Translations under genes and position numbers: made by a program
Shown: piece after piece, positions 1-64,000 of the stretch
Numbering within the stretch: position 1 is the stretch's first letter
Layout of the letters: every line of letters begins with the position of its first letter
DNA from: Phycisphaerae bacterium
Lineage (GTDB): Bacteria > Planctomycetota > Phycisphaerae > SM23-33
Direction of reading: 5' to 3'
Assembly: GCA_011050235.1 (NCBI GenBank)
Contig: DRGC01000042.1
Location: 1-64,000 of the forward strand
DNA length: 64,000 nucleotides
Notes under the pieces: generated by a model
Database searches by the model: none
The model's input: only the letters and a program-made list of their open reading frames with translations
Told to the model about the DNA's origin: nothing

Positions 1-957
1 GGCGATGCGCTCGTCCAGGCTCGTGCCGCCCACGTCATCCGCCCCGGCCAACAGCACCGCCTGCAGCAGCTTGCGGTCCATGTAATTGGCCAGCACGCGA
101 ACGTGAGGAATGTTGTCCAGGAAGATCCTCGCCAGCGCAACGACCCGCGCGATCGTGTGCCCGCCCGGGCCGCGATCGACGGGCAGCTTCGCCCCCGCCG
201 GGTGGAACGGCAGCGGGATAAAGGCCCGAAACCCTCCCGTGCGATCCTGCAGCTCGCGGAGCCGCCCCATGTGATCGACGATATCCTCGGGCGTCTCCAG
301 ATGGCCGAACAGCATCGTGGCGTTGGTGGGCAGACCTATAGCGTGGGCCTGCTCGTGGATGGCCAGCCACCGATCGGCCGAGATCTTCTTGGCGCAAATC
401 CGCTCGCGAACGTCGCCGGCGAATATCTCCGCCCCGCCGCCGGGGATCGCCCCCAGCCCCGCCTGCTTGAGTCGCCCCAACACCTCGCCGACGGTCAGCC
501 CCTCGCGCTCGGCGAGATACGCGACCTCCACCGCCGTGATGCCCTGGACCAGCACGTCCGGCAGACGCTCGCGGGCCGCGGCGATCAACGCTTCATAGTA
601 CGCCAAGTCCAACTGCTCGGTCAGCCCCCCCACGATGTGCAGATCGGTCAATCCCCAGCCGTCGGCGGCCGCGATGCGGTCGCGGGCCTCGGCCAGATCC
701 ATCACGTAGGCGTCGGCGGCGTCGGGCTCGCGCCAGAACGCGCACAGGTCGCAGCGGTTCTCGCAGACGTTGGTCGGGTTGAGGTTCAGGCTGTGGACGA
801 AATAGGTCCGCCGGCCGTGGCGTCGGCGGCGGGCCTCGTCGGCCCGCGCCATCAACTCAGCCGTTCCCCCTTCGCGCAGCAGTGAGACCGCCTCGTCCCG
901 GCCAAGGCGAGTGACCGGCTGCCCGGGCCGGCGGGATGCCGTCTCAGCGCGACTCAT
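1..957 (-). CDS. mqnE: Aminodeoxyfutalosine synthase MqnE, partial (3' end outside window)
   Basis: Radical SAM enzyme of the futalosine menaquinone pathway, adding a carbon fragment from SAM to the enolpyruvyl product of MqnA. 319 codons are visible; the family runs to roughly 370-390, so the C-terminus lies beyond base 1. The radical SAM triad is visible as CENRCDLC at about residues 60-67. The later motif GGFRAFIPLPFHP favours MqnE over the paralogue MqnC, whose corresponding stretch normally has a WPFQ ending. The ATG at 957-955 overlaps the mqnA stop by 4 bases (ATGA), implying translational coupling. It is the last visible gene of the menaquinone operon. Confidence 0.88.
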   Translation of the reverse strand, partial: MSRAETASRRPGQPVTRLGRDEAVSLLREGGTAELMARADEARRRRHGRRTYFVHSLNLNPTNVCENRCDLCAFWREPDAADAYVMDLAEARDRIAAADGWGLTDLHIVGGLTEQLDLAYYEALIAAARERLPDVLVQGITAVEVAYLAEREGLTVGEVLGRLKQAGLGAIPGGGAEIFAGDVRERICAKKISADRWLAIHEQAHAIGLPTNATMLFGHLETPEDIVDHMGRLRELQDRTGGFRAFIPLPFHPAGAKLPVDRGPGGHTIARVVALARIFLDNIPHVRVLANYMDRKLLQAVLLAGADDVGGTSLDERIA

Positions 958-1751
958 TCGACCCGGCCTCCCTGGCCGCCAACGGCCGATGCAGCCGTTC
1001 GCCGCCCGGCCAACAGCTCCCGGAACCGCTGCATGCCGGCCCGTTCGCGCGGGCCGAGGTCATAATGAATCGCCGAGGTCAGATAGTCGCAGCACCGCTG
1101 CACCGACAGCCCCAGCCGCTCGGCATGGATGGCGGCCAACTCATCGATGGCACGCGCGCCGGCATCGCGGGCGTCCCGGGCGATTTCCCTCAGGGCCTGC
1201 GGGTCGGGGTGGTCGGCCCGGTGGGCCCACACCGCAAACACGAACGGCAGCGACGTCATGAGTGTCCACTCACCGGCCAGGTCGTAATCGCCCCCCGGCC
1301 CCGGCGGCCCCTGCAGCGCCCGATCACCGATGACAACTGCGGCGTCCGGCAACTCACTTGGACCAAAATGCTTCATCTCGACCGACAGACCGAAGTGGTC
1401 GGCCAGCAGCACCCGGGCCAGTGCGTTGGAGGTCCGCGATTCGGCGTCCAGGCCGACCGTTCGCACGGTGTCCAGAGGGCGCTGACACTTCAGCAGCACG
1501 CTTTCGACGTCGCCGTCGGCGCAGATGCCTATGCCGTCGATGATCGTCAGCTCCTCATTGGCGAAACAATCGACCACCGGGACCAGCCCGGCATCCGCCC
1601 GCCCGTCGAGCACCTGCTCGGCCAGCTTCGCCGGGGCCGCGTAGACGACGCGGACGTTCGGGTGGCGCTGCGGAAGAAAATGCGCCAGCGGGGCCGCATT
1701 GGCATACGGCACAGCGGCGAAAACGTATTCGTTGGTCTTTCCGGAGGTCAT
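954..1751 (-). CDS. mqnA: Chorismate dehydratase MqnA
   Basis: 265 residues. First futalosine-pathway enzyme, converting chorismate to 3-enolpyruvylbenzoate in the cytoplasm. It has the family fold of a periplasmic-binding-like protein without signal peptide. Recognisable blocks are AAVPYANAAPL near the start, ADAGLVPVVD around 55 and ESRTSNALARVLL around 105. It sits 121 bases after menG with a hairpin between, so it may have its own promoter as well as read-through. Its stop overlaps the mqnE start. Confidence 0.92.
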   Translation of the reverse strand: MTSGKTNEYVFAAVPYANAAPLAHFLPQRHPNVRVVYAAPAKLAEQVLDGRADAGLVPVVDCFANEELTIIDGIGICADGDVESVLLKCQRPLDTVRTVGLDAESRTSNALARVLLADHFGLSVEMKHFGPSELPDAAVVIGDRALQGPPGPGGDYDLAGEWTLMTSLPFVFAVWAHRADHPDPQALREIARDARDAGARAIDELAAIHAERLGLSVQRCCDYLTSAIHYDLGPRERAGMQRFRELLAGRRTAASAVGGQGGRVE

Positions 1752-1820
1752 CAGATCGTTCTTTCAACAGGCCCGTCCGCCCCGCCCAGGCCAGCGACGC
1801 ATTTTAGCACAACTGGCTAG

Positions 1821-1870
1821 AAAAAGGGCGCCGGCTCGAAGGCCCAACAGGCCGTTGGCGCCTGTCCTTT
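1821..1870 (-). terminator. Putative Rho-independent terminator after menG
   Basis: Read on the minus strand, GGCGCC (1862-1857) pairs with GGCGCC (1832-1827), an inner GGCC/GGCC pair lies inside, and the right arm is followed by CTTTTT (1826-1821). It lies just after the menG stop and before mqnA. The long loop makes it imperfect and it may only attenuate transcription into mqnA. Confidence 0.45.
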
Positions 1871-1872
1871 TC

Positions 1873-2598
1873 TCACGGGGATCGGCCAACGAAAATCGTC
1901 ACAACGCCGCCCTGGAGGGCTATTTGTCGCGTCTCGATGAACCCGGCGTCGTCCATCATGCGGCCGATCTCGGCGGGCTCGGTGAAATCGGAGATGGAAT
2001 CGGCCAGGTACCGGTAGGCCGTCCCGCCGCCGGCGATCAGTCGCCCGGCCAGCGGGACAAAGCATCGTAGGAACAGCCCGTGTCCGAACCGCACAAACCG
2101 GCTGCCTGGAACGGTCAGTTCGAGAATCACCGCCATCCCGCCAGGGACGAGCACGCGCCGCATCTGCTCGAAGGCGCGGGCCCGGTGGGTGATGTTCCGC
2201 ACGCAAAACGCACTGATCACGCCGTCGAAGGTCCCATCGGCCAGCGCCAACTCCGTCGCGTCGCCGGCCTGGAATGTCACGCCCTCACCTGCCTCGGCCC
2301 GCTCGGCTTTACGCTCGGCGATGGCCAACATCTCGGCCGCCGGGTCGATGCCGATGACATGTGAGCCGGGCCCCTGGCGAAGCACTTCCATGGCCACATC
2401 GCCTGTGCCGCAGCCGATGTCCAGATAGCGCCCGCCCTCGCGCGGGGCCAGCATCGCCACCGCCTTCTTCCGCCATCGCCGATCCAGCCCCAGAGACAGC
2501 AGATGGTTCATCAGGTCGTACCGCCGGGCGATGCGGTCGAACATGCGGCGGTTGTCGTTGGCCGACAGAAGCGAATCGCGCTGGGCGGGCCCGGTCAT
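1873..2598 (-). CDS. menG: Demethylmenaquinone C-methyltransferase (MenG/UbiE)
   Basis: 241 residues. SAM-dependent methyltransferase for the last ring methylation of menaquinone. The glycine-rich SAM site LDIGCGTGD is at about 54, with the UbiE signatures RYDLMNHLLSLG near 22 and CVRNI about 120. I start it at the ATG at 2598, which overlaps the mqnL stop by ATGA; an upstream in-frame ATG at 2811 would add a run with no family similarity inside mqnL. Sits after the decarboxylase in reaction order. Confidence 0.92.
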   Translation of the reverse strand: MTGPAQRDSLLSANDNRRMFDRIARRYDLMNHLLSLGLDRRWRKKAVAMLAPREGGRYLDIGCGTGDVAMEVLRQGPGSHVIGIDPAAEMLAIAERKAERAEAGEGVTFQAGDATELALADGTFDGVISAFCVRNITHRARAFEQMRRVLVPGGMAVILELTVPGSRFVRFGHGLFLRCFVPLAGRLIAGGGTAYRYLADSISDFTEPAEIGRMMDDAGFIETRQIALQGGVVTIFVGRSP

Positions 2599-4397
2599 GT
2601 CCGCGTCCCCGACAGATCGATACCGTATCGGCCCCAGTTGCTCTCGACGCGCCGGGCGCGGTCCTCGTCGAAGGCCACCGGCTTGCGATAGCCCTCCTTC
2701 CACGTCGCGTCGATGGCGATGGGAAAGTGCAGGATGATCCGGTTGCCCGCGACCTCCCGCCGGGCCGGGTGAAGGTCCGTCAGCGGATCGAACCGCGTGA
2801 ACCACCCCCACAGCATCATCTGTGGGTCGTCCATCGGCACGTCCGGCGAGACCAGCACGTGAAACAGATACGCCCCCGTCACCGGATGGGCCGCCAGCGC
2901 CTCGCGGACGGCCTGCCGGTCGCCGTGTTCGCGGACCTGCGCCACCAGCACCGCCTCGCCCAGCCGCGCCAGCTGGAGGATGTCGCCATGGACCTCCGGC
3001 CCCCGCGGCGGGTCGGCGGGCGGACGGCCCCGCAGCGGCGGCCGCAGCGGCGGGCCATGCCCCTTACCGGCCAGCAGGATCAGTCGGCTGCCGGTGTTCA
3101 TCGCCGGGCCGGTGAAGTCCAGCGTGTCCTGGGCCGTCGGCGCCAGCAGGTGCAGCCCCTCAGCCGAATCGAGGTATCGCCACATCGCCCCACTGACGGC
3201 GGCGAAGTCGCGCACGTTGACGTCGGGGTCCACGACGATCAGCACCTTCGTCAGCGACAACTGCCCCTCGCCCAGCACACCCATCGCGTGCTTGAACGCT
3301 TCGTGGGCGTATCGCTGGCCGGCGGCCACGACGGCCAGCGGATGAAAACCCGTCTCGGGATACGCCCACAGATCGCTGATGGCCGGGCGGGTGAGCTTCA
3401 GCAGCGGCAGTGTCATCTCCTGAATCGCCTCGCCGATGTAATAGTCTTCCTGCGGCGGCTTGCCGACGACGGTGGCCGGGAAGATCGCATCTTTGCGGGC
3501 CAGCATTCGGTCCACGCGAAAGACCGGGAACTCGGCGCTGTGGGAGTAATGGCCGAGGTGGTCGCCGAAAGGTCCTTCCTGCCGCACGTCGCCTGCGGTG
3601 ACGGTCCCTTCCAGGACGAACTCCGCCGCCGCCGGGATTCGGTGCCCGGTCGTGGGACGATCGATCACATCCAGAGGCCGACCCATCATCAGCGCCGCCA
3701 GGAGGCGTTCGTCGATCCCTTCCGGCAGCGGGACGATGGCGGCCAGCGTCAGCGCGGGCGGCCCGCCGAGAAACACACTGACCGGCAACGGCCGGCCCAG
3801 TTCGCACGCCTTGGCGAAGTGGAACCCGCCGCCCTTTTCGATCTGCCAGTGCATGCCGGTCGACGCCGCATCGAACCGTTGCAGGCGATAGATGCCCATG
3901 TTGCCCGCCCCGCTCACCGGGTCGACCGTGTGCACCAGCGGCAGCGTAAAGAACGGCCCACCGTCCAGCGGCCAGCACGTCAGGCACGGCAGGCGGTCCA
4001 ACTGCGGCGGCGAGACACACTCGTCCATGACCGGCCCGCGGCGCACGCGTTTCATCCGGGCCCGCAGCAGCCGGCGAATGGGTTTTCGCGCCGACCATAG
4101 CGCGCGGGGCGAAGGCGGCATGACCCGCTCGGCGGTGGCGGCGATCAGCTCGCCGATCTCGCCCGGCGGTTGGCCGAACGCCATCTCCACGCGGCGGCGC
4201 GTGCCGAAGAGGTTCGTCACCAGCCGATACGGCGATCCTTTGACCCGCTCAAATAGCAGCGCCGGGCCGCCCGCAGCCAGCACGCGGTGCTGGATGATCG
4301 TCACGTCCTGGTTCGGGTCCACCTCCTCGGCGATGCGCACCAACTCGCCGGCGGCTTCGAGATGGTCCAGGAAACTCCGCAGGTCGGTGAAGCTCAC
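2595..4397 (-). CDS. mqnL: UbiD-family decarboxylase (MqnL role)
   Basis: 600 residues. UbiD-type prenylated-FMN decarboxylase, expected to remove the carboxyl group from the prenylated 1,4-dihydroxy-6-naphthoate intermediate. Family features seen are the N-terminal FTDLRSFLDHLEAAGELVRI, the FGTRRRVEMAFG stretch, GNMGIYRLQRFDAASTGMHW and EGPFGDHLGHYS (the cofactor/catalytic region). It is a little longer than typical UbiD, with a Pro/Arg-rich insert around residue 445. It partners the UbiX-like gene immediately upstream, overlapping it by 4 bases. Confidence 0.88.
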   Translation of the reverse strand: MSFTDLRSFLDHLEAAGELVRIAEEVDPNQDVTIIQHRVLAAGGPALLFERVKGSPYRLVTNLFGTRRRVEMAFGQPPGEIGELIAATAERVMPPSPRALWSARKPIRRLLRARMKRVRRGPVMDECVSPPQLDRLPCLTCWPLDGGPFFTLPLVHTVDPVSGAGNMGIYRLQRFDAASTGMHWQIEKGGGFHFAKACELGRPLPVSVFLGGPPALTLAAIVPLPEGIDERLLAALMMGRPLDVIDRPTTGHRIPAAAEFVLEGTVTAGDVRQEGPFGDHLGHYSHSAEFPVFRVDRMLARKDAIFPATVVGKPPQEDYYIGEAIQEMTLPLLKLTRPAISDLWAYPETGFHPLAVVAAGQRYAHEAFKHAMGVLGEGQLSLTKVLIVVDPDVNVRDFAAVSGAMWRYLDSAEGLHLLAPTAQDTLDFTGPAMNTGSRLILLAGKGHGPPLRPPLRGRPPADPPRGPEVHGDILQLARLGEAVLVAQVREHGDRQAVREALAAHPVTGAYLFHVLVSPDVPMDDPQMMLWGWFTRFDPLTDLHPARREVAGNRIILHFPIAIDATWKEGYRKPVAFDEDRARRVESNWGRYGIDLSGTRT

Positions 4398-4954
4398 CGG
4401 AGCGTCTCCCAGGTAGCCTCGGCGGGGTGTCCCAGCACGGCCAGCACACGGTCAACGAACGCCCCCAGCAGATCGGTCATGGTCACCTCGGCCGGCGAGC
4501 GGTCGGCGGCCATGAAATACGGCGGCGAGAGCGGCATGATCACGCCCCCGGCGGCGGCGACCTGGCGAGCGTTATCCAGGTCGATCAACGTCCACGGCGA
4601 TTCGCGCACGCACACGATGAGCTTGCGGCGTTCCTTGAGATGGCAGTGGGCGGCGCGGGTGATGAGCGATTCGCCCAGGCCGGCGGCGAGTTTCGCCAAC
4701 GTGTTGGCCGAGCACGGCAGGATGACCATCCCCGCCGTCGGTACCGAGCCGGAGGAGATCGGCGCAAACAGGTCCCCATCGTCGACGACCTGGTCGGCCC
4801 GCTCGGCGAGAGTTTCGAAGGGCTCGCCCTCGCGCGCGCAGACGTCCTTGCCCCATCGGCTGGCGATCAGCGTGACCGGCCAGGGGGATTTTTCGATCAG
4901 CAGCGCCGCGGCGTGCGCGCCGCTCGCGCCGGTGACGGCGAGTACAAGGTTCAT
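4394..4954 (-). CDS. mqnM: UbiX-family flavin prenyltransferase (MqnM role)
   Basis: 186 residues. Makes the prenylated FMN cofactor used by the neighbouring UbiD-type decarboxylase. It begins MNLVLAVTGASGAHAAALL, the Rossmann-like FMN-binding start of UbiX, followed by SVPTAGMVILPCSANTLAKL and a C-terminal PLSPPYF. Start chosen at the ATG at 4954, which overlaps the upstream stop by ATGA; an upstream start at 5128 would add a non-homologous extension. Confidence 0.9.
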   Translation of the reverse strand: MNLVLAVTGASGAHAAALLIEKSPWPVTLIASRWGKDVCAREGEPFETLAERADQVVDDGDLFAPISSGSVPTAGMVILPCSANTLAKLAAGLGESLITRAAHCHLKERRKLIVCVRESPWTLIDLDNARQVAAAGGVIMPLSPPYFMAADRSPAEVTMTDLLGAFVDRVLAVLGHPAEATWETLR

Positions 4955-6417
4955 CGGACCTCTCCCAGCAAAGGCGCCGCCGCCCCGGCCATGCCGGCAA
5001 CGACGGAGACCGGAAAAAATCGAACGCGGATCGGGATGCTGGGCCAGTAGCCCATCACGAAGCCGCCCACAGCCACCGCCACGGCCGCTCCGGACAGCCA
5101 GCCGCCACCGACCAACTGCCACAGCCACACCAGCGACGCGATCGCCACTGCGTGGACAACGGCGGCGACGGCTTGGGCGGCCTTGGGGCCCAGGGCAACA
5201 GGCAGACTGTGCACGCCCGTCTTGCGGTCGGAGTCGACATCCAGCAACGCATAGATGATATCAAACCCGCTGATCCAACAGAACGCAAAGAGTGCCAGCA
5301 GGCCCGCCTCGCCGCTGATGGCCACACTGCCCGAAGCCGCCACGAACGCCCCCAGCGGGGCCAGCGCCAAACACAGGCCGATGCCGAAATGACACAGGCT
5401 CGTGAACCGCTTCAGCAGCGAGTAGACAATCAGCGGCACGGCCGGGATGGGCGAGAGCTTCAGACACACCGGCCCCAGGGCCGCGCACGCCGCCAGGTAC
5501 AGCGCCAGCCCGCCGGCCGCCACCGCGACGGCCGCCGCCGGCGACATCTGGCCGCTCGGCAGTTCGCGATTGGCTGTGCGGGGGTTGAGGGCGTCCAGGC
5601 GGCGGTCGAAAATCCGGTTCATGGCCATCCCGAGCGTCCGGGCCCCCACCGCTGCGACGGCGATCAGGCCCAGCACCGTCAGCGACGGCCAGCCCCGCCC
5701 GCCCAGATAGGCCCCCGCAAACAGGAGCGGCAGGGAGAAGACAATGTGTTCGATCTTGGTGAAGCGGGCGATGCGAGACAGAGCGGTCGATTGTGGCCCC
5801 GGCTGCCTCAGGCCCGCCGCGATAGCGGCGGCCAAAGCGGCCGAGACGGAGTCGATGTTCGTCTGGATGTCGGCCTTGCCGTTGCCGTCGGCCAGGTCGC
5901 TGACGCCCTTGAGCATGCCGATGCGAACGCCCCGTCGCCGACAGACTTCCGCGACGGCCGATCCTTCCATGTCCACCACATCGGCCCGCCCCGCGAGCTT
6001 GGCCCGGCGCTGATCTTCAAAGACGGGCTCGGCCACGCTGGCCAGTACCGCAGTGGGCAGGTCGGCCCACTCGGGGCCGGTGCACGGGTGGGCTTCGGTC
6101 GGCTCATCGGCCAATATCCCATCTCCGTCGACCACGGCGGCGACTCGTACCAGTTCGCCCGGCCGGCGCCGCTCGGATAGCGCCCCACAGATGCCCACGC
6201 TCAGCACGTCGGTGACGGCGCAATGGTCGATGACATATTCGGTCGCCTCAGCGGCGCGGGCCTTGCCCATTCCGCTGACGACGATCAGCCCTACCGGGCG
6301 CGGGCCGGCGGCGGCGAAACGGAAAAGTTCGACCGGGGCGTCGGCGACGCGGCTGGCGCCCAGCGCGTCGATGAGCGGCTGGGCCTCCCGTTGCGTCGCC
6401 AGGACCAGTGCGATCAC
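4951..6417 (-). CDS. Fused futalosine hydrolase (MqnB) and UbiA-type prenyltransferase (MqnP)
   Basis: 488 residues in one open frame. Residues about 1-210 are a nucleoside-phosphorylase-like domain: MIALVLATQREAQPL, GICGALSE, and VVDMEGSAVAEVC near 147, as in futalosine hydrolase. Residues about 220-488 are a polytopic UbiA prenyltransferase with both Asp-rich motifs, NRIFDRRLDALNPRT and DIIYALLDVDSDRKTG. The two activities are separate steps of the same pathway and are normally separate genes. There is no internal stop and both halves keep their active-site motifs, so this looks like a true fusion and not a pseudogene. Overlaps mqnD and mqnM by 4 bases each. Confidence 0.87.
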   Translation of the reverse strand: MIALVLATQREAQPLIDALGASRVADAPVELFRFAAAGPRPVGLIVVSGMGKARAAEATEYVIDHCAVTDVLSVGICGALSERRRPGELVRVAAVVDGDGILADEPTEAHPCTGPEWADLPTAVLASVAEPVFEDQRRAKLAGRADVVDMEGSAVAEVCRRRGVRIGMLKGVSDLADGNGKADIQTNIDSVSAALAAAIAAGLRQPGPQSTALSRIARFTKIEHIVFSLPLLFAGAYLGGRGWPSLTVLGLIAVAAVGARTLGMAMNRIFDRRLDALNPRTANRELPSGQMSPAAAVAVAAGGLALYLAACAALGPVCLKLSPIPAVPLIVYSLLKRFTSLCHFGIGLCLALAPLGAFVAASGSVAISGEAGLLALFAFCWISGFDIIYALLDVDSDRKTGVHSLPVALGPKAAQAVAAVVHAVAIASLVWLWQLVGGGWLSGAAVAVAVGGFVMGYWPSIPIRVRFFPVSVVAGMAGAAAPLLGEVR

Positions 6418-7241
6418 GACAGCACCCCGGCCTGCATGGCGAGTGAGCGGAGTTTCTCAACGGCAGCGCCGCCCTCGTCGCCGAGGGCGAGGCTGTAATC
6501 GTTAACGAACATCTCGACATGTTGGGTCAGCACAGCCTCGTCCATTTCCTGAGCGTAGGTCTTGGCGTACTCGCGGGCCGGGCCGGGATCGGCGAGCGCG
6601 TTTTCGATGGAGGTCCGCAGCAGCGCCTCGAACTGGCTGATGGTCTCGGCCCCCAGATCGCGCCGGGCGGCAAAGCACCCCAGCGGAATCGGCAGGTCGG
6701 TTTGCTCCTGCCACCACTGGCCAAGGTCGGCCACCAACTTCAGACCCGCTTTGGCGTAGGTAAACCGTCCTTCATGGATGATCACGCCGGCATCGGCCTG
6801 GCCGGAGGCAACCAGGTCCATCACGCGATCGTAACGGACGAAGATCTTCTCGCCGACGGTCGGCTGGAACAACTGAAGCAGCAGATGAGCGGTGGTCAGC
6901 TCGCCGGGGATCGCAATGCGGCAGCCGGCCAGATCGGCCGGGGCGATGGCCTTGCCGGCGACGATGACCGGCCCGCAGCCCTTGCCCATCGCGGCGCCGA
7001 CGCCCAGCATCCGGTAGGCGTCCTCGACCAGAAGCCAGGCGTGTAGCGACAGCTTGGTTACGTCGAAGGTCGCCTCCATCGCCATGCGATTGAGGGTTTC
7101 GACATCGTGGAGATGGACCTGAATGTCCCGGCCCGGCAGGCGCAGTTTTCCGGTGGCCACATCATGAAACATGAAGGTGTCGTTCGGGCACGGCGAATAG
7201 GCGACACTCAGCGGTGACGTATTGTTCTGCGGGGCGGGCAT
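6414..7241 (-). CDS. mqnD: 1,4-dihydroxy-6-naphthoate synthase MqnD
   Basis: 275 residues. Converts cyclic dehypoxanthine futalosine to 1,4-dihydroxy-6-naphthoate. Signatures are AYSPCPNDTFMFHD at about 15 and GVIIHEGRFTYAKAGL around 155. No signal peptide, as expected for the cytoplasmic enzyme despite its binding-protein fold. First gene of the menaquinone block; only about 75 bases separate it from the haem gene upstream, so the haem and quinone operons may share a transcript. MqnC is not seen in the window. Confidence 0.92.
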   Translation of the reverse strand: MPAPQNNTSPLSVAYSPCPNDTFMFHDVATGKLRLPGRDIQVHLHDVETLNRMAMEATFDVTKLSLHAWLLVEDAYRMLGVGAAMGKGCGPVIVAGKAIAPADLAGCRIAIPGELTTAHLLLQLFQPTVGEKIFVRYDRVMDLVASGQADAGVIIHEGRFTYAKAGLKLVADLGQWWQEQTDLPIPLGCFAARRDLGAETISQFEALLRTSIENALADPGPAREYAKTYAQEMDEAVLTQHVEMFVNDYSLALGDEGGAAVEKLRSLAMQAGVLS

Positions 7242-7316
7242 AGGGTGGCAGCTTACTCCTGCAGCCGATTCATGACAAGAATCGCCGGGCCGGCGGCGCC
7301 TTCTTGGGGGGCGGGG

Positions 7317-9353
7317 CTAAACGAAGTACTTCATCGAGACCTTCTTGTACTCGGTCGTGGAGAACAGGACCGTGTGCTCGTAGGGGCCGATCCGGCTGGC
7401 GATATCGGCGACGATCGCCTCGACCTGCTCGGGTGTCTGAGCGTGGACCATGGCGAACAGGTTATAGTCGAAGCCTTCCAACGGCGGGCGATGGTAGCAG
7501 TGCGAGATTTCCGCCCGCTCGGCCAGGCGCCGGCCGACGTCATCGATCTCGTCATCGCCCACGCGGAAGACGGCCATCCCGTTGGCGGCGAAGCCCAGGC
7601 GATGATGGTCGACGACCGCTCCGAATCGGCGGATCACGCCGGCCTGGCGCCAGTCGTCGATCTGCTCGATGACGCGATGGGTGGGCCAGCCGATCTCGTC
7701 GGCCAGTTTGTCGAACGGCTGGTCCGCCAGCGAGATGCTCTCCTGGAGTCGGCGGACGAGCTGTTTCTGCTGGTCGTCCAGGCTGACGACGTCGCCCGAC
7801 TGGCGAGCGGGCGAGGGAGCCTTGGCGGCGGGGCCGGCATCGCCGAGGCGGAAGTCCACGCGGATCTTGTAGACGGCCAGGGCCGGCATCGGAAAGAACG
7901 CCGCCCTGGTGCGACTGGCGAGGTCGGCGAGGATGTCCTGCTGCCTCTGGGCGGACTCGGCCGTCAGCGTGAACCACAGATTGTAGGCATGCTCGCGACG
8001 GTAATTGTGCGTGACGCCCGACAGTTCGCTAACGGTCGCGGCGACCTCGTCGAGCCTCTCCGCCGGGACGCTGGCGGCGACGAGCGTGGAGACATAGCCG
8101 AGCGATTTCGAATCGAACACCGCTCCAAGCCGGCGGATGACGCCCGCCCGCTGCAGGCGGTTGATGCGTTGGATGATCTGCGCGGCGTCGGTGTCGAAGG
8201 TTTCGGCAAGCGTATCGAACGGCCGGACGGTCACGGGGAAATCGGTCTGGATCAGCGAGAGCAGCCGGTCGTCCAGGTCGTCCCGCTCGACCGTGTCGCG
8301 GCGCTTGGGCTGGTGAGTGCAGAACGGTTCCTCGCCGAGATAGTCACCCGTCAGGGCGAACGCCCGGGCGCGGCAGCCGCCGCAGACCCGCGCGAACTCG
8401 CAGCCGCCGCAGCGTCCGTGGTAGCCGTCCAGGTCACGCATCTGCAGGAACAGCTCGGAGGTCTCCCATATCTTCTGGAAGTCCAGGTCCGCCTCTCGCA
8501 GGTCGCCGGCCTCGGCCTCGAGGAAGCCGCAAATCTGCACCTTGCCCAAGTGCGAGATGAAGGCGAACTGCTGGCCCCCCATGCAGCCCTTGGCGGCGTG
8601 CCCGCCGCTTTTGTGCAGGCCCATCTGGCGGACGATCCGCTGGTAGTGCGGCGCGCAGGTCACGCGGATGGGGATGTCGTTGTCCTGCTGCACCTCGGCC
8701 AGCCACCGTAGCGTCTGCTCGTACTGGGCGGGCGAGATTTCCTGGTCGATCAGTTCCCTGCCTCGGCCGGTCGGCACGAGCAGGAACGGGTTGAAGACGT
8801 TGGCGCCCAGGCGCTTGGCCAGGTCGAGGATGGCGGGAAGTTCGTCGAGATTGACCTGGGTGATGGTGGTGTTGATCTGGAAACCCAGGCCCTGTCGCTT
8901 GGCTGCTTCAATGCCTCGCAGGGCTGAGTCGAACGCGCCTTCGACGCCGCGGAAGGCGTCGTGGCTGGCGGCGGTCGCGCCGTCCAGGGAGATCGAAATC
9001 TGCTCGATGCCGGATGCGAGAATTTTGGCCGCCGATTCATCGTCAATCAGCGCCCCGCAGGGGGCCATTACCATCCGCAGGCCGAGCTTCGTGCCGTAGG
9101 CGGCGATGTCGTAGATGTCCGGGCGGAGCATGGGCTCGCCGCCGGTGAGGATGATGATGGGCTTGGAGAAGGCGGCGATGTTGTCGAGCAGCCGGAAGCA
9201 CTCCTCGGTGGACAGCTCGCCTTCATAGGGGGTGGGCTTGGCGGCGGCGCGACAATGCTTGCAGGCGAGCATGCACGAGCGCGTGACCTCCCAGGCGATC
9301 AGTCTCGGCGCGTGCGGTTGGCCGCCGGAGCGACCCGCGTGGTCGTGAGCCAT
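7317..9353 (-). CDS. ahbD: Tripartite haem synthase: AhbD radical SAM fused to AhbA and AhbB siroheme decarboxylase domains
   Basis: 678 residues. About 1-360 is a radical SAM/SPASM enzyme like AhbD, which oxidatively decarboxylates Fe-coproporphyrin III to haem b: cluster motif CMLACKHC, TGGEPMLRPDI, CAPHYQRI and C-terminal CGGCEFARVCGGCRAR. About 365-520 resembles AhbA (Lrp/AsnC-like; RRLGAVFDSKSLGYVSTL, VTHNYRREHAYNLWFTL). About 545-678 resembles AhbB (RRFGAVVDHHRLGFAANGM, ISHCYHRP, STTEYKKVSMKYF). AhbA and AhbB together decarboxylate siroheme. All three modules keep family histidines and cysteines. The ATG at 9353 has AAAGG 7 bases upstream; a TTG at 9356 is possible. Last gene of the haem operon. 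Confidence 0.88.
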   Translation of the reverse strand: MAHDHAGRSGGQPHAPRLIAWEVTRSCMLACKHCRAAAKPTPYEGELSTEECFRLLDNIAAFSKPIIILTGGEPMLRPDIYDIAAYGTKLGLRMVMAPCGALIDDESAAKILASGIEQISISLDGATAASHDAFRGVEGAFDSALRGIEAAKRQGLGFQINTTITQVNLDELPAILDLAKRLGANVFNPFLLVPTGRGRELIDQEISPAQYEQTLRWLAEVQQDNDIPIRVTCAPHYQRIVRQMGLHKSGGHAAKGCMGGQQFAFISHLGKVQICGFLEAEAGDLREADLDFQKIWETSELFLQMRDLDGYHGRCGGCEFARVCGGCRARAFALTGDYLGEEPFCTHQPKRRDTVERDDLDDRLLSLIQTDFPVTVRPFDTLAETFDTDAAQIIQRINRLQRAGVIRRLGAVFDSKSLGYVSTLVAASVPAERLDEVAATVSELSGVTHNYRREHAYNLWFTLTAESAQRQQDILADLASRTRAAFFPMPALAVYKIRVDFRLGDAGPAAKAPSPARQSGDVVSLDDQQKQLVRRLQESISLADQPFDKLADEIGWPTHRVIEQIDDWRQAGVIRRFGAVVDHHRLGFAANGMAVFRVGDDEIDDVGRRLAERAEISHCYHRPPLEGFDYNLFAMVHAQTPEQVEAIVADIASRIGPYEHTVLFSTTEYKKVSMKYFV

Positions 9354-9386
9354 CAAGGAACCTTTCTCAGCTCGTCGTCTTTGCGG

Positions 9387-10919
9387 TCAAGACGCCGATC
9401 CTTCGGCCCCTTCGCAGTCCACTATAGCATCCACGAGCCCGTCGATGGTATGCGTTTTCGCCTGGGCGTCCGGGGTGAAGCCCGCATCGGTGAGGGTCTG
9501 TGTGGTCACCGGGCCGATGCTGGCCAGGCGAACCGATGCGGCGCGGACCTTGGCCGGGTCGACGGCGTCGAAGAAGTTCTTGACCGTCGAGGAACTGGTG
9601 AACGTCACCCAATGCACCTCGTCGTCGGCGAGCAACTCAAGGACCTGCTCGGCCCCGGCGCAATCGGGGCGGGTGCAGTAGGCGGTGACATCCTGGACGG
9701 TTGCGCCCTGGGCGGTCAGCGCGTCGATAAGGTCGCGGGGGGCCAGGTCCGAGCGCGGGCAGAGGATGTTCTGGCCCGCCAGGTCGCCGGCAGCGGCCAG
9801 CGTCGCGGCGATCTCGGTGCTGACGAACTTGGCCGGCTGGGCGTCGGGCCTGAGGCCCCGCCCGGCCAGCCGTTCGGCCGTCACCGGGCCGACCGTGCAG
9901 ATCCTCGTGGCGCCGAGGGCGCGGGAGTCCAGGTCGGCCTGGTCGAGCGCGTCGAAGAAGCCCTCCACGCCGTTGGCGCTGGTGAAGACGATCCAATCGA
10001 AGCTGGCCAGGTTGTCGATCGCGTCGCGCAAGGGTTGGTCGTCGTCGGGCGGGACGATCTGGATGGCCGGCATCTCGAAGACATCGGCCCCGAAGTCTTC
10101 CAGGCGGCCGGTCAGCGTGGATGCCTGCGTGCGCGCGCGGGTGACGACGATCCGCCGGCCGAAGAGCGGGCGACGCTCGAACCAGTTGAGCTTCTCGCGA
10201 AGGGCGACGACCCCGCCGACGATGATGACGGCTGGGGGTTCGATCCCGCTGTCGCGGGCGACGGCGGGCAACGTGTCCACGGTGCCCACCACCGTTCGCT
10301 GGCGTGAGGTCGTGCCCCATCGAACGAGGGCGGCGGGCGTCTGGCCGTCGAGCCCGTGGGCGGTGAGGCTTTGGCAGATGGGCTCGACGTTGGACACGCC
10401 CATGTAGAACACCAACGTGCCCCGCCACTTGGCCAGGGCCTCGAAATCCAGGTCGGAATCGGTCTTGTCCGGCGTTTCGTGCCCGGTGACCAGGCCGAGA
10501 TTGCTGGCGATGGTGCGGTGGGTGACGGGGATCCCGGCGTAAGCGGCCGCGGCCACACCGGCGGTGATGCCGGGGACGACTTCGAAAGCGATGCCGGCCT
10601 CGACGGCCTCCAGCGCTTCCTCACCGCCTCGGCCGAAGACGAACGGGTCGCCGCCCTTGAGGCGAACGACCATCGCACCGGTGCGGGCCTTGTCGACCAG
10701 CAGCTTGTTGATGCCGTCCTGGCTGAGGGTGTGCTTGCCCGCCTTCTTGCCGACGTAGATCAACTCGGCGTCATCCCTCGCGCAGCGGACGAGCCGCGGG
10801 GAAACGAGGTAGTCGTAGACCACGACATCCGCGCGGCTGACCAGATCCATTCCGCGGACGGTGATCAGTCCCGGGTCGCCCGGGCCGGCCCCCACGAGAT
10901 ATATGCTGCCCTTATTCAA
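9387..10919 (-). CDS. Fused uroporphyrinogen-III methyltransferase (CobA) and uroporphyrinogen-III synthase (HemD)
   Basis: 510 residues. N-terminal about 1-245 is the SAM methyltransferase making precorrin-2: YLVGAGPGDPGLIT, RLKGGDPFVFGRGGEE and GIPVTHR. C-terminal about 255-510 is HemD, which closes and isomerises the ring. I choose the TTG at 10919 because GGGAG lies 8 bases upstream and the family starts right there; an ATG at 10970 would lie inside hemC. Such CobA-HemD fusions are known in anaerobes, and channel uroporphyrinogen toward siroheme-dependent haem. Confidence 0.9.
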   Translation of the reverse strand: MNKGSIYLVGAGPGDPGLITVRGMDLVSRADVVVYDYLVSPRLVRCARDDAELIYVGKKAGKHTLSQDGINKLLVDKARTGAMVVRLKGGDPFVFGRGGEEALEAVEAGIAFEVVPGITAGVAAAAYAGIPVTHRTIASNLGLVTGHETPDKTDSDLDFEALAKWRGTLVFYMGVSNVEPICQSLTAHGLDGQTPAALVRWGTTSRQRTVVGTVDTLPAVARDSGIEPPAVIIVGGVVALREKLNWFERRPLFGRRIVVTRARTQASTLTGRLEDFGADVFEMPAIQIVPPDDDQPLRDAIDNLASFDWIVFTSANGVEGFFDALDQADLDSRALGATRICTVGPVTAERLAGRGLRPDAQPAKFVSTEIAATLAAAGDLAGQNILCPRSDLAPRDLIDALTAQGATVQDVTAYCTRPDCAGAEQVLELLADDEVHWVTFTSSSTVKNFFDAVDPAKVRAASVRLASIGPVTTQTLTDAGFTPDAQAKTHTIDGLVDAIVDCEGAEGSAS

Positions 10920-10933
10920 CGGTCGTTCTCCCG

Positions 10934-11872
10934 TCAGGATTCGGTGATGGACGCGAGAATCTCCTCGCATCCCTGGTCGCGAAGTTGCTCACACAGCGTT
11001 TGGCCGAGGGCCTCGGCGGCGGCCGGGGTGGCCACGGGCGCCGCCACCGTCGCCCGAAGCAGCGTCACGCCATCGAGGCTGGACACCATGCCCGTCAGCG
11101 TCAGGGCATCGGGCCCGCCCGAGAATCTGGCATAGGCGCCGACAGGGACTTGGCATCCGCCGCCCAAGGCGGCCAGGAACGCCCGCTCGGCCGTAACGGC
11201 CAGTCGCGTGGGCATGTCGTCCAACGGCGCGAGAAGTTCTTGAACGGGCGAATTGTCGCAACAAATCTCCAGGGCCAGCGCGCCCTGCCCGCAGGCGGGC
11301 AGAAACTCGTCCGGGTCGAGGCGTTGGGTAATCCGATCGTCGAGGTCCGCCCGGACCAGTCCCGCGCGGGCCAGGACAATGGCCTCGGCGTCGGATTCAT
11401 CGAGCTTTCGCAGGCGGGTCTGAACGTTTCCCCGGACCGGCTGGACCGACAGATCGGGCCGGCAGTGCAGCAGTTGCCCTCGCCGCCGCAGCGACCCGGT
11501 CAGCACGATCGCGCCGGCCGGCAGATCGGCCAGCGGCAGGGCGCTCTTGGCGATTATGGCGTCGGCGGGGTCTTCGCGAACGGTGATGGCCGTAACCGAC
11601 AGGCCCTCGGGAATGTCGGTGGGCAGGTCCTTGAGGCTGTGCACCGCCAGCGAAATCGTCCCGGCGAGCAGCTCATTTTCGATCTCTGTGGTGAACATGC
11701 CCTTATCCAGCGCGGCTCGGCCGGGGCCCAGCAGGGCCTGGTCGCCGGAGGTCTTGATGACCTTCAACTCCACCGACTGATCGGGGCAACGGCGCACAAT
11801 CGCATCGCGAATATGGTTGGCCTGCCACATCGCCAGCGGCGATCCGCGCGTGCCGATCACGATACCGCTCAT
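10934..11872 (-). CDS. hemC: Porphobilinogen deaminase HemC
   Basis: 312 residues. Polymerises four porphobilinogens to hydroxymethylbilane. Recognised by GTRGSPLAMWQA at the start, HSLKDLP near 80, LRGNV-type VRGNVQTRLRKLDE and the cofactor-attachment cysteine in GGGCQVPVGA. Start is the ATG at 11872, overlapping the hemA stop by 4 bases; the frame stays open further upstream but that part is the shadow of hemA. Confidence 0.94.
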   Translation of the reverse strand: MSGIVIGTRGSPLAMWQANHIRDAIVRRCPDQSVELKVIKTSGDQALLGPGRAALDKGMFTTEIENELLAGTISLAVHSLKDLPTDIPEGLSVTAITVREDPADAIIAKSALPLADLPAGAIVLTGSLRRRGQLLHCRPDLSVQPVRGNVQTRLRKLDESDAEAIVLARAGLVRADLDDRITQRLDPDEFLPACGQGALALEICCDNSPVQELLAPLDDMPTRLAVTAERAFLAALGGGCQVPVGAYARFSGGPDALTLTGMVSSLDGVTLLRATVAAPVATPAAAEALGQTLCEQLRDQGCEEILASITES

Positions 11873-13284
11873 GGCTTGTCCTTCCGCCCTTTGAGGCGAA
11901 ACGCACTGCGAATGAAGTCCGCCGCCGCCTGCCGCTGGCTGAGGGACGCCGAGTCCGACAGGCTGCGGAGAAATGCGATGGGCTGATGGAGGATCTTGTT
12001 GCACAGGCTTCGGGTGAACTGCTCGAGCTGCTCGCGATCGGCGTCGGAGAACTTGCCTCCGTAGCGTTTGATCTCGGCCTGTTGAATCTCGGCGAAGTAT
12101 TCCTGCAGGATCTTGATCGTCGGGATCACCTCGAGCGAATCGCACCAGGCGGCGAACGTGCCGAACTCGTCGGCGATGATCGCCTCGACGCGGGGGACTT
12201 CCAGCTCGCGGGTGGCGATGTTCTTGGAGACGATGCGGTCGAGGTCGTCGATATTGTACAGGAAGACGTTGGACAGCTTATCGAGCTTGGGGTCGACGTC
12301 GCGGGGAACGGCGATATCGACGATCAACACAGATCGGCCGGCGCGGCGCAGCGCCTTGGTGATCTCCTTGCCCGTCAGGACCATATCGGGGGCCCCGGTC
12401 GCGCAGATCACCAGATCGACGTCGCCGATGGCCTGGGGGATATCGGGCAGTTCGATGGCCCTGGCGGCGAAACGCTCTTTCTCCCCGGCGGCGGGGCGCC
12501 GGTCGATGTCCTTGGGCAGCATCTCCAGCATCGCCAGCAGCGCCGGGCAGCGGATGGAGGGGTCTTCCAGGTCGAGGGCGACGGCGTCTTCGGGTTGGAG
12601 CGTTCGCAGGCTCTCGGCCACCTTTCGGGCGCGATCGAGGCTGCGGTTGGCGACGACGACGTTGCCGGCCCCGACGCGAACGAGCGCCTTGGCCGCCAGC
12701 GCACCGGTCTCGCCGGCGCCGACGAGCATCACCGACTTGCCGGCCAGGGATGCGAACACCTGCTGGGCCAGTTCGACAGCCGCCTGGGCGATGCTGGTCG
12801 AGCCGCGCCCGAGGTTGGTCTCGCTCTGGGCCCGCTTGCCGACGCGGAACGCCCAGTGCAGCAGCTTGTTGAGCAGCAGGCCCGTGGTGCGCGCCTCGAG
12901 GGCCAGGCGATAGGCCCCTTTGAGCTGGCCCAGAATTTGATGTTCGCCCACGATCTGCGAATCCAGCGCCCCGGCCACGCGGAACATGTGCTGCACCGCA
13001 TCGGCGCCCTGGTGGTGATAAAACGCCGACGTGTCGGTCACGGCCGGAATGCTCTTGAGGCGAGCGATGTGACCCAGAAGATACCCCATCGGGTCGTCAC
13101 ACTTGTTGGCGACGAAATAGACCTCGGTGCGGTTGCACGTGTCCAGCACCAGGGCTTCCTCGAAGGCGTCCTCGGCCTTGAACGCCCGCAGCAGCCGCAA
13201 CGGCAGATCACCCGGCAAGGCGAAGGCCTCGCGCACCCCGACGGGGGCGGTGTGGTGACTGATACCGATGGCGGTGATATTCAT
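11869..13284 (-). CDS. hemA: Glutamyl-tRNA reductase HemA
   Basis: 471 residues. Reduces glutamyl-tRNA to glutamate-1-semialdehyde (C5 route). Motifs are GISHHTAPV, the catalytic-cysteine segment VLDTCNRTE, EHQILGQLKGAY, the NADPH site MLVGAGETGALAAKAL and VIDIAVPRDVDP. An insertion of about 40 residues between the NADPH fold and the ICATGAP segment makes it somewhat longer than usual. Start at the ATG at 13284, 17 bases after the hemX-like gene. Confidence 0.94.
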   Translation of the reverse strand: MNITAIGISHHTAPVGVREAFALPGDLPLRLLRAFKAEDAFEEALVLDTCNRTEVYFVANKCDDPMGYLLGHIARLKSIPAVTDTSAFYHHQGADAVQHMFRVAGALDSQIVGEHQILGQLKGAYRLALEARTTGLLLNKLLHWAFRVGKRAQSETNLGRGSTSIAQAAVELAQQVFASLAGKSVMLVGAGETGALAAKALVRVGAGNVVVANRSLDRARKVAESLRTLQPEDAVALDLEDPSIRCPALLAMLEMLPKDIDRRPAAGEKERFAARAIELPDIPQAIGDVDLVICATGAPDMVLTGKEITKALRRAGRSVLIVDIAVPRDVDPKLDKLSNVFLYNIDDLDRIVSKNIATRELEVPRVEAIIADEFGTFAAWCDSLEVIPTIKILQEYFAEIQQAEIKRYGGKFSDADREQLEQFTRSLCNKILHQPIAFLRSLSDSASLSQRQAAADFIRSAFRLKGRKDKP

Positions 13285-13301
13285 CGTCGGTGCACGTCCG
13301 T

Positions 13302-14126
13302 CTATGACAGGGCCAGGCTGGCGACGAACAGAATGGCCACGGTCAGGAACCCGCCGGCCGCCACCAGGCAAACGCGCGAGTCGGACCACTTGCCGACGCC
13401 CTTGCCAAGCACGGCCACCACGCAGACCAGCCAGGTCACCGAGCCCACGACGATCTTGGCGATGATCTTCGCGCTCATCGCCTCGGCGTCTGGGCCACCC
13501 GCCCCTCGCCCGTAGACCAACGCCCCGGTGACCACGGAGATCGTCATGAACACCAGCCCGCCGATGATGGCGTACCAGCACGTCCGCCCCAGCAGCTCCA
13601 GCGGGGGCAGGCGATCGAACAGCAACCCGATGTTGTGGCGTTTGAGATTCCGCCGGCCGATCAGGTGCAGCGCGCCGTACACGCCCGCCAGGGCCAGCGC
13701 GGTATAGGCGAACGTCGCCGCCAGCGAATGCAGGCTGCGCCAGCCCTGGCCGGCGACGGCGGGGGTGGTCGGCTCGATAGCCGTGTTGGCCAGGAACACC
13801 GATGAGGTGTACTGGGCCAGAAAGACGATCAGAAACACGAACAGACCCGTGCGCCGGTCATGCCCGACGAGTTCGACAATGTAATAGACCGCCGTGGTCG
13901 ACAGCGCGATGACGGACAGGATTTCGTAGCCGTTGAACAGCGGCGGCTGGCCGAGATGAATGCTGCGCACGACCAGAAATGCCGCGTGGAAGAGGATGAT
14001 CACGGGGATCCACCCATTGTGGACGTGCGTGCGGATGCGCAGGAAGAACGTCACGCCGTAGTCGATCACCAGTCCCATGTAGAGCAGCGGCAGCAGCCAC
14101 TCGGCCACCTTGAACAGGATGTCCAT
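13302..14126 (-). CDS. CcsA/HemX-family membrane protein
   Basis: 274 residues with about eight predicted hydrophobic segments. Resembles the haem-handling CcsA/ResC/HemX family: GWRSLHSLAATFAYTALAL in the second half is like the core of that family. Placed between hemB and hemA as in many hemX-hemA operons, where HemX is thought to affect glutamyl-tRNA reductase level or haem handling. GGAG lies 8 bases before the ATG. A second possibility is a CcsA-like component of cytochrome assembly, but CcsB is absent and a Ccm system is encoded nearby. Confidence 0.75.
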   Translation of the reverse strand: MDILFKVAEWLLPLLYMGLVIDYGVTFFLRIRTHVHNGWIPVIILFHAAFLVVRSIHLGQPPLFNGYEILSVIALSTTAVYYIVELVGHDRRTGLFVFLIVFLAQYTSSVFLANTAIEPTTPAVAGQGWRSLHSLAATFAYTALALAGVYGALHLIGRRNLKRHNIGLLFDRLPPLELLGRTCWYAIIGGLVFMTISVVTGALVYGRGAGGPDAEAMSAKIIAKIVVGSVTWLVCVVAVLGKGVGKWSDSRVCLVAAGGFLTVAILFVASLALS

Positions 14127-14147
14127 TATTTCGTCTCCAAAGGCGTC

Positions 14148-15140
14148 TCAGGCGTCAAGCCAATCGGCCAGTTGCTCGGCGAAATAGGTGATGATCAAAT
14201 CGGCGCCGGCGCGTTTGATGGCGGTGGTCACCTCGACCGCTGCGCCGCGTTCGTCGAGCCACCCGGCCGCGGCGGCGGCCTTGATCATCGAATACTCGCC
14301 GCTGACGTGATACGCGACTAGCGGCAGGTCGAAGCGTCGGCGGACCTCGGCGATCACGTCCAGATAGGCCAGGGCGGGCTTGACCATGATCATGTCCGCC
14401 CCTTCGTCGATATCCAGCCGGGCCTCCAACACCGATTGGCCCGTCGCCCGATAGTCCATCTGATACGTCCGCCGGTCGCCGGTCTTGGGCGAACTCTCGG
14501 CCGCATCGCGGAACGGCCCATACAGGCTGGAGGCGAACTTGACGGCGTAGGACAGGATGCTGGTCCCGTCAAAGCCGGCCTCATCGAGCCCGCTGCGAAC
14601 GGCGGCGACCTGCCCGTCCATCATCGCCGACGGCGCGACGATGTCGGCCCCGGCCCGGGCGTGCGAGACGGCCGTCTTGGCCAGCGATTCGAGCGTCGCA
14701 TCGTTGTCCACGTCCGTCCGGCCGTCCGGGCGCTCCCGCAGCGTGCCGCAGTGGCCGTGATCGGTGTACTCGCACAGGCAGACATCCGTGATTACGACCA
14801 GGTTGGGCAAGTCGTTCTTGATCAGGCCGATGAGCTTCTGCGTAGCTGCGCCGTCGTCCCAGGCGCCCGAGCCGACGGCGTCCTTGTCGTCAGGGATGCC
14901 GAACAAAAGCACCGCCGGCAGGCCCTTGTCGGCCCAGCGGCGGATGGTTTGCATGGCCGTGTCGACCGAGTGTTGGAACTGCCCCGGCATGGAGGCTATT
15001 TCGTTGTAGATGCCGCCGCCTTCGCGGACGAACAGCGGAGCGATCAGTTCATTTCGCGAAAGGGATACTTCCGTCAACATGTCGCGCAGTGTTTCGTTGA
15101 CACGCAGCCGGCGCAGCCGCCTCGCTGGAAAATGTGCCAT
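14148..15140 (-). CDS. hemB: Porphobilinogen synthase HemB
   Basis: 330 residues. Condenses two 5-aminolevulinates. It carries a zinc-type cysteine cluster in TDVCLCEYTDHGHCG and the Schiff-base lysine regions SYAVKFASSLYGPFRDA and MIMVKPALAYLDV. First gene of the minus-strand haem operon, divergent from sirC. Confidence 0.95.
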   Translation of the reverse strand: MAHFPARRLRRLRVNETLRDMLTEVSLSRNELIAPLFVREGGGIYNEIASMPGQFQHSVDTAMQTIRRWADKGLPAVLLFGIPDDKDAVGSGAWDDGAATQKLIGLIKNDLPNLVVITDVCLCEYTDHGHCGTLRERPDGRTDVDNDATLESLAKTAVSHARAGADIVAPSAMMDGQVAAVRSGLDEAGFDGTSILSYAVKFASSLYGPFRDAAESSPKTGDRRTYQMDYRATGQSVLEARLDIDEGADMIMVKPALAYLDVIAEVRRRFDLPLVAYHVSGEYSMIKAAAAAGWLDERGAAVEVTTAIKRAGADLIITYFAEQLADWLDA

Positions 15141-15273
15141 AATCTCTGTCTGCCACCAGGGGCGATTATCTTTATTGGTCCGGACAGCCGATGTCTTTTA
15201 GTCTATCGTTGGATCGATAAACTCTCAATAATATTAGAGCTATCGGCGGGTTACGCCCGTGGGTGCGGCAAAA
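15141..15273. promoter_or_regulatory. Divergent promoter region between hemB and sirC
   Basis: 133 bases, markedly more AT-rich than its flanks around 15195-15240. On the plus strand TTGGAT (15209-15214) and ATATTA (15231-15236) are 16 bases apart, a weak -35/-10 candidate for sirC. I see no convincing minus-strand promoter for hemB and no regulator site. Confidence 0.3.
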
Positions 15274-15888
15274 ATGAAGACCTACCCAATAATGCTAGTG
15301 CTGACCGGCTGCCAGACCGTCGTCGTTGGCGGCGGCGCGGTGGCCGTGCGGAAAGTCCGGTCACTGATCGACGCCGGGGCAAAGGTGCGAATCGTCACCA
15401 AGGACCTCGCGGCCGATGCGGACATTGGCGAGGCGGAAGTGATCCGCAGCGGCTACGAGCCGCAACTGCTCGCCGGGGCGAAGCTGGTATTCGCCTGCAC
15501 GGACGATGCAGCCCTCAATGCCCGGATCGCCACCGACGCCCGCGAGATCGGCGCGATCGTCAACTGCGTCGACCAGCCGGAGGACTGCGATTTCTTCGTC
15601 CCCGCGACAGTCTGTGACGGCGACGTGGTCGTAGCGATCGGCACGGGCGGAGCGTCGCCGGCCCTGGCGGGACAGCTCAAGCGGCGTGTGGCCGAGGCCC
15701 TGCCGGATCGGATCGGCCTGTTTGCCGCCGAGTTGCTGCGGCTGCGCGAGCGGGTCAAGGCTGCCGTCGACGACGTGGACCGGCGAAGCGAGATCCTCCG
15801 CGAGCTGTCCAGCCCGGCCAGTTACGATGCCTTCTGCCGGGAGGGTGAAAAGGCTCTGGCGGAGGCCCTGGAGAAGCTGATATCGTAG
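15274..15888 (+). CDS. sirC: Precorrin-2 dehydrogenase / sirohydrochlorin ferrochelatase-like (SirC/CysG N-terminal type)
   Basis: 204 residues. NAD-dependent oxidation of precorrin-2 to sirohydrochlorin. The NAD site VVGGGAVAVRKV is at about 18; NCVDQPEDCDFFVPA and the Gly-Ser stretch IGTGGASPALAGQLK are typical of the family. Start put at the ATG at 15274 (MKTYPIMLVL, matching the family start); a GTG at 15259 would add five residues. It provides the siroheme that the AhbA/B domains use. No separate iron chelatase gene is seen, so this protein may also insert iron. Confidence 0.9.
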   Translation: MKTYPIMLVLTGCQTVVVGGGAVAVRKVRSLIDAGAKVRIVTKDLAADADIGEAEVIRSGYEPQLLAGAKLVFACTDDAALNARIATDAREIGAIVNCVDQPEDCDFFVPATVCDGDVVVAIGTGGASPALAGQLKRRVAEALPDRIGLFAAELLRLRERVKAAVDDVDRRSEILRELSSPASYDAFCREGEKALAEALEKLIS

Positions 15889-15969
15889 GATTTTTCGCGG
15901 ACGCCGGCCGGGTCGGCTGGGCTGTCCGACGACGATGAACCGGTGAATGTCCGGCGGGAGCTCGGCAAC

Positions 15970-17277
15970 GTGAGTTATTCAACCAGTCAATCTCAAGCCG
16001 CCTTCGAAACGGCCAAGAAGGTGCTCGTCGGCGGCGTGAACTCGCCCGTGCGGGCGTTTGCCGCTGTCGGCGGCGTGCCGCCGTTTATCACCTCGGCCTC
16101 GGGCTCGCACATCACCGACGTCGACGGCAACACCTACGTCGATTACGTCGCCAGCTACGGCCCGGCGATCCTCGGCCACGCCTATCCGGCCGTGACCGAG
16201 GCCATCATCGCCGCCGCCAAGCGCGGGACGAGTTTCGGCGCGCCCACCGAGGCCGAGCGGCGCCTGGCTGAGGTCGTTGTCGCCGCCATCGACTCGGTGG
16301 AGATGGTCCGCTTCGTCAGCAGCGGCACCGAGGCAGTCATGACGGCCGTTCGGTTGGCGCGCGGCGTGACCGGGCGGAGTCCGATCGTCAAATGCGTGGG
16401 CTGCTACCACGGCCACGCCGATGCCCTGCTGGTCGCTGCCGGCAGTGGCGCGATGACGCTGGGCGTGCCCAGTTCGCCCGGCGTTCCCGCCGGCGCGACG
16501 GCTGACACGCTGCTGGTCAACTACAACGATCTGTCGGCGGCGGGCGAAGCGTTCGCCCAGTGCGGCGATGACATCGCGGCCGTGCTGGTCGAGCCGGTGG
16601 CGGGCAACATGGGCGTGGTGATCCCGGCGGAGGGCTATCTGCAAGGCCTCAAGGACCTCTGCGACAAGCACGGGGCGCTGTTGATCCTGGATGAAGTGAT
16701 GACGGGCTTCCGCGTGGCGTATGGCGGGGCGCAGTCGCTGTATGGCATTACGCCTCACCTGACGACGCTGGGCAAGATCATCGGCGGCGGCATGCCGGTC
16801 GGCGCGGTGGCCGGGCCGGCCGACATCCTCAGCCAGCTCTCCCCGGCCGGGCCCATCTATCAGGCCGGGACGCTGTCGGGCAACCCGGTAACGATGGCGG
16901 CGGGCCTGGCGACGCTCGAAGGCCTCCGGGCCGACGGATTCTACGAGCAGTTGGAGCAGCGGTCGGCGTCGCTGGCGGCCGGCCTGGAGCAGGCGGCCGA
17001 GGCCGTCCTGCCCGGGAAGGTCTGCTTCAACCGCGTGGGCAGCATGCTGTCGGCGTTCTTTACGCCGGGGCCCGTGACCGATTATTCCAGCGCGGCGGCC
17101 TGCAATCTCAAGGCCTTCTCCGCGTACTTCCACCACATGCTGGAAGCCGGCATCTACCTGGCGCCCAGCCAGTTCGAGGCGGGATTCGTCTCGGCCGCCC
17201 ACAGCGAAGCCGACATCGCCAAGACGATCGAGGCCGCGGCCGGCGCCTTCGCAGCCGCCGCCAAAGAGATGGACTGA
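15970..17277 (+). CDS. hemL: Glutamate-1-semialdehyde 2,1-aminomutase HemL
   Basis: 435 residues. PLP enzyme making 5-aminolevulinate. Key features are GGVNSPVRAF, the PLP-lysine segment TLGKIIGGGMPVGA, FVSSGTEAVMTA and LILDEVMTGFRV. I prefer the GTG at 15970, with GGGAG at 15956-15960 nine bases upstream; a GTG at 15943 is in frame but lacks a ribosome site. Follows sirC by about 80 bases on the same strand, so probably co-transcribed. Confidence 0.94.
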   Translation: MSYSTSQSQAAFETAKKVLVGGVNSPVRAFAAVGGVPPFITSASGSHITDVDGNTYVDYVASYGPAILGHAYPAVTEAIIAAAKRGTSFGAPTEAERRLAEVVVAAIDSVEMVRFVSSGTEAVMTAVRLARGVTGRSPIVKCVGCYHGHADALLVAAGSGAMTLGVPSSPGVPAGATADTLLVNYNDLSAAGEAFAQCGDDIAAVLVEPVAGNMGVVIPAEGYLQGLKDLCDKHGALLILDEVMTGFRVAYGGAQSLYGITPHLTTLGKIIGGGMPVGAVAGPADILSQLSPAGPIYQAGTLSGNPVTMAAGLATLEGLRADGFYEQLEQRSASLAAGLEQAAEAVLPGKVCFNRVGSMLSAFFTPGPVTDYSSAAACNLKAFSAYFHHMLEAGIYLAPSQFEAGFVSAAHSEADIAKTIEAAAGAFAAAAKEMD

Positions 17278-17311
17278 CCCCCCGCAAGAAGACTTTCACC
17301 CGGAGACAATG

Positions 17312-18271
17312 ATGAAATCACACCTTCCGATAGCGATGGCGATTCTTGGGCTTCTGGCCGGGCCGGTGGCGATGACGCAGATTGCGTGCAAGCGCAAGCT
17401 CCCCGCCACACCCGTCACACCCGCCGCTGGGACCACGTCGGGGGCAGGCGGCTACGCCCAAACGCACGCGCAGTTGCTGGCCGAGCTGGATATGGCCGAC
17501 GCCCAACGCGAGACCGTCAGCGGGATCTTGGAGGCGTTTCGCAAGGACGTCACCCAGTGGACGATGGTCCACAACCTGGAGATGAAACAGCTTCGGTCGG
17601 TGATGAAGAGGTACCACGGCCCCAAGACCGACGAGACGGACAAGGAGATCATGGCCGCCGTCAGGAAGAGCGATCGGCTGGAGACTGAGCGAAACGCGAA
17701 GGACACGCAACTGATGGCCGACCTGGAGGAGGTGCTCAGCAAGGAGCAGTTGGCCAAGGCGACGGAGATTCTCTATCCGGTGCCCCCGACCTGGGCGAGC
17801 GGCACGACGAATCGGTTCCATCACCTGGCGGAGCTGGGCCTGACCGAGGAGCAACTGGCCCAGACCAAGACGATCATGGACGAGGCGATGGCGGCCTCCG
17901 GCGGGATGGGTGGGACGGCCATGCAGGCCGCGTGGAACCGGATCGTCAAGGAGGTCCTGACCGATGAGAATCGCGAGCTTCTCCAGGACCTGATAAAGAA
18001 GGCCGGCCACCAGCGAATGGTGCTGGCCATGTTCGGCCATCTTCGGCTGACCAAGGACCAGTTGGCGAAGATCGACGCTATCTGGACTCGAGCCTACGAC
18101 AGCGCTAAGGCCGCCGAGGCCGCCGGGGGCGGCCCCGATGCGAAGTTCGAGATCTACGAGAACGCCCAGAAGGAAATCAAAGCCACGGTGCTGACCGACG
18201 AGCAGCGAGGTCAGTTGGGCGGCGGCGGGGCAGGCATGCCGGGCGGCGGCTATAACCCGCACGCTCGTTAG
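17312..18271 (+). CDS. Secreted LTxxQ-repeat protein of unknown function
   Basis: 319 residues. Signal-like N-terminus with hydrophobic core AMAILGLLAGPVAM, then an Ala/Pro/Thr-rich linker and a highly charged helical body. It contains LTEEQLAQ, LTKDQLAK and LTDEQRGQL, the spaced LTxxQ pattern also found in periplasmic Spy/CpxP-like proteins and in many planctomycete secreted proteins. The C-terminus is Gly-rich. Of two adjacent ATGs (17309, 17312) the second has better spacing to GGAG. No enzymatic motif; role unknown. Confidence 0.7.
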   Translation: MKSHLPIAMAILGLLAGPVAMTQIACKRKLPATPVTPAAGTTSGAGGYAQTHAQLLAELDMADAQRETVSGILEAFRKDVTQWTMVHNLEMKQLRSVMKRYHGPKTDETDKEIMAAVRKSDRLETERNAKDTQLMADLEEVLSKEQLAKATEILYPVPPTWASGTTNRFHHLAELGLTEEQLAQTKTIMDEAMAASGGMGGTAMQAAWNRIVKEVLTDENRELLQDLIKKAGHQRMVLAMFGHLRLTKDQLAKIDAIWTRAYDSAKAAEAAGGGPDAKFEIYENAQKEIKATVLTDEQRGQLGGGGAGMPGGGYNPHAR

Positions 18272-18293
18272 AGCCGGTCCCTTTTTATCGAAT

Positions 18294-18319
18294 CGCGCCG
18301 CTGCCCTCACGGCGGCGCG
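18294..18319. terminator. Inverted repeat between convergent genes, possible terminator
   Basis: CGCGCCGC (18294-18301) and GCGGCGCG (18312-18319) form an 8-base stem with a 10-base loop between the end of the LTxxQ gene and the end of ccmC. No T-tract follows on either strand, so terminator function is uncertain; a second small GGCC-GAAA-GGCC hairpin lies just after. Confidence 0.35.
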
Positions 18320-18352
18320 CCGTGGCCGAAAGGCCCGCTACGGGTAGGCAGC

Positions 18353-19051
18353 CTATGATGGCGCGGTCCAAGGGGTTTCGGGGGGCAGTTCGCTTTCGTC
18401 TTTTCGGTTGGCCCGCTTGCGGATGAAGTCGGCTTTGATCAGCCCGATCGTCAGCAGCGTCATCGGCACGAACCACGCGGCCAGCGTCCACCGCATCGAC
18501 GGGTCCAACGATACCGACACCGGGTGGTAAGGAGCGGGCATCAGCCGAACCGACAGGTACACCAGCGGGACATCCAGAAAGGCGGCGACGGCATAGACGG
18601 CGCAGACCATCGCCCGGCGCTGCTGCGACTCGATCGAGGGGCGAATGACCAGGTAGACGACGTAGAGCAGCCACAGCAGCAGGCTGAACGTCATCCGCGG
18701 CGTCCACACCCACCACATCCCCCAGGCCTTCTTCGCCCAGATCATGCCGGTCACCAGGACCACCGTGCACATCAGCGCGGCGACCTTGGCTGCGGCGGCC
18801 GACAGATCGTCCCAGACCAGCCGGCGGTGCCACAGGTAGCCGATCCCCCCGATAAACGCCACCAGGCAGGCCAGGAAGGTGTTGATCGCCGACGGCAGGT
18901 GAACGTAGAACATCTTCTGGATGGGTAAAGGGCCCAACGTCTCGTCGAACGCCGTCGGCGTATAGACGAACAACATCGTGATGGTGGCCGCAAAGGCCGC
19001 CGCGACCACCACCCAGTACAGGCCGAACCGTCTTCGTGCTTTTGCGGGCAT
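18353..19051 (-). CDS. ccmC: Haem exporter/haem-handling protein CcmC
   Basis: 232 residues with about six membrane segments. CcmC loads haem onto CcmE. Signature stretches are KMFYVHLPSA and the tryptophan-rich periplasmic loop WGMWWVWTPRMT, with flanking histidines for haem. I use the ATG at 19051 (11 bases after ccmB, with a GGTGAAAG-like site upstream); an ATG at 19096 would run back into ccmB. Last gene of the ccm operon. Confidence 0.92.
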   Translation of the reverse strand: MPAKARRRFGLYWVVVAAAFAATITMLFVYTPTAFDETLGPLPIQKMFYVHLPSAINTFLACLVAFIGGIGYLWHRRLVWDDLSAAAAKVAALMCTVVLVTGMIWAKKAWGMWWVWTPRMTFSLLLWLLYVVYLVIRPSIESQQRRAMVCAVYAVAAFLDVPLVYLSVRLMPAPYHPVSVSLDPSMRWTLAAWFVPMTLLTIGLIKADFIRKRANRKDESELPPETPWTAPS

Positions 19052-19062
19052 AGCTTTCACCA

Positions 19063-19740
19063 CTAGGGTTCGAGGATTCGTTCGAAGACCAACCAACTGA
19101 CGATGAGGTACACCGCATCGAATGCGACCAGGATCCCCAGGCCCTGTGCGCCAAGTGCCTCGCCGTCACGGAAAAGGCCGATCAATATCTGCGTCGAGGT
19201 GATCACGAGCGGCAGGCAGATCGGAAAGACCAATATCGCCAGCAACCCGCCCTGCAGGCGCGACGAACTGACGGCGCCGGCGAACAGCGTGCCCACCGAT
19301 GCGAACCCGAACATGCTCAGCGCGGTGACGGCCACGAACCCCCACGGCGCCGCCGACAGGTCGAAATTGAACAGGACAATGGCCACCGGCGTGACGACCG
19401 CCGCCAGGGCCAGCATCAGGATCAGATTGCTCAGCAGCTTGCCCGCGAAGATGATCCCGCGGTCGATCGGCGCCGCCAGCAGGCCCGCCAGGGCCCCGTC
19501 GTGGCGCTCGACGGCCATGGTTTTCTCGAAGCACAACACCCCGCCGAACAGGTAGGCCACCCACAGAATCGCCGTGGCGATGAACCCCGGGATCTTCTGC
19601 TCGGCCCCCAGGCCCAGGCCGAGCACGACGATGATCAAAATGCCCAGCATGACCACCAGCCCGAGCGTCTGGCGGGTGCGGGCCTCGATTCGCAGGTCCT
19701 TGCCGGTCAGCAGGAGGATTTTTCTGACGGTGCGGATCAT
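19063..19740 (-). CDS. ccmB: Haem exporter membrane subunit CcmB
   Basis: 225 residues, about six membrane segments. Permease partner of CcmA in the complex that releases holo-CcmE from CcmC. Recognised by the early LLLTGKDLRIEARTRQTL, the segment FEKTMAVERHDGALAGL and the conserved FPICLPLVI. Starts at the ATG at 19740, overlapping the ccmA stop by ATGA. Confidence 0.92.
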   Translation of the reverse strand: MIRTVRKILLLTGKDLRIEARTRQTLGLVVMLGILIIVVLGLGLGAEQKIPGFIATAILWVAYLFGGVLCFEKTMAVERHDGALAGLLAAPIDRGIIFAGKLLSNLILMLALAAVVTPVAIVLFNFDLSAAPWGFVAVTALSMFGFASVGTLFAGAVSSSRLQGGLLAILVFPICLPLVITSTQILIGLFRDGEALGAQGLGILVAFDAVYLIVSWLVFERILEP

Positions 19741-20489
19741 CTGGCGCTCATTTCGCAAAGAACATCTTCGACGGCTATCTCACCGGCGGGCCGGTCGACG
19801 ACCACCCTCCCCTGGCGGAGCACGACGGCCCGGTCGGCCAGGGCCAGCGACTGCGCGATATCGTGGTTGGCCATAATGACGGCCTTGCCGGCCTGTCCGA
19901 TCCGCCGCAGCAGTGCTTCCAGCGCCTTGGTCGATGCGGCGTCCAGCCCGTTGAAGGGCTCATCGGCCAGCAGCAGGTCGGGGTCGTGCATCAGGGCCCG
20001 GGCGATGGACACGCGCTGGGTCATGCCGCGGCTGAGGGTCTTGACCGCATCGTCCGCGCGGGGCGCCAGGCCGACCATCTCCAGCATCTCCCGGGTGCGC
20101 TCGGCGGCGGCGACGACGTCGTACAGCTTGCCGAAGAACTCCAGGTTCTCCCGGATCGACAGGTCGCGATAGAGAATGGATTGGTGGGCGATAATACCGA
20201 TGCGCCGCCGGATGCCGCCCGAGCGTGGGCCGATGGTCTCGCCGAACAGTTCGAGGCGGCCCTGGCTGGGGTGAATGAGCGTGGCCAGCACTTGCAGCAA
20301 CGTGCTCTTGCCCGCACCGTTGGCGCCCATCAGTGCGACGGCCTGTCCAGGCGGGACATCCAGATCGATCTGCTGGAGAATCCGCCGATCGTCGAAGTGC
20401 AGGCCCAGGCCGGTGGCCTTGACGGCCGACGGCGTCTCCGGCGCGTCGTTCGCTGCAGCATGGGTTTCCGGTTCGGCTGTGGCGTCCAC
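19737..20489 (-). CDS. ccmA: ABC transporter ATPase CcmA
   Basis: 250 residues. Walker A GANGAGKST, signature LSRGMTQR, Walker B LLLADEPFNGLD and the switch histidine in MANHD are all intact. The first 20 or so residues are a low-complexity extension. Partner of CcmB; 15 bases after the lipoprotein gene. Confidence 0.93.
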   Translation of the reverse strand: MDATAEPETHAAANDAPETPSAVKATGLGLHFDDRRILQQIDLDVPPGQAVALMGANGAGKSTLLQVLATLIHPSQGRLELFGETIGPRSGGIRRRIGIIAHQSILYRDLSIRENLEFFGKLYDVVAAAERTREMLEMVGLAPRADDAVKTLSRGMTQRVSIARALMHDPDLLLADEPFNGLDAASTKALEALLRRIGQAGKAVIMANHDIAQSLALADRAVVLRQGRVVVDRPAGEIAVEDVLCEMSAR

Positions 20490-20504
20490 GAAATCCCTTT
20501 CGCC

Positions 20505-21593
20505 CTATTGGGCCGGGTTGATGTCGGGGCCCGCTTTCCCGGCCGGTTTGATCAGAAGGACCAGAACGGTGAGAATCAGCATGACGCCACCACCGACGGC
20601 GGCCAGAATCCGTGCGCGCTTGAGCGACCGGTCAATGACGCGATCTTTGTGCGCCCGGGGCTCGGGCAGGTTGGTGATGGTCATGGCAATCTGTTTGCCC
20701 GCCGGCAGGTCCACAGCCTTGAACCCTCGCATCATCTTGTCGCCGACCTCGTAGACACGGTCGGCCGCCGTCAGGTCATCGGTGTGCACGTGCGTCTGAT
20801 CGTCAGGAACGAAGACTATCATGTTCTTGACCGGCGCGGGCGCGACGATCTCCACATTCGCCTGGTTGTCCGTTGCCGGCAGCCGGTAGCGCAGATCGAA
20901 CCGCGAGTTGCCGGGCGCCAGCGGGCGGGTGCTGAACAGCCGCCCGTCGACGACTTTCGAACAGCATTCATGGAACCCCGCGGTCATTTGAATCTCTTCG
21001 GCGCCGGGCGGCAGATTGATCGCGACCGACGTGCGGTCGCCCTCGGCGTCGGCGGGGCTCAACCAGGCCCGGTCGGCCGGATTGCTGGCGATCATCACGA
21101 TCTGGACGATCACGGCATGAGGGGTTGGGTAGACCGTCATGTGGAGCATCGAGATCTGCCAGTCGGGCTTCTCGTCGGTGAGCTCGTAGACGGTGACGGT
21201 TATTTTCTGATGCGGGTGAGCGGGGTCCATGACCTCGCCGACGACCTCGTAGGACGCGCCGGCGTGGACGACCGTCACTCGCGGTTGGAAGGGCTCGGTC
21301 AGAGACAGATCCTCCACGAGCACGACGCCATGATCGTCCAGCTTCGTATGGATCGTCTCGGTCTTGCCGCCGGGCAGGAACAGCTCCACGGTGACGGCGT
21401 CGCCCCGGACGGATGGGCCATCGGGCGTGCCCTGGACGGCCTCGATGGCGATCGAGGCCCCACTGCGCGGGGTCTTGTCGCTGTCGAAAGGCGAGGGGGC
21501 GGGCCCGGAGACCAAGTCACACCCCCACACGCCACAGACCACCGCCGCGGCCGTCACCATCAGCAGACGTTTTCGCATCATCGGAGCTATCAT
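20505..21593 (-). CDS. Unrecognised lipoprotein with C-terminal membrane anchor, inside the ccm operon
   Basis: 362 residues. Signal peptide with lipobox-like VWGC near residue 25, a long beta-rich periplasmic region, and a hydrophobic segment around 325-348 (AAVGGGVMLILTVLVLL). A vicinal pair of cysteines occurs in FHECCSK at about 207. I do not recognise the family. Its position between ccmF and ccmA, overlapping the ccmF stop by ATGA, and the absence of CcmG and CcmH suggest an accessory role in cytochrome c maturation; this is inference only. Confidence 0.65.
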   Translation of the reverse strand: MIAPMMRKRLLMVTAAAVVCGVWGCDLVSGPAPSPFDSDKTPRSGASIAIEAVQGTPDGPSVRGDAVTVELFLPGGKTETIHTKLDDHGVVLVEDLSLTEPFQPRVTVVHAGASYEVVGEVMDPAHPHQKITVTVYELTDEKPDWQISMLHMTVYPTPHAVIVQIVMIASNPADRAWLSPADAEGDRTSVAINLPPGAEEIQMTAGFHECCSKVVDGRLFSTRPLAPGNSRFDLRYRLPATDNQANVEIVAPAPVKNMIVFVPDDQTHVHTDDLTAADRVYEVGDKMMRGFKAVDLPAGKQIAMTITNLPEPRAHKDRVIDRSLKRARILAAVGGGVMLILTVLVLLIKPAGKAGPDINPAQ

Positions 21594-23674
21594 TGTACTT
21601 CTCCGTCAGCCTCGGTCACTTGCGGGGCCGCCCGGCGACGTCGGGAGAACAGGCAGACCCCACTGCCCACGGCCATCGCAATGCTCCCGATCCATATCCA
21701 CAAGACCATCGGATTGACGCGGGCATGAATGAAAACGAGCCGGCCTCCATCTTCCGCGCCAAGGAAGGTGAGGTAGACATCCTCCCGCAGGCCGGTGTCA
21801 ATGGCCACTTCTCTATTGAGCTCGTCGAACTTAAAGTACTGGCGGATTTCCGGGCCAAGGATGCTTTGCAAGCCATCCGGACCCGACACGGCCACCCTGG
21901 CGGCAAGGGCCTGGTAATTGTCCTTGCGGATCTCGTCCACCGATTCCAGGCGCAGCGTGTAGCGGCCAAGCTCCGCCGACTCGCCGATGCGGAGGGCGAG
22001 TTTCTTCTCGATGCTGAACAAGCTCGAGGCCGCCACGCCCAGCAGCATCATCACCACCCCCAGGTGGGTCAGTTGCCCGCCGTAGCGCCGCAGATTGCCC
22101 CGCAAAACTCGCCCCATCGTCACCACCACATCCTGCGACCGATCCCCCAGTTTTGCGGCGAGGTTGCGCAAGAAGTCGTCCGCGATGCCCACCACCACCA
22201 GCGTCGCGACAGCCACCGAAACCGTCATCCACACGCACGGCATCCAGTAGGCCACCCAGGCCTTCCAGGCCTCCCAGGTCTTCCAGAACACCCAGGACAT
22301 CCCGGACATCTCCAGCCAAGCAGGGGCCGTCGCAATCGCCGTCGCCGCCCCCGCCAGGAGCGCCGCAATCCCCGGAATCGCCAGCCGGCGCCCCACCCCG
22401 CGGCGGGCCTTGGCGAATTGCAGCGCCGGGCCCGCGCCCATCAGCACAAATAGGGCGATGAACATCGGCAGGATGACGGTGTTGTAGAACTTTTCGTCGA
22501 CCCCGATAGACTCGCCGGTCACCAGCTTGCTGAGCACCGGGAACATCGTGCCGATCAGTGTGGTCGCCATCATGACCGTCAGCAGGACGTTGGCCGTCAG
22601 GACGCCCGATTCGAAGCTGATCAGGTTTTCCAGGGGGCGATGGCTCTTGAGCAGGCGCCGCCGCCAGAGCATCACACCCACCACGCCGAGGATCATCACG
22701 ATCATCGTGATCAGGAAGAACCACCCGATGGGCGATAGCGCGTCGCCCTTCTCGAAGGCATGCACGGACGCGATAATGCCGCTGCGGGTCACGAACGTCG
22801 CGAAAATGCACAGGAAATACGATAGCGCAGCCAGGGAGGCATTCCAAATCTTCAGCATGCCCCGGCGCTGCTGGACGATCAGCGAGTGGATCAGCGCCGT
22901 GGCTGTGAACCACGGCAGTAGCGACGCGTTCTCCACCGCGTCCCACTTCCAGTAGCCGCCCCAGCCCAACTCGACATACGCCCACTCGGCGCCCAGGATA
23001 ATCCCGGCGGTCAGAAACAACCACGCCGCCAGCGTCCATCGGCGCGCCGCGGGGATCCAGCCTGCGTCCGTTCGTCCGCCGATCAGCGCCCCAAAGGCCA
23101 GCGCAAAGGGGATCGTCAGCCCCGCGTACCCCAAAAATAGCAGAGGCGGATGGGCGATCATCGCCGGGTCCTGGAGCAAGGGGACCATCCCACTGCCGTC
23201 GGGCGGAACGATGCCGCTCAGGTAAAACGGATTGGCCTTGGCGAAAAACAGCATCAATGCGGGGAACAGCCCGCACGCAGCGGCCAGGATTCCCAAGGTC
23301 GGGGCTTGCGTGGCGGCCGGGCTCTTTCGAATGACGATCGCGACTATCGACGACATCACCGCCAGCATCCACGCCCACAGCAGCAGGCTGCCCGGCTGGC
23401 CGGCCCAGAACGCAGAAATCTTGTAGCCCAACGGAAGGGCGCGTTCGGAATAGCCCGCGACATAGGTCAGCGCAAAATCGTCGCGAAGGATCGCCACCAT
23501 CAGCGCGGCGCAACTGATCGTCAGCAAAGCGGTCAGCCAATGGATGGACGCGCGGGCCACCCCCAACAGGCTGGGCGAGTCAAGCCGCCGAGAACCGATC
23601 GAACCGAAAATGCCAACACACCCCGCCAACATTGCAAAGGCCAGACTGTAGTTGCCCAACTCGACCGTGGTCAC
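21590..23674 (-). CDS. ccmF: Cytochrome c haem lyase subunit CcmF
   Basis: 694 residues, around 14-15 membrane segments. CcmF transfers haem from CcmE to apocytochromes. Hallmarks are HPPLLFLGYAGLTIPFA and the WWD-type loop ELGWGGYWKWDAVENASLLPW, followed later by a large periplasmic loop and conserved histidine in QLTHLGVV. The start is a GTG at 23674, overlapping the ccmE stop by one base. Only one ccmF copy is present although several cytochromes carry CX3CH or CX4CH sites. Confidence 0.94.
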   Translation of the reverse strand: MTTVELGNYSLAFAMLAGCVGIFGSIGSRRLDSPSLLGVARASIHWLTALLTISCAALMVAILRDDFALTYVAGYSERALPLGYKISAFWAGQPGSLLLWAWMLAVMSSIVAIVIRKSPAATQAPTLGILAAACGLFPALMLFFAKANPFYLSGIVPPDGSGMVPLLQDPAMIAHPPLLFLGYAGLTIPFALAFGALIGGRTDAGWIPAARRWTLAAWLFLTAGIILGAEWAYVELGWGGYWKWDAVENASLLPWFTATALIHSLIVQQRRGMLKIWNASLAALSYFLCIFATFVTRSGIIASVHAFEKGDALSPIGWFFLITMIVMILGVVGVMLWRRRLLKSHRPLENLISFESGVLTANVLLTVMMATTLIGTMFPVLSKLVTGESIGVDEKFYNTVILPMFIALFVLMGAGPALQFAKARRGVGRRLAIPGIAALLAGAATAIATAPAWLEMSGMSWVFWKTWEAWKAWVAYWMPCVWMTVSVAVATLVVVGIADDFLRNLAAKLGDRSQDVVVTMGRVLRGNLRRYGGQLTHLGVVMMLLGVAASSLFSIEKKLALRIGESAELGRYTLRLESVDEIRKDNYQALAARVAVSGPDGLQSILGPEIRQYFKFDELNREVAIDTGLREDVYLTFLGAEDGGRLVFIHARVNPMVLWIWIGSIAMAVGSGVCLFSRRRRAAPQVTEADGEVQ

Positions 23675-24132
23675 TAAGGCGTCTCCGATTCCGCTGGGCC
23701 CTTACCATACTTGCTCGGACACTTGGTCGCCACAACGTCGGCCTCGAACACACCGTCCTTGCCCATCCGGCCGGTCACGAGGATCTCGACGCCCGCCTTG
23801 AACAGGTCGGGCAGGACGCCCTTGTAGACGACCGGCAGCCCGCCCGACTCGGCCTTCTCGCCCACCATCGTGAAGGTGGCGGTGGAGGTCTCGATGTCGA
23901 TGACCAAGCCTTCCTCGATGGCCTTGCCTCGCAGGCGAACGGGCCTGGTGGCCTGACGCTCGGCGTCCCTGTACTGATACTTGGCGTCGGCGCCAAGCTT
24001 GGTGTCGGCGAGAAAATCATCCACGGTCAGATAGCTGGCCCGCCCGGCCATGACGCCGGCATAACCCAGATACCCAACAGCTCCAGCCAGGATCAGGCCC
24101 GCCACAAGAAACTTCACGCGAGTAGGATTCAT
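23674..24132 (-). CDS. ccmE: Haem chaperone CcmE, cysteine type
   Basis: 152 residues. One N-terminal membrane anchor (FLVAGLILAGAVGYLGYA), then the OB-fold haem-binding domain: VRLRGKAIEEGLV and VVYKGVLPDLFKAG are typical. The usual haem-binding histidine of the HxxxY motif is replaced by Cys: ATKCPSKY. This CxxxY form is known from Desulfovibrio and archaea that lack CcmH. The start is the ATG at 24132. First gene of the ccm operon. Confidence 0.92.
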   Translation of the reverse strand: MNPTRVKFLVAGLILAGAVGYLGYAGVMAGRASYLTVDDFLADTKLGADAKYQYRDAERQATRPVRLRGKAIEEGLVIDIETSTATFTMVGEKAESGGLPVVYKGVLPDLFKAGVEILVTGRMGKDGVFEADVVATKCPSKYGKGPAESETP

Positions 24133-24486
24133 AATTCTTCCGTCTATAGTAGCGAACACATTGTAGACAACAAACAGCATGCCAAAAAACCGGCCGCGGC
24201 GTCAAGTAGTTCCCCCCAGCAACGTTCGGCGCCACGCGGCATTGTGAAAAAAACCGATTGGGATTGACACGCCTCCGCCGTGGGGGTTCTCGCCGGTGAG
24301 AGAGTCTTGGCGATATCCGTCTTGCCGTGAGGAATCGTCACAAGCCGAGCTTGTCCGTTTTGACGGGCCTGCGGGCTAGCTCGGGCACATCGCTTCCAAA
24401 CAATGAGACCGTCAAGCCGCCTCTGATTCCCGCCAGTGGGACAGCGAGAGATCCCCCCCCGCCCTCCCGTGGGCCATTTCGGGCTG

Positions 24487-24510
24487 ATTTTGGCCAAAAC
24501 AGGCCAAAAT
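24487..24510. promoter_or_regulatory. Exact inverted repeat upstream of sigma-54 promoter (candidate operator)
   Basis: ATTTTGGCC (24487-24495), six bases, then GGCCAAAAT (24502-24510): a perfect 9-base dyad with a 6-base spacer. It lies 17 bases upstream of the sigma-54 -24 element. It could be a site for the NtrC-type activator or another regulator, although activator sites are often further upstream. It has no T-tract that would make it a terminator. Confidence 0.45.
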
Positions 24511-24526
24511 TGCCCAAGCCCGGCTC

Positions 24527-24542
24527 TGGTACGCAGGTTGCA
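24527..24542 (+). promoter_or_regulatory. Sigma-54 promoter for tetrahaem cytochrome gene
   Basis: TGGTACG-N4-TTGCA: GG at 24528-24529, GC at 24540-24541, ten bases between, matching the sigma-54 -24/-12 consensus with one tolerated change. Predicted transcript start is near 24553, about 90 bases before the cytochrome ATG at 24643. Confidence 0.82.
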
Positions 24543-24642
24543 ATTACTCCTAACGCGTCCGTAAGTCCGCCCGCAGAGATCACATAGGCTGCACTGAACC
24601 AATGACTTGTCATCCGAAGCCCTGTGTCAAAGGAGCACAACC

Positions 24643-25230
24643 ATGCGAAAACTTATCGTTGGCCTAGCCATCGTCGCCGTTGTTTGTGTGGCGACGAACC
24701 TGGAGGCGGCACATTCATCCTACGGCTGCAGTAACTGCCACGTCCCCCACTGGGCGGTCGACCCGGCTGTCGATCCTGACGCCTACGGCGTTCCGCTGTT
24801 CAGCCCGGCGCAGATTTCTGACGGCCTGCCGACCTATGATCTGTATACCAGCCAGTCGTTCGACGCATTGGCGACCGACATCGGTCAGCCCGATGGCCCC
24901 AGTAAGCTCTGCCTGGGTTGCCACGATGGCACGTATAGCCATGTGGACGACCCCAGAGCCACCTTCCTGGCCGGTGATCTGAAGCGTTCGCACCCGATTT
25001 CGTTCACCTACGATTCGGCCCTGTCCGCGAAGGTGCTTAACGGGTCGCTTCTTGATCCCAACGTGGCCCTGTCTGGCCTGACCCCCGCCGGCACGATCGC
25101 CCAGGATATGCTCACGGCCGACAAGCTGCAGTGCAGTTCCTGCCACGATGTCCACAAGCAAGGCATCGGTGACTACCTGCTGCGGTTCCCTTCGATCGTC
25201 ACGCTGTGCAAGACCTGCCACGACAAGTAA
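24643..25230 (+). CDS. Secreted tetrahaem cytochrome c, OmcE-like module
   Basis: 195 residues. Sec signal (MRKLIVGLAIVAVVCVA) cleaved near EAA/HSS. Four CXXCH sites: CSNCH, CLGCH, CSSCH, CKTCH, plus five other histidines in the mature part that could be distal ligands. The pattern CxxCH..PH, LCLGCHDG, SHPISFTY, LQCSSCHDVH, CKTCH resembles the small tetrahaem cytochromes such as Geobacter OmcE that polymerise into extracellular filaments. Start at the ATG at 24643 with AGGAG at 24631-24635. Sigma-54 promoter upstream, strong terminator downstream. Filament formation is inference. Confidence 0.85.
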   Translation: MRKLIVGLAIVAVVCVATNLEAAHSSYGCSNCHVPHWAVDPAVDPDAYGVPLFSPAQISDGLPTYDLYTSQSFDALATDIGQPDGPSKLCLGCHDGTYSHVDDPRATFLAGDLKRSHPISFTYDSALSAKVLNGSLLDPNVALSGLTPAGTIAQDMLTADKLQCSSCHDVHKQGIGDYLLRFPSIVTLCKTCHDK

Positions 25231-25256
25231 TTGACGTGACCGTCTAGTTTTTTTTG

Positions 25257-25297
25257 CGGGGCGGCGCCATTTTTTGCCGGCGCTGCCCCGTTTTTTT
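25257..25297 (+). terminator. Rho-independent terminator
   Basis: Left arm CGGGGCGGCGCC (25257-25268), 8-base loop, right arm within CCGGCGCTGCCCCG (25277-25290), one mismatch in the stem, then seven T (25291-25297). Placed 26 bases after the stop of the first tetrahaem cytochrome, so that gene is probably monocistronic. Confidence 0.85.
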
Positions 25298-25543
25298 GGG
25301 CGCATCTTCAGACCCCCTTGCCCCCCCCCGTATCTCACACTTGACCACATCCGGTCGAGCCACCTGCCCGCAGGGCGCCCCTGCATTCGACATAAGAATA
25401 TCGCAGGGCTCTAAATACGCCGGCGATTCCGGCCGATCTCGACATAGAGGAAAGCTTGCCCGCCCATTGGCCCGGATGTGAACGAATCCTGGGCTGAAAG
25501 TGGCGAGTGGAGGCCCTACGAGACCTTCTGTGTTGAGGAGCGG

Positions 25544-26260
25544 ATGCGTAGCCAGACCACGCCCATCGCCAAAGCAATTGGACTCCGACATCTCAACGAT
25601 GCCGGACGATCGGTATTTCGCGGTCATGGCCCGCTCCGCCAGACACCCCCGCACCGCAGCATCTCAACTGGCCTGATCCTGGGGCTACTCTCACTGCTGA
25701 TCACAGGGCTTCTATCAGTGGAAGGTATCGCAGGGCACACCGATATCGGCTGTAGCGATTGTCACGTCGTCAGCGCCGGCGACATGACCGTCGAGGCCTC
25801 CCGCGGGGGAATCTGGAGCGCCAAGCACACCCGAGACGCGGTGCCGACGTTCAAGGTCTACAGCAGTCCGTCGTTCGATGCACTGGGCACCGATATCGGC
25901 CAGCCCGATGGCGCCAGCAGGTTATGCCTGGGTTGCCACGACGGCAGCTATTCGGGCCTTCGCGGCCGGATGTCGGCCTTTGGCTTCAATGACCTGGCCC
26001 GCAGCCATCCCGTCTCGTTCACCTACAATAGCGCCTTGGTCTTGCGGGCGCCTCGCGGAACCTTGAACGATCCGCGGTCGGCGCCTTCGCGGCTGGGCGG
26101 GTCCATCGCCGCCGACCTGCTGGACGAGCGTGGGAAAATGCAGTGCACCTCTTGCCACAACATCCACTCCAAGCGCAAGGGCAACAGCCTGCTGCGATAC
26201 GACTACTCCCCCGGTTCCCGCAGCGGCAGCGAAATGTGCCGCGTGTGCCATAACCGCTAG
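25544..26260 (+). CDS. Tetrahaem cytochrome c paralogue, OmcE-like module
   Basis: 238 residues. Paralogue of the upstream cytochrome: CSDCH, CLGCH, CTSCH and CRVCH in the same order, with shared FDALGTDIGQPDGASRLCLG and SHPVSFTYNSAL stretches. The export signal (ISTGLILGLLSLLITGLLSV) begins only about 40 residues in, so the N-terminus is unusually long; the ATG at 25544 (GAGGAG close upstream) is my choice, a GTG at 25478 is possible. Exactly four non-motif histidines lie in the mature region, enough for bis-His ligation. I found no sigma-54 site before it. Confidence 0.8.
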   Translation: MRSQTTPIAKAIGLRHLNDAGRSVFRGHGPLRQTPPHRSISTGLILGLLSLLITGLLSVEGIAGHTDIGCSDCHVVSAGDMTVEASRGGIWSAKHTRDAVPTFKVYSSPSFDALGTDIGQPDGASRLCLGCHDGSYSGLRGRMSAFGFNDLARSHPVSFTYNSALVLRAPRGTLNDPRSAPSRLGGSIAADLLDERGKMQCTSCHNIHSKRKGNSLLRYDYSPGSRSGSEMCRVCHNR

Positions 26261-26302
26261 ATGGCGCCCCCCGCCCGGCCTTGCACGTCGGCTTCCGGCG
26301 GA

Positions 26303-27463
26303 TTAGTCGCTGCGCGTTCCCGGAGTCGACGGCGCACGTGTTCCTGACTTTGGCGATGGCGGCTTTGTAGCGGTGCGCTTGATCATGGGCGGATAGGTGG
26401 CCGACTTCGACTTTCCGAACGCGTAGACCCCGATCTTGTTCTTGCCGAACTGATTGGCCACAAACAGCAGGTACTCCGCCTCGAAGTCCTCGTCGATATA
26501 GTCGGCAAAGGCATCTATGCTCGTCGTGTCGATGGCGAGCCCTGCCGGCATGCCCATCCCTTCGGGCCCCGCAGCCGCGCCCCCAAAGAACATCAGCAGC
26601 CTGCCTTCCGGCTCGAACAACTGGACGATTTCCCACTGCGCATCGGCAGTGTAAATAATATCATCGGGATCGATCGCAATGCCCTTGGGCCGGGCAAAGA
26701 ACCCGGGGCGGTCGCCCGGGGCCCCGATGTAGCCGATGAATTGGCCCCGGCGGTTGTAGATGTTGATGATGCTGGCCACCGTGTCACTGACGAAGATTCG
26801 GCCTTTCGAGTCGATGGCCAGATTCCTCGGGTCGCGAAGTTCGCCGGGCCCCTTACCGTTCTTGGCGATCAGCCGGAGGAACTTCCCGTCCCGCGACCAT
26901 GCCTCGACCTCGGCATCCGCCACGTCAGCCACAATCAGCTCATCCCCGTCGACAACCAAGTCGATCGGATTGCACGTGGCCCCATTGTCGATAAAGCGAA
27001 CGAACTGATCATCGGCATCGAACACCACCACCCGCTCGGCCATCGTATCGCAGACATACTTTGTGCCGTCCGTGTCGATCGTGATGTTGACCGGCTTGCG
27101 GATATTGCTGGCGTCGCCCAGCTGGCCGTGCGTCTTCGCTGCCACGTCGATGACGTGAACCCGCCCGCGGGCAATGTCGCAGATGTAGATCTTGCCATTG
27201 CGCGCCGCCACGCCGTAAGGGCTGGTGATCTCGCCGGCCGAACTCACCTCGCTGCCTACGATGAAATCGGCAAAGCTCGACTTACGATGTGACCACTGCT
27301 CCAGATCGCTGAAGCTCAGCAGGAACTGCAGCCGTGGCAGGTCGGGGGCAGGCGGGTAGAAAATTGCCTGGCTAATTTCCGGTGTCTCCTCTCCGCACCC
27401 AACCAGAAAGACCAAAGCCAGCAGCACGATGATTCGCCCAGTAATGCTTGCGTAACGTCTCAT
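26303..27463 (-). CDS. NHL-repeat beta-propeller lipoprotein
   Basis: 386 residues. Lipobox LVGC at about 20-23, so probably membrane-anchored in the periplasm or outer membrane. Repeated propeller blades of NHL type: SPYGVAARNGKIYICD, KPVNITIDTDGTKYVCD, DPRNLAIDSKGRIFVSD and RPKGIAIDPDDIIYTAD. AAGGAG lies 8 bases before the ATG. Transcribed from a sigma-54 promoter, divergently from the decahaem-porin operon, which contains a second NHL lipoprotein. NHL propellers accompany many multihaem cytochrome clusters; the exact role is not known. Confidence 0.85.
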   Translation of the reverse strand: MRRYASITGRIIVLLALVFLVGCGEETPEISQAIFYPPAPDLPRLQFLLSFSDLEQWSHRKSSFADFIVGSEVSSAGEITSPYGVAARNGKIYICDIARGRVHVIDVAAKTHGQLGDASNIRKPVNITIDTDGTKYVCDTMAERVVVFDADDQFVRFIDNGATCNPIDLVVDGDELIVADVADAEVEAWSRDGKFLRLIAKNGKGPGELRDPRNLAIDSKGRIFVSDTVASIINIYNRRGQFIGYIGAPGDRPGFFARPKGIAIDPDDIIYTADAQWEIVQLFEPEGRLLMFFGGAAAGPEGMGMPAGLAIDTTSIDAFADYIDEDFEAEYLLFVANQFGKNKIGVYAFGKSKSATYPPMIKRTATKPPSPKSGTRAPSTPGTRSD

Positions 27464-27546
27464 AGTACAACTCCTTACAACGGCTATGTCTCGGTCGATC
27501 TCGGCGAGAAGCTTTCTTGGGTCCGCCAGGCCCTACACCAACTCTC

Positions 27547-27563
27547 TTGCAAAAGCTGTGCCC
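27547..27563 (-). promoter_or_regulatory. Sigma-54 promoter for NHL lipoprotein
   Basis: Read on minus: GGGCACA-N4-TTGCA, with GG at 27562-27561 and GC at 27550-27549 separated by ten bases. Predicted transcript start near 27537, about 75 bases before the ATG at 27463. Confidence 0.75.
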
Positions 27564-27692
27564 GATCATCTCTTCCCCGTCAGAGGCGCCAAGGGCCATT
27601 GAAGCGCTCAATGCTAACGCTTTTTCAGCACCTGTTCAGGCAAATCTATCGGCTCAGGCGAGAAAACTCTTTCGGAAGGAACGATCACGCAA

Positions 27693-27709
27693 CGGCACGC
27701 TTCTTGCTT
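27693..27709 (+). promoter_or_regulatory. Sigma-54 promoter for decahaem-porin operon
   Basis: CGGCACG-N4-TTGCT: GG at 27694-27695, GC at 27706-27707, exactly ten bases between. Predicted start near 27719, leaving a long leader of about 250 bases before the GTG at 27968. Confidence 0.8.
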
Positions 27710-27967
27710 CTGTTGGAGTTCAGCCAACAAGAGTTCTTGTGACCCAAAAACACCCTCCATACGAGCAGTATCCAGCCAATCCTCCCTTTGCTGCTATGCT
27801 ATTTAAGTCTCAAGGAATTCGTACCCTTACGACGATATCGTCTCTAGTAGGTCTTCCTATAATTCCTAGTTTTCGTACTGTTTGGTATTGAGTCTTTCAG
27901 GCCTGAAATTACGGATTATGCCGGTCCGCTCGCCTCCCATGAGGCCGGCCAACTGACGGAGCGCAAC

Positions 27968-29209
27968 GTGCGTCGCCGAAAACCTTCTTCACAATCTCAG
28001 GGGAGCTCGTGGCGGCGGTCCATCCGCAACATGGTGGCGGTGGGCTCGATCCTGGTGATGACAACGCTGTTTCTCAGTTGCAGCCCGGCGACCGAGTACC
28101 GGGTCCTGTCGTTCTTCTTCGATGGCGTCCCCGTCCCGCCCGGGATGGAGGACGAGGCGGGCAAGAAGGAAATGATCGTCGGGCCCGACGGCCAACTGAT
28201 GGACCCCGACGACCCGCGGGTCAAGGATTTCCTCGCCCGGGACACCGTTGTGCCGACGGAGGACGACCTCCCGCAGGAAGAGGGCCTGATCTTTCACAAG
28301 CCGTACGAAAAGCGGCAGTGCATGGAATGCCACTCGCCCGAGGCGGGCTTCCAGGTCGCCATCACCACTGACGTCTGCAACACGTGTCACCAGCCCTACT
28401 ACGATCTGCCGGCGAATGAATGGATCCACGGGCCGGTGGCTTTGGGCAAGTGCTCGATGTGCCACGAGCCGCATGAGTCCAGGCACGACCACCTGTTGAC
28501 CGAGGCGATGCCGGACCTTTGTTTCTCCTGTCACGACGCCCCGCGCGTCCTGTCCAGGCCCTATCACGCCGAAGCCGTCACCGGAGCGTGCACCGACTGC
28601 CACGATCCCCACTCCGCCGGCAACCGGTCTCTTCTGGTCGACTCGAACACCTACCAGCGTCGCAAGGCCGGCATGCAGCTTCAACCCTCGGCCCACGCGG
28701 ATTGGGAAAAGGACACCTGCGCGACGTGTCATCTTGCCGAACAGTCCAACCTGACCGTCCCCGACGTGGACAGCGTCTGCCTGTCCTGCCATGAAGACGT
28801 CCCTCGTTCACCCGGCGAGACGCCGCTGCACGACCCGGTCGTCCAGGGGCAGTGCACGTCGTGTCACCTCGCCCACGACTCGCCGCTGAAGCACCTGATC
28901 AAGCCCGAGGCAGAGAAGAACTGCGCCGCATGTCACCCCGTTGCCGAGTTGTCCAAGGACAATCACCCGCGCTTCCACCGAGGGGAGTGTCTTACCTGCC
29001 ACACCGGGCACCGGTCGGCTCGGGACCATCTGCTCAAGGCGACGCCCACGCGCATCCTGCCGGCAACGCCGGCCACTCAACCGGCCGATGGGCGGGAAAT
29101 GCCCACCACGGCCCCGGCCACTCAACCGTCATCCCCGGCGCCCGCGGCCGGCCCCCGAGCCCCTACCACCGAGCCGGCCTCTGAAGATCTCACGGAGGAG
29201 CGTTCTTGA
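27968..29209 (+). CDS. Decahaem c-type cytochrome lipoprotein
   Basis: 413 residues starting at a GTG with GGAG upstream. Arg-rich N-terminus, hydrophobic segment and lipobox LFLSC near residue 38. Ten CXXCH sites (CMECH, CNTCH, CSMCH, CFSCH, CTDCH, CATCH, CLSCH, CTSCH, CAACH, CLTCH), many in doubled CxxCHDPH-like style. The C-terminal 60 residues are Pro/Thr/Ala-rich with ATQP repeats. Its stop overlaps the start of the outer-membrane barrel gene, as expected for the haem subunit of a porin-cytochrome conduit (compare MtrA/OmaB type). Side of the outer membrane is not determined. Confidence 0.87.
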   Translation: MRRRKPSSQSQGSSWRRSIRNMVAVGSILVMTTLFLSCSPATEYRVLSFFFDGVPVPPGMEDEAGKKEMIVGPDGQLMDPDDPRVKDFLARDTVVPTEDDLPQEEGLIFHKPYEKRQCMECHSPEAGFQVAITTDVCNTCHQPYYDLPANEWIHGPVALGKCSMCHEPHESRHDHLLTEAMPDLCFSCHDAPRVLSRPYHAEAVTGACTDCHDPHSAGNRSLLVDSNTYQRRKAGMQLQPSAHADWEKDTCATCHLAEQSNLTVPDVDSVCLSCHEDVPRSPGETPLHDPVVQGQCTSCHLAHDSPLKHLIKPEAEKNCAACHPVAELSKDNHPRFHRGECLTCHTGHRSARDHLLKATPTRILPATPATQPADGREMPTTAPATQPSSPAPAAGPRAPTTEPASEDLTEERS

Positions 29210-31236
29210 GTCGCCTTCGCTTGGCCATGACGCTGCTGCTCGTGCTGCCGATCAGCGCCCTGCCGTCGGTGGCGGAGGAGCAAAAGAAAGTGCCTATCCA
29301 GCCGCTCGGGCTTCTCGACATCGGCGGCGCCCTCTATACGCGCGTGGAGAGTGTCTCCGACAAGCGGGTTACCGAGACGGCCACCACCAAGACGACCACA
29401 ACGGAGGACGAGCTGATATTCGAAGAGGGAATTGAGCTGTCCGTCGAGGGGTACATCTACCACCCGTACCTCCTGGAATGGCGGTTGGGGCTGGACCTTG
29501 CCAAAACCCAGGAGACGATCACGCTCAACGACCTGGAGACCAAGACCAATGGGGACCTTCGCGGCTATGATATTTCCGCGCTGCTGCTGCAGGAAAAGCC
29601 GGTTTCGCTGCGGCTGTTCGCCAGCCAGACCGAAGACCTTCGCGACCGGGACGTCGGACAGGCCACCCGGGCCACGGAACAGCGGCGTGGGCTCGAGCTG
29701 TACGTCAAGGGACCGTTGCCGTCGACCTTCCTGTTGGAGAGGATCGAGATCGAGGAAAAAGGCACTCGGCGCACCGTGGAGGAGGACACCACCCACATCC
29801 GCGTGACCGTCGAGCACCGCCCGCATCGCGATTGGCTGACCGAGTTCTTCTACGACCGGGAGCAGACGGATGAAGTCTCCACCTTCCTCTCGGCCACCGG
29901 GGTAAGCCCGCCTCAGCAGTTCCCCGACACGAAGGACGAGTTCAACATCACCAATCTCTGGAGTTTCGGCCCGGAAGATCTCAGACACACCCTTTCGGGC
30001 AGCGCGAACTTTCTCAGCCGGTCAGGATTCTTTGAAAACAGGGTCACGTCGATCGATCAACGGCTCGAACTGGCCCACACCAAGACCTTCACGACGTTCT
30101 ATGCCGCAGCGTTGGACATCAACCGGACCGAGGCCGAGGAAGACCAGACCTTCAACGCCGAGATCGGTTTCGAAAAGAGCATCTACGACAGTCTGGACAT
30201 CATCGTCCGCGGAGAGATCTACCATCGCGCCATTGAGAAGAGCTCCGAAAGACGACGCGGCTTGTTCTTTGAGGCGGATTATCGAAAGAAAACGCCTATC
30301 GGCCGGTACACATCCTCGCTGGCGCTTGGGTGGGAGCGCGACGTGCAGAATTTCAATTCGGGAGTGCAGAGGGTCACCGATGAACGCGTGACGCTGGAGG
30401 ACACAACGTTCTTGGAGCTCGATGAAAAGAACATCACCGGCAGCATGGCGGTAACCAACGAGGACAAGACGATCACCTACGCAGAGATCGTGGATTACAT
30501 TCTTCGGGTCACGGGCGGGACGACCGAGATTCGCCGGACGCTCGGCAGCCTCATCGGCGACGGCGATACCGTGCTGGTCACTTACGTTTCACAACAGTCC
30601 CCTCACTCCATTTTCACCACCGATCACGTGGACTGGGATCACCGTCTGCGACTCAAGAAGATTCCCGTCATCCTCTATGCGAACTATCGCCTGCGCAACG
30701 AAAAGCTCACCCACGGCGAAGATCCGGAAAACCTGGATCGCGAGCAATCCTTTCTGGCCGGAACCCAACTGGACTACAAAGGGCTCACAACGGTCCTGGA
30801 GCATGAACGCCAAGATCAAAACCTTTCGCCGCCGTGGATCGCCAACCGTGTGGAGGTGACCTACCACCGAGCCCTCGCCCGCAATCTGGATCTGACCGTC
30901 AGCGGCAATTTGGAGTGGCTCCGCTACCTCGAAGCCCGAAAGTTCGGGCTCGAGCCCGGGGCCGAGACACTGAAGACGGCCACGGGGCGACTGTCGCTGA
31001 CCACGAAGGTGGGCCGAAACGCCGTGCTCCGTTTCGACAGCACCCTATCGCGCCTTAGCGGGCGGGAGAACCGAACGGAGTTTCAAAACAGCGTGTCCTT
31101 CGAGTGGCGATATGCCAAGTTGGATTTCTCCGTGGACGCCCACTATGATACGTACACAGACGAAAACCTCAGTGGCACGTCCAAGACGACCGGCAAGAAC
31201 GCTTCGATCATGTTCTACGTCAGGCGAAAGTTCTAA
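29206..31236 (+). CDS. Outer-membrane beta-barrel protein, candidate porin of a cytochrome conduit
   Basis: 676 residues. Signal peptide (LAMTLLLVLPISALPSVAEE), no haem sites, then alternating hydrophobic/polar strands throughout and a C-terminal strand ending in MFYVRRKF with the terminal Phe typical of outer-membrane barrels. Size matches MtrB-like sheath porins, about 700 residues, though I see no clear sequence match to MtrB. The TTG start (MSRLRLAM) overlaps the decahaem cytochrome stop by four bases. Position between a haem lipoprotein and a 12-haem cytochrome supports a conduit role; inference. Confidence 0.78.
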   Translation: MSRLRLAMTLLLVLPISALPSVAEEQKKVPIQPLGLLDIGGALYTRVESVSDKRVTETATTKTTTTEDELIFEEGIELSVEGYIYHPYLLEWRLGLDLAKTQETITLNDLETKTNGDLRGYDISALLLQEKPVSLRLFASQTEDLRDRDVGQATRATEQRRGLELYVKGPLPSTFLLERIEIEEKGTRRTVEEDTTHIRVTVEHRPHRDWLTEFFYDREQTDEVSTFLSATGVSPPQQFPDTKDEFNITNLWSFGPEDLRHTLSGSANFLSRSGFFENRVTSIDQRLELAHTKTFTTFYAAALDINRTEAEEDQTFNAEIGFEKSIYDSLDIIVRGEIYHRAIEKSSERRRGLFFEADYRKKTPIGRYTSSLALGWERDVQNFNSGVQRVTDERVTLEDTTFLELDEKNITGSMAVTNEDKTITYAEIVDYILRVTGGTTEIRRTLGSLIGDGDTVLVTYVSQQSPHSIFTTDHVDWDHRLRLKKIPVILYANYRLRNEKLTHGEDPENLDREQSFLAGTQLDYKGLTTVLEHERQDQNLSPPWIANRVEVTYHRALARNLDLTVSGNLEWLRYLEARKFGLEPGAETLKTATGRLSLTTKVGRNAVLRFDSTLSRLSGRENRTEFQNSVSFEWRYAKLDFSVDAHYDTYTDENLSGTSKTTGKNASIMFYVRRKF

Positions 31237-31237
31237 G

Positions 31238-32302
31238 ATGAGCCGTCATGTATGTCAGTCGACCGCACCCCCGATAGCCGCATTGATGCTGGCTGTCCTG
31301 ATCTCGGCGATCACCGGCTGCGCCCCCGCTACGATCGAGGAAGCCCATCCGGTCTGGCCCCCGCCGCCGGCAGAGGCCCGCATCCTTCATCTCAAGAACG
31401 TCCGGTCCATATCGGACCTGGCCAAACCATCGGCCTTCGACGGGTTCATTCAGATGCTCACGGGCGGCCGACAGCTCGCCCTGCTGCGTCCTCACGATGC
31501 TGCCGTCTGGGCGGATCGGTATCTGTTCGTCACCGACCAGGAGCAGCAGGCAGTGGTCGTGTTCAACCTGAAGACCGCGAAAGCATCCCTCATCACACAG
31601 GTCGGCGGGACGTTCCTGGTCTCGCCGGTGGGGGTGGCGGTCTGCGGCGAGTGGATCGCCGTCTCCGACAGCGCCCTAAACAGGGTCTACCTGCTGACGC
31701 CCAAGGGCAAGCTGATCAAGACCATCGTCAAGCCCGAGGGGTTCGCAAGGCCCACGGGCCTGGCCTACGATTCGGCCACCGGGCTGCTCTATGTCGTCGA
31801 CACGCTGGCCAACGAAGTGTGCGTGTTTAACCTGAGCTCCGGCGAGATGGTCCGGCGCTTCGGCTCGCGCGGCCAGGGGCGCGGACAGTTCAATTTCCCG
31901 ACGCACGTTTGCGTGGGCCCGGCCGGCAGGATCTACGTCACCGATTCGCTGAACTTCCGCGTTCAGGTCTTCGATGGCCAGGGCAACTACCTCTTCCACA
32001 TCGGCCAGCTCGGCGATGCGTCGGGCCATTTGGCCGTCCCAAAGGGCGTCGGGGTGGACAGCCAAGGCCACATCTACGTGGTGGACTCCTATTTCAGTCG
32101 GATCCAGATATTCAACGCCAACGGCGTCTTCTTGCTGGCCATCGGAGAGCCCGGCGAAGACTCGGGCGGCTTCCAGGTCCCTGCGGGGCTGACGATCGAT
32201 TCACGTAACCGAATTTACGTCTGCGACAGCTACAATGAGCGCATTCAACTGTTGCAGTTCGCTGGAGTGCCGGACGATGAAATTCCTTCTGAATCACCTT
32301 AG
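31238..32302 (+). CDS. Second NHL-repeat beta-propeller lipoprotein
   Basis: 354 residues. Lipobox ITGC near residue 28. Blades such as RPTGLAYDSATGLLYVVD, FPTHVCVGPAGRIYVTD, VPKGVGVDSQGHIYVVD and VPAGLTIDSRNRIYVCD form a six-bladed NHL-type propeller. Same domain plan as the lipoprotein at 26303-27463, with an analogous N-terminal region (PPPPAEARILHLKNV versus PPAPDLPRLQFLLSF), so the two are paralogues. The ATG at 31238 follows the barrel stop by one base; a longer in-frame start would lie inside the barrel gene. Confidence 0.85.
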   Translation: MSRHVCQSTAPPIAALMLAVLISAITGCAPATIEEAHPVWPPPPAEARILHLKNVRSISDLAKPSAFDGFIQMLTGGRQLALLRPHDAAVWADRYLFVTDQEQQAVVVFNLKTAKASLITQVGGTFLVSPVGVAVCGEWIAVSDSALNRVYLLTPKGKLIKTIVKPEGFARPTGLAYDSATGLLYVVDTLANEVCVFNLSSGEMVRRFGSRGQGRGQFNFPTHVCVGPAGRIYVTDSLNFRVQVFDGQGNYLFHIGQLGDASGHLAVPKGVGVDSQGHIYVVDSYFSRIQIFNANGVFLLAIGEPGEDSGGFQVPAGLTIDSRNRIYVCDSYNERIQLLQFAGVPDDEIPSESP

Positions 32303-33989
32303 TGTGGTGTGCATGGCCGTGCTGATCGGCGCCGTTTCGTTGGTGCTGGCGGATGTCGGGTCCAGTGTCTTGACCTCCAAGCACAACCTGTCATCCTCGG
32401 GCCCCGGGCCGATCAAGGTGGCGGGTGAGACCGAGGTCTGCAAGTTCTGCCATACCCCTCATGCATCCAATCCCATCGCGCCGCTCTGGAACCGCGAGGA
32501 CCCGGGGACCTATTACCAGACGTACAAGAGCTCCACGCTGGTCGCCAGCGTCGGCCAGCCCACGGGTTCGTCGCGCCTGTGCCTCAGCTGTCACGATGGC
32601 ACGATCGCACTGACCCAGACCTACAACCCCCGCAACTCCCCGTCAGGATCGATCTATATTTCGTCGCAGGACCGCGGATACATCGGCACGGACCTCAGCG
32701 ACGACCATCCGATCTCGTTTGTCTACAACAGCTCTCTGGTCGCCAAGAAAGGCCAACTCGCCAGCCCCAACTCGCTGCCGAAGGAACTGGTCCTCGACCA
32801 CGAGGGACGTCTGCAGTGCACGACGTGTCACGATCCCCATAACAACCAGTACGGCATGTTCCTCACCATGAACAACGCCGAGTCCCTGATGTGCCGCACC
32901 TGCCACATCATGGACGGGTGGGCCGCCTCGACCCATGCGAAGTCCTCGGCCGGCCTCAGCGGGTCCGCCCACGGCCAGTGGGACAACATCCGGGCCTCCA
33001 CGGTTCGCCAAGCCGCCTGCGAAGCCTGCCACCGCCCCCATACCGCCGGCGGGCGAGAGCGCCTCTTGCGGTACGAGGCCGAAGAGGACAACTGCCTGTC
33101 CTGTCACGACGGCTCGGTAGCCGACAAGAACATCGCCTCCCAGATGACCAGGCTGTCCGCCCATCCTGTCACGTTCGCCACCGGCGTGCACGACCCAACC
33201 GAAGACTACAGGAGCATGTCCAAGCACGTTGAATGTGTCGATTGCCACAACCCCCACCAGACGCGCAGCGGCTCGACGGCCGTTGCCCCGTTTATCAAGG
33301 CCTCGATGACGGGGATCTCCGGCTCATCGGGCTCGGGCGGGTACATCCCCGAGGCATCCTACGAGTTCCAGGTCTGCTACAAGTGCCACGCCGGCGCCGG
33401 CAGCACCGTTCGCAATCCGCTGGTGGACCGTGTCTTCATCAACACCGACGTCGCCGACGAGTTCTCGCCCAACAACCCCAGCTTCCATCCCATCGAGGTC
33501 CGTGGCAAGAACAGCGACGTTCCCAGTCTGTCGCAGGATTTCCGCACGACCTCTATTATCTACTGCACAGACTGTCACGGGTCCGATTCGAGCCAGGTCC
33601 TCGGCCCCCATGGGTCGATGTACCGCCCGCTGCTGGTGCGGCAGTACGCCATCGGCGACAACACCCCCGAAAGCCCAGCCGCCTATGCCCTGTGCTACGG
33701 CTGTCACGACCGCTCCGTGATCCTGAACAAAAGAAGAAGCTTCAAGGAGCACCAGAGGCATCTCGTCGACGAAGACGTCCCCTGTTCGGCCTGCCACGAT
33801 CCGCACGGCATCAGCGCTTCGCAGGCCAGCGGCGCCAACAGCGGCACGCACCTGATCAACTTCGACCGTCGAATCGCCACGGCATCCACAGCCGCGGGGA
33901 CCGGACCGTCCTTTGTCGATCGAGGCCGAAGAAGAGGCTCCTGCACGCTGCTCTGCCACGACAGAGACCACGACGACGAACGCTACTAG
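32277..33989 (+). CDS. Twelve-haem cytochrome c with N-terminal OmcE-like module
   Basis: 570 residues with a signal-type N-terminus (FLLNHLSVVCMAVLIGAVSL). Eleven CXXCH sites (CKFCH, CLSCH, CTTCH, CRTCH, CEACH, CLSCH, CVDCH, CYKCH, CTDCH, CYGCH, CSACH) plus a C-terminal CTLLCH of CX3CH type. The first about 215 residues match the tetrahaem cytochromes at 24643 and 25544 (FCHTPH, APLWNRE, LCLSCHDGT, DDHPISFVYNSSL, LQCTTCHDPH, CRTCH). Overlaps the NHL gene by 26 bases. Last gene of the operon. Probably periplasmic or secreted. Confidence 0.85.
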   Translation: MKFLLNHLSVVCMAVLIGAVSLVLADVGSSVLTSKHNLSSSGPGPIKVAGETEVCKFCHTPHASNPIAPLWNREDPGTYYQTYKSSTLVASVGQPTGSSRLCLSCHDGTIALTQTYNPRNSPSGSIYISSQDRGYIGTDLSDDHPISFVYNSSLVAKKGQLASPNSLPKELVLDHEGRLQCTTCHDPHNNQYGMFLTMNNAESLMCRTCHIMDGWAASTHAKSSAGLSGSAHGQWDNIRASTVRQAACEACHRPHTAGGRERLLRYEAEEDNCLSCHDGSVADKNIASQMTRLSAHPVTFATGVHDPTEDYRSMSKHVECVDCHNPHQTRSGSTAVAPFIKASMTGISGSSGSGGYIPEASYEFQVCYKCHAGAGSTVRNPLVDRVFINTDVADEFSPNNPSFHPIEVRGKNSDVPSLSQDFRTTSIIYCTDCHGSDSSQVLGPHGSMYRPLLVRQYAIGDNTPESPAAYALCYGCHDRSVILNKRRSFKEHQRHLVDEDVPCSACHDPHGISASQASGANSGTHLINFDRRIATASTAAGTGPSFVDRGRRRGSCTLLCHDRDHDDERY

Positions 33990-34018
33990 CGCGGTGAGCA
34001 CAGTCCGGTAGCTCCAAG

Positions 34019-34040
34019 CCGCGGCTCTGCGCAGCCGCGG
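34019..34040. terminator. Inverted repeat between convergent operons
   Basis: CCGCGGCT (34019-34026), 6-base loop, AGCCGCGG (34033-34040): a perfect 8-base stem between the 12-haem cytochrome and the convergent TPR gene. It lacks a T-tract on either strand (AAAGAAAA follows on plus), so it may be a Rho-dependent or bidirectional stop, or only a structural repeat. Confidence 0.35.
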
Positions 34041-34111
34041 AAAGAAAACCCCGTGCTTCGGCCGGCGTTACCAACCCTCGCCGCCAGCGAATGCCCCCTC
34101 CACCACCAAGC

Positions 34112-35185
34112 CTAGTCCGCCGTCGGTTGTGTCGTCGCCAGGCTGGCGGGCTGGGGGGATGCGGGCCGTCTTGGCTGGGTGGCGCGAGGCTGGATCGACG
34201 CGCCGATAAGCCGCCCGGTCAGTGTGGATTCGAAGGCTGAGCGAAACGCCTTGGCCGCCTCGGCGAGTTGCCCCTTGTGCTGATAGGCGACGCCCAGGAA
34301 GTAGTAGGCCTCGGCCGGATCGGGGTTCAGCTTGATCGCCACGCGAAGCGTCCGGATCGCTTCATCCCATTCGCCGAGTTGCACCATGGCGCCGCCCTTG
34401 AGCACGGCGATCCTGGCCGCCAGCGACGACCGCTCGTCCAGACGGTCGAGCAGGTCCATGGCCTTGTCGGGCCGGCGCAGCAGCAGCATCGCCCGGGCCT
34501 TGGCCAGTTTCAGACGGCCGTCCTTGGGCTGAATCTCCAGCCCCCGCTCCACTTCCAGCAGGGCCTGTTTGACCAGCCCCTTGTCCAGCAGCCTCTGGGC
34601 GACCTGCAGGTGGCGCCGGGCCATCCGCTCGGGCGTGTCGGCCACCACCTCGGTGGCGGCCAATTTCTTTTCGAGCGTTGCCCGGTCGATTTTCTTGGCC
34701 GCGAACGCCAGCCAGGCGTTCAAGTCCGCCCTGTAGGATTTCGGCAGGCCCGCCGATCGCGTCAGCTCCCGCCCGTCGGACAGGACCACAATGCTGCTCG
34801 GCCAGACATGGGCGCCGAACTGTCCGACGATTTCGTAGTCCGGGTCGAGAACGATAGGCCAGGGGACATTGGCGCCGAAATCGGCGACCTGTTTGGCCGA
34901 CAGGTCGCCGCTGAGGACAACCACCACCTGCGGGGCGGGGACATCCTTGAAGGCCTCTTGGGTCTGGGTGAGAACGCGGCGACTTTGATCCTGATCGGTC
35001 CGGACAAACAGGACGACCGTCGCCCCCTCGGGGGCTGGGACGGCCACGTCGACCCCACGGGTGTCCTTGGCGGCCAGTTTGTAGACGCCCTTCCGGCTTT
35101 CAGCGACCAGGGACGACGCCAGAGACACGATCACCGCGCACAGAACGATCCGCTTGCGGGTCTCAAGAGTTCGGTTGGTGTTCAT
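34112..35185 (-). CDS. Exported thioredoxin-fold plus TPR protein
   Basis: 357 residues. N-terminal signal (RKRIVLCAVIVSLASSLVAES). Residues about 35-165 look like a peroxiredoxin/thioredoxin-type fold (ATVVLFVRTDQDQSRRVL, PWPIVLDPDYEIVGQFG) but no CxxC is present, so it is not redox-active in the usual way. Residues about 185-310 contain TPR-type helices (AEAYYFLGVAYQHKGQLAEA). C-terminus Pro/Gln/Thr-rich. Overlaps the 15-haem cytochrome by 23 bases and is last in that operon; perhaps a scaffold or assembly factor. Confidence 0.68.
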   Translation of the reverse strand: MNTNRTLETRKRIVLCAVIVSLASSLVAESRKGVYKLAAKDTRGVDVAVPAPEGATVVLFVRTDQDQSRRVLTQTQEAFKDVPAPQVVVVLSGDLSAKQVADFGANVPWPIVLDPDYEIVGQFGAHVWPSSIVVLSDGRELTRSAGLPKSYRADLNAWLAFAAKKIDRATLEKKLAATEVVADTPERMARRHLQVAQRLLDKGLVKQALLEVERGLEIQPKDGRLKLAKARAMLLLRRPDKAMDLLDRLDERSSLAARIAVLKGGAMVQLGEWDEAIRTLRVAIKLNPDPAEAYYFLGVAYQHKGQLAEAAKAFRSAFESTLTGRLIGASIQPRATQPRRPASPQPASLATTQPTAD

Positions 35186-36719
35186 CAGATGTTCCTTCTA
35201 TCTCCGCAGGCGCCGGGGCGCTGGCGGGCGCCGTGGCGCTGCGGGGCGCCGCGCCGTCATTCGGTTCGGTGGGGGCGTCGCTATCGGTGGTCGACCCGGT
35301 GGAGACGGTCTCCGATTCGGCCGTCACCCGTGGAACCGGGTTGATGCGGTCATAGTCCATTCGCTCGTGGCAGCCCGATGCGCAGGTTCCGCCGGTTTCG
35401 GTGGGCGTGAAGCTGACGGGCAGCTCCCAGTCGCCGAAGGGAACGGTCTCGGCGATGTGCATGGGGTTGGTGCTGGCATGGGTGCTGTGGCACGCACGGC
35501 AGCTTCGCCCTTCCTTGGGCCGGTTCACGTGGACGTAATGGAGATTCGTCTTTCCGTTCCTGAAGTCCGTGACGGTGGTGGTCTGTCTGGCCAGAGCTAG
35601 TTGGTCGGTGTGGCAAGCGAAGCACAGACCGTAGGTGTCGACCTCGAACGATTCGTAGAAGGTCTTGGGATAGGGCGCGATCAGCAGTTGGGCAGCGGCG
35701 CCTCCGTGGACGTCGTGGCATTCGCTGCAATTGCCGTCGCGGATCGGGCCGTGCTTGTACGAGCCCGGCCGGGCCAGCTCGGCCATGCCGGCGACGCGCG
35801 TCTGCCCGTCGAAATCCAGGATGGGCCTGTCGTGGCAACTCAGACACGACGCCACGCCCTCGTCGTTGGCCAGGACGGGCCAGTTGCCGCCATGGGAGAC
35901 GTGGCAATTCATGCAGGCCGGCCCGTCGGTGACAGGGCTGTGGCGGATCGCGACATTGCTGATGAGCTTCTTGATGTCCTCGTGTTCGTGGCAGGAGACG
36001 CACAGGTCGACGGGCTCGGCCTTGAGATGATTGGCGTGATTGGACGCGTGCGTTTCGTGGCACTGCAGGCAGTCGCCTTTGACCGGCTCGTGGACGTAGC
36101 GAACGGTATCGATCTGCCGGCCCATGTCCTGGTGACAGTCGATGCACAGTTGCCGTCCCGTCGTCGACAGCAGGTTGGGATACGGCGACGTGTGCGACCG
36201 GTGACAGGCTGCACAACTGCCCGTGGCCACCGGGCCGTGGGTGTAGCGGCGGCCTCGGGTGACGTCATCGTGACACGATGAGCACATCTTGCCGACGTTA
36301 TCCTCGCGAAGCATTTCGACATTGTCCGCCCCATGGGGGTCATGGCAATCGAGACACTGGCCTTGGGCGACCGGCTCGTGGACGACCACGCCTTCGGCTT
36401 GCCCGATGTGGCAGAACTCGCAGAGCTTCTCTTTGGGCCCTTTGAGCTTGAAGGTGTGCTCGGCCACCTCGATATAGCTGTGACACATATCGCAGGCCCC
36501 GACGACCACCGGTCCGTGCAGGATCTCGTGGTCGATCTGCTCGCCATGGCAGCCGCCCTCAGTGCAGTTCATCACCCGCGTCGTCGGCCGAACCGACGGC
36601 GACAACGGCTCGGCGGCCCGCAGCACCGACAGGCCGATCTGCAGCGACAGAAAACCCACCGTCGCCGTCATCACCAGCGACACGAGCAGCCCGGCGCGGC
36701 TGGCGAAGCGTTGGCTCAC
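35163..36719 (-). CDS. Fifteen-haem cytochrome c with CX4CH and CX3CH sites
   Basis: 518 residues from a GTG at 36719 that overlaps the upstream stop (GTGA). One N-terminal hydrophobic segment. Thirteen CXXCH sites flanked by an N-terminal CTEGGCH (CX4CH) and a C-terminal CASGCH (CX3CH), 15 in total. Repeats of doubled CXXCH type, such as GQCLDCHDPH, GSCAACHRSH and GDCLQCHETH. C-terminal tail of about 60 residues is Pro/Ala/Thr-rich. The protein at 60616-62094 has the same order of motifs and the same end (FGDWELPVSF/FGSWDLPIGF), so they are paralogues. Periplasmic electron carrier is the likely role. Confidence 0.87.
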   Translation of the reverse strand: MSQRFASRAGLLVSLVMTATVGFLSLQIGLSVLRAAEPLSPSVRPTTRVMNCTEGGCHGEQIDHEILHGPVVVGACDMCHSYIEVAEHTFKLKGPKEKLCEFCHIGQAEGVVVHEPVAQGQCLDCHDPHGADNVEMLREDNVGKMCSSCHDDVTRGRRYTHGPVATGSCAACHRSHTSPYPNLLSTTGRQLCIDCHQDMGRQIDTVRYVHEPVKGDCLQCHETHASNHANHLKAEPVDLCVSCHEHEDIKKLISNVAIRHSPVTDGPACMNCHVSHGGNWPVLANDEGVASCLSCHDRPILDFDGQTRVAGMAELARPGSYKHGPIRDGNCSECHDVHGGAAAQLLIAPYPKTFYESFEVDTYGLCFACHTDQLALARQTTTVTDFRNGKTNLHYVHVNRPKEGRSCRACHSTHASTNPMHIAETVPFGDWELPVSFTPTETGGTCASGCHERMDYDRINPVPRVTAESETVSTGSTTDSDAPTEPNDGAAPRSATAPASAPAPAEIEGTSDEHQPNS

Positions 36720-38317
36720 GGGACGCCCTCCGGGCGCCGGGTCGGTGCAGCGACCGGCTCGGTCGTCGCTTCCCCGGCCGGCTCGGTCGACAGCTCGGCC
36801 GCCGGTCCGGTCGTCGGCATCGGCAGGGGCCGCGCACCGACACCCATAAGCTTCTCCCGGGCCCGCCTGAGCAGGTCCTGGGTATACCGCGGATTGTGCA
36901 CGCCCCAACTGCCGTCGATGCGGATGAGCTTCAGCAGGGCATCGGCCTCGGCAATCCCTCTCCGGGTGCGCTCATCGTCCCCGGGGGCAATCGACTCCAG
37001 CATCTTCTCGACGGTTTCGTAGAGTGCGCGCGTGTCGCGCTGCCACATCGGGATCATCTGTTCGCCCAGGCCGGGCTTGTGGCAACGGTCGCAGGCCTCG
37101 GCCGAGGCCGCCGCCACGGTCGCGTCGCTTTCGGGCTTGGCATCCACGGCTTTCGGTTTGACATGGCAGCCGGTGCAATCCACGTGGGCCAGGAACATGG
37201 GCGTCACCGGCAGGGATTCAGCCAGATCGGCCGCGGTGGGCTGAGTCGCCGGGGCGATCGGCAAGGTGCTGGGCGCCGATGCCGTGGTCACGCCGGGGGG
37301 AATCAGTCCGGGAACCTCATACGTTTCCTGCTGGACGGCGTGCTGGTTGACATGGCAGGCGCTGCAGTCGAACTGCTCCAGCGCCGTCGCCTCGGCGATG
37401 GGTCCATGACGAATGACGCCATGACAGCTGAAGCACTCGACCTTGTGCTCGCCGGCGGAATGCTCGTAGTGGAGCTCGGCGACATCGGCTACCTTCTCGG
37501 CGCCGAAGTCGTGGCAACTGAAGCAAGCGGAGTCCTGGACCTTCTTCTGGGCTTCGGTGACGTGGTGGTGGCAGGATTCGCACGCGGCGCCATAGGAGAC
37601 GTACTCGGCGTGAACAACCTTCAGGCCACGATACTCCACCGGCTCACTGGGCGGGTTGTGACACTTCTTACATTGGCGGGTCGGGACCTTCTCGTCGGAC
37701 TGCGAGTCGCCCTCGGCGCTCGGCGCGGTGGCCGGGACGGCCGCATCGGGCGCCTGCATGTACTCGGCGACGGGCTGGTCGGAGAGCAGGTGACAGGCAA
37801 TGCAGGCGTTGGTGTTGACCTCGAAATGCTCGTCTCCCTTCACGTGGGAGTGGCAGATCGTGCAATGGGTGTTGATGCCGAGATAGCTCGTCTCGACGAG
37901 ATGCTTGCCGTGATCGAAGAGGAACTCTCCTTCCTCCTTGGTCTGCTCGCGCACCTCCCCCAGATCGTGGCAGCCGGGCCGCGTGCACGAGAAATCGCTC
38001 ACCGAGGCCGACGGCTTACCGGAGGTCCGGCCGAGCACGTCGTCGACGAGCTGGCCCATGCCGTTGATCTTCGCCGCCAGGTAGTTCTGCATGCCCGGGG
38101 GGATATGACAATCGATACACGCGACATCTTCTTCGGCGTGGACGCTTGTCTTCCAGCTATCGTAGTAGCTGCCCATGATGTGACAGGCGCTGCCGCAGAA
38201 CCAGTTTTCGCTGGTGTAATGGATGGCGGCGACATTGAACACAAGAAAACCAACCCCTCCCAGCAGCGCATACCGCCACAGGCGGCGCGCCCATATGCGT
38301 CGCATCAACTTCAACAA
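36716..38317 (-). CDS. Membrane-anchored twelve-haem cytochrome c with NapC/NirT-like N-terminus, candidate menaquinol dehydrogenase
   Basis: 533 residues. N-terminal membrane anchor (RYALLGGVGFLVFNVAAI) followed by CGSACHIM, CIDCH and CTRPGCH with SYYDSWKTSVH and the PPGMQNYLAAKINGMGQL stretch, the style of NapC/NirT/NrfH quinol dehydrogenases. A further nine CXXCH sites follow; in total ten CXXCH, one CX3CH, one CX4CH. Start is a TTG at 38317 with AGGAG 7 bases upstream; an ATG lies at 38305. First gene of an operon with the 15-haem cytochrome and TPR protein. Would take electrons from menaquinol, the quinone made by the mqn genes here. Confidence 0.83.
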   Translation of the reverse strand: MLKLMRRIWARRLWRYALLGGVGFLVFNVAAIHYTSENWFCGSACHIMGSYYDSWKTSVHAEEDVACIDCHIPPGMQNYLAAKINGMGQLVDDVLGRTSGKPSASVSDFSCTRPGCHDLGEVREQTKEEGEFLFDHGKHLVETSYLGINTHCTICHSHVKGDEHFEVNTNACIACHLLSDQPVAEYMQAPDAAVPATAPSAEGDSQSDEKVPTRQCKKCHNPPSEPVEYRGLKVVHAEYVSYGAACESCHHHVTEAQKKVQDSACFSCHDFGAEKVADVAELHYEHSAGEHKVECFSCHGVIRHGPIAEATALEQFDCSACHVNQHAVQQETYEVPGLIPPGVTTASAPSTLPIAPATQPTAADLAESLPVTPMFLAHVDCTGCHVKPKAVDAKPESDATVAAASAEACDRCHKPGLGEQMIPMWQRDTRALYETVEKMLESIAPGDDERTRRGIAEADALLKLIRIDGSWGVHNPRYTQDLLRRAREKLMGVGARPLPMPTTGPAAELSTEPAGEATTEPVAAPTRRPEGVP

Positions 38318-38352
38318 AGCGGAACTCCTGTCACCACCACACCTATCCTACT

Positions 38353-38368
38353 TACATGTTTCGTGCCA
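38353..38368 (-). promoter_or_regulatory. Possible sigma-54 promoter for quinol-dehydrogenase operon
   Basis: Read on minus: TGGCACG-N4-ATGT. The -24 element is perfect (GG at 38367-38366) but the -12 dinucleotide at 38355-38354 is GT, not GC, at the right spacing of ten. Predicted start near 38342, 25 bases before the TTG start. Suggestive given the other sigma-54 sites, not proof. Confidence 0.45.
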
Positions 38369-38529
38369 ATTTCGTCGAAATGGCAACATTATTAATAGGG
38401 CTACTTTGGATTTCGATCCGCTGTAACTCCTGTTGCGCGGGCGAAAGTCCATCTCGTCCGAGGCCCGTGAGTCATCCTGCTGTAAAAGCGCTCTCACAAA
38501 TCGCACGATTGACCCATCCGAGTTCCCAG

Positions 38530-39846
38530 CTATGAGACCCCGTCAAGTATCGGCAGGGAGATCGTGAATTTAGTACCTTCGGTGGAACTCTCGACGTCGA
38601 TAGTGCCGCCATGGTCCCGCGTTGTGGTGTAACTTATTGTCAAGCCAAGACCTGTACCTGTCCCGACAGGTTTAGTGGTAAAGAACGGCTCGAAAATATG
38701 GTCGATGTCCTCTGGGGCGATGCCGTGACCGTTATCCTGAACGTCGACCAGACACACTTGGCCTTGGCGGTAGACCCGCAAGTCCAAGTGCGGCTCGGAC
38801 TGGTCGGCCATCGCATCCAGGGCATTGAGGATCAGGTTGACAAGGACCTGCTCCACCGCATGGGGCCGGGCGCTGACCGCCCCGGCGCCCTTGGGTAGTT
38901 CGCGTTGGATCTTCAGATGCGCACTGCGGAGGCGATGGTCAAAACGGAGCATCTGCAGGGACCGCATCACGATCTCGTCGATGGTGGTCTTTTGCCACTG
39001 CTGGTCCCCGGGATGGGCGAAGTCCGTCATTTGCCGGACCGTCAGATTGATTCGCTTGATCTGCTCTCGGAGCTTTTCAACAACTTGGCCGCTGAGGCGG
39101 TCGGGCTTGCGCTGCATCAGTTGAAGGGCGCTGTCCATGCTGGCCAACGGGTTGGCAATCTCGTGGGCGACGCCGGCGGCCAGTTGGCCCATGGCCGCCA
39201 TTTTCTCATGCTGGACCATCGCGCGGCTCTGGCGGCGCAGCTTATCGGACATCGACCGGATACGGTGGCGCTGGCGAAGCACCTGGCGACGATGGCGTTG
39301 CAGGCTGCGCGTGATGCTGCTGGTCAGATACACGGTGATCAGCAGCGTCACCATCCAACCGGCCAGGGCCATCACCTCGATTTGCGTCGTGGGCCATTGT
39401 CCCGTCAGCCACAACCCACCCAGCACCATCGCCCACGATGCCCCTGCCCCAATATAGGCCATCACGCGAGGTAGCAACAAACTGGCGATGACCATGTGGA
39501 AGACAAAGAACCCCAGCAGCGAACTCCGCCCGCCGCCTGTCCACAACATCAACAGAGTCAGACAGCCCAAGTCCAACGTGATCTGCAACCAGGCCAGCGT
39601 GATCAGGGCCGAATTGCGCAGCCGCGTCTGTGAGGAGGGCCGCTGGAGAAGGCGGAACGCGCAGTTGTAAGCAAGAATGCCGATCCCGACGGCCAGGATC
39701 TCGTAGGTGTGTTGGTACAGCCCCACCCAATCGGCCACCAGCGCGCCCGCAATGACGCTCGCCCCCGCGCCCCAGCGCAGCCGCACGAACCAGCGCAGCT
39801 GGTCGAACAGCGGGAGATCTCGCCGCCAACGCCGCACATCGCTCAT
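38530..39846 (-). CDS. NtrB-like sensor histidine kinase, polytopic N-terminus
   Basis: 438 residues. About six membrane segments in residues 25-190, then a coiled linker, DHp domain with phosphoacceptor in [13 protein letters not shown], and a complete ATPase domain: [20 protein letters not shown] and [10 protein letters not shown]. The membrane part has no clear periplasmic sensor domain. Overlaps the ATPase-less sensor gene by ATGA, so the two are probably made together; likely phosphorylates the NtrC-type regulator encoded at 42120-43502. Confidence 0.88.
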
Positions 39847-40916
39847 CGATGGTTCACCTTCTTCACCGACCCGGGCCGGACTTTCGGATCGGGCGGTTCG
39901 GCCTCGGTGGAGCGTTTGAGATCGAGCATCTTGACGCCGGCGACGTAGTCGGTCAGGACGATCCGCCGGATATTCTTGAGCGACTCGACCGTCTGGGTCA
40001 TCCGTCGAAGGTTCTCATGGATCTGTCGCAGCGACGATTCGACCTGATCCCCGCCGCCGGCCTGTCGGCTGAGGACCTGAAGCTGCAGTTCAATCGTCGC
40101 CATGGCGTTGTTCAGTTCGTGGTTCAACGTCAGGGCCGCCTGTCCGAGGGTTTCCATCCGTTGCTGTTCGTGCGTGCGGATGCGTTCGGCCAGGCTGTCA
40201 TAGGCCTCGGCCAATTCGAGGAACTCGTCCTTCTCCTCCAGATCAGGCTGGCGGTCGTAGGCCTCCTGGGTGAGCCGGCGGCTGGTCTGAACGAGTTGAT
40301 CCACCGGCCCCAGAACCATCGCCGCCGCCCGCAGCAGCACGATGATCGACACATTGATCACCAACATGCTGCCCAGGGCCACCCCGAGGATCAGCCACCG
40401 AAAGCGGCTGGCCAGGGCGCCCTGCTCGCGGCGCGCGTGGGCTCGCGCTTCCTCGTTGATCCGCCCGGCGTCTTCGCGCATGGCTGCGGCGGCAGCCAGG
40501 GCCTGGAGATTGTACCGCCGGGCCAGCTCAACATCCTGAGCTGTCGCCAGCGAACTGACCCGGTGTTCGAACTTCGGGTACTTGGCCCGCAAATCGGCAT
40601 AGTACTTTGACGCCTCGGAGTTCTCGATCAGGTAATGGGCGCCGATCTCATCGAGCAGATGGCGCATCGTATTCACCTGATCGATCAACGCGTCGAGATG
40701 GTGGGTCTCCGCCACCTGCAACTGGTAGAGCTCCACCTCGATCTTCGTCAACGTCGCGTTCAACTGGTTGGTGTTGTCGACGGTCGTGAACGCCTCGGTG
40801 TTGACGTGATCCAGTTGGCGCAGCAGTCCATGCAGGGCCCAGATGTCGAAAACGGCCATGCAGACCAGCAGGATCACCAGCGATCCAAAAACGATCAGTA
40901 ATTTACGTCGTAGCAT
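39843..40916 (-). CDS. Kinase-like sensor with HAMP and DHp-like helix but no ATPase domain
   Basis: 357 residues. Membrane segment at about 6-26, periplasmic helical domain to about 170, second membrane segment (WLILGVALGSMLVINVSIIVLL), HAMP-like linker, then TLNHELNNAMATIELQLQVL, an H-box-like helix. The N and G boxes of the ATPase domain are absent; the protein ends after a short tail. It is not an obvious truncation, since the stop overlaps the next kinase start by 4 bases. It may feed the complete kinase beside it. Confidence 0.78.
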   Translation of the reverse strand: MLRRKLLIVFGSLVILLVCMAVFDIWALHGLLRQLDHVNTEAFTTVDNTNQLNATLTKIEVELYQLQVAETHHLDALIDQVNTMRHLLDEIGAHYLIENSEASKYYADLRAKYPKFEHRVSSLATAQDVELARRYNLQALAAAAAMREDAGRINEEARAHARREQGALASRFRWLILGVALGSMLVINVSIIVLLRAAAMVLGPVDQLVQTSRRLTQEAYDRQPDLEEKDEFLELAEAYDSLAERIRTHEQQRMETLGQAALTLNHELNNAMATIELQLQVLSRQAGGGDQVESSLRQIHENLRRMTQTVESLKNIRRIVLTDYVAGVKMLDLKRSTEAEPPDPKVRPGSVKKVNHR

Positions 40917-41914
40917 TTCGCCACGTCCTCAGGATCGGGAGCGGGCCAGTCGCTCGGGCGCTGCGGCGGCGGGTCGGATACCCCGATCTCCTTCCAAGCC
41001 GACTGAATGCAGTCGACCATGTTGTAAATCGCAACGTATTCCTGCGGTCGGCACGGCAGGAATCGCTTGGCTTCCATAACCGTCAATGTCTCGCGCCCCT
41101 GGGGGTCGTCGACCATCTCCAGCAGGATCTTCGTAATCCTGGCCCTCAGGTTCGGCGAAACCCCTCGCCGCAGCAGCAAGGCGTTATTGGGGACATCTGT
41201 CCCGGCCGCCAGCGTGCGGATCTTCCAGTCCGGATGCGCCCGCATGACGGCCTCCAGGCGCAGGTTCTTGACCGCCCCAGCGTCGACGCCGCCCTTGACC
41301 ACCATCTCCACAACGTCGTCGTGCGTGCCGGCCCAGACGACCTCGGGCTCGTCGGGCGTATTCCACAGCTTAAGATGCATGATAACACACCCGGCGAACA
41401 CCTGCCCGGCCGTCGTGGTCCGGACCATACCGATCGACCTCCCGCGCAGATGCTCCAGCCGCCTTATGGGCGAATCGTCCCGAACGAACAACACACCGTG
41501 ATACGTGCTCGTGCCGTCTATCGATTCCGGCTTGACGGTCACCTTGGCCCCCAGCCGATCCATCGCCAATACAGCCACGAACGAGCCCAGGAAGGCGGCG
41601 TCGATTTCCTCGTCAGCCAATTCGTGGAGGGCGTCTTCATAGGTGCGGAGCGTCACCAGTTGAACCGGCCGATCCAGCCGCAACGACAGGTAGTCGGCCA
41701 GGGCCCGATAACGCTTGTTCTGCTTGAAAATATCCCGTTCCGGGATCAAGCCGATCCGCAGCGGCGCCTCGCGCGACCCACTCCCGCCGACCGAGCCCGC
41801 CTCTACCCCCGAGGACGAAGGCGGCGTATGGGCCAACCAGATCAAGACCGCCACCAGCAGCGCTACGAGAGTTGTGTTCAGGACAATCCAGACGATCTTC
41901 ATTTTGATCTTCAT
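40895..41914 (-). CDS. PhnD-like periplasmic binding protein, sensor partner
   Basis: 339 residues. Signal anchor (IVWIVLNTTLVALLVAVLIW) then a type-2 binding-protein fold of the PhnD/SsuA family: LRIGLIPERDIFKQNKRYRA, DAAFLGSFVAVLAM and LRGRSIGMVRTTTAGQV. No ABC permease or ATPase is next to it; instead it overlaps the ATPase-less sensor by 22 bases, which points to signal sensing and not transport. I start at the ATG at 41914; the ATG at 41947 lies inside the sigma-54 promoter. Ligand unknown. Confidence 0.8.
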   Translation of the reverse strand: MKIKMKIVWIVLNTTLVALLVAVLIWLAHTPPSSSGVEAGSVGGSGSREAPLRIGLIPERDIFKQNKRYRALADYLSLRLDRPVQLVTLRTYEDALHELADEEIDAAFLGSFVAVLAMDRLGAKVTVKPESIDGTSTYHGVLFVRDDSPIRRLEHLRGRSIGMVRTTTAGQVFAGCVIMHLKLWNTPDEPEVVWAGTHDDVVEMVVKGGVDAGAVKNLRLEAVMRAHPDWKIRTLAAGTDVPNNALLLRRGVSPNLRARITKILLEMVDDPQGRETLTVMEAKRFLPCRPQEYVAIYNMVDCIQSAWKEIGVSDPPPQRPSDWPAPDPEDVAKCYDVNY

Positions 41915-41947
41915 GGCATATGCCTGGCCGTATTCAAGTAACGTCAT

Positions 41948-41963
41948 AGCAACCGGCGTGCCA
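41948..41963 (-). promoter_or_regulatory. Sigma-54 promoter of the sensor operon
   Basis: Read on minus: TGGCACG-N4-TTGCT, a perfect match to the sigma-54 consensus (GG at 41962-41961, GC at 41950-41949). Predicted start near 41937. The sensor operon would therefore depend on the same class of activator as the cytochromes. A dyad TGTCG-TC-CGACA (41970-41981) lies just upstream. Confidence 0.85.
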
Positions 41964-42119
41964 ACTCGCTGTCGTCCGACAATCTTTCCACCCGCCGACG
42001 GGGCATGGTTGCCCGCCCTCAGCGACCGCTTGAGTGTGCAAGGCCCTCCTTTACATCGGCCCAACGCGCCGTCAATACGCTATCCATTCTCATCCCGCCG
42101 GGCCCATCGGGTCGTCGCT

Positions 42120-43502
42120 TCATGACTCGGCGGGGCCGGCCTCGCTCCCCTCCGGCGGGTCCTTGGGAATGTTCATTTCGTCCAGTTTGCGGTACAGGCT
42201 CGAGACGCCGATCTTGAGATGCTTGGCGGTCTCGGCCTTGTCGTACTTGTGTCGGCGGAGGCTGTAGATAATGTGCTGCCGCTCAAACTGCCGCAGGGCG
42301 TCCTTCAATGCCTCGCCGGTCTCATCGCCGGTGTCCTCGGCCTCGAACGGCAGGTGCTCGACATTGAGTTGATCGTCCTCGACGAAGATCACCGCCCGCT
42401 CGATCACGTTCTCCAGCTCCCGGATGTTCCCCGGCCAACTGTGATTCAGCAGCGCCCGCATCGCAGCGTTGGAGATGCCGCTGACGTGCTTGTTCATCTC
42501 CCGCGAGTACTTATCCAGAAAATGCTGAACGAGAAGGGGAATGTCCTCTTTGCGACGGCGCAGCGGCGGCAGCTCGAGGGTCACCACCTTCAAGCGGTAG
42601 AGCAGGTCCTCGCGAAACTCCCCGGCCGAAACCATCTCCTCGAGCTTGCAGTTCGAGGCGGCGATGATCCGCACGTCCACCGTTCGCGGACGCGTATCGC
42701 CCACCGGGATAATCACCTTCGTCTCCAACGCCCGCAGCAGCGAGCTTTGCACCGTCATCGGAAACGTGGATATCTCATCCAGAAACAGCGTGCCCCCATC
42801 GGCGACCTCGAAATAACCCGTCCGGTCCCGGTCGGCCGAAGTAAAGGCGCCCCGCCGGTGGCCGAACAGTTCCGACTCGGCCAGGTTATCCGGGATCGCC
42901 CCGCAGTTAATCGCCACGAAGGGCTTGTCCCGCGCAGGCCCGTTGTAATGGATCGCCCGAGCCAACAGTTCCTTGCCCGTGCCGGACTCGCCCGTGACCA
43001 GCACGTTGCTCTTGACGGCCGAGAGCTTGCGGACCATCTCGAACAGCGTCAGCATGGACTGCGCCCGGCCCACGAGGTTGTGAAAGACGCTGTCGGCCGA
43101 CAGTTGCTCGGTCATCACGCGGCTGGTGCGCACGATCTGTTCGTGTTCCAACGCGCGCTGGACCTTCAGCAGCACGTCGTCGAATTGCACCGGCTTGAGC
43201 AGATAATCGCGCGCGCCCGCCCGCATGGCCGAGACGGCGTCTTCCACCGTCCCAAAGGCCGTCAGCAGGATCACGGGCGTCTCGGGCATCAATTGCTGCA
43301 GACGACCCAGCAAGGTGATCCCGTCCATTTCCGGCATGCGAACGTCGGTCAAGACCAAATCCACCGGCTGGACCAACGCCAGATCGTAGGCTTGCCGCCC
43401 GTTGCCGGCCTGGACGATCTGGTACCCTTCCTCAGTCAGAAGCTCCGCCAGAGACTCCCGCAGCATCGCTTCGTCTTCGACGATCAGAATGGTCTTGGAC
43501 AT
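42120..43502 (-). CDS. NtrC-family sigma-54-dependent response regulator
   Basis: 460 residues. Receiver about 1-120 with the phospho-Asp in DLVLTDVRMPEMDG and the conserved Lys in YLLKPVQ. AAA+ domain: Walker A GESGTGKE, sigma-54-contact loop GAFTSAD, Walker B GGTLFLDEI, arginine-finger region FREDLLYRL. Fis-type helix-turn-helix near the C-terminus (AETAKHLKIGVSSLYRKL). 21 bases downstream of ahbC, so likely co-transcribed with it. Best candidate activator for the sigma-54 promoters in this window. Confidence 0.93.
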   Translation of the reverse strand: MSKTILIVEDEAMLRESLAELLTEEGYQIVQAGNGRQAYDLALVQPVDLVLTDVRMPEMDGITLLGRLQQLMPETPVILLTAFGTVEDAVSAMRAGARDYLLKPVQFDDVLLKVQRALEHEQIVRTSRVMTEQLSADSVFHNLVGRAQSMLTLFEMVRKLSAVKSNVLVTGESGTGKELLARAIHYNGPARDKPFVAINCGAIPDNLAESELFGHRRGAFTSADRDRTGYFEVADGGTLFLDEISTFPMTVQSSLLRALETKVIIPVGDTRPRTVDVRIIAASNCKLEEMVSAGEFREDLLYRLKVVTLELPPLRRRKEDIPLLVQHFLDKYSREMNKHVSGISNAAMRALLNHSWPGNIRELENVIERAVIFVEDDQLNVEHLPFEAEDTGDETGEALKDALRQFERQHIIYSLRRHKYDKAETAKHLKIGVSSLYRKLDEMNIPKDPPEGSEAGPAES

Positions 43503-43523
43503 GATGGCCGATTGTAGGCGAAC

Positions 43524-44750
43524 TTACCCGTCGCTGTCACTGTCCAGCGACCCGGAGATTTCCTCGTCACTCAGGTAACACGCCGGGTCCGGCGCCCAGG
43601 GATCTCCGGTCGACAGCTCCGCCCGCGCCCGCGAGGACCCGCCGCAGATCGGCTTGAACCGGCATGTCCCGCAGCGCCCCGTCAGCAGCGGCAGACGATC
43701 CTTCAGCCCGGCCATGATCGGATCGGACGTGTCCTGCCAGATCTCCGAGAACCGCCGATCGCGAACGTTGCCGAACGAGCGGAACATCGAAAACTGATCC
43801 GCGTGGACTTGGCCCAGGAAATCGATATTCGCAATGCCCACCCCGCTGGAAAACCGCGCCCCGCCGTTCCACTGCAGCATCTCCAGCACCTGGGCGGCCC
43901 GGGGATGGCCCTCACGCAGCATCCGAAGGTACAGGTAGGGCCCATCGCAGTGGTTGTCCACCGTCAAGATCTCCACGGCCTTGCCGTGGTCGACCAACGC
44001 CTGGGACGAATCGACAATCGAATCCATCGCCCGGCGAGCTTCCGCCAGTTCCAAGGCCTCGAGGTTCTCACCCCTTCCGGCCGGGCAGAGGTGGTAAAAG
44101 CACACGCGGTCGATGCTCTCGGTCTCGATGAAGTCGAAAACCTCCGGCAGGTCGTTGCACGTCTGGCGGGTCAGCGTCAGTCGCAATCCCACCTTCTGCC
44201 CGATGGACACGCACCGCTGCATGCCGATCCGCGTTCGCTCGAACGCGCCCGCCACGCCGCGAAACTCATCGTGGACGGCCGGGGTGGCGCTGTCGAGGCT
44301 GATGCCCACGTAGGCAAACTGGAGCTCCTTGAACCGTTTGGCCGTCGCCTCGTCAATCAGCGTGCCGTTGGTGGAGATGACCACATGAAGGCCCAGCCCC
44401 CGCGCGTAGGCGGCCAGATCGAAGAAATCCTTGCGGACCAGCGGCTCGCCGCCGGAAAACAGAACGGCCGGCGCCTCAAAGGCTGCCAGATCGTCCAGGA
44501 CCGCCTTGGCCTCGTCCGTGCTCAACTCGCCGGAATAGGCCGTCGCCTCTGAGTCGGTGTAACAGTGAACGCACTTCAGATTGCACGTGCGCGTCAGGTT
44601 CCACACCACGATGGGCCGGCGCTCGGCTGCACTCTTGGCCACAGCCATCCGCTGATGAGCAGGGGGGTCGATCTGCGTGATCGCACGCCCGTAGCGGTGT
44701 GGGGTGCTGGGAGTCTCGAGCCCTCCATAAAGAACGCTGACATCAAGCAT
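43524..44750 (-). CDS. ahbC: 12,18-didecarboxysiroheme deacetylase AhbC (radical SAM)
   Basis: 408 residues. Removes two acetate side chains from didecarboxysiroheme to give Fe-coproporphyrin III. Features: VVWNLTRTCNLKCVHCYTDS (CxxxCxxC), FSGGEPLVRKDFF, ISTNGTLIDE, TVDNHCDGPYLYLRML, and a C-terminal SPASM-type set CGTCRFKPIC with GDPWAPDPACYL. The N-terminal SVLYGG and RYGR stretch is typical of AhbC. It completes the siroheme-dependent haem pathway but sits 28 kb from the other haem genes, in front of the sigma-54 regulator. Confidence 0.9.
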   Translation of the reverse strand: MLDVSVLYGGLETPSTPHRYGRAITQIDPPAHQRMAVAKSAAERRPIVVWNLTRTCNLKCVHCYTDSEATAYSGELSTDEAKAVLDDLAAFEAPAVLFSGGEPLVRKDFFDLAAYARGLGLHVVISTNGTLIDEATAKRFKELQFAYVGISLDSATPAVHDEFRGVAGAFERTRIGMQRCVSIGQKVGLRLTLTRQTCNDLPEVFDFIETESIDRVCFYHLCPAGRGENLEALELAEARRAMDSIVDSSQALVDHGKAVEILTVDNHCDGPYLYLRMLREGHPRAAQVLEMLQWNGGARFSSGVGIANIDFLGQVHADQFSMFRSFGNVRDRRFSEIWQDTSDPIMAGLKDRLPLLTGRCGTCRFKPICGGSSRARAELSTGDPWAPDPACYLSDEEISGSLDSDSDG

Positions 44751-45009
44751 TGCATACCTCGATCATGTCGGGGCCACAGATAGGACGCCAAGGGACTATT
44801 GGCCAATCTGCTCTGGCGACAATTCATTTGGAGTATATCACGTACGGCAAGATCAGACAAGATGACCATCCTTCTATGGCGACAATCTTGGAGGCAGAGA
44901 ATCTTCCATCCATCCCAGCGACATCTGCGCCACCAACGCAGCCCTCTTTGCATACCGATCGACAGCCGAATGACTATAATAGCCTCACCGGCCCAGACCG
45001 GAGGATCTG
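44751..45009. other. Divergent intergenic region between ahbC and phosphoesterase
   Basis: 259 bases, AT-richer than the genes. TATAAT at 44975-44980 is a good -10 for the plus-strand phosphoesterase (predicted start near 44987); no good -35 at 17 bases. TGGCGACAAT occurs twice as a direct repeat (44814-44823 and 44877-44886), each followed by a TTGGAG-like segment, a possible regulator site for ahbC. No gene recognised. Confidence 0.4.
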
Positions 45010-45738
45010 ATGTGCGCCACAACTAACTCAACCAACGGACACCAGCGCGGCTACGTGGTCTCCGACCTGCATCTGTTCACGCACCGAACGACCGCCAATA
45101 AGCGCCTTAGCGCGATCCGCGACGTCGCCGGGCGAGCTGATTTCCTCGTTCTCAACGGGGACATTTTCGACTTCCGCTGGTCGACGCTGGACAGCCTCGA
45201 CCAAACGGCCGAGACAGCCGTCGATTGGCTGACGACGATAACGCTGGCCTGCAACGGCTGCAAAGTGTTCTACGTGCTGGGCAACCATGACCGGTTCGCC
45301 TTCTTCGCCGAGCATCTGGATGCCCTGGCCGCCCACACGGATAATTTCCATTGGCATCCGACGCACGTGCGGATCGGCCGCTGCCTGTTCCTCCACGGCG
45401 ACCTGGCCTTCGACCGCCGCTGTCCCGACCCGTTCGGCCGACCGATGTTACCGCCCGAACACCAGCGAGGCCGCGCGATGAACCTCGGCTACCGTGTGAT
45501 CGTCGCCACTCGCGCACACCGGTTCACCCAGCCGTTCTACCATCCGCGCCGCTGCGCCCGGCGGATTCTGAGCTGCCTCGACCGCCACCACCCCACCCTC
45601 GGTGAAGGCCTCACCGACGTCTACTTCGGCCACACCCACCGAACGTTCGTCAACTTCCGCCACAACGGTGTCGCCTTCCACAACACCGGATCGAGCATCC
45701 GCCACCTCCGCTCAATCCTCCTCCGCGCCTACGCCTGA
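45010..45738 (+). CDS. Metallophosphoesterase (calcineurin-like, UDP-diacylglucosamine hydrolase-like)
   Basis: 242 residues. All five metallophosphoesterase motifs are visible: SDLHLF, NGDIFDF, GNHDR, LHGD and GHTH. Order and size resemble LpxH-like hydrolases of lipid A synthesis, but sequence alone does not settle the substrate. GGAGGA lies just before the ATG. No obvious functional tie to the cytochrome genes. Confidence 0.85.
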   Translation: MCATTNSTNGHQRGYVVSDLHLFTHRTTANKRLSAIRDVAGRADFLVLNGDIFDFRWSTLDSLDQTAETAVDWLTTITLACNGCKVFYVLGNHDRFAFFAEHLDALAAHTDNFHWHPTHVRIGRCLFLHGDLAFDRRCPDPFGRPMLPPEHQRGRAMNLGYRVIVATRAHRFTQPFYHPRRCARRILSCLDRHHPTLGEGLTDVYFGHTHRTFVNFRHNGVAFHNTGSSIRHLRSILLRAYA

Positions 45739-45765
45739 CCGCTCCCCTTCAGGCTTAAGCCGTTA

Positions 45766-45794
45766 TTGCATGTCCCATCAGCCGGACCTATAAT
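45766..45794 (+). promoter_or_regulatory. Sigma-70 type promoter for SIR2-like gene
   Basis: TTGCAT (45766-45771), 17-base spacer, TATAAT (45789-45794). The predicted transcript start at about 45801 is only some 6 bases before the ATG at 45807, and no Shine-Dalgarno is visible, so the mRNA may be leaderless or nearly so. Confidence 0.65.
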
Positions 45795-45806
45795 TGGGCC
45801 ACAGAC

Positions 45807-46751
45807 ATGATTAAGAGAAAGACTGTGCTGGTACTGGGTGCGGGGGCGAGCAAGCCCTACGGCTACCCGATGGGGAAGGAGCTCTACTATCAGGCCCTTG
45901 CCCATCTCGCCCAAGATCAGAGCAATCATGCCACCTTTCTGAGGACAAACGGCTTCGGAGATGACTTCGTCCCTTTCAGGGATGCCCTGCGTAACTGTGG
46001 TGGCGAGTCGATTGATACCTTCCTTGAGGGCAGAAGGGAATTCGTGCCGATTGGCAAAGCTGTAATCGCTTACACTTTATGTCACCACGAGGACCACGGT
46101 GTCCTTTTTGACGAAGACCGCGCGGGGCGCCGCTGGTACAAACATCTGTTCAAGATAATGAAGGCGGATGTGCCTCGCCTCGAAGAGTTCTCCGGGAACG
46201 AACTGGCCGTAGTCACCTTCAACTATGATCGATCTCTTGAGCATTTCTTCATCACGTCACTCAAGCACACCTTCGGCAAGAGCGACGACGAGTGTGCCGA
46301 CGAACTCTCGAAGGTGCCGATCATTCATGTTCACGGTCGTCTTGGGTGGCTGCCATGGCAAGATAACGGTCCTGGGCGAGTCTACGGAATGCCGGTAAGT
46401 GCTGCTGGTATGGTCGAAGCGGCAGAAAGCATAAAGATTGTTCATGAGCAATCAGATGTCGACACCATTGACGAATTCGTCGAGGCACACAAGCTCTTGG
46501 CGGAGGCCTCTATAATATGTTTTCTGGGCTTCGGGTACGATAAGAAGAACGTGGAGCGTCTGCGGCTCGGGAGACTCAACGGGGACTATCTCTTGAAAGG
46601 GACTTGTTTCGGACACACTGAGCACGAGCGGGGCATAACGGCCAACCTACTGAAACAGATGTTGCCACGCCTGATGCAGCATCGTGTTACTATTGGTCAA
46701 AAGCATCAAGATATACTCGCCTATCTCCGCAGCAATCCTGTGCTGAGTTGA
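45807..46751 (+). CDS. SIR2-like family protein
   Basis: 314 residues. SIR2-like NAD-binding elements: VLVLGAGASKPYGYPMG at the start, VVTFNYDRSLE near 137, the HVHGRLG histidine near 173 and ICFLGFGYDKKN near 238. No other domain and no membrane segment. Proteins of this type occur in antiphage defence as NAD-consuming effectors, usually with partner genes, but here it stands alone. Codon and base use is visibly less GC-rich than the neighbours, suggesting recent acquisition. Function not established. Confidence 0.8.
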   Translation: MIKRKTVLVLGAGASKPYGYPMGKELYYQALAHLAQDQSNHATFLRTNGFGDDFVPFRDALRNCGGESIDTFLEGRREFVPIGKAVIAYTLCHHEDHGVLFDEDRAGRRWYKHLFKIMKADVPRLEEFSGNELAVVTFNYDRSLEHFFITSLKHTFGKSDDECADELSKVPIIHVHGRLGWLPWQDNGPGRVYGMPVSAAGMVEAAESIKIVHEQSDVDTIDEFVEAHKLLAEASIICFLGFGYDKKNVERLRLGRLNGDYLLKGTCFGHTEHERGITANLLKQMLPRLMQHRVTIGQKHQDILAYLRSNPVLS

Positions 46752-47210
46752 CGCCCTCGCGGACGCGCGCCCACTGCAGGCCGCACCGACGCCAGTCTAC
46801 CCGCCCGCCCGCCACCGGTCCAGTTTCCCACTAACCACGTTGTCCCCAAAATCCACCGCGCAATTGACCGCGCAATTCGGCCCGATCACGGTGGCGGCCT
46901 CGTCGGCCGCCACCGTGTCTAACCACGCGTTCCACGGCCCGTTAAAGCCCTTTTACACCCACCCCCGCCCAACAGCCCAACTCAACTCCGTGCCACATGT
47001 CGATTCCTGGGGCTCTCTTCTCACAACCCCCTACCAACCCGCCCTTTCCCGCGCTTTCCCGCCTTTTCCCGCCCGTGCCAAATCATCCTTCACTTCGTAG
47101 CCGTTGCGACGAAAAGGCCCTTGACGAAACGGTACGTTTTTTACCAAAATGTTCACCTTGGTATACAAAGTTTTTGGTATAGTACTTTTTCATTCAGGTT
47201 GATTCATCCG
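46752..47210. repeat. Intergenic region with hairpin and short tandem repeats
   Basis: About 460 bases without a recognisable gene. CCGCGCAATT occurs twice (46856-46865, 46868-46877). A perfect 13-base inverted repeat follows (46887-46899 and 46905-46917, 5-base loop). Four copies of a C-rich 10-mer, consensus CCGCCCTTTC, run from 47039 to 47078. The last 80 bases hold the feo operator/promoter region. The hairpin may terminate the SIR2-like transcript, though it lacks a T-tract. Confidence 0.55.
47142..47183 (+). promoter_or_regulatory. Candidate operator/promoter of the feo operon
   Basis: TACCAA (47142-47147) is inverted relative to TTGGTATA (47158-47165) and TTGGTATA repeats at 47174-47181; starts are spaced 16 bases apart. 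TATAGT at 47178-47183 overlaps the last repeat and could be the -10. A regulator bound here would block transcription; the DtxR-like product of the first gene is the obvious candidate. Confidence 0.4.
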
Positions 47211-47978
47211 ATGGCCAAAGCAGGCAAAGCCAATTTGACCCGCGCGACCGAGGACTACCTCGAGGCGATCCTCGCGCTGGAGTGCGAGGTAGGCTTCGCC
47301 CGGGCGCGCGACATCGCCGAGCGGCTGGGCGTGGGGCGCTCGGCGGTATCGAACGCCTTGCATGCGCTGGCCAGGTCGGCCCTGGTGGACTACAAGCCCT
47401 ATCGCATGATCAAGCTGACGGCCAAGGGCCGCCAGGCCGCCGTCGGCGTGCGACATCGCCACGCCGAACTGAAGGCGTTCGTCACCGACGTGCTGGGCCT
47501 GGACGAGACCACCGCCGATGAAGCCGCCTGCCGCCTCGAACACCGCATCGACCCGGCCGTCCTGCAGCGGTTGACGGACCTGGGCGCCTTCATCCTCGCG
47601 ACGCGCGCCGAGGACCAGGCGCCGTGGCTGGATGAGTTCGTCCAGTTCTGCCGCGCCCGCAATGCCGCCGCCGACGCCGCCACCGAAGCCGCCGCCGACA
47701 AACGGAAGACGCCTCACCTGGAGCATCAAGACATGCAGAACCCCGAAGATGCCTTAACGTTGGCCGACGTCCAGCCGGGCGGCACTGTGCGAGTGGTGCG
47801 CGTCAGCGGAGCAACAAAAACCGACCGCCGCCTGGTCGACATGGGCCTGACGCGCAACGCCATTGTCTCGGTCGTACGCGTCGCGCCGCTGGGCGACCCG
47901 GTGGAAATCCGCGTCCGCGGGTACAATCTTTCGCTTGGTAAAGAGCAGGCCCGAGGGGTGCTCGTAGAGGATGTGTAG
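47211..47978 (+). CDS. DtxR/MntR-family metal-dependent regulator with FeoA-like C-terminal domain
   Basis: 255 residues. Winged helix-turn-helix about 10-70 (ARDIAERLGVGRSAVSNAL), dimerisation and metal-binding helices about 80-130 (HRHAELKAFV, EAACRLEHRID), a charged/Ala-rich linker, and a C-terminal FeoA/SH3-like domain about 180-255 (LADVQPGGTVRVVRV, GLTRNAIVSV). Likely an iron-responsive repressor of its own operon with FeoB, whose start follows its stop directly. Start at the ATG at 47211, downstream of the operator-like repeats. Confidence 0.87.
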   Translation: MAKAGKANLTRATEDYLEAILALECEVGFARARDIAERLGVGRSAVSNALHALARSALVDYKPYRMIKLTAKGRQAAVGVRHRHAELKAFVTDVLGLDETTADEAACRLEHRIDPAVLQRLTDLGAFILATRAEDQAPWLDEFVQFCRARNAAADAATEAAADKRKTPHLEHQDMQNPEDALTLADVQPGGTVRVVRVSGATKTDRRLVDMGLTRNAIVSVVRVAPLGDPVEIRVRGYNLSLGKEQARGVLVEDV

Positions 47979-47979
47979 G

Positions 47980-50223
47980 ATGGCTGATCCCGATAATAGC
48001 AGGACCGACCCCCAGCCGGCCGCGCCGGATGACCAAGCCCCCGACACCGGGGGGAAGCTCTCGGTCGCCCTGGCGGGTAATCCCAACTCCGGCAAGACGA
48101 CGATCTTCAACGCCATCACCGGCGCGCGCCAGCACGTGGGTAATTATCCCGGCGTCACGGTGGAGAAGAAGGAAGGCTCGGCCAGGTACCATGGCCAGTC
48201 GCTGCACGTGATCGATCTTCCGGGCACGTATAGCCTGACGGCCTACAGCATCGAGGAGGTCATCGCCCGCAACGTTCTGATCGACGATAGCCCCGACGTC
48301 GTGATCGACATTCTCGACTCGTCGAACCTCGAGCGCAACCTGTACCTGGCCACGCAGTTGCTGGAGCTGGGCGTGCCGCTCGTGCTGGCGTTCAATATGT
48401 CCGATGTCGCCAAGACCCGCGGGTTCGACATCAATATCGACTACCTGTCGCGTCTGCTGGGCGTGCCGATCGTCCAGACGGTCGGGCACAAGGGCCGCGG
48501 CATCCGCGAGCTGCTGCGCAAGGCCGTCCACGTCGGCGCCGACCCCGATTCAGCCGTCGACGCTCAGCGTTATCCCGATTACGGCCACGAGATCGAGCCC
48601 CATGTCCAGGAACTCGCCGGTTTGGTCGTCGAGGCGGGCTGCGGGCAGCGCCACGCGCGGTGGTTCGCCGTCAAGATGCTGGAGAACGACGAGCAGTCGG
48701 CCAAGCGGCTCCACACGATCTGCGGCGACCAGGCCGATGCGATCCTCGCCCGGGCCACCGAGCTGCGCGAGCACATCGAGAGCATTTTCGGCGACTCGGC
48801 GGAGATCGTCCTGGCCGACCGGCGATATGGCTTTATTTCCGGGGCGTGCACCGAATCCGTCGAGATGACCGTCGACCGACGGCACACCATCAGCGACCGG
48901 ATCGACATGGTGATGACCAACCGTTGGCTGGGCCTGCCGATCTTTGCGGTGCTGATGTACGCGATGTTCTCTCTGACGTTCGCGTTGGGCAATCCGCTGG
49001 TGGACTCTATCGGCGATGGTCAGGACTGGCTGGCCGGGACGGTCTCGTCGGCCTGGCCTCCGTTGATGTTCCCCTTGCTCAAGTCGCTGGTCGTTGACGG
49101 GCTGATCAAAGGGGTCGGCGGCGTGCTGGTCTTCGTACCGGTGATCGTTCTGCTGTTTCTGGCGATCGCGTTTCTGGAGGACACCGGCTACATGGCCCGG
49201 GCGGCGTTTATCATGGACCGCCTGATGCACAAGCTGGGGCTGCATGGGAAGAGCTTCATCCCGATGCTGATCGGCTTTGGCTGCAGCGTGCCGGCGATTA
49301 TGGCCACGCGTACGCTCGAGACGCGCCGCGACCGGCTGACGACCATGATGGTCGTCCCGCTGATGAGTTGCGGCGCGCGGATGCCCATCTACGCCATCAT
49401 ATTGCCGGCATTTTTCTCGAAGTCGATGCGGGCGCCGATGCTGTGGCTGATCTACACCATCGGGATCCTGCTGGCGATCATTCTCGCGAAGGTCCTGCGG
49501 GTCACGCTGCTCAGGGGCAAGCGTACGCCTTTCGTCATGGAGCTGCCCCCCTACCGCATGCCGACGCTTCGCGGCCTGCTGACCCACGTGTGGGAGCGGA
49601 CGTGGATGTATCTTCGAAAGGCCGGCACGATCATCCTGGCGGCGACCATCGTCGTCTGGGCGATGAGCACGTTCCCCCGCACCGAGCGCGGGCATTTCAG
49701 CAAGGACTACGACGAACTGGCCGCACAGGTCCAACGCACGCGCGTCGCCGCCCCGATCGACGACGCCCGCGCCGCCGAGCTGGACGCCCAAATGGCGGCG
49801 ATTGACAACGAGCAGCAGGCCGAGCGCCTGTCCAACACCGTCATGGGCCGCCTGGGCCACCTGCTGACACCGGTGATGGAGCCGCTCGGTTTCGACTGGA
49901 AAATCGCCACCGGGTTCGTCAGCGCCCTGCCGGCCAAGGAAGTGTTCGTAGCCCAGATGGGTGTGATCTACGCGCTCGGCGAGACCTCCGAGGATGACAC
50001 CGAGTCGCTCCAGGCGCAACTGCACGCCAACTACACCCCCCTGGTGGGATTCTGCATCATGCTCTATGCGCTGATCAGCGCGCCGTGCATCGCCACGCTG
50101 GCGGTGACCAAGCGTGAGTCGGGTTCGTGGCGATGGGCGCTGCTGCAGTTCTTCGGGCTCACGGCGCTGGCTTACGTCGTCACGTTGGGCGTCTATCAGG
50201 TGGGCCGGCTGTTCGTCGGCTGA
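47980..50223 (+). CDS. feoB: Ferrous iron transporter FeoB
   Basis: 747 residues. N-terminal GTPase: G1 GNPNSGKTT, switch region VGNYPGVTVE, G3 DLPGTYSL, G4 NMSD. Then the linker domain and the polytopic core with GFGCSVPAIMATRTLE and the second Cys/gate region SALPAKEVFVAQ. Inner-membrane Fe2+ uptake, supplying iron for haem. Start at the ATG at 47980 (GAGG at 47967-47970); an ATG at 47971 also exists. Confidence 0.95.
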   Translation: MADPDNSRTDPQPAAPDDQAPDTGGKLSVALAGNPNSGKTTIFNAITGARQHVGNYPGVTVEKKEGSARYHGQSLHVIDLPGTYSLTAYSIEEVIARNVLIDDSPDVVIDILDSSNLERNLYLATQLLELGVPLVLAFNMSDVAKTRGFDINIDYLSRLLGVPIVQTVGHKGRGIRELLRKAVHVGADPDSAVDAQRYPDYGHEIEPHVQELAGLVVEAGCGQRHARWFAVKMLENDEQSAKRLHTICGDQADAILARATELREHIESIFGDSAEIVLADRRYGFISGACTESVEMTVDRRHTISDRIDMVMTNRWLGLPIFAVLMYAMFSLTFALGNPLVDSIGDGQDWLAGTVSSAWPPLMFPLLKSLVVDGLIKGVGGVLVFVPVIVLLFLAIAFLEDTGYMARAAFIMDRLMHKLGLHGKSFIPMLIGFGCSVPAIMATRTLETRRDRLTTMMVVPLMSCGARMPIYAIILPAFFSKSMRAPMLWLIYTIGILLAIILAKVLRVTLLRGKRTPFVMELPPYRMPTLRGLLTHVWERTWMYLRKAGTIILAATIVVWAMSTFPRTERGHFSKDYDELAAQVQRTRVAAPIDDARAAELDAQMAAIDNEQQAERLSNTVMGRLGHLLTPVMEPLGFDWKIATGFVSALPAKEVFVAQMGVIYALGETSEDDTESLQAQLHANYTPLVGFCIMLYALISAPCIATLAVTKRESGSWRWALLQFFGLTALAYVVTLGVYQVGRLFVG

Positions 50224-50666
50224 CCCGGCCGGGCGAGCGCAAAAAAGAGGCGGCGCTTCTGGGGCAGCAGAGAACGCCGCGCTCGAGAAACCACCCGGCC
50301 CGTGAGAACCGGGCCTGCCAGCGACGAAAATAATTGTCGCACGGCAGGGGCCTCCACAAATATATCGGAGACAAGGGTTGCGATCTTAATAAGTTACGAG
50401 ATTTTCATTTCGCACACCCACTCCCCCGCCCACTGCCTCTAAGGTCATTTACTGATGAGAGTTGCACACCTCCTTTGCCTGATGATTTCTGTTGGCATCT
50501 GGCAGGATCGAGAGAACTTCCGGCTCTGGCGGGGCTAGAATCGCCCCGGCCTCTGCAACGCGTTGAAACGTCCTATCCCACGTCGACTAATGGCCCATTC
50601 GTCGTTGAAACCCCAGCGACGAAGGCCTATATAGGGCCGACCGCCTTGATACGATCGGAGAACGGC
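50224..50666. other. Intergenic region after feoB with sigma-70 promoter
   Basis: About 440 bases without a recognisable gene. A GC-rich hairpin (GGCCCG...CGGGCC, near 50298-50313) may end the feo transcript, though no strong T-tract follows. A -35/-10 pair for the next gene is at 50605-50633. No RNA gene recognised. Confidence 0.5.
50605..50633 (+). promoter_or_regulatory. Sigma-70 type promoter for first URO-D-like gene
   Basis: TTGAAA (50605-50610), 17 bases, TATATA (50628-50633). The same hexamers at the same spacing precede the paralogous gene at 51960, and the -10 is flanked by the same GGCC...GGGC bases. Confidence 0.7.
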
Positions 50667-51746
50667 ATGGCTGGACTTCTTTACCGTGAAGACATGGACG
50701 CTGTCCGCGAGCGGATGACCACGTGGCTCAATGGTGGCGACATCGGCCGACCGGCGATGCACGTCCACGCCCCGCGGGAAGAGACGCTGGAAGATATCCC
50801 CGAGTTTCCATGCCCGCCGGATGTCAACGCGGCCCATTACACGATCAAGAGCTTCGAGCTTCGCCTCAACCAGGGCCAGCGCGGCTGTCTGAACAGTTGG
50901 TTCCTGGGCGAGTCCGCTCCGGTGGCCACTCCGGGCCTGGCGCCGAACACGCTGGCGCTGTACTTGGGCTGCGAGGGCGTCGAGGCCGAGGGCACCGTCT
51001 GGTGCGAGCCGTGCATCGAAAGCCCCGAGACGGCCGTCTTCGAAGTCGACGAGGATAACAAGTACTGGCAGTTCACGCTCAAGCTCACCCGCGCGCTGCG
51101 CGAGCACGGGGCGGGCAAGTGGCTGTTGGCGTTCCCGGACCTGATCGAGGGGCTCGACACGCTGGCGGCTATGCGCGACACGCAGAAGGTGCTGGTCGAC
51201 ATGGTGGACCGCCCGGACTGGGTGCACGAATCGCTCAAGACTATCACCGACCTGTACTTTTTCTACTATGACCAGCTGTACGACATGATGAAGGATGAGG
51301 TCGGCGGCTCGAACTTCTGGGCCTGGGCGCCGGGGCGGATGGTCAAGCTGCAGTGCGACTTCTCGGCGATGATCGGCCCGGAGATGTTCGGCGAGTTCAT
51401 GGTTCCCGTGCTGGATGAGATGACCCGCCGCACCGACTTCAGCATGTACCACTGGGACGGCCCCGGCGCGCTGTGCCACCACGACCATCTGCTTTCTCTG
51501 GAGAAGCTGACCTATCTGCAGTGGACGCCCGGGGCGGGCCAACCGGGAACGTGCGATCCAACGTGGTGGCCGCTCTATCACAAGACGTTCGAGGCCGGCA
51601 AGAAGGTCGTCGTCGATGCCTGGAGCTTCGACGAGATGGTGGCCTTGAAGAAGGAGTTCGGCCCCAAGTGCAAGCAGTTCCTGCTAGGCTACGGCGCCAA
51701 GGACAAGGCTGAGGGCGAAAAGGCATTGGCGTTTATGGAATGCTGA
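50667..51746 (+). CDS. Uroporphyrinogen decarboxylase-like family protein (tandem copy 1)
   Basis: 359 residues. URO-D/methyltransferase superfamily barrel. Recognisable are DLIEGLDTLAAMRDTQKVL, the MVKLQCDFSAMIGPEMF segment and MYHWDGPGA. The N-terminal Arg-rich motif of true HemE is not seen, and the haem route here does not need HemE, so a corrinoid-linked methyltransferase or other role is more likely. GGAG 6 bases before the ATG. Highly similar to the next gene. Confidence 0.78.
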   Translation: MAGLLYREDMDAVRERMTTWLNGGDIGRPAMHVHAPREETLEDIPEFPCPPDVNAAHYTIKSFELRLNQGQRGCLNSWFLGESAPVATPGLAPNTLALYLGCEGVEAEGTVWCEPCIESPETAVFEVDEDNKYWQFTLKLTRALREHGAGKWLLAFPDLIEGLDTLAAMRDTQKVLVDMVDRPDWVHESLKTITDLYFFYYDQLYDMMKDEVGGSNFWAWAPGRMVKLQCDFSAMIGPEMFGEFMVPVLDEMTRRTDFSMYHWDGPGALCHHDHLLSLEKLTYLQWTPGAGQPGTCDPTWWPLYHKTFEAGKKVVVDAWSFDEMVALKKEFGPKCKQFLLGYGAKDKAEGEKALAFMEC

Positions 51747-51756
51747 GGAGAGTGCT

Positions 51757-51877
51757 CAATGCTTAATGATGAATGATGAATGCTGAATCATCAATGGACA
51801 AGCGCGCGAAATCGGCGCCTGGTGTTTGACCGGCTCATTCAGCATTCAAAGTTCAGCATTCGAAGTTCAGCATTGCT
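51757..51877. repeat. Two inverted arrays of 7-base repeats
   Basis: Six heptamers run from 51757 to 51798 (CAATGCT, TAATGAT, GAATGAT, GAATGCT, GAATCAT, CAATGGA). After 37 bases six more run from 51836 to 51877 in the opposite sense (CATTCAG, CATTCAA, AGTTCAG, CATTCGA, AGTTCAG, CATTGCT). The consensus is ATTCAGC on one arm and its complement on the other, so the whole could fold into a long hairpin between the two URO-D-like genes. Confidence 0.75.
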
Positions 51878-51895
51878 GCTGGGCCTCATTCCTCG

Positions 51896-51924
51896 TTGAA
51901 ATCCCACCACTTAGGGCCTATATA
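51896..51924 (+). promoter_or_regulatory. Sigma-70 type promoter for second URO-D-like gene
   Basis: TTGAAA (51896-51901), 17 bases, TATATA (51919-51924), identical in hexamers and spacing to the promoter at 50605-50633. Predicted start near 51931, about 29 bases before the ATG. Confidence 0.7.
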
Positions 51925-51959
51925 GGGCGTTTCCCGTAACCTGCTTTTGGAGATGTTAT

Positions 51960-53039
51960 ATGGCTGGGCTGCTGTACCGAGAGGATATGGACGCCGTCCG
52001 CGAGCGGATGACCACGTGGTACAATGGGGGCGACATCGGGCGACCCGTTATGCAGATTCGCGCCCCGCGCGAGGATGCGATCGAGGACATCCCCGAAGTG
52101 CCCGTCCCGCAAGGCTGCACCGCCGCCGGTTACACCACGATGAGCTACGAGTACAGGCTCAATCGCGGGCTTCGGGACTGTCTGAACACCTGGTACCTCG
52201 GCGAGGCCGTCCCCAACACCTCGCCGGACCTGGCGCCGAACTGTCTGGCGCTGTATCTGGGGTGTCAGGGCGCCGAGGCCGAGGGCAGCGTCTGGTGCGA
52301 GCCCTGCATCGAAAGCCCCGAGACCGCCCGGTTCGAGGTCGACGAGGACAACTTCTACTGGCAGTTCACGCTGAAGCTCGCCCGCGCCTTCACCGAGGCC
52401 GGCGCCGGCAAGTGGCTGCAACAGTTCCCCGACCTGATCGAAGGGCTCGACACCCTCGCGGCCATGCGCGATACGCAGAAGCTGCTGATGGACCTGGTCG
52501 AACGGCCGGCGTGGGTGCATGAGTGCCTGGCCAAGATCACGCAGCTTTACTTTGTCTATTACGATCGGCTCTACGACCTGATGAAAGATGAGGTCGGCGG
52601 ATCGTATTTCTGGTCCTGGGCGCCGGGCCGGATGGCCAAGCTGCAGTGCGACTTCTCTGCGATGATCTCACCGGAGATGTTCGGCGAGTTCATGGTCCCG
52701 GTGCTGGATGAGATGACGCGCCGGCTGGACTACAGCATGTACCACTGGGACGGGCCGGGCGCAATTGGCCACCTGGACCACCTGCTCAGCATCGAACACC
52801 TGGACATCATCCAGTGGACCCCGGGCGCCGGCGAGCCGCCCACATTCGACAAGACGTGGTGGCCCCTGTACCATCGATGCTTCGAGGCCGGCAAGAAGGT
52901 CGACATCAGCGCCGCCAGCGTCGACCACCTGGCTCCGCTGAAGAAAGAGTTCGGCCAGAACGTCAAGAACTTCCATATCGGCTATTCGGCCGAGTCGCCC
53001 GAGGCCGGCGAGCAGGCCCTGGCCTTTATGGAATCCTAG
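51960..53039 (+). CDS. Uroporphyrinogen decarboxylase-like family protein (tandem copy 2)
   Basis: 359 residues, the same length as copy 1 and collinear with it throughout (both begin MAGLLYREDMDAVRERMTTW). Same superfamily features; the duplication carried the promoter with it. Differences are scattered substitutions, not deletions, so both copies are probably functional. GGAG 7 bases before the ATG. Followed after 18 bases by the M28 peptidase gene. Confidence 0.78.
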   Translation: MAGLLYREDMDAVRERMTTWYNGGDIGRPVMQIRAPREDAIEDIPEVPVPQGCTAAGYTTMSYEYRLNRGLRDCLNTWYLGEAVPNTSPDLAPNCLALYLGCQGAEAEGSVWCEPCIESPETARFEVDEDNFYWQFTLKLARAFTEAGAGKWLQQFPDLIEGLDTLAAMRDTQKLLMDLVERPAWVHECLAKITQLYFVYYDRLYDLMKDEVGGSYFWSWAPGRMAKLQCDFSAMISPEMFGEFMVPVLDEMTRRLDYSMYHWDGPGAIGHLDHLLSIEHLDIIQWTPGAGEPPTFDKTWWPLYHRCFEAGKKVDISAASVDHLAPLKKEFGQNVKNFHIGYSAESPEAGEQALAFMES

Positions 53040-53057
53040 CCAAAGGGAGTAGCAACC

Positions 53058-54446
53058 ATGCTGAAAGACGTTCCCACCAAGTTCTCCGGCGCCAAGGCTT
53101 ACGAGTACTGCAAGTACCTGGCCATCACAATCGGCCCGCGACTGACGGGCACCGCCGGCGAGCACAAGGCGGCCAACTACATTGCCAAGATGTTCCGCTC
53201 GTTCGGACTGAAGACGCGCCTGCAGCGATTCCCGGTCACGACCTTCGAAGCATCCAAATGCACCTTCCAAGCCCGTGACGGGAAGACATGGCGATCCTAC
53301 GCCGTCGAGCCGGTCGGACTTTCCAAAAGCACTCCACTGCGCGGCGTCGAAAGCGAGTTCGCGCTGCTGGACAACGCCGACTCTGAATATTTCTCCGGCC
53401 GGCTGCGCGACAAGATCGTCCTGCTGCTGGGCACCATGAACATGGCCGATCTGCCGAAGCTCTGTTCGTTCGGGCCCAAGGCGCTGATCTTCATGGATTC
53501 CGGCATCGCCGACGAGCCCATCCGCCGGGTGTTCCGCGACTACCAGCGGACTAAAAAAGGCAACCTGCCGATGGCCCACATCAAGCATATGGACGCCGTC
53601 GACATCGCCAAGCGCGGCCTGACGCGGGGGCGGCTGAACCTGCAACTGACGGAGAAGAAATCCTACGGTCTGAACGTCATCGGTGAAAAGGTCGGCAGCG
53701 ACCGGACGGACGAAATCGCCGTCGTGTGCGGCCACTACGACACGTCGATGGGTATCCAGGGCGCATCGGACAATGCCGGCGGCACGGCCATCATGATGGA
53801 ACTGGCCCGAGTGCTGACGGCTGAGCCCACACGCCGAACGCTGCGATTCGTCGCCTTCGCCTGCGAAGAAACGGGCCTCAACGGCAGCCTATACTACGCC
53901 GACGATCTGGCCAAGCGGGACAAGCGCGAGAAGAACAAGGCCACCTTCGACCCCAAGCTCCACACGACCGAACTGGACCGGCACCGGCTGGTGTTCAACG
54001 TGGACGTCCATGGGGCCATCCTCGGCAACAGCGGCTTCCAATACAGCGGTGTCGACGACGTGGGCGCGGCCGTTCGCCTGCTGACCAAGGAGCTCGGCGT
54101 GCACGCCGGCGTCAGCAAGGGCCCGATGAGCAGCGACGGGTCGGCGCTGGCGGCGGTCGGCGTTCCGGCGGTTCAGTACGCCCGCACCGGAGGCACGACG
54201 CGGTTCCTGCATTCCACGCGGGACCAGATGAAGTTTATCTCCGCAGAGGCCCTAGCCCAGGCCGGCGGGTTCTCCGAGGTCTTCCTGAGGCGGTACGTCA
54301 TCGATGCAGCCGCTCTGGCCTTTCCCCGCCAGATTCCCAAGGATCAAGAGGAAGCCCTCAAGGCCTACCACTGGCCCGAACTCAAGAAGACCAAGAAGAA
54401 GAAGGCCAAGAAGCGCTCGACCGCTCGCCCTGCTCGGCGGTCATGA
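53058..54446 (+). CDS. M28-family metallopeptidase
   Basis: 462 residues, no signal peptide seen. Zinc-ligand motifs of M28 peptidases: CGHYDTS near 226, ASDNAGGTAIMMEL, FACEETGLNGS with the catalytic and ligand glutamates, FNVDVHG and LHSTRDQ. A PA-like insert is likely in the first half (ALIFMDSG). C-terminus ends in a Lys/Arg-rich tail. Probably co-transcribed with the URO-D-like gene. Substrate unknown. Confidence 0.85.
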   Translation: MLKDVPTKFSGAKAYEYCKYLAITIGPRLTGTAGEHKAANYIAKMFRSFGLKTRLQRFPVTTFEASKCTFQARDGKTWRSYAVEPVGLSKSTPLRGVESEFALLDNADSEYFSGRLRDKIVLLLGTMNMADLPKLCSFGPKALIFMDSGIADEPIRRVFRDYQRTKKGNLPMAHIKHMDAVDIAKRGLTRGRLNLQLTEKKSYGLNVIGEKVGSDRTDEIAVVCGHYDTSMGIQGASDNAGGTAIMMELARVLTAEPTRRTLRFVAFACEETGLNGSLYYADDLAKRDKREKNKATFDPKLHTTELDRHRLVFNVDVHGAILGNSGFQYSGVDDVGAAVRLLTKELGVHAGVSKGPMSSDGSALAAVGVPAVQYARTGGTTRFLHSTRDQMKFISAEALAQAGGFSEVFLRRYVIDAAALAFPRQIPKDQEEALKAYHWPELKKTKKKKAKKRSTARPARRS

Positions 54447-54570
54447 ACCCGGCCCCCGGGCCGGTCGGCAAGGCGAACCACAATCTTGTGGAACGTTCCG
54501 CCGGAACGTATGCTTATGCCCCACGTGTCGCACCTGCGACGCCGAATCGGTAAACAGGAGCCGATAGTCG

Positions 54571-56700
54571 ATGACAATACGCGCAGTCATTCTTGGATTG
54601 TTGGGCGCAATGTTTGTCGCCGCAGTGGCCTATCTCAACGACCACGTCTGGCTCCTGCCGCACTTCGTGGCCAGCCACTTCCCGGTGTTCGTGTTCGGCT
54701 CGCTGGTTGTGTTCGCCTTGCTGGTCAACCCGGTCTTGTTCCTGGTGCGTCGAAACTGGCGGTTCAGACCCGCCGAGGTCGCCGTCGCCGTCATGTTCAT
54801 GCTGGTGGCGTGCAGCATTCCTAACTATGGATTTCTGGGCGTGTTCACCAAGGCGATGGTCATGCCCGCCAATGTCTACAAGTCCGAGCCCGGCTGGGAG
54901 AAGAACCACCTGCGAGAATACCTCCCCCCCCATTGGCAACCGGCGGCGGGCAAGTATGTCCCGGAGTTCACAGACAACTTCATGCAGGGAGGGCGAGCAG
55001 GCGGCGAGAATATTTCCGTCGCCGACGTGCCATGGCACTACTGGCAGTCGTCGCTGATGACGTGGATGCCGCTGATGATGCTGATGACGGTGGCGCTGAT
55101 CTGTCTGGGCCTGATCCTGCATAAACAATGGACGCAGGCGGAGCGGCTACGCTATCCAATTGCCGACGTCGCAACCACGCTGTTGGAGCAGGATCCCAAC
55201 CGCGCGATGCCGAAGCTGTTTCGAAGTACCGGCTTCTGGTGGGGGTTGGGGCTGGTGTTGTTTATCCGTGTCGTCAACGGAGTGTACGCCTGGTTCCCCG
55301 AGAACATGATCGAAATCCCGCTACGATTGCCGTTTTATGACGTAGCCGATCACTTCGTCGCGATCAAACACGCCGACATGTGGTGGTGGGCGTGGCTGGG
55401 ACCGATGATGTACCCCACCGTCATCGCCATTGGCTTCATGCTGGCCTCGGACGTGGGGCTGTCACTGGGGCTCGCCCCGCCGCTGTTTGCGGTGATCTCC
55501 ATGGCGTTCCTCAAGAACTTCGATCTGAACATCGGCCACGACGATTACATGCTCGGCGGCTCGGCGGCTTGGCAGCGATTCGGCAGCTACGTCGCCATGG
55601 TGTTGGTGATCGGCTACACCGGGCGGCGGTACTATCGGGATGTGCTCAAGGGGGCCCTGACGTTCCGCAACCAGGCGGGCGTGCCCGACTATGCCGCCTG
55701 GGCCTGCCGCATCTTCTTCCTGGCCATCGGCGCCTTCGTGATGATCCTCGTCGCCAACGGCCTGCCCTGGCCCTTCGCCGTCTTGACCGTGGGAATGATC
55801 CTGCTGGTCTCGCTCGGCATGAGCCGCATCAACTGCGAAAGCGGCCTGTTCCTGAACCTGCCCCGCTGGCAGCCCATCGGCATCATGGTGGGCCTGTTCG
55901 GCGCCGTCGCACTGGGCCCCAAGGCCATTATGATGCTGGCGCTTCTGTCGGTCGTCTTTACCGTCGTGCCCTGGGAATCGCTCATGCCGTTCTTCATGAA
56001 CGGCCTGAAAATGTGCTCCAGCCAGAAGATCAAGGTCGGCCGCGTCGGCGCCAGCTCCATTGGCGTCTACGCGCTTTCCCTGATGGTCGCCCTGCCCGTA
56101 GTCCTGTGGGCGATCCACAACTATGGCGTGCTCCGCGAGCCGCCCCAGTGGTCCACCCAGGACTTGACCCGATACGTCTATGAATCCGGCGACACACTCG
56201 TCAACGATCTGAAGTACGAGGCCAAGCTCTCCGCCGCCGAGACCCTCACCACCGGCGAACGGCTCGGCTTCAACTGGGGACACGTCAGCTTCGATTGGGG
56301 CCGCTTCCCGCCGGTCAGTTGGGACGACTTCGGATTTGACCATATCGATCCCGATGGGCGGTTCCTTCGCTCTGCCGGCATCGGTCTGGGGATCGTCCTG
56401 GTGGTCAGCTTCATGCGCTTGCGCCTGCCGTGGTGGCCCCTGCACCCGGTGCTGTTTATGATCTGGGGGACGCGGCAGATCGCCGAGTTGTCGGCGTCGT
56501 TCCTGGTGGGCTGGGCGATCAAGTCCGCCGTCACCAACCTGGGCGGCACGCAGACGTATCAGCGGACCAAGGTGATCATGTTCGGCATCATCGCAGGCGA
56601 CCTGCTCGGCGGGCTGACATTCATGGCCATCGCCCTGATCTACCACCTGGTCACCGGCAAGCCGGCCCCCGAATATCTCATCTTTCCGAAGATGATGTAA
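54571..56700 (+). CDS. Large polytopic membrane protein of unknown function (DUF6785-like)
   Basis: 709 residues with about 14 hydrophobic segments. It resembles the uncharacterised planctomycete membrane family annotated as DUF6784/DUF6785, distantly like oligopeptide transporters. Conserved-looking stretches include SRINCESGLFLNLPRWQPIG and LRLPWWPLHPV. Same strand and close to the M28 peptidase, so it might transport products of that peptidase; this is inference. No motif fixes a substrate. Confidence 0.7.
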   Translation: MTIRAVILGLLGAMFVAAVAYLNDHVWLLPHFVASHFPVFVFGSLVVFALLVNPVLFLVRRNWRFRPAEVAVAVMFMLVACSIPNYGFLGVFTKAMVMPANVYKSEPGWEKNHLREYLPPHWQPAAGKYVPEFTDNFMQGGRAGGENISVADVPWHYWQSSLMTWMPLMMLMTVALICLGLILHKQWTQAERLRYPIADVATTLLEQDPNRAMPKLFRSTGFWWGLGLVLFIRVVNGVYAWFPENMIEIPLRLPFYDVADHFVAIKHADMWWWAWLGPMMYPTVIAIGFMLASDVGLSLGLAPPLFAVISMAFLKNFDLNIGHDDYMLGGSAAWQRFGSYVAMVLVIGYTGRRYYRDVLKGALTFRNQAGVPDYAAWACRIFFLAIGAFVMILVANGLPWPFAVLTVGMILLVSLGMSRINCESGLFLNLPRWQPIGIMVGLFGAVALGPKAIMMLALLSVVFTVVPWESLMPFFMNGLKMCSSQKIKVGRVGASSIGVYALSLMVALPVVLWAIHNYGVLREPPQWSTQDLTRYVYESGDTLVNDLKYEAKLSAAETLTTGERLGFNWGHVSFDWGRFPPVSWDDFGFDHIDPDGRFLRSAGIGLGIVLVVSFMRLRLPWWPLHPVLFMIWGTRQIAELSASFLVGWAIKSAVTNLGGTQTYQRTKVIMFGIIAGDLLGGLTFMAIALIYHLVTGKPAPEYLIFPKMM

Positions 56701-56711
56701 CGACAACGGCG

Positions 56712-57893
56712 CTATCCGGCGCCGCAGGCGCACACCTCGCGCCACGCCTGGACGACGGTCTCCACGCTTTCCCACGGCGTATCGGGAAACAGGCAGTCCA
56801 CCGGAGAGAGGATCAGCCCGCCGCCGGGGGCGAGGATATCCACGGCCCCGAAGACAGCCTGGCGGATCTCGTCGCGACTGCCGCGACCCAAGGTGATGGC
56901 CGAGTTGATGCCGCCCAGCACCGCGACGTGGCCGTCGAGCTGCTGCTTGACCACCGACAGGTCCGCGCCGCCCTGAACGGGGTCCACGTGATACAGCACG
57001 TCCAAGCCGATCTTCTTGAACGTCTCCAGAAGCGGCATGATCCCGGCGCTCATCGTCCAGGCGAACTTGGCATCGGCCTGGTGGGCCATCGCCACCAGCT
57101 CGCTCACCCCCGGGACGAAGAACCGGCGAACCAGCTCGGGCGACCAGAAGTGCGTGCCCTCATACCATCCCCGGCGGACCAGCACGTCCACGCCCTCATC
57201 CAGGAGCATCTGGCAGTTCCGCTTGTCCCAGGCGTTGAGGATCTCCAGCAACTCCTCGAAGAACCCGGGGGTATCGACCGCAGCCAGCACGCTGCCCTGG
57301 ACGCCGCACAGCCAGACCACCGCGTCGACAGCGGCGGACCCCCACCCGCTGACCAGCACACCGTTGTCGGTGGCGAAACGTCTCACGCGGGCGGCCCGGT
57401 CCCGAAACTCCTTCAGGTGCTCGGCCGTTGGCTCGGCCAGGAGATACCGCAGCTTGGGCAGGTCCTCGGGCGACGTGACGGCGTGCTCCTTGGCGCGCGG
57501 GACGTTGTAGTCGTCGAAAAGGTGCACCTCGTCGGCCTGCCAGGCTACGCCGCAGTTGAAGCTATCGCCGGCCTCGCGCACGACATGTCGCAGCACGCCG
57601 GCCGGTGTGTCGTACTCCTTGCACAGCAGCGGGTACGGCTCGTCCGCCGTGGGCGCCTCGCGCCACGAGCGGACGCGAACATCCGGGTGCATGTCCGACG
57701 GGGCGCCCAGGTTCAGAATGTCATCAACGCCGATGCACGCCCACCGCTGGAAGGCCTCGAACTCATCGGACCAGCGGAAGTGTTCCGGAGGCACGAAGCC
57801 GAACAGACGAAAGTGCAGGGGGACCCGGTCGGGCTGGCCGCAACTCATTGCCGTGAGCAGGCGCTCTCGCGAACTCATTTCATTCCATGCCAT
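56712..57893 (-). CDS. Uroporphyrinogen decarboxylase-like family protein (third, divergent)
   Basis: 393 residues. URO-D superfamily: SSRERLLTAMSCGQPDRVPLH at the start, GGINSAITLGRGSRDEIRQ and ILAPGGGLILSPVD at the end. This start and end look like MtaA/URO-D-type proteins, and it is not a close copy of the tandem pair. The start is the ATG at 57893; one at 57929 adds 12 residues. Converges on the membrane protein gene with only 11 bases between stops. Confidence 0.78.
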   Translation of the reverse strand: MAWNEMSSRERLLTAMSCGQPDRVPLHFRLFGFVPPEHFRWSDEFEAFQRWACIGVDDILNLGAPSDMHPDVRVRSWREAPTADEPYPLLCKEYDTPAGVLRHVVREAGDSFNCGVAWQADEVHLFDDYNVPRAKEHAVTSPEDLPKLRYLLAEPTAEHLKEFRDRAARVRRFATDNGVLVSGWGSAAVDAVVWLCGVQGSVLAAVDTPGFFEELLEILNAWDKRNCQMLLDEGVDVLVRRGWYEGTHFWSPELVRRFFVPGVSELVAMAHQADAKFAWTMSAGIMPLLETFKKIGLDVLYHVDPVQGGADLSVVKQQLDGHVAVLGGINSAITLGRGSRDEIRQAVFGAVDILAPGGGLILSPVDCLFPDTPWESVETVVQAWREVCACGAG

Positions 57894-57947
57894 GGTCGCG
57901 ATTTTGCAGCCCACACCCGCCCTATGCAAGACCGCGGGCTGCGGCCC

Positions 57948-59960
57948 CTACCGGATGGGCCCCTGCCATCCGGTGACCTGCGGCGGATCGCCCACGACGG
58001 TGACCGTGTAGCCGCCATAGGACAGCAGCACCACCCGCCCCGCCGACGCGCGCCCGGTGGGCGGGCCGAGCAGACGTGTCACTTCGGTCTCCGACATACC
58101 TACGCGCAGCTTCCGCCAGTTGCCCCTATCGCGCCAGGGGATCCGGTCGGCCTGGTCCTGGCAGCGCGCCGCGGGGGACTGGGCCCTGACGTACTCGGCC
58201 ACCTCCAGCACAGCCGACTTGGCCAGGGCCACAACGATGGCCGTCCGTTGATAAGAACGATCGTCCGGCGACAGGCGGCTCATCGATCGCGCCAGGTACA
58301 GATGGGGTTTGCCCGGGTCGCGATGGATCGCCTCGGTGTAGGCCTTGGCCGCCCCGTCGTAGTCGCCCAACTGGAACAGCAGCGATCCCAGGTCCGAGTA
58401 GCCCACCGGATCGTTCGGATCGGTCTTGATGGCTTTCTTGAAGGCCCGTTTCGCTAAGCGGTAGTCGGCCAACTGAGCATAAGCTCGCCCCAGCCGCGCG
58501 TATGCCTCGGCCGCCGGCCGAAGGGCCAGCGCCTCGGTCCATACCCGGATCTCCTGCTCGAAGTCCTGTGCGTCCCGATAGACGTCCGCCAGGCCCTGCC
58601 ACGCGGTGACCAGGTCCGGCCTGAGGGATACGGCCTTGTCATAGGCTTTGATCGCGTCGGGCAGTTGCCTCTGCGTGTGGTAGATGAACCCCATGAACTC
58701 GTAACCGAGCGCACCGCCGTCGGGCGCGACGACGGCCACGTACCGGCGGCATGCCTCGATCGCCTCGCGCCACCGGCCGGTGGACCAAAGCGTCGCCGCC
58801 CGCCCGCGATAGCCGTCGAAGCTCACGGGGCGCAGGGCGATGAGGGTGTCGAAGGCATCCATCGCCAAGTCGTTCTCCCCCATCCGGCGATAGATCCATC
58901 CCAGGTCTTTCCAGATCAGCGGCTCGTTGGGATGCGTTCGTTTCAGGCCAAGGAGCGTCCGCTTCGCCTTCGACCACTCTTCGCGCCCGCCGGCCAACTG
59001 GGCCTCGAACAGGCCCCGTTCCAGCTTCGCATACGATGACAAGGGTTGAATCTCTTCCGGTCGATCCGCAAACATCCCCACCCAGCTCGCCGGGAACGCA
59101 CAGGTCGGCGCCTTGTCACGGAAGGCGGGCAGGATGCGCGAATAGGCCAGCACGCCGACCACCGCGCCGTCGCGGTCCACCAACGGCCCGCCCGTGAACG
59201 ACATGTCGAACTTCGCGGTCGTCTGAATCTGCACGACGGTATCGCTGTAGCGGCTCACATCGTCCACCTGCCCGGCGATGAACGGGGCGCCCCGGTCGCT
59301 TTGGCCGCCGATCGCGATGACGTCCAGGCCGATCTCCGGAAGCTCCGTTGGGGCCGGCTTGAGGAACGGCAGGCCGCTGCCGGCGACCTTGAGGATGATC
59401 ATCTGGGTCTGACGTTCGAAGGCCACGACCCCCTCGACATCGAACGTCCGCCCGTCGCGCATGGTAGCGACGGCGCCGTGGCCGTCCATGACGACCATGT
59501 AGTTGGTTACGATCAGCCCGTCGGGGCTTATGAAAAAGCCCGACCCGCGACGGAGCTCCTTACCGTCGGCGCCCACAACGCGGAGTGTGACGACGGCCGG
59601 CGAGGATTTCTCGAACGCTTCTTTCGCAAATGGCTCAACGCCGTCTGGAGTCTGCGCCGAATCCGCCGAAGCGATCTGTGCGGCGTTTCCGGCGGCCCTG
59701 GAAGGCTGGACGGCGCCGGCCGGTTTTTCAGCGGCCCCAGAGGTCTTGTCCCCGCCGCCGAAGACAGCCAGCAGCACCAGCGCCCCGCCGACCACACACA
59801 GCAGCAGCACGACCGCTAGGGCCACCACCCGCGGCCGATTGGCGGGCGGGGAAGGAACGGTGATTCTGGCAGAGCACCATTCGCACTTGCCGCTATCGCC
59901 GGCCATCGACTCGGGCGCTTCGAGGGATCTGTCGCACTTGGGGCAGTTGAATATGATCAT
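57948..59960 (-). CDS. Zinc-ribbon / inactive trypsin-like / TPR protein
   Basis: 670 residues. N-terminal zinc ribbon (CPKC at 6-9, CEWC near 26), one membrane segment (VVALAVVLLLCVVGGALVLLAV), then an HtrA-like serine-protease fold at about 115-295. The triad is missing: TNYMVV where HtrA has TNNHVV, QMIILKV for DIALLKV, and MSFTGGPL for PGNSGGPL. About 330-590 is a run of TPRs. The C-terminus has GMSETEVTRLLGPPTG, an SmpA/OmlA-like start. Likely a scaffold and not a protease. Confidence 0.8.
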   Translation of the reverse strand: MIIFNCPKCDRSLEAPESMAGDSGKCEWCSARITVPSPPANRPRVVALAVVLLLCVVGGALVLLAVFGGGDKTSGAAEKPAGAVQPSRAAGNAAQIASADSAQTPDGVEPFAKEAFEKSSPAVVTLRVVGADGKELRRGSGFFISPDGLIVTNYMVVMDGHGAVATMRDGRTFDVEGVVAFERQTQMIILKVAGSGLPFLKPAPTELPEIGLDVIAIGGQSDRGAPFIAGQVDDVSRYSDTVVQIQTTAKFDMSFTGGPLVDRDGAVVGVLAYSRILPAFRDKAPTCAFPASWVGMFADRPEEIQPLSSYAKLERGLFEAQLAGGREEWSKAKRTLLGLKRTHPNEPLIWKDLGWIYRRMGENDLAMDAFDTLIALRPVSFDGYRGRAATLWSTGRWREAIEACRRYVAVVAPDGGALGYEFMGFIYHTQRQLPDAIKAYDKAVSLRPDLVTAWQGLADVYRDAQDFEQEIRVWTEALALRPAAEAYARLGRAYAQLADYRLAKRAFKKAIKTDPNDPVGYSDLGSLLFQLGDYDGAAKAYTEAIHRDPGKPHLYLARSMSRLSPDDRSYQRTAIVVALAKSAVLEVAEYVRAQSPAARCQDQADRIPWRDRGNWRKLRVGMSETEVTRLLGPPTGRASAGRVVLLSYGGYTVTVVGDPPQVTGWQGPIR

Positions 59961-60063
59961 GGCTTACCCGCACTCCCTTCGGCGCGATAACGCCCACGGG
60001 CCGGCGCGGCGCGGGCGTACGGCTGCGCCGGCCAATGGACGAATCGCCTCAGCGGGCGAAGGA

Positions 60064-60555
60064 CTATCCTTCTTCCCGCAGCTTCTCGACGCGCTTCTTC
60101 TGACTGATGTGCGGCTTGTGACACTTGACGCAGGCGTTCTTGACGTACGGGGGGTACTTCGTGTCCCACTCGCCTTCGGTCCCGGCGTCCTCGGCATCCT
60201 TGGCCGCTTCGGCATGAAGGCTCCCGGGACCGTGGCAGGCCTCGCAACCGGTGTCGGTCAGATCGGGGGTCTCTTCTTCGCTGACAAAGCCGCCCTCGCC
60301 GTAGCCGGTGGTGTGGCACTGGATGCAATCGGCATTGCTGCGCTCGTCGCCCTCGAGGTCCCCAAAGTTCTTGCTGTGCTTGGTCGTTCGCCAGACCCGG
60401 TACTCATCCATGTGGCAGGCGCGACACTTGCCCGTACCGATGTATTTGGCGTCGGCCGACGGGCCGGCGGGGGCATTGGCGATCAGCATGCCGCCGACCA
60501 CACAACTAACCACGATCAGGACGGTCCAGACCACGTATCTTCTTCTGCGCATCAT
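60064..60555 (-). CDS. Tetrahaem cytochrome c, c554-like
   Basis: 163 residues. N-terminal membrane anchor or signal (YVVWTVLIVVSCVVGGMLI). Four CXXCH sites: CRACH, CIQCH, CEACH, CVKCH. The KYIGTGKCRACHMDEYRVW stretch and TKHSKNF are typical of cytochrome c554-like proteins. AGGAG lies 4 bases before the ATG at 60555 and 7 before that at 60552. Follows the 15-haem cytochrome by about 60 bases; probably a small periplasmic carrier for it. Confidence 0.83.
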   Translation of the reverse strand: MMRRRRYVVWTVLIVVSCVVGGMLIANAPAGPSADAKYIGTGKCRACHMDEYRVWRTTKHSKNFGDLEGDERSNADCIQCHTTGYGEGGFVSEEETPDLTDTGCEACHGPGSLHAEAAKDAEDAGTEGEWDTKYPPYVKNACVKCHKPHISQKKRVEKLREEG

Positions 60556-60615
60556 GTGTCTCCTAAAAGGATCCATTCCTAACGCCGGCCGCCCCTCATG
60601 GTCGACCATTTCATC

Positions 60616-62094
60616 TCACGACGGTTCAACTGTCGCGGCGGACCCATCTTTCGCCCCGTCGGCGCCAGCCGAGGGCTGATCGGACGATTTGGGCGAAGGC
60701 GGCGGCCTGTCGCGATCGTAGACAAACTTTTCATGGCAACCCGGAGTGCACGAGCCGCCCGTCTCGGTCGCCGCAAACCCGATGGGCAGGTCCCAACTGC
60801 CGAAGGGAACGCTCTCGCGCACAAACTCCGGGGTCGTGCTGACATGGGGAGGATGGCACGTGTCGCACTTTCGCCCCTTGCGGGCCTTGTTGACATGCAC
60901 GAAGTGCAGGTTCCGCCTGCCGTCTCGGAACTTCGTCGCTGTGCTCGAAGCCTCCGACGCCAGCGGGGCATCGTGGCAACTGAAGCACAACTCGTACGCC
61001 TTCGGGCTATAGTCGCTGTAGAACGTTTTGGGATAGGCCTTGCGCAGGAAGCTGCCCGTACGATTGCCGTGGGGCTCATGGCAGGGCGAACACCCGCCGG
61101 TCTTCAGCGGGCCGTGCAGAACGGCCTTGTCATCTTCGCTTGTCAGGAAGGCGAGATTCCGAATCACCCGCCCGTCGGAGGCCTTGACGTCCTTGGCGTG
61201 GCAGGTCAGGCACAGCTTCTGCGGGCTGTCGCGGAGCATCTTCTGATTCGGACCGGCATGCGGATCGTGACACCGCCGGCAGCCGTCATCCTTCAGCAAC
61301 TGCGGATGGCTGGCCGCCATCGCCGACGCCGTCTCGGAAAAGTGCTCGTGACAGCTCATGCACAGTGCAGGCCCCGTCTTCTTGAGGCCCTTGCCTTTCA
61401 GGACCTCGTGCGGGTTATGACAACTCGCGCAGTCCAGAGCGACCGGGCCGTGGACCACTTTGCTCGAGGCGATCGCCTTGGCCAGATCGGTGTGGCACGA
61501 GTTGCACAGATCGGGCTGCACTTGGCGAAGGTGCTTGGGCGACGTCGAAGCGTGCGGATCGTGGCAGCCGACGCATCCCTTGGCCTCGGCCGACGTGTGG
61601 TACATGCCGGCCTTGTTCATGTCGGTGTGACACTGCAGGCACAGGTCGGCGGCCGCGGGGGCCTTCAACAGCCCCTCGCCCTCGCTGGAGTGCGGGTCGT
61701 GACAGCCCATGCAGGGGAACTTCTTTTCCTTGAGCGGGGAATGGACGAACTTCTTTTTCTTGGTGACGCTGTTATGACATGCGTAGCAAAGCTCGTCGGA
61801 GGTGTCCGGGAAGGTGAACTCGTGGACCTCCGGATCATCCATCTCGTGACAGATGTCGCAGTCCTTCTTCTTGACGGGACGATGGACGGTCTTGGCGGCG
61901 GCGAGGCTTTCATGGCAGCCGGCGTCGAGGCACGAGCCGGCCTCGATCTTCGTGGGGGCTCGCCCCTGCTGGGCCCCCAGCGACGCGATCCAAACCAACA
62001 GCACCACGGCAACCGTCACGGCGATAACGGACCTGCCGGCCCCCCCCCATCCCGGTTTGCTGTCGCCGATGGATTTCATGTCATGTCCGTTCAC
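60616..62094 (-). CDS. Fifteen-haem cytochrome c, paralogue of 35163-36719
   Basis: 492 residues from a GTG at 62094 with GAGGAG 6 bases upstream. One hydrophobic signal/anchor (VIAVTVAVVLLVWIASL). CLDAGCH (CX4CH) at the N-terminus, thirteen CXXCH (CDICH, CYACH, CMGCH, CLQCH, CVGCH, CNSCH, CASCH, CMSCH, CRRCH, CLTCH, CSPCH, CFSCH, CDTCH), then CTPGCH (CX3CH). The same ending, FGSWDLP, ETGGSC and HE, is seen in the paralogue. Located between flavin/Fe-S subunits and a c554-like cytochrome, so it may serve a different electron input from its paralogue. Confidence 0.87.
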   Translation of the reverse strand: MNGHDMKSIGDSKPGWGGAGRSVIAVTVAVVLLVWIASLGAQQGRAPTKIEAGSCLDAGCHESLAAAKTVHRPVKKKDCDICHEMDDPEVHEFTFPDTSDELCYACHNSVTKKKKFVHSPLKEKKFPCMGCHDPHSSEGEGLLKAPAAADLCLQCHTDMNKAGMYHTSAEAKGCVGCHDPHASTSPKHLRQVQPDLCNSCHTDLAKAIASSKVVHGPVALDCASCHNPHEVLKGKGLKKTGPALCMSCHEHFSETASAMAASHPQLLKDDGCRRCHDPHAGPNQKMLRDSPQKLCLTCHAKDVKASDGRVIRNLAFLTSEDDKAVLHGPLKTGGCSPCHEPHGNRTGSFLRKAYPKTFYSDYSPKAYELCFSCHDAPLASEASSTATKFRDGRRNLHFVHVNKARKGRKCDTCHPPHVSTTPEFVRESVPFGSWDLPIGFAATETGGSCTPGCHEKFVYDRDRPPPSPKSSDQPSAGADGAKDGSAATVEPS

Positions 62095-62104
62095 CTTCGA
62101 CTCC

Positions 62105-62989
62105 TCAGAACTCCTGCGGAAGTTCCTGGAGTTGGCTGTAGCTGAACACCGGCCCGTCCTTGCAGACATACAGGTTGCCCACGTTGCACCGCCCGCACTT
62201 GCCGATCCCGCACTTCATCCTGTTTTCCAGCGTCGTGTAGATGCCCTCGTGCCCAAAGCCGAGCTTCTCCAGAGACATCATCACGAACTTGATCATGATC
62301 GGCGGGCCGCAGGTGATGACGATCGCGTTGTCGGCGCTGGGGTTGGCCTCTTCCAGGACCGTGGGGACGAACCCCACCTCGCCTTCCCACTCGGGCGTTT
62401 CGCCGCCGGGGTCGACCGTCAAGACGGTGCTGACATCCTCCATCTGCCGCCAGGTCTCCAGCTCTTCCTTGTAGACCAGGTCGCTGACGCTGCGGGCCCC
62501 GTAGACGATGGCGATCTCGCCGAACTGGTCGCGCAGATCCAGGCAGTTCCAGATCAGCGATCTCAGCGGGGCCAGCCCGATGCCGCCCCCGACAAACACC
62601 AGATTCTTGCCCTTCATCAGATCGATGGGGAACCAATTGCCGTACGGGCCGCGAAAGCCGACGATGTCGCCGACATTGCACTGATGGAGTTCGCCGGTCA
62701 CTTTCCCCGCACGCTTGACGCTGCACTCCATGTAGCCCTTGCGCGTCGGAGACGAGGCGATGCAGAACGTCGCCTCGCCGGCTCCGAAGACCGAGTACAG
62801 CCCGAACTGGCCCGCCCGGTAATCGAACGCCTCGCCCTCCTGCTCGTCGCAGAACGTCAGGCGAAACGTCTTGACGTCCGACGTTTCATCCACAATCGAT
62901 GCGATCCGCATCTTCGAGGACGTATAGTCCATGGGGATCAATGCATGATCGTCCGTGGTCGCGGGTACATTCGGCATTGCCCTACTCAT
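62105..62989 (-). CDS. FAD/NAD(P)-binding oxidoreductase subunit, hydrogenase gamma (HydG)-like
   Basis: 294 residues. Ferredoxin-reductase fold: FAD-binding RAGQFGLYSV near 70, NAD(P)-binding FVGGGIGLAPLRSL near 135 and ITCGPPIMIKF near 230. C-terminal [2Fe-2S] site CGIGKCGRCNVGN with a fourth Cys in VCKDGP. This is the family shared by sulfhydrogenase gamma, AsrB and FlxD-like subunits. ATGA overlap with the upstream Fe-S gene. No signal peptide, so cytoplasmic. Confidence 0.87.
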   Translation of the reverse strand: MSRAMPNVPATTDDHALIPMDYTSSKMRIASIVDETSDVKTFRLTFCDEQEGEAFDYRAGQFGLYSVFGAGEATFCIASSPTRKGYMECSVKRAGKVTGELHQCNVGDIVGFRGPYGNWFPIDLMKGKNLVFVGGGIGLAPLRSLIWNCLDLRDQFGEIAIVYGARSVSDLVYKEELETWRQMEDVSTVLTVDPGGETPEWEGEVGFVPTVLEEANPSADNAIVITCGPPIMIKFVMMSLEKLGFGHEGIYTTLENRMKCGIGKCGRCNVGNLYVCKDGPVFSYSQLQELPQEF

Positions 62990-64000
62990 CCTTTCTGCCT
63001 CGCGTCGACTTCGGTCAGCACCTCGGCCAGGCTGCGACCGGCCGCACAGGCCCGGATGCATCGCCCGCATCCGACACAGGCGATTCGCCCGAACCGTTCG
63101 GGGAAGTATTTGAACTTGTGCATAATTCGCTGGCGGCATCGCGAGAACTGCTCCGGCCTCGGGTTGTGACCCGAAGCGTGGAGAGTGAACAAGGAGAACG
63201 AACAGCAGTCCCAGTTCCGCCGGCGCTGCCCCCGATTCCAGGTCGCCTCGTCGACAATGTCGAAGCAGTGACACGTCGGGCACAGGAAGCTACACGCTCC
63301 ACATCCCAGGCACGACAGCGCCATCTGCTGCCAGAAATCGCTGTCGAACCCCTCGTCAAGCCACGCCTTCACCGCATCGGTGTCGAACCGCCTGGCCAGT
63401 TCCGGCGGCGACGGCGGCTGCACGCCCTCGGAGGCGGGACGGACCCGATCACCCAGGCGATCGATGAACTGCCGGCCCTTGTCGGTGTTGACCTTCAGGA
63501 GAACCCGGCCGCCGCTGTCATCGCCGCCCAGGCCGAAAACCAGCACGTCGCTGCCCTCGTCGCCGTGCGGCGAGCCCCCCACCGACGTGCAGAAGCACTC
63601 CGGCGAAGGCGTCGTGCACGCGAACGCCACCAGCGTGGCCCGATCGCGACGGGCGCGATAGCGGACGTCGTCGTAGTCCCACTGGAAGACCTTGTCCATC
63701 GTCCCCATGGCGGCTGCATCGCAGGGACGACACCCCAGCACGATCACCTCGTCGGGCGCCGGGAGCGGCTCGGTCTGGATCTCCACGTCGCCGTCCTCGC
63801 AGCGCTCGAACTCCAGCAGCGTCTCGGTAATCGGGAAGAACTGGCCCTTAAGGGGAAGCAGCGTGTTGTCGTACCGCTCGGCGATCGCTTCGGCGGAGGT
63901 CACCCGTGTGAGATTCACAACGCCGGGCTCGCCTTGGGTGGGGGCGATGACCGTCATGCCGGCTGCGCTGAGAGTCTCAACGGCCGATTGCAGCCAGTCT
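62986..64000 (-). CDS. 4Fe-4S oxidoreductase subunit, hydrogenase beta (HydB)-like, partial (5' end outside window)
   Basis: The frame stays open to base 64000 and reads SAVETLSAAGMTVIAP across the ATG at 63957, which matches the family N-terminus, so the true start lies beyond the window. VILGCRPCDAAAM near the middle, SCLGCGACSFLCPTCHCFDI and CVGCGRCIRACAAGRS in the C-terminal half are cluster sites. The family includes sulfhydrogenase beta, AsrA and FlxC-like proteins that pass electrons between NAD(P)H-linked flavin subunits and another module. The partner module must lie upstream, outside this window. Confidence 0.85.
   Translation of the reverse strand, partial: DWLQSAVETLSAAGMTVIAPTQGEPGVVNLTRVTSAEAIAERYDNTLLPLKGQFFPITETLLEFERCEDGDVEIQTEPLPAPDEVIVLGCRPCDAAAMGTMDKVFQWDYDDVRYRARRDRATLVAFACTTPSPECFCTSVGGSPHGDEGSDVLVFGLGGDDSGGRVLLKVNTDKGRQFIDRLGDRVRPASEGVQPPSPPELARRFDTDAVKAWLDEGFDSDFWQQMALSCLGCGACSFLCPTCHCFDIVDEATWNRGQRRRNWDCCSFSLFTLHASGHNPRPEQFSRCRQRIMHKFKYFPERFGRIACVGCGRCIRACAAGRSLAEVLTEVDARQKG

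Follow-up and report, generated by a model that had tools for sequence, protein, structure and literature searches.

OmcE-family tetrahaem cytochromes in a planctomycete gene cluster for probable electron export: a putative filament extender with candidate anchor and end subunits

We identified two neighbouring genes from a Phycisphaerae bacterium that encode probably secreted tetrahaem cytochromes of the OmcE family, designated P1 and P2, and the predicted structure of P1 has the OmcE fold. The window, which is the whole stretch of DNA analysed (64,000 nucleotides), also holds a surrounding set of conduit, carrier and signalling genes. We consider it probable that P1 is the extender of an extracellular OmcE-type filament and that the locus is a dedicated electron-export module, in which an 11-haem cytochrome would serve as the anchor and P2 as the end. 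The pair and its control elements are as follows.

24527..24542, + strand: sigma-54 (-24/-12) promoter of P1, exact TGGTACGCAGGTTGCA
24643..25230, + strand: P1, OmcE-type tetrahaem cytochrome, probably secreted, with the full set of 8 haem-ligand His; putative filament extender
25256..25297, + strand: intrinsic terminator isolating P1, 13-bp GC stem and U run
25544..26260, + strand: P2, OmcE-type tetrahaem paralogue without the distal His after haem 1

The P1 gene runs from an ATG at 24643, preceded by the Shine-Dalgarno sequence AGGAG, to the end of its stop codon at 25230, and encodes 195 aa with four CXXCH motifs. For P2, which also has four CXXCH motifs and a stop ending at 26260, the preferred start is the ATG at 25544 with GAGGAG just 5' of it; an alternative GTG at 25478 is likewise in the open frame. 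The two proteins share 47% identity, and in each the last CXXCH forms the very C-terminus. Hydrophobic N-terminal segments were recognised in both by inspection, pointing to putative export. The motif order given in the initial annotation (CxxCH, LCLGCHDG, SHPxSFTY, LQCxSCH, CxxCH) was found in both proteins with one minor correction, as the fourth motif reads LQCxSCH in P1 and MQCTSCH in P2, making the shared form (L/M)QCxSCH. Pfam and NCBIfam returned generic multihaem matches only, those from Pfam being short Paired_CXXCH and C7 matches around haems 3-4. Directly adjoining P1 is a cytochrome c maturation (ccm) operon (18353-24180, - strand), in which CcmE was recognised by Pfam and the CcmF-, CcmA-, CcmB- and CcmC-like ORFs were assigned from sequence and order only. 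ORFs resembling a ResB/ResC pair also precede the OmcE locus in Geobacter-like genomes (L162).

Kinship with OmcE was evident from both sequence and fold. The search of P1 against all PDB sequences retrieved two entries only, 9YUQ (2.4e-8) and OmcE (7TFS, 4.6e-5), and the top two entries for P2 were likewise 9YUQ and OmcE (2.3e-5 for OmcE). A profile of 105 homologues matched 9YUQ at 1.8e-34 and OmcE at 2e-34, followed by a partial match at 3e-7; 9YUQ and OmcE were the only full-length PDB matches for P1, P2 and the profiles. The relative L029, from the same phylum, aligned with OmcE over its whole length (4.3e-29), including the N-terminal TKHDLSS/SEHDFSG motif. The AlphaFold2 model of P1, built with the 105 homologues, had a pLDDT of 83.5 and a pTM of 0.80, and a model from only 25 homologues (pLDDT 65), which gave no fold matches, was set aside for it. 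Among 350,542 PDB chains, Foldseek returned the OmcE nanowire 7TFS as the single match to the model (probability 1.00, TM 0.59/0.52, 199 columns). Since the E-value of this match is 1.6e-3, conviction comes from the agreement of fold and sequence. Model confidence is low over residues 1-30, which form the arm bearing the N-terminal His, haem 1 and the CHVPH motif. Profile and fold search thus support the OmcE-type assignment of the initial annotation, and none of the best matches was a soluble periplasmic cytochrome, the finding it had named as refuting. A soluble c3/c7-type identity of P1 and P2 was ruled out by fold and profile, with no c3/c7 fold match. In the phylogenetic tree, a planctomycete tetrahaem clade contains P1 and P2 and is distinct from OmcE, which groups nearer the N-domains of the 11-haem proteins; because the clades are separate, P1 and P2 cannot be assumed to be orthologues of the filament former.

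In OmcE, haem 2 is ligated by a His of the neighbouring subunit (PMC12203936). Eight His columns are common to OmcE and the tetrahaem proteins, namely those of the four CXXCH motifs and the N-terminal, CHxPH, DHP/SHP and CHDVH His. Aligned with OmcE, including its N-terminal TKHD, P1 keeps all eight, and P2 keeps seven, with CHVVS after haem 1 in place of CHxPH (CHVPH in P1). Owing to this missing His, we call P2 OmcE-like and not a standard OmcE-type member. Across 116 tetrahaem proteins, collected by a motif search of the best 80 loci and the planctomycete matches (some on short contigs), there is no variation in the His of the four CXXCH motifs or in those of the DHP and CHDVH motifs. The N-terminal His is present in 112 of the proteins and the CHxPH His in 105, leaving 11 without it. 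Among loci L056-L135, the CHxPH His was lost in 8/29 genes of multi-copy loci versus 0/51 of single-copy loci (Fisher p = 1.5e-4, calculated on related sequences that are not independent). Parsimony required at least six such changes on a tree of moderate support. The loss falls mostly in second paralogues next to an intact copy, including those of Bacteroidota and Calditrichota. P1/P2 is the only tandem pair with the loss known in its class, and the loss was not found in the other planctomycete tandem pairs (G005, G046 and G055), which keep the His. Several Bacteroidota carry a CHxPH-less paralogue directly 5' of the genes for the second NHL lipoprotein (NHLb) and the 11-haem protein (L071 6668-7285, L073 11741-12388 and L078 16338-16982), a fixed slot distinct from that of the intact tetrahaem gene.

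The interface donor of OmcS is His16, which sequence alignment equates with the CXXCHxxH His of haem 1. If the OmcE donor is the equivalent residue, P2-type proteins would, by analogy, be donor-less end subunits; if it is another residue, they would carry an open or altered haem and could still have an end-type role.

The own sigma-54 promoter and strong terminator that had been claimed for P1 were both confirmed. The promoter is an exact match to TGGYRCRNNNNTTGCW, and the terminator has a predicted folding energy of -35.2 kcal/mol (z = -3.5) followed by a U run. A chance origin of the site was rejected, as the 64 kb window contains two exact sites against 0.13 expected. Exact sites were also observed 5' of tetrahaem genes in four relatives (L005, L009, L034 and L075). 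The second site in the window belongs to the following group.

38530-39846 and 39843-40916, - strand: two histidine kinases (Pfam HisKA/HATPase)
40895..41912, - strand: PhnD-like periplasmic binding protein, probable sensor (Pfam Phosphonate-bd 8e-45)
41948..41963, - strand: second exact sigma-54 site, ahead of the PhnD-like sensor/kinase genes and the cytochrome operon
42120..43502, - strand: sigma-54-dependent response regulator with receiver, AAA and Fis HTH domains (Pfam Sigma54_activat 2e-65)

The PhnD-like ORF opens at 42064, and its likely ATG is at 41912. Together with the two kinases, the PhnD-like protein and the sigma-54 regulator (40895-43502, - strand) form a local signalling unit, and we infer that this two-component system regulates P1.

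Downstream of P2 lie the genes of the putative conduit and electron supply.

26303..27463, - strand: NHL beta-propeller lipoprotein a (UetH/I-like), lipobox LVGC (Pfam NHL 8e-14)
27968..29209, + strand: decahaem lipoprotein cytochrome, 10 CXXCH, lipobox LFLSC (Paired_CXXCH 3.8e-42; haem count)
29206..31236, + strand: putative outer-membrane beta-barrel (UetC-like), secreted, 676 aa, C-terminal F
31112..32302, + strand: NHL beta-propeller lipoprotein b, lipobox AITGC (Pfam NHL 2.5e-29), true start probably internal
32235..33989, + strand: 11-haem cytochrome (UetJ-like), putative filament anchor, N-terminal OmcE-type tetrahaem domain fused to a 7-haem domain
34112..35185, - strand: thioredoxin-like/TPR protein (Pfam), conserved in planctomycete clusters
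35163..36908, - strand: 13-haem cytochrome, probable periplasmic carrier
36716..38317, - strand: NapC/NirT-type 10-haem inner-membrane quinol dehydrogenase (Pfam Cytochrom_NNT 8.9e-17; haem count)

Pfam thus recovered the NHL-propeller lipoproteins that the initial annotation had placed beside the pair. Its outer-membrane barrel agrees with the length, secretion and terminal F of the 29206..31236 product and with homologues that fill the same slot across many phyla; this candidate gave no Pfam match, and we retain it as putative. Elsewhere in the window, a 13-haem paired-CXXCH cytochrome and a small cytochrome c554-like protein are encoded near a 4Fe-4S protein (60064-62169, - strand), possibly another respiratory module. 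A FeoB ferrous iron transporter is encoded a few kilobases away from the electron-export genes (47971-50223, + strand).

The first ~190 mature residues of the 11-haem protein constitute an OmcE-type domain (OmcE 4.4e-21, 9YUQ 5.5e-24) with an OmcE-like N-terminus, SKHNLS. All eight ligand His of this domain are present in 61/61 homologues, and 60 of the 61 N-domains form one clade (support 0.99), next to which OmcE branches. The fusion of a filament-type domain to a conduit protein fits the form expected of an anchor. An 11-haem gene was not found beside omcE in Geobacter-like genomes. Away from omcE, the same genomes encode the two halves of an 11-haem-like protein in separate genes, one for a tetrahaem protein of 282 aa and one for a heptahaem protein of 368 aa (L168 8245-11730, L169 8486-11920). 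These split genes are accompanied by a trihaem gene and an NHL lipoprotein gene, and adjoin an operon resembling pilMNOPQ with pilB/pilC.

The tetrahaem family was found in 7/60 relatives and in 12/294 genomes of the phylum, and 15 of the 16 planctomycete genomes with a tetrahaem gene also encode the 11-haem protein. The same-class and same-family relatives are Phycisphaerae/Planctomycetota MAGs, which supports a planctomycete origin of the window. The cluster core is present around relatives in Bacteroidota, Calditrichota, Chlorobiota/Ignavibacteria, KSB1 and Gamma-/Betaproteobacteria, and also in Verrucomicrobiota, Desulfobacterota and other Phycisphaerae, with conduit genes syntenic across phyla. 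The expectation that such proteins would be unusual in a planctomycete therefore holds insofar as the family is patchy there. Many other phyla commonly carry it, it matches the published Uet type, and the genome scan ruled out that it is unique to planctomycetes. In one relative of the same class (G055, C129; L166 873-4799), a 4-kb stretch contains five OmcE-type tetrahaem genes, of which four are arranged in tandem on the same strand, and such tandem amplification fits an abundant structural subunit. In a Desulfobacteraceae cluster (L171 3074-6160), a gene for a 24-haem cytochrome of 1028 aa lies ahead of the OmcE-type gene.

In the mechanism we propose, quinol would be oxidised by the NapC/NirT cytochrome, from which electrons would pass to the 13-haem periplasmic cytochrome, then to the decahaem lipoprotein inside the barrel, and on to the 11-haem cytochrome at the surface. 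The OmcE-type N-domain of the latter would offer a filament-compatible face on which P1 could stack, and each P1 would continue the haem chain via a His donated to its neighbour, as in OmcE. Sigma-54 and the local two-component activator would turn P1 on. Because P2 has lost the distal His next to haem 1, we propose that it is a specialised end subunit, either a cap or a terminal reductase, which could join the chain and could not continue it normally. More tentatively, one OmcE-type fold may have taken three roles, as extender in P1, as membrane-side anchor or seed in the N-domain of the 11-haem protein, and as end subunit in P2-type proteins.

P1 and P2 might instead be monomeric electron shuttles with the OmcE fold, soluble or surface-bound, that carry electrons from the 11-haem cytochrome to mineral and do not polymerise. 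UetA has been described simply as an extracellular tetrahaem cytochrome (PMC10734462), the P1 clade differs from that of OmcE, and the four distal His of a single chain might, in principle, be enough for four haems within one monomer. OmcE, however, shares all eight His, and one of them is nevertheless exchanged between its subunits. By fold and sequence, P1 is closest to the OmcE filament and a 16-chain assembly rather than to shuttles of the c3/c7 type. The N-terminal arm and haem 1 are also modelled with low confidence in P1, as expected if they pack on a neighbour. We regard such shuttles as unlikely. Still less probable, in our judgement, is a discrete short heteromer of P1, P2 and the 11-haem protein that lengthens the conduit by a few nanometres with no open-ended filament. 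The 11-haem protein does carry the same domain, the number of tetrahaem genes is no more than one or two in many clusters, and the missing ligand His of P2-type copies would suit an end piece; yet the separate, strong sigma-54 expression with an insulating terminator and the tandem arrays in relatives suggest that P1 is needed in excess.

Either reading of P1 is compatible with P2 being a decaying or redundant duplicate whose missing His has no special role, which we consider possible but doubtful. The sister planctomycete pairs keep the CHxPH His, and no other tandem pair of the class is known to have lost it. Against decay, P2 has an intact frame, is 47% identical to P1 and retains every CXXCH and the other distal His; moreover, second paralogues in Bacteroidota and Calditrichota have repeatedly dropped the same His, and some of these genes lie just before the NHLb/11-haem pair. 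On balance we favour a P1 filament anchored by the 11-haem protein.

The OmcE-type pair in this planctomycete is real and well supported, and its category is already known, a wide occurrence of OmcE homologues having been reported (cited in PMC12307469). Of more interest than the pair itself is the three-role pattern. Across phyla there is a genetic tie between an OmcE-type subunit, a barrel conduit and a protein with the same fold plus further haems, and this tie makes the question of anchoring directly testable. Reviews name the anchoring, capping and electron entry of cytochrome nanowires as open questions (PMC12307469; PMC7096707), and note that direct biochemical evidence tying porin-cytochrome conduits to nanowire formation is lacking. 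The physiological role of cytochrome filaments is disputed (PMC11077965). The three-role reading, if true, would explain nanowire attachment, seeding and termination in this planctomycete and in many phyla. The cluster would extend probable nanowire respiration to planctomycetes, and it suggests that the published Uet clusters are nanowire systems. A link between UetA/UetJ and OmcE wires was not found in the literature searched, which did not include the OmcE, archaeal-filament and Tenderiales papers, and may already be published.

Compared with OmcE of Geobacter sulfurreducens (PDB 7TFS), P1 likewise has four haems, with full-length homology, the same fold and the eight ligand His, and it is probably secreted too. 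The N-terminal His lies ~18 residues before the first CXXCH in OmcE and ~5 in P1, which has a shorter arm. P1 and P2 belong to another clade, and P2 is without one distal His. Their genes sit in a conduit operon, whereas the omcE-like loci of Geobacter relatives have no adjoining 11-haem gene. The entry 9YUQ, a 'putative multiheme cytochrome c' with 16 chains of one protein, belongs to the same family as P1 and P2 over the full length (profile 1.8e-34). OmcS, OmcZ and the archaeal PcECN and AvECN nanowires are likewise extracellular wires built of multihaem c-type cytochromes. Homology to them was rejected, as OmcS alone matched the P1/P2 family in sequence, weakly and in pieces, and none of the four matched the fold of P1.

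The Uet (undecahaem electron transfer) type of Tenderiales and Gallionella comprises the tetrahaem UetA, the barrel UetC, the NHL proteins UetH/I and the undecahaem UetJ (PMC10734462). As in that pathway, tetrahaem, undecahaem, beta-barrel and NHL genes share one cluster here, the barrel being assigned by position, length and homologues. Because the UetB isomerase (rotamase domain) and the UetDEG trihaems were not found among the ORFs examined in 24-45 kb, we call the cluster Uet-like. It also differs from Uet in its decahaem lipoprotein, 13-haem cytochrome, NapC/NirT quinol dehydrogenase and sigma-54 two-component system. MtrCAB and other porin-cytochrome conduits resemble the planctomycete cluster in combining a barrel, an adjoining decahaem cytochrome and a surface multihaem cytochrome. 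The surface module is MtrC/OmcA in MtrCAB, whereas here it consists of OmcE-type proteins and NHL propellers.
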